From Lachnospiraceae bacterium UBA3863 (lineage in GTDB: Bacteria > Bacillota > Clostridia > Lachnospirales > Lachnospiraceae), in assembly GCA_002392385.1 (NCBI GenBank), contig DGGX01000141.1, positions 19,069 through 46,332 on the forward strand: a DNA stretch of 27,264 nucleotides, written 5' to 3'. The position numbers and the translations under genes were made by a program. This document shows positions 1 through 27,264 of the stretch, piece by piece (the first letter of the stretch is position 1; every line of letters starts with the position of its first letter). A model generated the notes under the pieces. That model was not told the origin of the DNA. It saw only the letters and a list, made by a program, of their open reading frames with translations, and made no database searches.

Positions 1-341
1 TCGGCGGCAGCCCCCTGATCGGTGCATCCCTCGCGGGTCTGATCGTGGCCTTCATCTGCGGCGGCGCGACCGGCGCGACCGGCCTCCTCGGACCTATCCT
101 GACACCTGTTTACACCGCTATGGGCGCTAATCTGGAGATGGTCGGCCGTATCGTCATGGCCTCCGGTCATGTCACCGGCACACTGTGGAACGGCGGATTC
201 ATCAACACCGTCATCACCGGTATCGCCAAGGATACCTACAAGAACTGCTTCAAGTATTCCTTCCTGATCTGCACATTCTCCAATATCGTGGCTGTGATCG
301 TCGGTATCATCATCATGACCATCATGGGACCTTATGTCTGA
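1..341 (+). CDS. GntP-family organic-acid permease, C-terminal part (5' end outside window)
   Basis: The reading frame is open from the window edge (frame 3) to a stop at 339-341, so only about 112 C-terminal residues are visible. They are strongly hydrophobic. A Gly/Ala-rich segment (ICGGATGATGLLGPIL) and a later WNGGF motif line up with the end of the complete permease at 5651-6970 (ICGSGSGGLGIAAPIL, PHNGF). This makes it a second, divergent GntP-type secondary transporter, a family of proton symporters for gluconate and other small organic anions. It ends 24 bp before the hydratase gene and so is probably co-transcribed with it. The substrate is unknown. The family call rests mainly on similarity to the other permease in the window. 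Confidence 0.7.
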   Translation, partial: GGSPLIGASLAGLIVAFICGGATGATGLLGPILTPVYTAMGANLEMVGRIVMASGHVTGTLWNGGFINTVITGIAKDTYKNCFKYSFLICTFSNIVAVIVGIIIMTIMGPYV

Positions 342-365
342 TCAGTTTCTCGGAAAGGAGAGTAC

Positions 366-1250
366 ATGGATCTTATGAAATTCATCGGGACCTCCACCGG
401 TCCCAGAAAGATCGAATACAACTGGAGAGACATGGCGCTGTACGCCCTGGCGGTCGGCGCCGGTGAAAAAGATCTGCAGTACACCTTTGAGAAGAACATG
501 AAAGCGATCCCCAGCTTCGGCACTGTGCCGTACTGGAATGCTGTCAACAACTATCCCCAGAGACCGGCTCCTTATCCGGGCGCCTTCGTTGTACGCGAGG
601 CCCTGGAGAGGGAGGAAGGCGGCATCGTCAAGGGCCTTCACATGGAGCACACCCTGGTGATGCACCGTCCCATCGACCCCATTAAGGGCTCGCTGGTCTT
701 CGAGGATACGATCACCAATATCTATGACAGGGGAGAAGGCAAGGGCATCATCGTGGAGACCAAAGTCCCCGTGTACGATGAAGCCGGCAATCTCCTGTGT
801 GAGAACATCTCCAACACCATGTTCTTCACGCACGGAGGCTTCGGAGGCGAAGCACCTAAAAAGTCTTCCGTGAAAATACCTGACAGGGAGCCGGACTGCT
901 CACTGGAGTCGGTCCTCTCCCCGACAGCCAATATGCTGTATCGCCTGACGGGCGACACCAACAGGGTCCACGCGGATCCCGAGGTGGCGCAGGCAGAGGG
1001 ATTCCCCCGCCCCTTCATGCAGGGTCTCTGCTCCTTCGGTTATGCCTGCCGCATGGCCATAGAAGCGCTCATCCCCGGTGAACCGGAGAGAATGACCTGC
1101 ATCTCCGCCCAGATGCGCAGCATCTGCTTCCCCGGCAGCACCCTGCGTCTGGATGTCTGGAAGGAAGAGGAAGGCAGGGCGGTATTCAGGCTGGTCTGCG
1201 TGGAAGACGGCAAGCCGGTTCTGGACAGAGGGCTCTTTACCTGGAAATAA
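366..1250 (+). CDS. (R)-specific enoyl-CoA hydratase, double hot-dog MFE-2/MaoC type
   Basis: A protein of 294 residues built like the hydratase-2 part of eukaryotic multifunctional enzyme 2, with an N-terminal half hot-dog domain and a C-terminal catalytic MaoC domain. The N-terminal signature EYNWRDMALYALAVGAG (about residues 17-33) is typical. The hydratase-2 motif YRLTGDTNRVH (192-202) keeps the catalytic Asp197 and His202 and Asn199, although the usual Pro after Asn is Arg. FMQGLCSFGYACR (217-229) is the conserved follow-on segment. The family adds water reversibly to trans-2-enoyl-CoA to give (R)-3-hydroxyacyl-CoA. The ATG follows GGAAAGGAG at good spacing. Its neighbours, an acyl-CoA ligase and CoA-transferases, agree with work on CoA esters. 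A paralogue at 7134-8030 lacks the catalytic Asp. Direction and substrate are inference. Confidence 0.85.
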   Translation: MDLMKFIGTSTGPRKIEYNWRDMALYALAVGAGEKDLQYTFEKNMKAIPSFGTVPYWNAVNNYPQRPAPYPGAFVVREALEREEGGIVKGLHMEHTLVMHRPIDPIKGSLVFEDTITNIYDRGEGKGIIVETKVPVYDEAGNLLCENISNTMFFTHGGFGGEAPKKSSVKIPDREPDCSLESVLSPTANMLYRLTGDTNRVHADPEVAQAEGFPRPFMQGLCSFGYACRMAIEALIPGEPERMTCISAQMRSICFPGSTLRLDVWKEEEGRAVFRLVCVEDGKPVLDRGLFTWK

Positions 1251-1259
1251 GGAGTGAAG

Positions 1260-2897
1260 ATGCTCATAACGCAATTGATCACAGAAAATGCAAAGCACTA
1301 TCCCGATGAGCCGGCATTGATTGAAATCAACAGCAGGAAACAGATCCCCGGCAATGAAGAGGCCTATCGGAATGCCCGCAGAGAGCTGACCTGGAAAGAG
1401 ACAGAAGAAATGGTGTGCAGGATCGCCAACCTGTTTCTGGACAGAAGCTATGGCAAGGGCAGCCATATAGGCATCATCATGCGCAACAATCTGGAGTGGC
1501 TCCCGGTCTGGCTGGGAGTTCTCCGGATGGGGGGCGTGGTCGTTCCCCTCAATTACCGGAAAAGTGCAGAGGAGCTGTATGACCAGATCACCAGGGCTGA
1601 CCTGTGCGCGATCGTGGTGGACCCCTCCGCCGGACAGCGGCTCATGCCTGTACGCCACCGGCTCAGAAACGTTAAACAGGTCTTTGTATGCGGCAGCGGT
1701 TTCATGCTGCCCCAGGAGACGGAGAGTCTGCAGGAGGCCATTGAGAACAGTCGGCCTGAGGACCCGGGTATACCGTTGCTGCGTGAGGACGAGGCGGCGA
1801 TCTACTACTCTTCAGGAACGACCGGACAGCCCAAGGCAGTGGTCTATACCCACCATACGCTGGAAGAGGCCGTGATCCGTGAGTGGAAGAATCATCATCA
1901 GACCCACGGTGACTGCTTTATCTGCATCCCGCCGCTCTACCACGTGGGCGCCAAGCTCCACGCCTCCGGCAACCTCCTCGTGGGGGCGCCGACAGTGCTG
2001 ATGACAGGATTCAATGTGGCCTGCTTTTTCGAGATCCTTGAAAGAGAGAAGGTCAGCATCGCTTTCCTTCTGCTCCCCTGGGTACAGGACATCCTGGAAT
2101 GCCTGCGGGAGGGCACACTGGATCTTTCGGGACGGGACCTTCACGCTTTCCGCCTCCTCCACATGGGGGCACAGCTGATCCCGCCGGAGATCATCGCGAA
2201 GCTGCGCCGGCAGTGGCCGACCCTGTCGCTGGATATCAGCTACGGGCTCACGGAGTCCGGAGGGCCGGGCATCATGGACCTGGGAAGTGACAACATCGAT
2301 CGCGCGGGTTCCGTAGGCAGGCCTGCTCCCGGATGGGAGGCCATGATCACAGGACCCGACGGAAGCGAGATCACAGACGGTACGCCCGGAGAACTTCTGA
2401 TGAAGGGACCGGGCATGATGAAAGGATACCTGGACAATCCGGAGGCGACGGCCCAGGCGCTGGAGGGAGGATGGCTCCACACCGGCGATATCGCCCGCAG
2501 GGACAGCGACGGTTTCTATTATATCGTCGACCGGAAGAAAGACATCATCATCAGCGGAGGCGAGAATATCATTCCTGCTGAAGTGGAGCATTTCTTCCGG
2601 GAGCGCGGTGACATTGTAGACGCGGCGGTATTCGGCGTACCGCACAAGCGGCTCGGCGAGGTGGTGGCCGCCGTGGTCACGCTGTCGGCAGACAGTAAGG
2701 CTGGCCAGGAGGAGCTGGAAGCGTTTTGTGAGACGATCCCCTCCTTCATGCGGCCGCGGCATCTCTTTATCGGCCAGGTGATCCGCAACGCCACGGGCAA
2801 GGCAGATAAAAACGCCATGCGGAAACACTACGGTCCGATGTGCACGCCGGAGACTGATCTGCGCTGCCGACAGACCTGCTGCAAAGACAGACAGTAA
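1260..2897 (+). CDS. AMP-forming acyl-CoA synthetase (CaiC/BaiB-like)
   Basis: ANL-superfamily adenylating enzyme of about 545 residues that makes an acyl-CoA from a carboxylic acid, ATP and CoA. The core motifs are in order: P-loop YYSSGTTGQPK (182-192), YGLTE (329-333), WLHTGD (406-411), DRKKDIIISGGENI (425-438) and the C-terminal ATGK with the catalytic Lys near 515. I chose ATG 1260 because AAGGAG (1249-1254) sits 5 bp before it. A GTG at 1254 in the same frame overlaps that ribosome site. The gene begins 9 bp after the hydratase stop. The C-terminal tail carries an odd cysteine cluster (RCRQTCC) beyond the domain. Clustering with a CaiB/BaiF-like transferase recalls the carnitine (cai) and bile-acid (bai) systems, but the substrate pocket cannot be read. 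Confidence 0.9.
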   Translation: MLITQLITENAKHYPDEPALIEINSRKQIPGNEEAYRNARRELTWKETEEMVCRIANLFLDRSYGKGSHIGIIMRNNLEWLPVWLGVLRMGGVVVPLNYRKSAEELYDQITRADLCAIVVDPSAGQRLMPVRHRLRNVKQVFVCGSGFMLPQETESLQEAIENSRPEDPGIPLLREDEAAIYYSSGTTGQPKAVVYTHHTLEEAVIREWKNHHQTHGDCFICIPPLYHVGAKLHASGNLLVGAPTVLMTGFNVACFFEILEREKVSIAFLLLPWVQDILECLREGTLDLSGRDLHAFRLLHMGAQLIPPEIIAKLRRQWPTLSLDISYGLTESGGPGIMDLGSDNIDRAGSVGRPAPGWEAMITGPDGSEITDGTPGELLMKGPGMMKGYLDNPEATAQALEGGWLHTGDIARRDSDGFYYIVDRKKDIIISGGENIIPAEVEHFFRERGDIVDAAVFGVPHKRLGEVVAAVVTLSADSKAGQEELEAFCETIPSFMRPRHLFIGQVIRNATGKADKNAMRKHYGPMCTPETDLRCRQTCCKDRQ

Positions 2898-2935
2898 CTC
2901 AGAGAAACAGAAGATGAATAACAGGGAGAAGGATT

Positions 2936-4225
2936 ATGGCACAGAGATGGGAGACACTTGAAAGGATCCCCGCACCTGCAATGACACCGAAATTCGGGCC
3001 GCTGACGGGTATGCGTGTGCTTACTACCGGCGGATATCTGGCACTACCCAGGGCAGCAGTCATGCTGGGAGAATTCGGCGCTGAAGTGGTCTACCTGGAG
3101 CTTCCGGGTCACGGAGACAATTTCCGCAGCTTCTCGCCGATGATCGAAGATCCGAACGGCAAGAAGGTCGGCAGCGCGTGGGCAGCCATGCGGCGCAATA
3201 TCCTCAGCGTGACCCTGCAGACCAATCTCCGGAAGAATCCGGAGGCACGCGAGATCTTCAACTGCCTGATCAAAGAGGCGGACGTCTGGATCGAGAGCGT
3301 GGTCTGGCTGGAGAAGCTGGGGCTGTCAGACAAGGATCTTCTGGAGATCAATCCGAAGCTTGTTATCTGCCACATCAGCGGATACGGGAAGCCGGAGTTC
3401 GGCGGAGACCCAGCCATCTGCGATAAAGCGGCCTACGACATCAGCGGCCAGGCAGCCAGCGGCTGGATGATCCAGAACGGCGAACCGGACGGTGTACCTA
3501 TGCGCGGTAATCCGGGCCTGAGCGATTTCACCACCGGCTACTCGGCAGTGATCGGTGTCCTGCTCGCCTATATCAACGCGCAGAAGACCGGCCAGGGACA
3601 GGTGGTCGATGCCTCCATGTTCGAGGCGCAGGCCATGTACATCCAGGACTATGTGACTGCCTGGGTGGAAGCAGGCGTGATGAAACCCAGGACCGGCTCC
3701 AAGCAGTTCAACTTCCAGCCTTATGATGTATTTCTTGCCAGAGACGGCAAATACGTGGCTATGGGAGGCTTCGGTCCCGCGGTGTTCGAACGGATCGTCC
3801 GTGCGCTGGATCTGGATCCGGAGTACTACACCAGAGACTCGACGGGCAACGGCGTGGAAGCTGTCAATTCCCCCAAGGGAAGAGAATTTGACGCCTATGT
3901 CCGCAAATGGGTCGCGGACCGTGACGCCAAGGACGTCGTCGCTCACATGGACAAGTTCAAGGTGGCGGCACAGGTCGTCGTGGACGCCCAGGACATCGCC
4001 ACGGATCCTCATTGGATCGAGCGAGGCGACATCGTGAAGTACGAGGATCAGGAGCTGGGCCGCGATATCACGGCCGTCGGCGTGATCCCCAAGCTCTCCG
4101 GGACGCCCGGCCAGATCTGGCGCGGCGCTCCCCGTCTGGGACAGGATACAGATCTGGTCCTGAAGACACTCTGCGGATACAGCGAGGAAGAGATCCTGGC
4201 CTTCCGGGAGAAGGGCCTCATCTGA
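2936..4225 (+). CDS. Family III CoA-transferase, CaiB/BaiF subgroup
   Basis: A protein of 429 residues of the formyl-CoA transferase (CaiB/BaiF) family, which moves CoA between acids through a covalent Asp-acyl/CoA intermediate. The start PKFGPLTGMRVL and the end GQIWRGAPRLGQDT closely resemble carnitine CoA-transferase CaiB and bile-acid BaiF, closer than to FldA/HadA. The candidate catalytic aspartate is Asp197 in LSDFTTG, followed by TGQGQVVDASMFEAQ. The length matches BaiF (about 426). The ATG has AGGGAGAAGG just upstream and lies 38 bp after the ligase. Beside a ligase it may recycle CoA, the ligase priming the pathway and the transferase passing CoA from product to new substrate. That role is inference from the cai and bai systems. 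Confidence 0.9.
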   Translation: MAQRWETLERIPAPAMTPKFGPLTGMRVLTTGGYLALPRAAVMLGEFGAEVVYLELPGHGDNFRSFSPMIEDPNGKKVGSAWAAMRRNILSVTLQTNLRKNPEAREIFNCLIKEADVWIESVVWLEKLGLSDKDLLEINPKLVICHISGYGKPEFGGDPAICDKAAYDISGQAASGWMIQNGEPDGVPMRGNPGLSDFTTGYSAVIGVLLAYINAQKTGQGQVVDASMFEAQAMYIQDYVTAWVEAGVMKPRTGSKQFNFQPYDVFLARDGKYVAMGGFGPAVFERIVRALDLDPEYYTRDSTGNGVEAVNSPKGREFDAYVRKWVADRDAKDVVAHMDKFKVAAQVVVDAQDIATDPHWIERGDIVKYEDQELGRDITAVGVIPKLSGTPGQIWRGAPRLGQDTDLVLKTLCGYSEEEILAFREKGLI

Positions 4226-4285
4226 GATCCGTACATTTTAACATCGTTCAGCAATAAGAATCACTTATAGAGAAAGGAGCTCATT

Positions 4286-5524
4286 ATGTCAGAAATGTTT
4301 TGCGGTCAGCCTTTGAAGGGTATCAAAGTCGTGGACTTCACCGGTTACGGCGCAGGCCCCATGGCAGGCAGGATCCTCGGCGCCTGGGGCGCGGACGTCA
4401 TCAAGGTCGAGCCCCTCACCGGTGACGGCTCCCGTATCTCCGGTCTCGCGCTCGGACTTCGCGCGGACGAGGGTGCCAACCCGCACTACGAGCAGAAGGA
4501 CAGCAACAAGAGATCCATCGCTCTGAACCTGAAGACCAAAGAAGGCGCCGAGATCATGGACAAGCTCATTGCGGGCGCCAACATCTTCATCTCCAACTTC
4601 CGCATGAAAGCACTCAAGAAGCTCGGCCTGGACTATGAGACCATGTCCGCCAAGTATCCCCACATCATCTGGGGCAACATCAGCGGATTCGGCCATGAAG
4701 GCCCGGATGCTGACAATGCCGGTTTCGATACCGTTTCTTACTGGGCCAAGAGCGGCATGATGATCGACTGGTGCGAAGACGGCTATGCTCCTCTGATCCC
4801 TCCTTTCGGCCTTGGTGATACCGTCATCGGCGCTTATCTGGCCGGCGGCGTTGCCACCTGCCTGCTGCAGCAGAAGCTGACCGGCAAGGGCGAGAAGGTC
4901 GTGGCTTCCCTGTACGGAAGCGGCATGTACTCCCAGGCGTGGGTCCTGCAGTCCGTGTACAGAGGCGCCAAGTATCCCCGCAGCCGCAAGTATGCCGACA
5001 GCCCGATGCGCAACACCTACAAGACCAAGGACGGCGAGTGGGTCATGCTGTCCGTGCTGATGTATGACCGCTACTATCCGACCTTCGTCAAGATGATCGG
5101 ACATCCTGAGATGATCGACGATCCCCGTTACAACAGCGAGACCGGCATCATGCAGAACCAGGAGGCCAAGAGAGAGTTCGTCGAGATGATCGACGAGGTC
5201 TTCGCGACCAAGACCTGGGAGGAGTGGCACAAGATCCTGATCGAGAACGACATCGCTCATGACAAGATCAATCACCTGTCCGAAGTCCTTCTGGACAATC
5301 CGCAGACAGTTGCAAACAACAACGCGTATCTGTACAAGAACCGCGACGGCAGCGAAGACCTCATGGTCGCGGATCCCATCCGTTTCGGCGGCTTCTACAA
5401 GATCCCCTTCAAGAACGCTCCTCTGTGCGGCGAGCAGACCACCGAGATCCTGAACGAAATCGGCTACGACGCGGAGGCTGTCAAGGGCTTGATCGAGGCC
5501 GGCGTTGTGAAGCAGCACGACTGA
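4286..5524 (+). CDS. Family III CoA-transferase, FldA/HadA-like (copy 1)
   Basis: A protein of 412 residues of the CaiB/BaiF fold, nearer to FldA (cinnamoyl-CoA:phenyllactate CoA-transferase) and HadA (2-hydroxyisocaproate CoA-transferase) than to the transferase just upstream. Visible motifs are LKGIKVVDFTGYGAGPMAGR (10-29), WGADVIKVE, GLDYETMSAKYP and the candidate catalytic Asp178 in FGLGDTVIGA. It is clearly paralogous to the product of 8750-9961 (shared blocks around SNFRMKAL, PHIIWG and SYWAKSG). AGAAAGGAG precedes the ATG. Family members exchange CoA between a 2- or 3-hydroxy acid and its reduced or dehydrated product. Next to a hydratase and a permease, a hydroxy-acid substrate is plausible but unproven. 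Confidence 0.88.
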   Translation: MSEMFCGQPLKGIKVVDFTGYGAGPMAGRILGAWGADVIKVEPLTGDGSRISGLALGLRADEGANPHYEQKDSNKRSIALNLKTKEGAEIMDKLIAGANIFISNFRMKALKKLGLDYETMSAKYPHIIWGNISGFGHEGPDADNAGFDTVSYWAKSGMMIDWCEDGYAPLIPPFGLGDTVIGAYLAGGVATCLLQQKLTGKGEKVVASLYGSGMYSQAWVLQSVYRGAKYPRSRKYADSPMRNTYKTKDGEWVMLSVLMYDRYYPTFVKMIGHPEMIDDPRYNSETGIMQNQEAKREFVEMIDEVFATKTWEEWHKILIENDIAHDKINHLSEVLLDNPQTVANNNAYLYKNRDGSEDLMVADPIRFGGFYKIPFKNAPLCGEQTTEILNEIGYDAEAVKGLIEAGVVKQHD

Positions 5525-5545
5525 TCAAAAACGTGACCGGTCCGG

Positions 5546-5572
5546 GTGCGCGGCGCATGCCGCGCCGCGCAC
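5546..5572 (+). other. GC-rich intergenic hairpin between CoA-transferase and permease
   Basis: A perfect 10-bp inverted repeat (GTGCGCGGCG / CGCCGCGCAC) with a 7-base loop. No U-tract follows, so it is not a classic terminator. It may stabilise the upstream transcript end or lower permease expression. Confidence 0.55.
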
Positions 5573-5650
5573 TGCGGATCGTTAAGAGGGGAGAGACAGT
5601 TTTTATCAGGAGAGCGGCTACCAACCACTTTCCGGAATGGAGAGGGAACT

Positions 5651-6970
5651 ATGTCTGACATTTTAAGTATTATTGGAATGATCGTTGCCCTGGCAGCTCT
5701 GTCCTTCATGGTCATGAAGGGCGTGAACATTTTCATCGCTGCCATCGTGAGTTCGCTGATCGTCGCTGTTACCGGCGGCATTCCGCTCTACGAAGCACTG
5801 CAGACCAACTACATGGGCGGTTTCACAGGCTTCTTTGGCGGCAACTTCCTGATATTCGTGGCAGGCGCTATCATGGGCCAGGTCTATGAGAAGACCAACG
5901 GCGCCAAGGCGATCGCCCGCATGATCATCAACGGCCTGGGCAAGCAGGCGGCGATCGTGGCCGTTCCGCTGGCCATCGGTATCCTGACCTACGGCGGCAT
6001 CGCCGGTTTCGTGGTCTGCTTCGCAGTTTTCCCGATCGCTCTGGAGATCTACCGTGAGGCGGATATCCCGAGAAGATTTATCCCCGGTGCCATCGTCTTC
6101 GCGTGCTGCACCTTCTCCGCTATCGGCCCCGGCAACCCGCAGGTCGGAAACGTGGTCCTGCAGAATGCACTGGGAACGACCCTGATGGCCGGTGCCGTGG
6201 TCGGCTTTGTCGCCACCATCGTCACGCTGGTCGTAGGCGTCTTCATGCTGACGGTCATGGTCAAGAGGGCACAGGCGGCCGGTGAACATTTCGTCGCAAA
6301 GCCCACCGACAAATTCGATGACGACGCGGTCTGCCCCAACGGCTGGCTGGCACTGGCGCCTTTGGCACTTACTCTGATCCTGATCAACATCAAGGTCGGC
6401 GGAGCACAGATCATCCCTACCCCCTTCGGCGTGTTCCTGGGCTCCGTCCTTGCCTACATCGTGCTCAGAAAGTATAAGACCGATCCGACACCGGTCATGG
6501 ATCTGCTTGCGAACGGCATTCGCAATGCCGTCACAGCAGCTGCCAATACCTCGGCAGTCGTCGGTTTCGGCAGCGTTGTCAAGGCGGCCAGCGGCTTCCC
6601 GGTGCTGTGCTCTGCCATTGAGAACATCCCCGGCCCGCCGCTCGTAGCAGTGGCACTGGCAACCACCATTATTGCCGGTATCTGCGGCAGTGGCTCCGGC
6701 GGTCTGGGCATCGCCGCTCCGATCCTGAAACCCATCTTCGTTGACGGACTGGGCATCAACATCAACGTCCTGCACCGTATGATGATGGTCGCATCCTGCG
6801 GTCTGGATTCCCTGCCGCACAACGGATTCGTCGTCACCGTGATCAACGGTGTCTGCGGCGAGACCCACAAGGATGCCTACATGCCGGTCTTCTGGCTGAC
6901 CGTCGTCACGCCTCTTATTGCGACGGCTGTATCCATCATCCTGTTTACGCTGTTCCCGAATCTGCCGTAA
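5651..6970 (+). CDS. GntP-family organic-acid permease
   Basis: Secondary transporter of 439 residues with about 12 hydrophobic segments spread over the whole length, typical of the GntP (gluconate:proton symporter) family. Characteristic stretches are the N-terminal MKGVNIFIAAIVSSL, ILTYGGIAGFVVCFAVFPIA, the loop IGPGNPQVGNVVLQNALGT and a C-terminal SLPHNGFVVTVI. The frame is open upstream to 5546, but ATG 5651 is preceded by GAGAGGGA and starts with the expected first membrane helix, while the upstream segment encodes a hairpin. It is the last gene of block A before the terminator near 7050. Position suggests it imports the acid handled by the neighbouring ligase and transferases. GntP members carry many anions, so the substrate stays open. 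Confidence 0.85.
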   Translation: MSDILSIIGMIVALAALSFMVMKGVNIFIAAIVSSLIVAVTGGIPLYEALQTNYMGGFTGFFGGNFLIFVAGAIMGQVYEKTNGAKAIARMIINGLGKQAAIVAVPLAIGILTYGGIAGFVVCFAVFPIALEIYREADIPRRFIPGAIVFACCTFSAIGPGNPQVGNVVLQNALGTTLMAGAVVGFVATIVTLVVGVFMLTVMVKRAQAAGEHFVAKPTDKFDDDAVCPNGWLALAPLALTLILINIKVGGAQIIPTPFGVFLGSVLAYIVLRKYKTDPTPVMDLLANGIRNAVTAAANTSAVVGFGSVVKAASGFPVLCSAIENIPGPPLVAVALATTIIAGICGSGSGGLGIAAPILKPIFVDGLGININVLHRMMMVASCGLDSLPHNGFVVTVINGVCGETHKDAYMPVFWLTVVTPLIATAVSIILFTLFPNLP

Positions 6971-7031
6971 GGCTGTGACCGGGCTTTGTGACCATCCGAA
7001 AACAACCGGGGCAGTGATCTGATCCGGCACC

Positions 7032-7065
7032 AAAAGGGCCCCCGCACTTGCCGGGAGCCCTTTTT
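7032..7065 (+). terminator. Rho-independent terminator ending block A
   Basis: Stem AAAAGGGC / GCCCTTTT, then one C/A mismatch and CCCG / CGGG around a 7-base loop, followed by a five-T run. It lies 61 bp after the permease stop. Confidence 0.9.
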
Positions 7066-7073
7066 CAAAAAAA

Positions 7074-7092
7074 GGCTTCTTCCTGCGAAGCC
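7074..7092. other. Small inverted repeat upstream of block B
   Basis: GGCTTC and GAAGCC separated by 7 bases, between the block A terminator and the ribosome site of the second hydratase. It could be an operator or a leader hairpin. No convincing -35/-10 or -24/-12 promoter was found in the 68 bp between the terminator and 7134. Confidence 0.35.
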
Positions 7093-7133
7093 ATCCTGTT
7101 GTAATTGTAATGATTTTTTGAAGGAGGGCGAAG

Positions 7134-8030
7134 ATGAATCTGAAGAATTACAGGACTCCCGAGGACTGGATCGGATACAGAGACCACGACAAATCGGTCG
7201 AGTACAACTACCGGGACGTCGTTCTATATGCTGTTGCGGTCGGCGCCGGCAAGGATGAGCTGCAGTATGTATGGGAGAAGAGCGATGATTTCCAGGCGAT
7301 CCCTACTTTCGCCGTAGAGCCGAGTTTCTGCGGTTATCACCAGCCGCGGTCCTGGACTTTGAATCACCCCAGCATGCTGGTACAGGAGTCACTGGGAGAT
7401 GCGGAAGGGATGGATTTCTCACAGGAGTTTTTCCTGTACCGTCCTTTTGATCCGCTGAAGGGCACGTTTATCTGGCATAACGAGATCAATAAGATCTATG
7501 ACAGAGGCCCCGGGAAGGGCATCCTCTGCGCGGTGGACCAGCCGATCTACGATGAGGCATGCCGGCCGCTTGGCAAGCTCGTCAGCACGACGGTCGTCTT
7601 CGCGGGCGGCGGCTTCGGCGGGGAGAAGCCTCCCAAACCGGTGTCCCTGATCCCCGACAGAGTCCCGGATTACGTAAAGGACGAGTGGATCCCGGAGATG
7701 AACCAGGTGATCTACGGTGCGGCGACTGGGACGTCGATCCCTGTGCACAGCGACGGAGAATACTGCAGAAGAATCGGAATGAAGGATGTCGTCATACATG
7801 GCCAGGTGGTCTTCGGCTACGCCGCCCGTATGGCAATCGAGGGCTTCATACCCGGAGAGGGCTTCCGCATGACGCACATGTTCACGAGCATCCGCAATCC
7901 CACATATCCCAACAGCCATATCCGATTCGAAGGCTGGAAGATCGCAGAGGGAAAGGTCGCCTTCCGGCTGACTGACACGGATACGGACCGTCCGCTTCTG
8001 ATCAACGGACTGTTTGAATACAGAGAATAG
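7134..8030 (+). CDS. Hydratase-2-like double hot-dog protein lacking the catalytic Asp
   Basis: A protein of 298 residues paralogous to the product of 366-1250. Shared features are EYNYRDVVLYAVAVGAG (23-39), the block around YDRGPGKGI and GQVVFGYAARMAIEGFIPGE. At the active-site motif, where family members have G-D-x-N-P-x-H, this protein reads GTSIPVH (199-205). His205 remains, but the catalytic Asp is Thr200 and the Asn is Ile202, with one extra residue just upstream. AAGGAGGGCG before the ATG is strong, and the frame is full length, so this is not simple decay. It may be a non-catalytic partner of the other hydratase, a CoA-ester binding protein, or an enzyme with different chemistry. Family assignment is firm; function is open. 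Confidence 0.82.
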   Translation: MNLKNYRTPEDWIGYRDHDKSVEYNYRDVVLYAVAVGAGKDELQYVWEKSDDFQAIPTFAVEPSFCGYHQPRSWTLNHPSMLVQESLGDAEGMDFSQEFFLYRPFDPLKGTFIWHNEINKIYDRGPGKGILCAVDQPIYDEACRPLGKLVSTTVVFAGGGFGGEKPPKPVSLIPDRVPDYVKDEWIPEMNQVIYGAATGTSIPVHSDGEYCRRIGMKDVVIHGQVVFGYAARMAIEGFIPGEGFRMTHMFTSIRNPTYPNSHIRFEGWKIAEGKVAFRLTDTDTDRPLLINGLFEYRE

Positions 8031-8040
8031 AGGAAAATGC

Positions 8041-8700
8041 GTGAAATGGATTAAAAAAACAGTCTTTCTGTTCATCAGCCTGGCGATCATCACTTTCGGT
8101 GTGGCATTTTCGATCCGCGGCAATCTGGGGATCTCGCCGATCAGCAGCATCCCTTATGTCCTGAGCTTGTTCACACCTCTCTCTGTGGGCGTCGCTTCGA
8201 TGCTGGTCAACGGTTCCCTGATCCTGCTGCAGGTGTTGGTGCTGAAAAAGGATTTCAAGCTATACCAGCTGCTGCAGATCCCGATGGTCGTGGTCTTTGG
8301 ATGGCTGCAGGACTTCGCACTGTGGGCAACACAGGGTATGGGCTACCAGAACTACCTGCAACAGTGGCTGCTGTGCCTCCTGGGGGTCGTGACCCTGGGG
8401 ATCGGCGTTGCGGGAGAGATCGTTGTCGCCGTCATGACCATGCCGGCGGAGGGCCTGAACCTGGCTATCTGCAGCAAGTATCCCGTGAAGCCCGGCAACG
8501 TCAAGATCGCCATCGACTGCAGCCTGGTGGCCGGCGCGATCCTGATCTCCCTGCTGTTCCTCCATCGACTGGAGGGCGTGCGGGAGGGGACGATCGCCGC
8601 AGCTGTCCTGGTGGGCACGGTGGTCAAACTGGTGATGAAGCCGGTGCAGGCTGCCGAGCGCGCTTTTACCGGGGACGGACAGGAGGAAGCAGATACCTGA
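8041..8700 (+). CDS. YczE-like integral membrane protein
   Basis: A protein of 219 residues with about five or six hydrophobic segments. The N-terminal pattern FGVAFSIRGNLGISPISSIPY resembles Bacillus YczE and related YitT/YczE-type membrane proteins, which have no settled biochemical role. I chose GTG 8041, which follows AGAGGA by 6 bp. A longer frame starting at TTG 8014 would overlap the hydratase gene. It sits between a hydratase and a CoA-transferase in one block, so it may export or import a pathway compound, although the family is not proven to transport. The C-terminal tail (after about residue 205) is hydrophilic and acidic. Confidence 0.7.
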   Translation: MKWIKKTVFLFISLAIITFGVAFSIRGNLGISPISSIPYVLSLFTPLSVGVASMLVNGSLILLQVLVLKKDFKLYQLLQIPMVVVFGWLQDFALWATQGMGYQNYLQQWLLCLLGVVTLGIGVAGEIVVAVMTMPAEGLNLAICSKYPVKPGNVKIAIDCSLVAGAILISLLFLHRLEGVREGTIAAAVLVGTVVKLVMKPVQAAERAFTGDGQEEADT

Positions 8701-8714
8701 AACAGTCAAATACA

Positions 8715-8734
8715 GCCGCCGGAGAGCCGGCGGC
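8715..8734 (+). other. Hairpin just upstream of the second CoA-transferase ribosome site
   Basis: A perfect 8-bp stem GCCGCCGG / CCGGCGGC with an AGAG loop, ending a few bases before the CGGAG ribosome site of the gene at 8750. There is no T-run. It could be a transcript-processing or translation-tuning element. Confidence 0.5.
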
Positions 8735-8749
8735 GGAACGGAGACACAT

Positions 8750-9961
8750 ATGACAGATATGCCCTTAAAAGGAGTCGTCGTTATCGAATTCGCCATCCAC
8801 GGCGCGGGATGCGCGGTCGGCAAGGTCCTCGCGGACTGGGGCGCGGACGTGATCAAGGTGGAGACACCCACCGGCGATGTCGCCCGCAATTCCGGCCTGC
8901 AGCTGAACCTCCCCTGTACGGAGGAGAGCAACATCCACTTTGAGATGCTCAGCGGCAACAAGCGGTCCATCGTCCTCGACATGAAGACGGAGGAAGGCCG
9001 GGAAGTCATGGAGAAGATGCTGGCAGGCGCCAACATCTTCTTCAGCAACTTCCGGATGAAAGCCCTCAACAAGTTCGGCCTGGACTATGAATCCGTGTCG
9101 AAGCGCCATCCCCACATCATCTGGGGCCACCTCAGCGGCTACGGGACGGACGGGCCTCTGGCCGGCGCGCCAGGCTTCGACGTGGTCTCGTACTGGGCCA
9201 AGTCGGGCCTCCTGATCGACTTCACCGAGAAGCATTCCCTGCCCAATACCGCACCTTTCGGCGTGGGCGACTTCAGCGCCGGCGCGATGCTGGCGGGCGC
9301 CATGGCGGCCTGCCTCTATCAGCAGGAGAAGACCGGCAAGGGCCAGAAGGTCATGAACTCCCTCTATGGGCACGCCATCTGGACCGCGGGCAGTCTGGTC
9401 CAGTCCACGCAGCACGGGGACAAGTTCCCGAAGACGCGAAAACAGGCCATGTCCCCCTTCATCAACTCCTACCGCTGCAGCGACGAGTGGTTCTTCTGCG
9501 CGGTCATGGACTACGCCGGCAAGTTCCCGCTGCTCTGCGAGATGATCGGCCGCCCGGAGCTGGCGGAGGATCCGCGCTTCAGCACGCTGGGCGCTGCGCA
9601 GAAGAACAAGCCGGAACTGATCGCCATCTTCGATGCCTGGTTCGCCGGCCAGCCCTGGGAGAAAGTGGACCGTCTGCTGACGGAGGCAGACATCGTGCAC
9701 ACCAAGATCGCGCACTTCGCAGACGTGGCGGGGGACGAGCAGGCGCGGGCCAACGGATACGTCTATAATTTCACGGACCGCAGAGGAGAGACGGATCTCG
9801 TGGTCTCCACGCCCGTGAAGTTCGGCCGCAATGAGCCGACGCCGCACCGCAACGCACCGCTGCTGGGCGAGCAGTCCGAGGAGATCCTGCGCCAGTTTGG
9901 CTTCAGCGAGGAGGACATTGTCCATCTGGAAGCTGCCGGCACGGTCGTGCAGCACGCGTGA
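8750..9961 (+). CDS. Family III CoA-transferase, FldA/HadA-like (copy 2)
   Basis: A protein of 403 residues of the CaiB/BaiF fold, paralogous to the product of 4286-5524. Both share GANIFxSNFRMKAL, GLDYE, PHIIWG, GFDxVSYWAKSG and a C-terminal NAPLxGEQxxEIL. The candidate catalytic residue is Asp174 in FGVGDFSAGA. The N-terminus LKGVVVIEFAIHGAGCAVGKVLADWGADVIKVE is the usual Rossmann-like CoA-binding start. CGGAG precedes the ATG. It is the last gene of block B, followed by a strong terminator. Keeping two FldA-like copies next to two hydratase copies suggests either sequential steps or two related substrates. Confidence 0.88.
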   Translation: MTDMPLKGVVVIEFAIHGAGCAVGKVLADWGADVIKVETPTGDVARNSGLQLNLPCTEESNIHFEMLSGNKRSIVLDMKTEEGREVMEKMLAGANIFFSNFRMKALNKFGLDYESVSKRHPHIIWGHLSGYGTDGPLAGAPGFDVVSYWAKSGLLIDFTEKHSLPNTAPFGVGDFSAGAMLAGAMAACLYQQEKTGKGQKVMNSLYGHAIWTAGSLVQSTQHGDKFPKTRKQAMSPFINSYRCSDEWFFCAVMDYAGKFPLLCEMIGRPELAEDPRFSTLGAAQKNKPELIAIFDAWFAGQPWEKVDRLLTEADIVHTKIAHFADVAGDEQARANGYVYNFTDRRGETDLVVSTPVKFGRNEPTPHRNAPLLGEQSEEILRQFGFSEEDIVHLEAAGTVVQHA

Positions 9962-10005
9962 AGGACCTGCAGCAAACAGATCCAGTAAACAGATCCCGTG
10001 ACCGA

Positions 10006-10040
10006 CAAGGGGCGCCGCATTTGCGGCGCCCCTTGTTTCT
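10006..10040 (+). terminator. Rho-independent terminator ending block B
   Basis: A perfect 13-bp stem (CAAGGGGCGCCGC / GCGGCGCCCCTTG) with an ATTT loop, followed by TTTCT. It lies between the convergent CoA-transferase and regulator genes. The T-rich tail is on the + strand only. Confidence 0.88.
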
Positions 10041-10071
10041 GCAGGGATCCTGATAACTGACAGCTGACGGC

Positions 10072-12111
10072 TTACAGGTTATATTTCTTCATCCAGCGAT
10101 AGAGCGTCTTGCGGGAGATGTCCAGTTCGCGGGCGGTGTCCTCGCGGCGGTAGTGGTTGCGCAGGAGGGCTTCTTTGAGGTCCTGGACCGTGAGCCTGCC
10201 GCGGTTGGAGAGGAGGAGCTCCTCCTGCGGGTCCTCCGCCTTCTCGCCGCCTTCCGCAGATGGTTCTGCGGGTCCCGCAGGAGTACCTTCTGCCAGCATC
10301 CGCTCCGTACGAAGCGCCTGGGGGTCATTGAGGTCATCGATGGCTCCTATGTAGTACATGATGTGCCGGGGCTGCACGGTATCGACCGGCAGCGTCTGTA
10401 CGACCCCTTCCATAATGTTCTGCAGCTCCCGGACATTGCCGGGCCAGGACAGCGTCTTGAGATATTCCACGGCTTCCGGGGACAGGGACACCGGGTGGGT
10501 GACCGTCCCTCTCTCAAACAGCTTCCAGAGAAAATACTTCGAGAGAAGCGTCACGTCATTTCCGCGCTCCCGCAGCGGCGGCAGCTGCAGACGCAGCACG
10601 CTCAGGCGGTAGTAGAGATCCAGCCGGAACTTGCCCTGCCGAATTCGCTCGTGCAGGTTGGCGTTGGTGGCGCTGATGATCTTGACGTCCACGTTGATGG
10701 TCTGTTTGCCGCCCACCCGGGTGAAGCTCTTTTTCTCGATCACCTGCAGAAGCATGACCTGCAGGTCCAGGGGCATGTCCCCGATCTCGTCCAGGAAGAT
10801 GGTACCGCCGTTGGCCAGCTCGAATTTGCCGATGTGGCCGCCCTTTCTGGCACCGGTGAAGGCACCCTGGTCATAGCCGAACAGCTCGCTCGCGATGAGT
10901 TCCCGGGGGAGGGCACCGCAGTTGACGGAGACAAAAGGCTTGTCGCAGCGGGCGCTCTCCGCGTGGATGGCCTGGGCAAAGATGTCCTTGCCGACGCCGC
11001 TCTCGCCCAGGATCAGCACGTTGCTGTCGCTCTGCGCATAACGGCGGGCTTTGTTTTTGGCGCTGATGATGCCCGGGCTCGTGCCGATGATGTCGTTGAA
11101 GGAGAGGAGCATGTTATTGCCGATCTGCTTCGAGACATGCGCCGCGGTCTGTTCCAGGCTGGTGATATAGATGCGGATCCCCTGGATGCAGATGCCGGGA
11201 TCGCTGAAGGGGTCAGTGGAAACGGTATAATCCAGAAGATGTCCGCGGACACGCAGCCGGAGCTGGATGTTCTCCACGCGCCGCCTTTCATGCAGGATCT
11301 CCCACAGCTCCGGGTTCTCCGGCGGAGGATCGAAGAGACCTTCCACAGGGGTGAAGGACAGGTTTTCCTCCCCCAGGTGGAAGAGCTTGCGAAGAGTGTT
11401 GTTGAAATATGTGACGGACAGCTTGCCAGTCTTCCAGCTCTCGTCCACGATCAGCAGACCGCGGGGCTCGAATTCATACATGTGATGCAGGGACATGGAC
11501 ATATACATGTGCACGTTGGCATCGTTGGTTGCCAGCACGGCTGTTCCCAGAAGATCCGGACGCCTGTACTCATAGGGGACGATCACGGCCAGCCCGCCGA
11601 TCACTTTGGAGGCGCCGCTTTTGTCCACGGTAACAGGAGAGAAATACATGGCGGTATCCACCAGCATCCGGCAGTAGTTGTCAGCCCCTTCCATGGCGAC
11701 CGGTCGCTCGGACAGAAGGCCCACAGAGACGGCGTTCGCGCCCAGATGCGGGATATCCCATCGCGACAGGGGAACGATTCCGCGCGCCTCGGCGTATTCC
11801 ATGAAGGCCTCTCCGCCAAAAAGCTTCAGGAGGATCCCCTCTTTATTGAACAGGGCGAAACCGAGCTGCGGGGTATCGCGGTAATACCGGAGGCTCTGGT
11901 ACATGACTCTGCTGATATAAGCATAGAGCATGCGTGAATTTTTCTTGCGCTCGGCGAAGGGAAGGGTCAGATCCATTGCCGGCCTTGCCAGATCCGGATC
12001 CACACCGGCCTCCCGGGACAGGTCCCAGTAGGTGGAAAGCTCCGGCGACAGATCATTGCCGGGAAGGCCTGAGTGATGACTTTTCCAGTTTTCGAGAACA
12101 GCAGGATCCAT
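10072..12111 (-). CDS. Sigma-54-dependent transcriptional activator (AcoR-like architecture)
   Basis: Enhancer-binding protein of about 679 residues. The N-terminal 330 residues look like a GAF/PAS-type sensor, as in AcoR-like regulators. The AAA+ domain follows, with Walker A GESGVGKD (about 367), GAFTGA (about 415, the sigma-54 contact loop) and Walker B GTIFLDEIGDM (about 434). An acidic Pro/Glu-rich linker leads to a C-terminal Fis-type helix-turn-helix (TARELDISRKTLYRWMKKY). I chose ATG 12111 because AAGGAGG lies 11 bp upstream and an extended -10 lies at 12184-12189. The frame is open to 12204, but those starts lack ribosome sites and the farthest lies upstream of that promoter. Position suggests it senses a pathway compound and activates the CoA-transferase blocks. 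No -24/-12 promoter was found in front of block B, so the target is unproven. Confidence 0.9.
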   Translation of the reverse strand: MDPAVLENWKSHHSGLPGNDLSPELSTYWDLSREAGVDPDLARPAMDLTLPFAERKKNSRMLYAYISRVMYQSLRYYRDTPQLGFALFNKEGILLKLFGGEAFMEYAEARGIVPLSRWDIPHLGANAVSVGLLSERPVAMEGADNYCRMLVDTAMYFSPVTVDKSGASKVIGGLAVIVPYEYRRPDLLGTAVLATNDANVHMYMSMSLHHMYEFEPRGLLIVDESWKTGKLSVTYFNNTLRKLFHLGEENLSFTPVEGLFDPPPENPELWEILHERRRVENIQLRLRVRGHLLDYTVSTDPFSDPGICIQGIRIYITSLEQTAAHVSKQIGNNMLLSFNDIIGTSPGIISAKNKARRYAQSDSNVLILGESGVGKDIFAQAIHAESARCDKPFVSVNCGALPRELIASELFGYDQGAFTGARKGGHIGKFELANGGTIFLDEIGDMPLDLQVMLLQVIEKKSFTRVGGKQTINVDVKIISATNANLHERIRQGKFRLDLYYRLSVLRLQLPPLRERGNDVTLLSKYFLWKLFERGTVTHPVSLSPEAVEYLKTLSWPGNVRELQNIMEGVVQTLPVDTVQPRHIMYYIGAIDDLNDPQALRTERMLAEGTPAGPAEPSAEGGEKAEDPQEELLLSNRGRLTVQDLKEALLRNHYRREDTARELDISRKTLYRWMKKYNL

Positions 12112-12183
12112 AAAAGCTACATCCTCCTTATAGATTTCATCGCGCATAAAATGGCGGATACAAGACGACCACGCGATGACAAA

Positions 12184-12189
12184 AGTATA
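12184..12189 (-). promoter_or_regulatory. Extended -10 element for the sigma-54 activator gene
   Basis: Read on the - strand, TGT then TATACT gives an extended -10 about 70 bp before the chosen start. No good -35 is present at 17 bp, which fits an extended -10 promoter. Confidence 0.45.
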
Positions 12190-12200
12190 ACACATACAGG

Positions 12201-12230
12201 ACATTTTTGCCTTTTAATCGCCAAAAATGT
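12201..12230. promoter_or_regulatory. 9-bp inverted repeat, candidate operator upstream of the activator gene
   Basis: ACATTTTTG and CAAAAATGT are perfect inverted arms separated by 12 bp, centred about 28 bp upstream of the activator's -10. The spacing suits a dimeric regulator, possibly autoregulation by the Fis-type HTH. On the - strand the interior also shows GG and GC with -24/-12 spacing (TTGGCGATTAAAAGGCA), a weak sigma-54-like match. Confidence 0.45.
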
Positions 12231-12622
12231 GGCATATTCACAGAAATGACCCGAAACGAGCACAAAAACAGGAGCAACAGAAGCTTTCCCGGACGATCAT
12301 TCCTCCACCGCCACCCGGAACTGTCCGGCCGCGAGACGGCGACTATGGGACGCCTCATCCGCTTCCTGAGAGAAAACACGCATCTGGAGCTCACGGAGAG
12401 GGACAGCTGCAGCTGACCCTGCGGGCAGAGAACGAAGAGGAGATGAAGGAGTTGTGGAGAGCCTCCGAGGACTTCGGACACTACCTGAAAAAATGCAGCG
12501 GGGCCATGTTCTACATCGGCAACGGAGAACAATGGCCGGCGCTGCATACCGGAGAGTATGATTTTAATGACCGGATTCTGGAGACGGCGGCAGGGATGTT
12601 CCTGCAGCTGGCCTTGAAGTGA
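12207..12622 (+). pseudogene. Decayed M20-family amidohydrolase/peptidase remnant
   Basis: Two fragments of one M20 (HipO/IAA-amino-acid hydrolase-like) protein lie in different frames. Frame 3 gives the N-terminus LHRHPELSGRETATMGRL, ending at a stop at 12416. Frame 2 then gives the C-terminus ASEDFGHYLKKCSGAMFYIGNG, running to a stop at 12622. A full family member is about 390 residues; here only about 125 remain. The central metal-binding region is absent, with possible traces of the dimerisation domain at LTLRAENEEEMKEL. A large internal deletion plus frame change is the simplest reading. No intact alternative gene is seen in 12112-12633. Confidence 0.8.
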
Positions 12623-12644
12623 GAATCTGTCTGTCACTTCCAGG
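12612..12644. terminator. Shared hairpin across the two convergent stop codons
   Basis: GAAGTGA (12616-12622) and TCACTTC (12634-12640) form a perfect 7-bp stem with an 11-base loop, plus three outer pairs after one mismatch. It contains the stop codons of the M20 remnant and of the ATPase gene. No T-run follows, so termination is only possible. Confidence 0.35.
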
Positions 12645-13371
12645 TGCTTCCGTTTATAAACTCCGCCGTCCTCGCCTGCTTCGGATGGTTGAAAATCTCG
12701 TCGGGCGTGCCCTCCTCGACAATCAGGCCATTCTCCATAAAAACGACCCTCGTCGCGACACGCCTCGCGAACTCCATCTCATGCGTCACGACGATCATCG
12801 TCGTACCGTCTTCCGCCAGACGCCGCATGACGTCGAGCACCTCGCCCGTCAGCTCCGGGTCAAGTGCCGATGTCGGTTCATCGAACAGAATGACCCCCGG
12901 GCTCAGGGCAATGGCTCTGGCAATCGAGACTCTCTGCTGCTGGCCGCCGGAGAGCGCGGACGGATAGAAGTCCTTACGGTCGAGCATGCCGACACGGTCG
13001 AGCGCCTGCTCGGCCTTTTTTACGGCTTCCGTCCGGTTCATTTTCCGGCCCACCGTGAGGCCCAGAGTGACATTGTCCAGTGCCGTTTTGTTGGCAAATA
13101 ACTGGTGGTCCTGAAACACGAAACCGATCTTCTTGCGGTAGCGCAGGATATCTTTTCTGGAGATATGATCTGCCCTGTAGGTCTCCCCGTCGAAGACGAT
13201 CTCACCCTGATCCGCGAGGGTCAGGAAGCTTATGCACCGGAGAAGAGTCGTTTTGCCAGAGCCGCTCGGACCGAGCAGCGCGATGACGTCGCCGTCTCCC
13301 ACCTGAAGGGAGATGTCCCGGAGGACCACGGTGCCGCCGAAGCTTTTACCGATATGTCTGAGTTCTATCAT
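12634..13371 (-). CDS. Polar amino-acid ABC transporter ATPase (probably cystine)
   Basis: ATPase subunit of 245 residues of the GlnQ/HisP/TcyC type that powers uptake. Walker A GPSGSGKT (34-41), Q-loop FQDHQ, signature LSGGQQQR (140-147), Walker B ILFDE (161-165), D-loop SALD and the switch His197 in VVTHEM are all present. The ATG follows AGGAGA and lies 3 bp after the permease stop, so the two genes are translationally close. It is last in the XRE-PatB-SBP-permease-ATPase operon. Specificity is taken from the neighbouring binding protein and C-S lyase, not from this subunit. Confidence 0.92.
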
Positions 13372-13374
13372 GGC

Positions 13375-14037
13375 TCACCGTCTCCTTTCCAGGCGTTTTT
13401 CGAAATAGCGCTGCAGATAGGTCAGGACTGTACAGAAGAGCAGATAGATCAATCCGGCCTCGCAGTACAGCCAGAAATAATCATAGGTCCTCGCCGCGAT
13501 CCGCTGCGCCGTCGCCAGGATCTCCACGATTGCTATGCTGTAGGCCAGGGACGTGTCCTTGACAAGGCCGATCAGGGAATTGGAGAGCGGCGGGAACGCG
13601 GTACGGAGAGCCTGCGGAATGATCACATGGTACATGGTCTGCCAGAAGGTAAGACCGACGCAGTACCCCGCTTCCAGCTGTCCTTTCGGGACCGACTCGA
13701 TCGCGGCCCGTACCGTTTCGGAACAGTAGGCGCCGACGCTGAGAGAGAATACGATGACAGCGCTGGGAAAAGCCGGCAGGACGATGCCGAGCGAGGGCAT
13801 ACCGAAATAGACCACGAAAAGCTGCACGATCATCGGCGTTCCGCGGATGATCCATACATAGAATCTCGCGATCTGCCGCAGGACCGGGATCTTCGCGATC
13901 TGCACAAGTGCCGTCGCAAGGGCGATCAGGAGGCCTATGGTGAAGGAAATGACTGTCAGGGGGATGGTCACGGTGATTCCCGGAAGCAGGAGCTTGAAAA
14001 AGGAATCCGCGAGTTCCTGAAGGATTCTGCTGCTCAT
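13375..14037 (-). CDS. Polar amino-acid ABC transporter permease (TcyB-like)
   Basis: Inner-membrane subunit of 220 residues of the HisM/GlnP/TcyB family with about five hydrophobic helices. WIIRGTPMIVQLFVVYFG (63-80) is the typical polar amino-acid signature. The EAA loop EAGYCVGLTFWQTMYHVIIPQA docks the ATPase. It begins 8 bp after the binding-protein stop; GAGGAG at the very end of that gene may serve as a ribosome site, though the spacing (14 bp) is long, so coupling is likely. Only one permease gene is present, so it probably works as a homodimer. Confidence 0.9.
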   Translation of the reverse strand: MSSRILQELADSFFKLLLPGITVTIPLTVISFTIGLLIALATALVQIAKIPVLRQIARFYVWIIRGTPMIVQLFVVYFGMPSLGIVLPAFPSAVIVFSLSVGAYCSETVRAAIESVPKGQLEAGYCVGLTFWQTMYHVIIPQALRTAFPPLSNSLIGLVKDTSLAYSIAIVEILATAQRIAARTYDYFWLYCEAGLIYLLFCTVLTYLQRYFEKRLERRR

Positions 14038-14045
14038 CGGTAGCT

Positions 14046-14855
14046 TTATTTCTCCTCTGTGATGTCTACGCCGTTAAAGTACTTCTTTGAGATCTCGGCC
14101 AGTTCTCCGCTCGCCTGCGCCTCGTCGATCGCCTCGTTGATGGCATCGAGAAGCTCGGTATTTCCTTTCAGGACCGGGATATAGGAACTCGGCTCCGGAT
14201 CCGCGTAGGCAACGATCTTGACGTCCGCTTCCGGATGCTCTTTCATATAGTCGTTGAATGCCGTCTCAAAGTTGAGCGTGCAGTCCGCCCTTCCGTCCAG
14301 CACTTCCGAGATCGAGTTCGCCATCGCTTTGACCGCGACGAGGTCAGCGCCGTATTCCTGGGCCATCTGGCCGAACAGGCTGCTGGCTTCGTTGGCCGCG
14401 GTATGTCCCTTCAGATCTTCAAATGAATGGATGTCGGTATTGTCGCCGCGGACCAGGATGCAGCGGCGGGAGAAGGCGTACGGGTCGGAGAAATCATATT
14501 TCTCCGCACGTTCTTCGGTGTAGCCGACTTCGTTGACGACCGTGTCGATCTTGCCGGAATCCAGTGCCGCGAAGATTGAATCCCATTCGGTCTCCACATA
14601 TTCCACCTCTACGCCGAGGTGTCTGGCGATCACCGCAGCTACTTCGACGTCGAATCCGACGAGATCGCCATTCTCATCGTGGTAGCTGTTCGGGGCGTAG
14701 GTACCCTCAGTGCCGACGAGCAGCTTGCCGCTCTTCCGGATCTCCTCGAGCGTTCTGCCGGTCTTCTTGTTCCCGCAGCCCGTCAGCATGAGCGAAAGGG
14801 CAAGGGCCGTCGCTGATACGATCGTGATAAGCCGGATCATCTGGTTCTTTTTCAT
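14046..14855 (-). CDS. Amino-acid ABC transporter substrate-binding lipoprotein (cystine-type)
   Basis: Extracellular solute-binding protein, family 3, of 269 residues. The lipoprotein signal ends in LTGC with lipidated Cys27. The mature domain has the family pattern GTEGTYAPNSYHDENGDLVGFDVEVA, then TEWDSIFAALDSGKIDTVVNEVGYTEERAEKYDFSDPY, which resembles cystine-binding TcyA-type proteins. ATG 14855 was chosen for the strong AAGGAGG just upstream and because the signal peptide starts there; the frame is open to 14984 without support. It lies 125 bp after the patB-like gene. In that gap an imperfect -10 (TATAGA) and a CAGAA-TCC-TTCTG inverted repeat suggest a possible internal control point. 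Confidence 0.9.
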   Translation of the reverse strand: MKKNQMIRLITIVSATALALSLMLTGCGNKKTGRTLEEIRKSGKLLVGTEGTYAPNSYHDENGDLVGFDVEVAAVIARHLGVEVEYVETEWDSIFAALDSGKIDTVVNEVGYTEERAEKYDFSDPYAFSRRCILVRGDNTDIHSFEDLKGHTAANEASSLFGQMAQEYGADLVAVKAMANSISEVLDGRADCTLNFETAFNDYMKEHPEADVKIVAYADPEPSSYIPVLKGNTELLDAINEAIDEAQASGELAEISKKYFNGVDITEEK

Positions 14856-14980
14856 GTTCTCCTCCTTTGCCGCAATGGCAGTTTGAAATCTATACATACA
14901 GAAGGATTCTGCAGTACACATATTGGCGCCGTCTGTCTGCCGGTCAGGGATGTCGGGGATCCATCCGTTCGTGACGGCTC

Positions 14981-16147
14981 TCAATCCCTGAGCGCCCTGG
15001 CAAGGCGCTCCATTCCGTCCTCCAGCAGGGCTCTCGGACAGGCGCAGTTGAGCCGGAGATATGTGATCCCGCTGCCGCCGTACTGTGCGCCGTCAGAAAG
15101 GAAGAGTCCTGTTCTGGCCCGGATCTTCCCGGCGAGAACGCGGCTGTCCTCCGTGACGCTGCTGCAGTCAAGCCAGAGAAGATAGGTCGCCTCTGACCGC
15201 GTGACGGTGACGGCAGGAATATTTTCTTTAATATAGGTCTCAGCAAACTGCTTGTTGGCGTCAATATACTCATTCAGCGCGTCGAGCCAGCCGCCGCTCT
15301 CCTGAAATGCCGCGATCGCCGCGTCGACCGCAAAGGCATTGGGCTCCGCGACCTCATCGGTGTTGAGCGCGCGCCAGACCTTATGCCGGAGCGCGGAATC
15401 GAAGACCGCCACAGCAGCTGTCTGGAGCCCCGCGATATTGAAAGCCTTCGTAGGCGCGATACAGGTCACGCTGATCATACGGCACGTTTCGGATGCTGAG
15501 GCAAACGGCACATAGCCGCGGCCGGGCTTGACGATATCGCAGTGGATCTCATCCGAGACCACAGTCACATGATGCCGGAGGCAGAGTTCTCCGATCCTTG
15601 CGAGTTCCTCCCGCGACCAGATCCGGCCGACCGGATTATGAGGGTTGCACAGAATCATCAGGGACGTCTGCGGATCCGCGAGCTTGTCCTCCAGGTCGTC
15701 CCAGTCGATCGTAAACCCGTCCCCATCCCGGACGAGAGGAGAATCGATGATATACCGGCCGTTGTTGTAGATCGAATTATAGAAGATATTGTAGACCGGC
15801 GACTGGATCAGGACCTTTTCCGCGGGCGTCGTGAGTTTTCTCACACAGGTCGAGATAGCGGGCACGACACCCGTGCAGAAGATCAGATCCTCCTTCCCGA
15901 TCGAAAGGCCGTGCCGCCTGCGCCACCAGTCCTGATAGGCCGTGTACCAGGTGTCGGGCAGGATGCTGTAGCCGAAAACGCCGTGGGCAAGTCTCTTCTC
16001 GATGGCCTTCCTGATCGCCGGCGCAGCCTGAAAATCCATGTCGGCGACCCACATCGGGAGTTCGTCCTGCGCGACGTCCCATTTCAGGGAGCCGGTGCCT
16101 CTGCGGTCAATGATCCTGTCAAAATCGAAGCTGTCATTTCTGTTCAT
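14981..16147 (-). CDS. patB: PatB/MalY-type cystathionine beta-lyase / C-S lyase
   Basis: PLP-dependent fold-type I enzyme of 388 residues, the usual length for PatB/MalY, which cleaves the C-S bond of cystathionine, cysteine or cystine to pyruvate, ammonia and a thiol or persulfide. The N-terminal block WDVAQDELPMWVADMDFQ is diagnostic. CNPHNPVGRIW is present, and the PLP lysine is Lys234 in APTKAFNIAGL. AAGGAGG precedes ATG 16147. The start overlaps the XRE regulator by 14 bp. Placement with a cystine-type ABC transporter suggests import followed by desulfuration. The choice between cystathionine lyase and cyst(e)ine desulfhydrase cannot be made from sequence. Confidence 0.88.
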   Translation of the reverse strand: MNRNDSFDFDRIIDRRGTGSLKWDVAQDELPMWVADMDFQAAPAIRKAIEKRLAHGVFGYSILPDTWYTAYQDWWRRRHGLSIGKEDLIFCTGVVPAISTCVRKLTTPAEKVLIQSPVYNIFYNSIYNNGRYIIDSPLVRDGDGFTIDWDDLEDKLADPQTSLMILCNPHNPVGRIWSREELARIGELCLRHHVTVVSDEIHCDIVKPGRGYVPFASASETCRMISVTCIAPTKAFNIAGLQTAAVAVFDSALRHKVWRALNTDEVAEPNAFAVDAAIAAFQESGGWLDALNEYIDANKQFAETYIKENIPAVTVTRSEATYLLWLDCSSVTEDSRVLAGKIRARTGLFLSDGAQYGGSGITYLRLNCACPRALLEDGMERLARALRD

Positions 16148-16487
16148 TTCCCGCCTCCTTATCCGCTGCGGTATACGCCTGTTCCTTCATTTTCTGTGAA
16201 GCGCGCTCCCGCTTCTTCATGCCCTCGCAGCAACATACTTCACAGACCTCCGGGACCGGCAGAAATGTATCCAGCGCGTCCAGCATGTCAAGCGCCCTGA
16301 GCACCCGGAGAATATTGTCGATCCGGATATTCTCTCCGTTCTCGATGCGCGCCATCGTCTTGGCCGAGATTCCGGCCCGCTCCGCCAGATCGGTCTGGCA
16401 CATACACCGTCCGATCCGGGTATCCTTGATCCGGCATCCCAGTTCCTTTAAGATCTGTTCAATGGAATCCATTTCCTGAAAACGCAT
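16134..16487 (-). CDS. XRE-family regulator with a cysteine-rich tail
   Basis: A protein of 117 residues with an N-terminal HTH_3 domain (about 10-75; CQTDLAERAGISAKTMARIENGENI contains the recognition region). A short C-terminal extension carries VCEVCCCEGMKKRERAS. Cysteines lie at 18, 28, 30, 82, 85, 86 and 87, unusually many for this family. The first gene of the cystine/C-S lyase operon, it overlaps patB by 14 bp. I chose ATG 16487 because AAAAGGGG precedes it and because the promoter at 16515-16543 lies inside any longer frame (open to 16526). Control of this operon in response to thiol or sulfur status is a guess from position and cysteines. Confidence 0.8.
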   Translation of the reverse strand: MRFQEMDSIEQILKELGCRIKDTRIGRCMCQTDLAERAGISAKTMARIENGENIRIDNILRVLRALDMLDALDTFLPVPEVCEVCCCEGMKKRERASQKMKEQAYTAADKEAGNEQK

Positions 16488-16514
16488 AAAATAATTCCCC
16501 TTTTCTGACCAGTA

Positions 16515-16543
16515 ATCATACAACACCTGGGAGAATCCGTCAA
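16515..16543 (-). promoter_or_regulatory. Sigma-A promoter of the XRE-patB-cystine operon
   Basis: On the - strand TTGACG (16543-16538), a 17-bp spacer and TATGAT (16520-16515). Expected transcription starts near 16508, about 20 bases before the chosen XRE start. Confidence 0.8.
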
Positions 16544-16558
16544 TAAAGAGCCTGTAGA

Positions 16559-16587
16559 TTGAGAATTTCGCCCGGATGGTGTATAGT
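16559..16587 (+). promoter_or_regulatory. Sigma-A promoter of the VTT protein gene (near-leaderless)
   Basis: TTGAGA (16559-16564), a 17-bp spacer and TATAGT (16582-16587). Expected transcription starts near 16594, two or three bases before ATG 16597. No ribosome site lies before that ATG. Confidence 0.75.
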
Positions 16588-16596
16588 TAAACGGTC

Positions 16597-17427
16597 ATGA
16601 AGAAATTCTGGTTGAAATGGAAGAGTAAAATTATACCTGTGGCCACCCTGATAGCGGTGGTCTTTCTGATATGGCATGCCTTCGGACGGATGCTGCCGGG
16701 TCTGATCCCGCTCCTGCGGGAGGGGAATGAAGAGAAGATCGCGGCGTATCTGGCACAGGAGAGAGGGGTCCGCGGCGCGGTCAGTGTCCTGCTCCTGTCC
16801 ATGATCCAGGTGGTCAGTGTGGTCCTGCCGGGAATGGCGATCCAGGTGGCGGCGGGCATGATCTATACCTGGTGGAAGGCATTTCTGCTCTGTTACAGTG
16901 GGTTTGTCATCGCAAATGCGGCGGTCTTCTGGTTCGACCGCAGTATGGGGAGCGAGCACAGGGAGATCCGGCTGCAGAGCAAGACCGCGCAGTTCCTTCA
17001 CAAGCTCTATGATCTGGACCCGGTCTTCATGGTAGGGATCGCCTACATGATCCCGGGGATCCCCAACGGGATCGTGCCGCATGTGGCGGCGCGTTCCAAG
17101 GCGACGATGAAGCAGTTCATCGTGGGCGTCGCGGGCTGCAGCTGGATCCAGATACTGGCCTCCTGTCTGGCGGGAAGTTTTCTCATCCAGGGGGAGTGGC
17201 TCTTCACCTTTCTGTGTATAGCCGCCCAGCTCCTCCTGATCGGTGTGCTCGTGTGGCGCAGGGAGTTCGTGGTGAGCGTGCTGGAGGAGGTGCGGTATTT
17301 CCGCAATCGTGTGAGAAACCGCCTGACCGGCTCCACAGACCCGGAAACGCCCGAGGAGGGCAGGGAGTATGCGGCGCAGCTGGCACGAATGGAGCAGGAA
17401 GAGAAGGCGGCGGAGAGAGAGGAGTAA
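16597..17427 (+). CDS. VTT-domain (TVP38/TMEM64, DedA-like) membrane protein
   Basis: Membrane protein of 276 residues of the SNARE-associated/VTT family, several members of which act as lipid scramblases or undecaprenyl-phosphate flippases. The N-terminus is basic then hydrophobic (WLKWKSKIIPVATLIAVVFL). The core contains VVLPGMAIQVAAGMIY and a re-entrant-loop region with the motif YMIPGIPNGIVPHVAARSK. The last 45 residues are charged and cytosolic. There is no Shine-Dalgarno before the ATG, and the predicted transcript starts at about the start codon. It is read divergently from the XRE operon and lies 46 bp before the TetR gene. Substrate unknown. Confidence 0.82.
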   Translation: MKKFWLKWKSKIIPVATLIAVVFLIWHAFGRMLPGLIPLLREGNEEKIAAYLAQERGVRGAVSVLLLSMIQVVSVVLPGMAIQVAAGMIYTWWKAFLLCYSGFVIANAAVFWFDRSMGSEHREIRLQSKTAQFLHKLYDLDPVFMVGIAYMIPGIPNGIVPHVAARSKATMKQFIVGVAGCSWIQILASCLAGSFLIQGEWLFTFLCIAAQLLLIGVLVWRREFVVSVLEEVRYFRNRVRNRLTGSTDPETPEEGREYAAQLARMEQEEKAAEREE

Positions 17428-17471
17428 CCGGTCCGGAAGGTACGGGCCGGCCTGCGGAGCGTAGGGACCGG
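17428..17471 (+). promoter_or_regulatory. Inverted repeat that covers the TetR gene ribosome site
   Basis: CCGGTCC (17428-17434) and GGACCGG (17465-17471) can pair across a 30-base loop, burying most of the AGGGA ribosome site. This could lower TetR translation on the read-through transcript. Confidence 0.35.
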
Positions 17472-17473
17472 CG

Positions 17474-18046
17474 ATGAGTGAGAAGATCGAACGCAGAGAA
17501 AATATAGAGGAGGCGCTGGCGGCCAGTCTGAAGGAACTGGTGCTGCGGGAGCCCTTCGAGAAGATCACCATCAAACAGATCACAGACGGCGCGGGCGTCA
17601 TCCGCGTGACCTTTTACAATCATTTTCAGGACAAATACGACCTGCTGGGATGGATCATCCGCACGGAGATCCTGGCCCCGGTCCGGATCCTGATCGACAA
17701 CCGGATGTTCAAGGAGGCGATCGTCCTGATCTTCTCAGGCCTGCAGAAGGACAAGGCCTTCTATACGGCGGCCGTGAGGATCGGCGGGCAGAATTCCTTC
17801 TCGGAGATCGCAAGGCAGTGTATCTATGAGCTGCTGCTGGCTCTTTTTACCGAGCAGGCCAGGCGGTCTCATCCCAAGCATCCCTGGCTCACACCGGAAT
17901 ACATGGCCCAGTACTATGCCCAGTCCATGAATTTTGTCGTCATGAACTGGATCCGGGAGGGCATGCCCATTCCGCCGGAGGAGATGGGAAGCATCTACGA
18001 GTACATGGCCACCCGGTCCATGTCGGACGTGCTGGAGGAGCTCTAG
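17474..18046 (+). CDS. TetR/AcrR-family regulator
   Basis: A protein of 190 residues with an N-terminal TetR HTH: ITIKQITDGAGVIRVTFYNHFQDKYDLL (about 31-58) is the classical helix-turn-helix plus the Phe-Tyr-x-His-Phe signature. The C-terminal ligand domain resembles the DhaS-like TetR subgroup (FYTAAVRIGGQNSFSE, then a block ending NFVVMNWIREGMPIPPEEM). It lies 46 bp after the VTT gene and is closed by a terminator. The next gene in the same direction is an MMPL exporter, so local repression of the exporter operon is the likely job, as is common for TetR-transporter pairs. The ligand is unknown. Confidence 0.85.
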   Translation: MSEKIERRENIEEALAASLKELVLREPFEKITIKQITDGAGVIRVTFYNHFQDKYDLLGWIIRTEILAPVRILIDNRMFKEAIVLIFSGLQKDKAFYTAAVRIGGQNSFSEIARQCIYELLLALFTEQARRSHPKHPWLTPEYMAQYYAQSMNFVVMNWIREGMPIPPEEMGSIYEYMATRSMSDVLEEL

Positions 18047-18084
18047 CAGGGGGCCGGCCCGGGGCAATATCTGACAGATCGATG

Positions 18085-18121
18085 GGTCTGTCTGTCTTCT
18101 CATAGACAGACAGGCCTTTTT
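18085..18121 (+). terminator. Rho-independent terminator after the TetR gene
   Basis: A 12-bp stem (GGTCTGTCTGTC / GACAGACAGGCC, one G-U pair) with an 8-base loop and a following five-T run. Confidence 0.9.
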
Positions 18122-18237
18122 GTATAGCTAGAACTAACAGGATCGGAGCATTGGATATTTCAAGTGCCCGGTCTTTTTCTTATTATAGAGGCCGGTAGAA
18201 AAGATTAGTTTCCAATAACAGGCAGAGGGATTAAATT

Positions 18238-20358
18238 ATGGTACAGAGATTCGGGAAAGCAGTTGTAAAAGCAAGGTTCTTTATTCTGGTACTGGCCCTT
18301 GTTCTTCTGATCCCGGCCGGATACGGCGCGCTGCACACAAGGATCAATTATGATCTGCTGACATACCTGCCGGATACCATCGAGACGATCCGCGGGCAGG
18401 ATATTCTGGCGCAGGATTTCGGTACAGGCGCCATCACCATGCTGATGGTCGAGGGGCGGAGCGACAAGGAGATCGAGGCCATCAAGGAGAGGATCGAGAA
18501 GGTCCCGCATGTGAACAAGGTCATCTGGTATGACAGCTTCATGGACATCTCCGTCCCCAAGGAGATCCTGCCCCAGAAACTGCTGGATGCCTTTGTAAAA
18601 GGGGACGCGACCCTCATGGCGGTGACCTATGATTCCACCACCTCCTCGGACGAAACCATGGATGCCATCACGGAGATCCGCAAGGGTCTGGACGAGGGAG
18701 CCTGGCTGCAGGGCATGAGCGCGGTGGTCACGGACACCAAGGACGTGGCGGAGGCCGAGGAACCGATCTATATCCTGATCGCGGTGGTCCTGTCCTCCAT
18801 CGTTCTGGCCCTGAGCATGGACACCTTCCTGGCACCGGTCTTTTTCCTGCTTTCCATCGGCATTGCTATCCTTTATAATCTGGGTACCAATTACTTCTTC
18901 GGTGAGATCTCTTATCTGACCAAAGCACTGGCGGCTGTTCTGCAGCTGGGCGTCACCATGGACTATTCCATCTTCCTGTGGCACAGCTTCAAGGAAGAGG
19001 AAGAACTGCATCCGGGCGACGAGGAGGCGGCCATGGCGGAGGCCATCGGCAGGACCCTGCAGTCCGTCGTGGGCTCCAGCATCACCACCATCGCCGGTTT
19101 TGCCGCTCTGTGCTTTATGACCTTCCGGTTCGGACTGGATGTGGGCATCGTCATGATGAAAGGCGTGGCGCTGGGCGTCGTGAGCTGCGTGACCGTCCTG
19201 CCCTCCATGATCCTGACCTTCAACAAACTGATCGAAAAGACCCGTCACAAGCCTTTCCTGCCGCGGTTCGAAAGACTGCCGGCCTTCGTACAGAAGCATT
19301 ACAGAGCCATTCTGATCGCCTTCTGTCTGGTCTGGATCCCGGCCACCTACGGCTACACCCACACCGAGGTCTTCTATGACCTGCTGGACACGCTGCCGGA
19401 GGACCTGCCTTCCATGCAGGCCAACAGGAAGCTGGACGAGACCTTTAATCTGGACAATACGCTGATGATCCTGGCGGACAGCGAGCTGGACAACAAGACA
19501 GCCACCGAGATGTGCGACGAGATCCTGGAGACGGACGGAGTCCTGAACGTCATCGGTCTGGATGCCTTCCTGGGCGGCGCTGTCCCGGAGGAGGTCCTCC
19601 CGGCGGACATCCTGGGGGAGCTCTCCACAGACAAGTATCAGCTGATCCTGGTAAACAGTGAATATAAGACAGCCACGGACGAGATGAACACCCAGATCGA
19701 TCAGATCAACGCGATCATGGACCGCTATGATGAGAATGCCATGCTGATCGGCGACGCGCCCTGCACGCGGGATCTGATCAATATCTCCAACCGTGACTTC
19801 AACGTGGTCAACTGGGTGTCCATTGCCTTCATTTTCCTGATCGTCGCTGTAGTCTTCAGCTCGGTCTCCCTGCCCTTCATCCTGGTGCTGGTGATCGAAT
19901 GCGCGATCTTCATCAATATGGCGATCCCTTACTTTACGGGCGTTTCGCTTCCCTTTATTGCCTCTATCGTCATCGGTACCATCCAGCTGGGCTCCACCGT
20001 GGACTACGCGGTCCTGATGACCAGCCGCTACCAGCAGGAGAGGAAGAGCGGCAAGACCCGGGAAGAGGCGGTCCGGATCGCCCACAGCAGCTCTATCGTG
20101 AGTGTCATCGTGAGTGCCATGAGCTTCTTCGCGGCCACCATCGGTGTGAGCCTCTACTCCAGGATCAGCATCATCTCGTCTCTGTGCACGCTGATGGCCA
20201 GAGGCGCCCTGATCAGTATGTTTACGGTCTTGCTGGTTCTGCCGGCGGCCTTCATGCTGCTGGATCCCCTGATCGTCCGCACCAGCAGAGGATTCCTCCC
20301 CGAAGGAAGGCGATTCCTGCGCGGACGCAGACACAAGGGAGAGACCCAGACCGTCTGA
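18238..20358 (+). CDS. MMPL/RND-family exporter
   Basis: Membrane protein of 706 residues with the internal duplication of RND transporters: one TM helix (about 13-33), an extracytoplasmic domain, five helices, then the same pattern again (TM about 355, five helices about 525-680). The duplicated core appears as LQLGVTMDYSIFLWHSFKEE in the first half and IQLGSTVDYAVLMTSRYQQE in the second, each with an in-membrane Asp expected to carry protons. MMPL proteins export lipids or hydrophobic compounds. GCAGAGGGA precedes the ATG. A TATTAT near 18181 may be the -10, with no clear -35. It is followed by an exported heptad-repeat protein and a MntP-like protein, together a likely envelope system. Confidence 0.88.
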   Translation: MVQRFGKAVVKARFFILVLALVLLIPAGYGALHTRINYDLLTYLPDTIETIRGQDILAQDFGTGAITMLMVEGRSDKEIEAIKERIEKVPHVNKVIWYDSFMDISVPKEILPQKLLDAFVKGDATLMAVTYDSTTSSDETMDAITEIRKGLDEGAWLQGMSAVVTDTKDVAEAEEPIYILIAVVLSSIVLALSMDTFLAPVFFLLSIGIAILYNLGTNYFFGEISYLTKALAAVLQLGVTMDYSIFLWHSFKEEEELHPGDEEAAMAEAIGRTLQSVVGSSITTIAGFAALCFMTFRFGLDVGIVMMKGVALGVVSCVTVLPSMILTFNKLIEKTRHKPFLPRFERLPAFVQKHYRAILIAFCLVWIPATYGYTHTEVFYDLLDTLPEDLPSMQANRKLDETFNLDNTLMILADSELDNKTATEMCDEILETDGVLNVIGLDAFLGGAVPEEVLPADILGELSTDKYQLILVNSEYKTATDEMNTQIDQINAIMDRYDENAMLIGDAPCTRDLINISNRDFNVVNWVSIAFIFLIVAVVFSSVSLPFILVLVIECAIFINMAIPYFTGVSLPFIASIVIGTIQLGSTVDYAVLMTSRYQQERKSGKTREEAVRIAHSSSIVSVIVSAMSFFAATIGVSLYSRISIISSLCTLMARGALISMFTVLLVLPAAFMLLDPLIVRTSRGFLPEGRRFLRGRRHKGETQTV

Positions 20359-20378
20359 CGACAGACAGTCCATTTCCT

Positions 20379-20480
20379 GAGAAAACCAGGCGCAGCGCCT
20401 TAGAGAAAAACGGCGTGCAGCGTCTTAGAGAAAACCAGGCGCAAGCGTCCTATAGAACAACCCGGGCGCGGCAGCGCCCC
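20379..20480 (+). repeat. Array of about four short degenerate repeats with mini-inverted cores
   Basis: Units at 20379-20402, 20403-20427, 20428-20452 and a divergent 20453-20480. Each begins AGA(G)AAAAC-like and carries a GC-rich inverted core: AGGCG-CAG-CGCCT in unit 1, GGCGT/GCGTC-like in 2 and 3, GGGCGC-GGCA-GCGCCC in 4. It lies entirely between the MMPL and heptad-protein genes. There are no spacers, so it is not CRISPR. It may be a transcript-stability or attenuation element. Confidence 0.65.
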
Positions 20481-20525
20481 GCAGATACAGGAGCCGGTGA
20501 GAAGACTCCGGAAAGGTGAGCAGTC

Positions 20526-23500
20526 ATGAAAAGGAAACAGGTCATTGCGTTAATGCTGTCCCTCGCGCTGACAGCAGGCATCGGTGCCCGTCCGGTCACA
20601 GTGCTGGCGGCGGATACTTATACTGCGGATGCCTCCGCCCAGGAGGACCGGGATCTGGAGGCAGACCTCACAGCAGCTGTCCGTGAGGCCGCCGGTCTGG
20701 CCCAGAAGGAGGAGACGGTCTATATTTTTGCCGACGCGGAAGGCAACCAGAAGGATATCACCGTGTCCGGATGGCTCAAGAACCCCGACGGCGCCCAGAC
20801 ACTGAAGGACAGCACGACAGCGGCAGATCTCGAGAACGTAAAAGGCGACGAGACCTTCACCGTGAACGGCAGTGAGGTGACCTGGGATGCGGCCGGCAAG
20901 GACATCTATTACCAGGGCACGACGGACAGAGAGCCCCCGGTGACCGAGAAGATCTCCTATTACCTGGACGGCAGGAAGGTCGCACCGGGGGAGCTGGCCG
21001 GCGCCACCGGCAAGGTGACCATCCACATCGATTACACCAACCATGCCCGCCGGGGCAACGTGTATGTGCCTTTTACCGCTGTGACGGGACTGGTCCTCTC
21101 CAATGATCATGTCAAGAACGTCGCTGTCGACAACGGTTCTGTTCTCTCCGAGGGCAAGAATACCGTCGTCGTCGGCATGGCCTTCCCCGGCATGCAGGAG
21201 AGCCTGGAAGCCGCCAAAACAGACGCTGAGGACCTTCTGGACAAGGCGGATGCCAGTGACAAGGCAAGACAGAAGCTGACAGACATGGAGATCCCCGGGT
21301 CTGTGGAGATCACCTTCGACGCTGAGGATTTCGAGATGAGCACCTGCCTGACCATGGTCTTCGCGGGGGCCCTGGACAGCGAGGATGAGAAGGAACTGGA
21401 CGAGGATCACAGCTCCATTTTCGACAACATGGACAGCAAGATCACCGATCTGGAGGATGACGGACAGCTGCTGGCGGACGGCGCCGGCGAGCTCTCGGAC
21501 GGTATCGGTGAGGCCGCTTCCGGATCCAGGGATCTGGCGGACGGCGCCGGCGATCTGGCGGACGGCATCCGCAAATATACGGACGGCGTGTCCCAGCTCA
21601 CAGACGGCTCCGCGACGCTGGCCCAGGGACTTACCGACGCGCTGGGAGGCACCACGCAGCTGAGCGAAGGCCTGAAGGAATACGCGAACGGCGTCGCCCA
21701 GGTGGATAAGGGCGCCCAGGATCTGGCCGCGGGCAGCCAGAAACTGAAGGGCAATTCTGAGGAACTCCGCAAGGGCGCTGACCAGCTGGACAAGGGACTG
21801 GCCCAGCTCTACGAAGGGCTGGCAGGAGAGGAGACCCAGAAGCAGGTCGCCGCGCTGGTCCAGGGCGGCAAGGACCTCAGCGCAGCCGCTGACCAGCTGG
21901 GCAAGAGCGCGGGGACCATCGTGTCGACCGTGCGGCAGCTGGCGGACGGACTTGCACAGATCACAGGAAGCAAGCACGCCAATTCTGAGGCCCTGCGGCA
22001 GGGCGCGCAGCAGCTGGCGGACGGCGCGGGGCAGGTCACGGAAGGCCTGTCGCAGGCACAGTCCGGCGCTCAGCAGCTGTCCAAGGCCATCGAGCAGTAT
22101 ACGGAAGGCATGGCCGGCGCCGCGGGTTCCGTCGCGGAGGCGGCAACCACACTCAGTGAAGGCGCTTCCGGTATCGGGACAGCCGCGGAGAACTTCTCCA
22201 AGGCGGCCGGTCAGGTCAGAGATGCCCTGAAGCAAGACTTCGCGGGCGAGGCGGACAAGCTGGAATCGGCCCTCGCCCAGCTGGAGAAGGATGCCTCCTC
22301 CCTCAGCGGTGACGCGAAGCAGGTACAGAGCGCCGCGGCGGACCTGAAGGGGAGCCTCGGCGATATACAGAGCAGCGCCGCCCAGAAGGGCAGAAATGCC
22401 GCCGCTTCCGGCGACAGCGTCTATCAGTCTGCCGTGAACGCGATCGATCAGTCGGAGCTGAGCGACGAGGACAAGGCCCTGGCCATTGAAGCCCTTAAGT
22501 CAGCGGGCATCGCCGGCCAGGTGGACAGCGCCACAGCATCCGCCGCGGATACAGCCGCCGCGGAGGCCGTCTCCGGTATGTCCGGCAAGGCGGGAGATGT
22601 GGCCGACAAGGCGGACAGTCTGGCCAGCGCCGCGGACAGTCTCTCCGGTGATATGGACGCGGTATCGAAGGCCGGCAAGACCCTGGCAGAGGATGCCGGG
22701 CAGGCCGACACTGCCATGACCGCCATGGAAGGGGCCCTGACAGATCTGGATACTGCCGCCGCCAATATGAAACAGGGCATCGGAGCGGTCACAGAGGCGG
22801 CCGGCACCCTGCAGGGCGCCATGAATAACGCGCAGCAGACCTCCCGTCAGCTGTCCCATAGCGCTTCCGGCCTGGCTGACAGCATGGGGCAGCTTCAGAA
22901 AGGCGCCTCCCAGGTCAGCGAGGGCCTCGGCGGCAGCAATGGCCTGGCACAGAACATTTCCTCCTATACCAAGGCCGTGGATCAGGCTGCTGACCTGACA
23001 GAGCAGTTCGCCGCGGGCCTGGAGGATGAGAAGGAAGGCCTGCAGGCAGGCGCGGCTGCCCTGCAGCAGGGCATCGGACAGTACACCGGCGGCGTGGAGC
23101 AGCTGGCGCAGAGCCTGGGAGAGGCAGGCGCGGGCGTGAAACAGCTCAGCGACGGCGCGGCCCAGCTCAGCACCGGCATACAGCAGTACACGGCCGGGGC
23201 CGATCAGATCGCGGACGGCGCAGGACAGCTGGCGGAAGGGACCCAGGCCCTGAAGGACAGCTCCGCCCAGCTCCTGGGCGGCATGCAGAGCCTGGAGGAC
23301 GGTGCCAGACAGCTCAAGGACGGCGCTGACCAGATCGCGGGAGGCACCGCTGAACTCAACAAGAATTCCGAAGCCCTGAACAAGGGGACTTCCCAGCTGT
23401 CCGACGGCGCCCAGAAGCTGGCCGACGGCATGGCCCAGATCCTTTCCGGCTCCATCGAGCTCAAGGACGGCTGCGCCACCCTCAATGAGGAGGGCGTCCG

Positions 23501-23666
23501 GAAGGTGGCGGACCTCTACCGCACCGACATCCGGTCCATCGATGACAGGATCATGGAACTCAAGAACGCGTCCGGGACCTACAAGACCTTCACCGGTGAG
23601 CAGACGAATCCGGACAGCAGTGTGAAATTCATCATCAAGACAGACGGGATCGAGAAGGACAACTGA
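20526..23666 (+). CDS. Very large exported XXXLXXG heptad-repeat protein
   Basis: A protein of 1046 residues. The signal peptide is clear (MKRKQ, then a hydrophobic core, cleavage near VLA-AD at about residue 29). A globular N-terminal domain (about 50-265) contains KEETVYIFADAEGNQKDI and FPGMQESL. Two long blocks follow of heptads with Leu at position 4 and Gly at 7 (LADGAGELSDG type; about 310-550 and 770-1000), the pattern seen in YhgE/Pip-type proteins. They are separated by an Ala/Ser-rich helical stretch (about 550-770). There is no C-terminal membrane helix or sortase motif. AAAGGTGAG precedes the ATG. Encoded after the MMPL exporter, it is probably an extracytoplasmic rod or adaptor for it. 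Function is inferred only. Confidence 0.82.
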   Translation: MKRKQVIALMLSLALTAGIGARPVTVLAADTYTADASAQEDRDLEADLTAAVREAAGLAQKEETVYIFADAEGNQKDITVSGWLKNPDGAQTLKDSTTAADLENVKGDETFTVNGSEVTWDAAGKDIYYQGTTDREPPVTEKISYYLDGRKVAPGELAGATGKVTIHIDYTNHARRGNVYVPFTAVTGLVLSNDHVKNVAVDNGSVLSEGKNTVVVGMAFPGMQESLEAAKTDAEDLLDKADASDKARQKLTDMEIPGSVEITFDAEDFEMSTCLTMVFAGALDSEDEKELDEDHSSIFDNMDSKITDLEDDGQLLADGAGELSDGIGEAASGSRDLADGAGDLADGIRKYTDGVSQLTDGSATLAQGLTDALGGTTQLSEGLKEYANGVAQVDKGAQDLAAGSQKLKGNSEELRKGADQLDKGLAQLYEGLAGEETQKQVAALVQGGKDLSAAADQLGKSAGTIVSTVRQLADGLAQITGSKHANSEALRQGAQQLADGAGQVTEGLSQAQSGAQQLSKAIEQYTEGMAGAAGSVAEAATTLSEGASGIGTAAENFSKAAGQVRDALKQDFAGEADKLESALAQLEKDASSLSGDAKQVQSAAADLKGSLGDIQSSAAQKGRNAAASGDSVYQSAVNAIDQSELSDEDKALAIEALKSAGIAGQVDSATASAADTAAAEAVSGMSGKAGDVADKADSLASAADSLSGDMDAVSKAGKTLAEDAGQADTAMTAMEGALTDLDTAAANMKQGIGAVTEAAGTLQGAMNNAQQTSRQLSHSASGLADSMGQLQKGASQVSEGLGGSNGLAQNISSYTKAVDQAADLTEQFAAGLEDEKEGLQAGAAALQQGIGQYTGGVEQLAQSLGEAGAGVKQLSDGAAQLSTGIQQYTAGADQIADGAGQLAEGTQALKDSSAQLLGGMQSLEDGARQLKDGADQIAGGTAELNKNSEALNKGTSQLSDGAQKLADGMAQILSGSIELKDGCATLNEEGVRKVADLYRTDIRSIDDRIMELKNASGTYKTFTGEQTNPDSSVKFIIKTDGIEKDN

Positions 23667-23687
23667 TCCGGGAAAGGAGAGAAAGAT

Positions 23688-24251
23688 ATGGCTGCAGCAA
23701 GTCTGCTCATTCTTTCCGTTTCCATGGGCCTGGGAATCTATGGGATCGTCGCAAGGCGCGGCGCAAACATCGTATGTCTGGATATGCGCATGGTGTGGAT
23801 GGCTGTGATCTGGGGGATCCTGCAGCTTACGACAGCCGGCCTCGGTTACGGGGCCGGCGTCCTGCTGCTCCGGGCTGACAGCCATGTGCAGACGGGAGGC
23901 GATCCCGCCCACATCGCGGCCTGCGTGCTCCTGGCCGGCTGCGGCGCCCGCATGATCCTCTTCGGACTGCGGAAAAAGACGATCCTGGAGCACCGCATGG
24001 AGCGGATCAATATGCAGGAGGATACCCTGCTGTGCCTGCGCTGCTGCGGCCTGTCGGCGGCAGCGGGCTGCGCCTTCGGCCTCCTGCGCTATCCCCTGGC
24101 CGCTATGGTGGCGGCGGCCTTCGGCAGTGCCTGCCTGTGTACCATACTGGGCTATCTGGGCGGCCGCATCTACGGCACCCTGCGCACAGACGCCGCCCAG
24201 ATCGCGGGAGGCGCCCTCCTCTGCGGACTGGCGTGTCTCCTTGTTTTCTGA
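23688..24251 (+). CDS. MntP-fold membrane protein without the metal-site aspartates
   Basis: A protein of 187 residues with about six hydrophobic helices. By eye it aligns over its length with the manganese exporter MntP: LLILSVSMG against the family's S-M-D-A segment, HIAACVLLAGCGARMILFGLRK against the third-helix block, and GYLGGRIYGTLRTDAAQIAGGALLCGLA against the C-terminal GG block. The two aspartates that MntP uses in its S-[ML]-D-A motifs are missing (Gly and probably Cys here). AAAGGAGAG precedes the ATG, 21 bp after the heptad protein. It is likely a divergent membrane partner and not a manganese exporter. The homology is a by-eye alignment, so moderate confidence. Confidence 0.6.
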   Translation: MAAASLLILSVSMGLGIYGIVARRGANIVCLDMRMVWMAVIWGILQLTTAGLGYGAGVLLLRADSHVQTGGDPAHIAACVLLAGCGARMILFGLRKKTILEHRMERINMQEDTLLCLRCCGLSAAAGCAFGLLRYPLAAMVAAAFGSACLCTILGYLGGRIYGTLRTDAAQIAGGALLCGLACLLVF

Positions 24252-24313
24252 ATTCGACTGCCTTTCTGAACGGAAAGAACAAAAATTTACCAGTGCAATT
24301 CCAAAAATTTCCC

Positions 24314-24343
24314 ATGTGATATTGTTCATTGTTTTTTTATAAT
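24314..24343 (+). promoter_or_regulatory. Probable promoter of the TRAP operon
   Basis: A perfect -10 TATAAT (24338-24343) in an AT-rich stretch. The best -35 at 18 bp (ATGTGA, 24314-24319) is poor, suggesting activator help. It lies about 75 bp before the DctP start; the 166-bp gap 24252-24417 holds no gene. Confidence 0.5.
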
Positions 24344-24363
24344 CTAAACAGTAAACATCCATC

Positions 24364-24392
24364 GTCTCTCAAAAGGAATCAGAAAGAGAGAC
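24364..24392. promoter_or_regulatory. Leader inverted repeat of the TRAP operon
   Basis: Perfect 7-bp arms GTCTCTC and GAGAGAC separated by 15 bases, between the -10 and the GGGAGG ribosome site of the dctP-like gene. It could be an operator or a leader hairpin. Confidence 0.4.
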
Positions 24393-24417
24393 AGATCCAG
24401 AAGGGAGGAATTGCTTA

Positions 24418-25527
24418 ATGAAAAAGAAACTCATCAGTGCTGTGCTCTGCGCAGTGATGGCAGCGTCTCTGATGGCAGGCTGCGGTCTGTCCGGCGGCTC
24501 TTCTGCCGGCAGCGAGCCCGCGGCTGAGGCTGAGCCCGCAGCTGAGGCTGAGGCTCCGGCCGAAGGTGAAGCGGCAGCGGAAGCCCCTGCCGGCGACGTG
24601 ATCACCCTGACCATGGCTGAGGTCAACCCGCTCGAGAACACTGTCTGCGGCGCCATGGACCTTAAGTTCAAGGAAGAGGTCGAGAGACTTTCCGGCGGCA
24701 CCATCCAGATCGACCTGCAGGGCGGCGGCGTCCTCGGTGTTGAGGCTGACATCCTTGACGGTATGACCATGAACTCCGGCACGGTCGACATCTGCCGTAT
24801 CTCCGCTTTCGCGCTGACCTCCTACGGCACCAAGAAGTCCGTTCTTCTGTCCCTGCCTTACACCTTCGCTGACAGAAATCACTTCTGGAACTTCGCTAAC
24901 AGCGAGCTGGGCCAGGAATTCCTGAACGAGTCCGAAGAGCTGGGTCTGGGCGTCAAAGGTCTCTACTTCGGTGAGGAAGGCTTCCGTAATTTCTTCACAG
25001 TCGAGTCCAAGCCCATCACCACCCCCGACGACATGAAGAACATGAAGATCCGTGTGTCCAACGACCCCATCATGCAGAAGATGGTGTCCAGCCTGGGCGC
25101 TACCTCTTCCCCCGTCTCCATGAGCGAGATCTACTCCTCCATGCAGAACGGCACCATCGACGGCGCTGAGCAGCCCACCGTCAACTACGCCGGCAACAGC
25201 TTCCAGGAAGTCGGCCCCAACCTGACCCTGGACGGCCACACCCTGGGCGCCATGATGACCATCATCACTGACGAAGCCTGGAACAGCCTGACCGAAGAGC
25301 AGCAGGGCTGGATCCTCGAGGCCGGCAAGACCGCTTCCGACTACTGCCGTGAAGTCTCCGAGGAGAAGGAGAACGAGGTCCTTGCACAGCTGAAGGAGCA
25401 GGGCATCAACGTCATCGAAGTCGAAGACAAGACCGCATGGCAGGCAGCCTGCAAGCCCATCGCTGATGAGTACGCGACCGGCGATCTGGCGGAAGTCTAT
25501 CAGCAGCTTCTTGATCTTGCCGACTGA
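24418..25527 (+). CDS. TRAP transporter substrate-binding lipoprotein (DctP family)
   Basis: Binding protein of 369 residues. The lipobox LMAGC gives lipidated Cys22, followed by a low-complexity Ala/Glu/Pro linker (about 33-59) that tethers the domain to the membrane. The DctP domain shows LQGGGVLGVEADILDGM, YGEEGFRNFFT-like FGEEGFRNFF, and the carboxylate-binding Arg212 in MKIRVSNDPIM, with QNGTIDGAEQP after it. Family members bind organic acids through that Arg, so a carboxylate ligand is likely. AGAAGGGAGG precedes the ATG. The codons look strongly biased, as in a highly expressed gene. Membrane subunits follow after a hairpin. Confidence 0.92.
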   Translation: MKKKLISAVLCAVMAASLMAGCGLSGGSSAGSEPAAEAEPAAEAEAPAEGEAAAEAPAGDVITLTMAEVNPLENTVCGAMDLKFKEEVERLSGGTIQIDLQGGGVLGVEADILDGMTMNSGTVDICRISAFALTSYGTKKSVLLSLPYTFADRNHFWNFANSELGQEFLNESEELGLGVKGLYFGEEGFRNFFTVESKPITTPDDMKNMKIRVSNDPIMQKMVSSLGATSSPVSMSEIYSSMQNGTIDGAEQPTVNYAGNSFQEVGPNLTLDGHTLGAMMTIITDEAWNSLTEEQQGWILEAGKTASDYCREVSEEKENEVLAQLKEQGINVIEVEDKTAWQAACKPIADEYATGDLAEVYQQLLDLAD

Positions 25528-25574
25528 TTGAACGACTGACCATTAAGTCCGAAAAGAACCAAATAGGCTGATCT

Positions 25575-25606
25575 GAAAAGTGCTCCGGACAGCCGGAGCA
25601 CTTTTC
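25575..25606 (+). terminator. Perfect intercistronic hairpin between dctP and dctQ (partial terminator)
   Basis: A 14-bp perfect stem GAAAAGTGCTCCGG / CCGGAGCACTTTTC with an ACAG loop; the 3' arm ends in TTTTC. It lies 17 bp before the dctQ-like start and probably lets most transcripts end after the binding protein. Confidence 0.75.
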
Positions 25607-25622
25607 AATAAGGGGGACTGTA

Positions 25623-26147
25623 ATGCCTGCTATCTTTTTGAAACTCAGAAAAATCGAGCCGGTATACAACTTCGTGTACTCGGTATTCATGTTTATCTGC
25701 AAGGTCCTGCTCGTGGCGGATATCCTGATCACCAGCTGGATCGTCCTTGCCCGTTACATCACCGTGATCCCCGCTCCCAACTGGGGTGAGGAGCTCATCT
25801 TGACACTGATGTCCTACATGGCAGTCCTGTCCGCCTCCCTGGCCATCAAGAGAAACGCCCACATCCGGATGACGGCTTTCGACCGCTATCTGCCTGAAAA
25901 AGTCATCATCACCCTGGACCTGATCGCGGACATCGCGGTCCTGATCCTGGCAGTCATCATGCTGGTCACCGGCTGGCAGTACGCGGCCGGCCTCGGCTCC
26001 AAGGGCACCTACATTTCCATGCCCTGGCTGTCCAAGTTCTGGCAGTATTTCCCGATCCCCTTCGCCGGCCTCGCCATGATCTTCTTTGAGGTCGAGAGAG
26101 TCGTCATCGATATCGAGAGATACTTCGGAAGAAAGGAGGAAGCGTGA
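25623..26147 (+). CDS. TRAP transporter small membrane subunit (DctQ family)
   Basis: A protein of 174 residues with four hydrophobic helices. The conserved central DctQ segment PNWGEELILTLMSYMAVLSASLAIKRNAHI (Trp-x-Glu-Glu, later Ala-His-Ile) is present at about 57-86. It begins after GGGGG at a suitable distance and its TGA stop shares one base with the ATG of the large subunit, so the two are translationally coupled. DctQ and DctM together form the sodium-driven membrane unit that the DctP protein feeds. Confidence 0.9.
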   Translation: MPAIFLKLRKIEPVYNFVYSVFMFICKVLLVADILITSWIVLARYITVIPAPNWGEELILTLMSYMAVLSASLAIKRNAHIRMTAFDRYLPEKVIITLDLIADIAVLILAVIMLVTGWQYAAGLGSKGTYISMPWLSKFWQYFPIPFAGLAMIFFEVERVVIDIERYFGRKEEA

Positions 26148-27264
26148 TGTCTGAATCTACAGCTATCGTCATTCTTCTTGTATCGTTCCTGGTCATGGTA
26201 TTCCTCCGTTTCCCGATCGCCTACTCTGTGGCGATCTCCACGGTCCTGTGCCTGACCTACCAGGGACTGCCGCTGGCGACCCTCACGCAGCAGATGGTCA
26301 AGGGTATCAGCTCCTTCTCCCTGATGGCGGTGCCCTTCTTCATCACCATGGGTGTTCTGATGGGCTCCGGCGGTATCTCCGAGAAGCTCCTGAACCTGGC
26401 GGACGCCTGCGTCGGCTGGATGACCGGCGGCCTGGCTATGGTCAACATCGTCGCCTCCTATTTCTTCGGCGGCATTTCCGGTTCCGCCTCTGCGGATACC
26501 GCATCCCTGGGCTCTCTGGAGATTCCCATGATGGTCAACAGAGGCTATGACGTCGACTTCGCGACGGCTGTCACCATCTCCTCCTCCGTCGAGGGCATGC
26601 TGGTGCCCCCGTCCCACAACATGGTCATCTACGCCACGACGGCGGGCGGCCTTTCCGTCGGGAGCCTCTTCCTGGCCGGCTACCTTCCGGGCGCTGTTCT
26701 GGCAGGTTCCCTGATGGTTCTGTCCTACATCCTCTCCAAGAAGAGAGGCTACCCGAAGGGAGACGCCTTCAGCCTGTCCCGTCTGGGCAAGGAATTCGCG
26801 ACATCGATCTGGGCCCTTTCCGCGATCCTGATCGTTGTCGTCGGCGTCTGCGCCGGTGTTTTCACCGCCACAGAGTCCGCGGCTATTGCCGTTATCTACT
26901 CCCTGATCGTGTCCCTGTACGTCTACAAGGGATTGACCTGGAAGGGCGTCTGGAAGGCCCTTGACCAGTGCGTGGACACCCTGTCCATCGTTCTGATCCT
27001 GATCGCGACCTCCAACGCATTCGGCTACCTGCTGACCAAGCTGCACGTGCCGTCCCTGGCCGCCAACCTGATCACCGGCGTGTCCGACAACCCTTACGTG
27101 ATCGCCATCCTGCTGAACGTCATCCTGCTGGTCCTGGGTATGATCATGGATATGGCTCCCATCATCCTGATCACCACTCCGATCCTGCTGCCGATCGCTA
27201 CCTCCATCGGCATCGATCCCATCCAGTACGGTATCATGCTGGTCCTGAACTGCGGCATCGGCCT
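26147..27264 (+). CDS. TRAP transporter large permease (DctM family), 3' end outside window
   Basis: The frame starts at ATG 26147 (the DctQ stop overlaps as ATGA-type coupling; GGAGGA lies upstream) and stays open to the window end, giving 372 residues of an expected 425 or so. Hydrophobic helices run throughout. DctM signatures visible are AVPFFITMGVLMGSGGIS, FFGGISGSASADTASLGS (about 105-122), VEGMLVPPSHNMVIYA and, near the edge, GMIMDMAPIILITTPILLP. It is an ion-transporter-superfamily permease that moves the DctP ligand with sodium. Confidence 0.92.
   Translation, partial: MSESTAIVILLVSFLVMVFLRFPIAYSVAISTVLCLTYQGLPLATLTQQMVKGISSFSLMAVPFFITMGVLMGSGGISEKLLNLADACVGWMTGGLAMVNIVASYFFGGISGSASADTASLGSLEIPMMVNRGYDVDFATAVTISSSVEGMLVPPSHNMVIYATTAGGLSVGSLFLAGYLPGAVLAGSLMVLSYILSKKRGYPKGDAFSLSRLGKEFATSIWALSAILIVVVGVCAGVFTATESAAIAVIYSLIVSLYVYKGLTWKGVWKALDQCVDTLSIVLILIATSNAFGYLLTKLHVPSLAANLITGVSDNPYVIAILLNVILLVLGMIMDMAPIILITTPILLPIATSIGIDPIQYGIMLVLNCGIG

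Follow-up and report, generated by a model that had tools for sequence, protein, structure and literature searches.

The cai operon of enterobacteria works with a BCCT carrier, and both GntP permeases and MaoC-type hydratases are foreign to it. In the P. capsici MaoC hydratase, mutation of the Asp, the His or the Gly of the site abolished activity to different degrees, according to the available part of its description (PMC3823801), and an excerpt of a further source states that itaconate degradation also employs a CoA transferase (PMC12290011). The literature matches listed contained no account of a cluster such as the one described here, or of a double hot-dog hydratase devoid of the Asp, which is no proof of absence.

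The window (the whole stretch of 27,264 nucleotides analyzed) belongs to a metagenome-assembled genome of the Lachnospiraceae that is 72.6% complete, and the features found in it are collected in Table 1. All the genes named in the original prediction were open frames (the ORF caller used retains some shadow frames), and domain matches bore out its gene list, with the ligase and the CaiB-like protein in block A and the YczE-like protein in block B. The first genes of the cluster, for an acyl-CoA dehydrogenase and a crotonase, lie upstream of the window and are followed in block A by GntP1, hydratase A, the ligase, the CaiB-like protein, CoAT-A, and GntP2. Block B is formed by the hydratase-fold protein B, the YczE-like protein, and CoAT-B, flanked by two terminator-like hairpins. 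Two GntP permeases had been placed between positions 366 and 9961; both exist, but only GntP2 lies there, GntP1 being present in the window as its C-terminal end. The body of GntP1 lies upstream on the same contig (locus L021, including a masked stretch), and the gene is complete in UBA3692. The YczE-like protein scored 43 bits against NF052291, below the cut-off of 205, and for the ligase no NCBIfam cut-off was passed among the 25 models listed of the 104 matched. The Rfam scan gave nothing at the gathering score.

Table 1. Features of the cluster, in window coordinates
Feature	Position	Strand	Evidence
GntP-type permease 1 (GntP1), C-terminal 112 aa	3..341	+	33% over 107 columns to GntP2; 99% to full-length UBA3692 copy
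Hydratase A (P0002), double hot-dog (R)-enoyl-CoA hydratase 2 type	366..1250	+	PF22622 and PF01575 above cut-off; full motif YRLTGDTNxVHAD; best solved relative 3kh8
AMP-forming acyl-CoA ligase	1254..2897	+	PF00501/PF13193
CaiB-like family III CoA-transferase	2936..4225	+	PF02515; top match among solved structures, E. coli CaiB 1xk6
Family III CoA-transferase A (CoAT-A, P0005)	4286..5524	+	PF02515; sister of CoAT-B plus G050 enzyme
GntP-type permease 2 (GntP2)	5546..6970 (probable start ATG 5651)	+	PF02447, 45.6 bits (cut-off 22.5); sister of GntP1
Terminator-like hairpin and U-run between GntP2 and hydratase B	7032..7064	+	-19.8 kcal/mol, z -2.4 alone
Hydratase-fold protein B (P0007), hydratase 2 fold without catalytic Asp, His kept	7134..8030	+	
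YczE/DUF6198-like membrane protein	8014..8700	+	PF19700, 35.2 bits (cut-off 27)
Family III CoA-transferase B (CoAT-B, P0009)	8750..9961	+	PF02515; CoAT tree
Strong 15-bp terminator-like hairpin between CoAT-B and regulator	10004..10037	+	-32.8 kcal/mol, z -6.8
Sigma-54 activator protein, candidate cluster regulator	10072..12204	-	PF00158, AAA lid, Fis-type HTH

The two blocks had been read as diverged copies of one module, and the relatedness of the paired proteins was confirmed far beyond chance: P0002 and P0007 were 38% identical over 292 columns (E 4e-61), and P0005 and P0009 were 48% identical over 403 columns (E 4e-131). GntP1 and GntP2 were sisters with support of 100/99 in a tree of 26 rows, and CoAT-A was the sister of CoAT-B plus the G050 enzyme with support of 99/97 in a tree of 37 rows, in samples drawn solely from the host genus and a small number of selected genomes, GntP rows that shared the last 80 residues and CoAT rows that shared 120 to 150 residues being entered once. 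The alternative that places CoAT-A with other modules was rejected (AU p 0.007, for a group chosen after the tree had been seen). Thus, the sister lineages support a duplication of the permease/CoA-transferase pair. For the hydratases, all three trees grouped A with the canonical enzymes and set B apart as a clade of its own with a long stem, yet a single A+B clade was not rejected (AU p 0.34), so that of the predicted duplicated module the pair stands and a triplet that includes the hydratase is only possible. A single tandem duplication of the whole GntP-hydratase-CoA-transferase triplet, followed by fast evolution of hydratase B, would account for the order GntP-hydratase-...-CoAT occurring twice and agrees with the sister pairs and with that AU value; we regard it as rather doubtful, given the long stem of B, the B and CoAT genes of G050, which have no adjoining GntP (nor did a search of that genome for GntP2 give any match at E ≤ 1e-15), and the hairpin that separates GntP2 from hydratase B.

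Both members of the hydratase pair had been called hydratases. This holds for protein A, a double hot-dog enzyme of the hydratase 2 type whose sequence (YRLTGDTNRVHADP) answers to the family motif YRLSGDxNxLHIDP, and is questionable for protein B. The catalytic Asp of the motif was absent from all 14 rows of the B clade (two of which, xG050 and P0135, are nearly one sequence) and present in 191 of the 192 rows outside it (190 distinct, many of them close kin); the His and the helix Gly were each invariant in the B clade (14/14). Rows L058 and L059 were left out of these counts and of the Asp94 tree below. Protein B is also devoid of the motif Arg and has, in its N-terminal half, an Asp at position 94, where its relatives mostly have His or Asn. 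It has the double hot-dog fold, and its predicted structure matches hydratase 2, in a prediction whose alignment included canonical rows; a common fold does not by itself establish function. Its sequence is under constraint, that is, preserved by selection. Since the Asp that positions water has been lost, the reaction that protein B carries out on a CoA ester is most likely a different one, as far as its sequence tells, and the same loss supports the view that the two halves took different roles.

One candidate for the acid is Asp94. A tree was built, with the trait columns excluded, from 82 of the 206 rows: every row that carries Asp94 or has no motif Asp (20 in total) and 62 further rows. 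In it, the presence of Asp94 changed four times and the motif Asp was lost twice, both inferred losses falling in lineages that carry Asp94. Five other proteins hold both residues, and one of these is sister to the second protein without the motif Asp. An independent-pairs comparison of Asp94 with loss of the motif Asp yielded 2 pairs, too few to reach significance. Protein B might found an enzyme family of the hydratase 2 fold with a moved acid, in which Asp94 and the retained His would serve a new CoA-ester reaction in anaerobic gut bacteria, a proposal that we advance tentatively and below even confidence.

Other roles for protein B would involve no catalysis. It could be the non-catalytic dimer partner of hydratase A, as ChsH2 is for ChsH1: MaoC heterodimers with an inert partner are known, to judge from an extract of PMC11321319, and dimerization is required by the P. 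capsici MaoC (PMC3823801, same excerpt). This is unlikely, as G050 (88% complete) has B without A at E ≤ 1e-20 and protein B retains the His that ChsH2 lost. It could instead be an acyl-CoA-binding sensor or regulator, given that it adjoins a membrane protein and that FapR is a hot-dog protein with a regulatory role and its catalysis lost, in the available portion of PMC2698920; the invariance of its His and helix Gly and the lack of any matched DNA-binding domain make this improbable. A different reaction on a CoA ester is the reading that we retain.

The CoA-transferases scored 285 to 307 bits with PF02515, over its cut-off, which places them in family III. The active-site Asp is aligned in CoAT-A, CoAT-B, and the CaiB-like protein, and we take it to be the catalytic Asp of these enzymes. 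Support for the label "FldA/HadA-like" stops at this family level, no NCBIfam cut-off being passed. No 2-hydroxyacyl-CoA dehydratase was present among the annotated genes around the CoA-transferases; the dehydratase (HGD-D) genes of the host genome and of UBA3692 sit on other contigs, and no transferase of the CoAT-A/CoAT-B kind was found beside them in the stretches read. For want of such partners in the stretches covered, we rejected the FldA/HadA reading.

As to function, the two-block cluster may take up small acids, hydroxy or unsaturated, and convert them in a CoA-linked manner, probably in the reductive direction and with different chemistry in block B, a reading to which we give about an even chance. 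GntP would import the acid, the CoA-transferases would pass CoA to it from the acyl-CoA that is the product, and the ligase would prime the cycle. Dehydration would be carried out by hydratase A for the (R)-form or by the crotonase for the (S)-form, after which the acyl-CoA dehydrogenase would reduce the enoyl-CoA and the reduced acid would be exported. Block B has a CoA-transferase of the same lineage as that of block A, but its hydratase-fold protein would presumably carry out a different reaction. The ligase, the CaiB-like protein, and the YczE-like protein are not accounted for in detail by this scheme.

The module had been described as catabolic, a term that its contents did not establish: no lyase or thiolase was found in the cluster, and the acyl-CoA dehydrogenase, the crotonase, and the CoA-transferases accord no less well with a reductive scheme. 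An oxidative cluster, in which imported hydroxy acids would be activated and degraded via β-oxidation with a thiolase encoded elsewhere in the genome, would use the same enzyme types, and the hydratase locus of G046 (L033) holds a thiolase and two acyl-CoA dehydrogenases; it seems somewhat unlikely here, as no thiolase or 3-hydroxyacyl-CoA dehydrogenase occurs among the 11 genes and the CoA-transferases and priming ligase fit CoA cycling. An operon of the Cai type for carnitine/crotonobetaine reduction is highly improbable: functions like those of CaiA, CaiB, CaiC, and CaiD (as their roles are generally assigned) are all there, and CaiB is the best curated and structural match of the CaiB-like protein, but the latter reached 247 bits with the CaiB model (NF002914; cut-off 413), and a GntP permease in place of the BCCT carrier, plus two MaoC-type hydratases, would be foreign to it.

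A perfect sigma-54 site (-24/-12 element, TGGCAC-N5-TTGC) was found upstream of the acyl-CoA dehydrogenase both in the window's genome and in UBA3692, a consensus match only, with approximately 13 kb between it and the point downstream where block B ends. Such perfect sites numbered 11 in the 25 loci around modules, versus 0.77 in simulations (30 simulations, maximum of 3), L026, L035, L037, L038, L041, and L128 being outside the scan. The window itself contained no strict site, and when two mismatches were allowed, neither the window nor L021 nor L027 had more matches than chance would give. Block A is probably started from one sigma-54 promoter activated by the candidate regulator, judging from the DNA. 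The hairpins of Table 1 may act as terminators; the promoter/terminator scanner, which gave 7 promoter-like and 12 terminator-like sites versus 4.8 and 8.4 in shuffles, lists neither of them. For that between GntP2 and hydratase B, another pairing was preferred within the longer stretch 7020-7135, and UBA3692 (L027) has a hairpin of different sequence at the same position (z -5.7).

Among other genomes, the gene set was found in UBA3692, a relative also of the Lachnospiraceae, which keeps the same gene order until its contig ends. A module of ECH-GntP-CoAT-ACAD occurred in four genomes (G008, G046, G028, and G006), while G045 has the three leading genes of this module up to the end of its contig. 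The window's own genome carries a CoAT-hydratase-GntP-ACAD set on contig C28 (the ACAD named by similarity), and G363 a GntP module with ETF alpha. ETF alpha had no match in the 72.6%-complete host genome, which counts against the proposed scheme, and two in UBA3692. In the three genomes in which B was seen (3/3), the B-type protein shared one block with an enzyme of the CoAT-B type, with YczE between them in the window's genome and G041 and the two adjacent in G050, whose single hydratase-family match at E ≤ 1e-20 is of the B type. With the own genome counted, the hydratase family was present in 9 of 62 genomes of the genus (E ≤ 1e-20) and, at E ≤ 1e-40, in 2/392 of the order sample, 2/398 of the phylum sample, and 1/391 of the class sample, the last being the own genome only. 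None of the 78 viral stretches that matched a pattern codes for a relative.

A constrained, conserved member of a well-studied fold without an essential residue offers a clean entry to new CoA chemistry. In the host genus, the hydroxyacid-type modules that recur with sigma-54 sites point to little-studied organic-acid handling and electron disposal in gut Lachnospiraceae. With the cai operon, the cluster has in common an acyl-CoA dehydrogenase, a crotonase, a family III CoA-transferase, and a ligase together, but it differs in its GntP permeases, hot-dog hydratases, and sigma-54 activator, and in a CaiB score below the cut-off. With the FldABC and HadABC systems for phenyllactate and hydroxyisocaproate it shares a family III CoA-transferase, unlike them showing no 2-hydroxyacyl-CoA dehydratase in the cluster. 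The likeness to itaconyl-CoA and mesaconyl-CoA hydratases (8khg and 8hgn) is that of a hot-dog hydratase. From the enzymes of the enoyl-CoA hydratase 2 type, such as the MFE-2 hydratase, the P. capsici MaoC (3kh8), and the human enzyme (1s9c), protein B differs in being without the motif Arg and Asp and in its Asp at position 94. ChsH1-ChsH2, as covered by the extract of PMC11321319, shows that a MaoC domain can exist without the catalytic dyad; ChsH2 has a catalytic partner and has lost the His, whereas protein B is a double hot-dog protein that has kept it and occurs without A in G050.

The gene names and open frames of the original prediction were borne out, with corrections, and its observation of paralogous blocks was judged right. 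The window's genome is metagenome-assembled (2.4 Mb, 72.6% complete, 4.4% contaminated), from a genus with 62 genomes in our collection. Upstream of the window, the same strand carries genes for an acyl-CoA dehydrogenase, a crotonase and GntP1, in this order; a sigma-54 activator gene stands beyond CoAT-B on the opposite strand. The gene order from acyl-CoA dehydrogenase to CoAT-B is the same in Lachnospiraceae bacterium UBA3692, near the end of its contig, which argues against an assembly or binning accident.

Features of the window and of related stretches (window positions unless stated)
Feature	Position	Remark
Hydratase A	366-1250	block A
CoAT-A	4286-5524	block A
GntP2	5546-6970	block A
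Hydratase B	7134-8030	block B
CoAT-B	8750-9961	block B
Identity to UBA3692	251-2250, 3001-6750	97-100% (250-base steps)
Identity to UBA3692, ligase end	2251-3000	73-81%
Identity to UBA3692	beyond 7000	71-98%
Identity to UBA3692	upstream of window	about 76-90%
Alternative pairing, hairpin 3' arm with ribosome-binding region of hydratase B	7050-7130	
TGGCAC-N5-TTGC, upstream stretch	L021:6893	perfect
TGGCAC-N5-TTGC, UBA3692	L027:6109	perfect
Long frames, both strands	18205-20373	722 and 706 aa
Protein	20526-23666	1046 aa
MoaF-domain protein, RUG830 stretch	L028:168-1016	immediately 5' of CoAT-B-like and B-type genes

The identity with UBA3692 is mosaic, as if block A had recently undergone homologous exchange. 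Another UBA3692 stretch (G041:C89) holds a larger cluster. Named by similarity to the window set, its genes encode two GntP permeases and four family III CoA-transferases, one of them truncated where the stretch ends; there are also one ligase-like gene and two crotonase-like genes. Further along the window, neither the minus-strand long frame nor the 1046-aa protein matched a Pfam family above cut-off.

The duplicated module originally proposed was partly right, standing for the permeases and CoA-transferases, which form sister lineages. GntP1 and GntP2 were sisters (support 100/99; 26 rows), and their next relatives (90/91) were permeases of an ECH-GntP-CoAT-ACAD module in G008, G045, G046 and G028; this module is whole in G008, G046, G028 and G006 and cut by a contig end in G045. 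CoAT-A was sister to CoAT-B plus the enzyme of uncultured Lachnospiraceae RUG830 (99/97; 37 rows). Grouping CoAT-A with the enzymes of contig C28, G053 and the core module was rejected (p 0.007), and pairing CoAT-A with CoAT-B to the exclusion of RUG830 weakly so (p 0.036), both values being optimistic because the groups were named after the tree was seen. For their part, the hydratases (44 rows) were separated: A grouped with P0021 and P0022 (100/100) amid canonical enzymes, and B in a clade of 13 rows (100/100). Forcing them together cost 6.6 log units (p 0.34), so that hydratase duplication is neither shown nor rejected. Hydratase A, one of seven paralogues in the genome, is 60% identical to that on C28 versus 38% to hydratase B, which, UBA3692 aside, had no match above 41% among 98 relatives compared. 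The five further paralogues lie on C28, C235, C208 and C168, together with SDR, AKR, MmgE/PrpD-like and amidohydrolase-like genes named by eye.

Both perfect sigma-54 sites lie directly 5' of the acyl-CoA dehydrogenase. Across 25 module loci (386 kb), 11 strict sites were found against a simulated mean of 0.77. Matches allowing two mismatches, counted in the window, L021 and L027, were not above chance. Strict sites also occur on C28, C235 and C208. Between GntP2 and hydratase B, a hairpin with a U-run (-19.8 kcal/mol folded alone, z -2.4) is matched in position by a hairpin of different sequence in UBA3692 (z -5.7), and a strong hairpin follows CoAT-B (z -6.8); block B may therefore be a separate transcript. 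When a longer stretch was folded, the 3' arm of the hairpin before hydratase B preferred pairing with that gene's ribosome-binding region, possibly a switch, or chance.

The noteworthy element is protein B, in which the catalytic motif Asp is missing and Asp94 is the candidate moved acid. Outside B, Asp94 occurs in 6 of 192 rows, including P0174, the sole non-B row lacking the motif Asp. Its sister P0089 has both residues, so in that lineage Asp94 probably arose before the motif Asp was lost. On an 82-row tree built with the trait columns excluded, Asp94 changed 4 times and the motif Asp was lost 2 times, each with Asp94 present; two events are too few for significance. Protein B could instead be a partner subunit or a sensor, readings made less likely by its invariant His and Gly and by RUG830, whose only family member (E <= 1e-20) is B-type. 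On the reductive reading of the cluster given below, block B would act on a different ester.

Family III CoA-transferases exchange CoA between acids, crotonases act on (S)- and hydratase 2 enzymes on (R)-3-hydroxyacyl-CoA, and acyl-CoA dehydrogenases interconvert enoyl-CoA and acyl-CoA. These roles, together with import by GntP and a cluster in which neither a lyase nor a thiolase was found, agree with a scheme that reduces a hydroxy or unsaturated acid taken up by the cell while CoA is cycled, of which we infer direction and substrate. A module in G363 combines ETF alpha with acyl-CoA dehydrogenases and a GntP 44-46% identical to GntP2; ETF alpha had no match in the window's own, incomplete genome. 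The cai system likewise couples acid reduction to CoA cycling, as proposed here.
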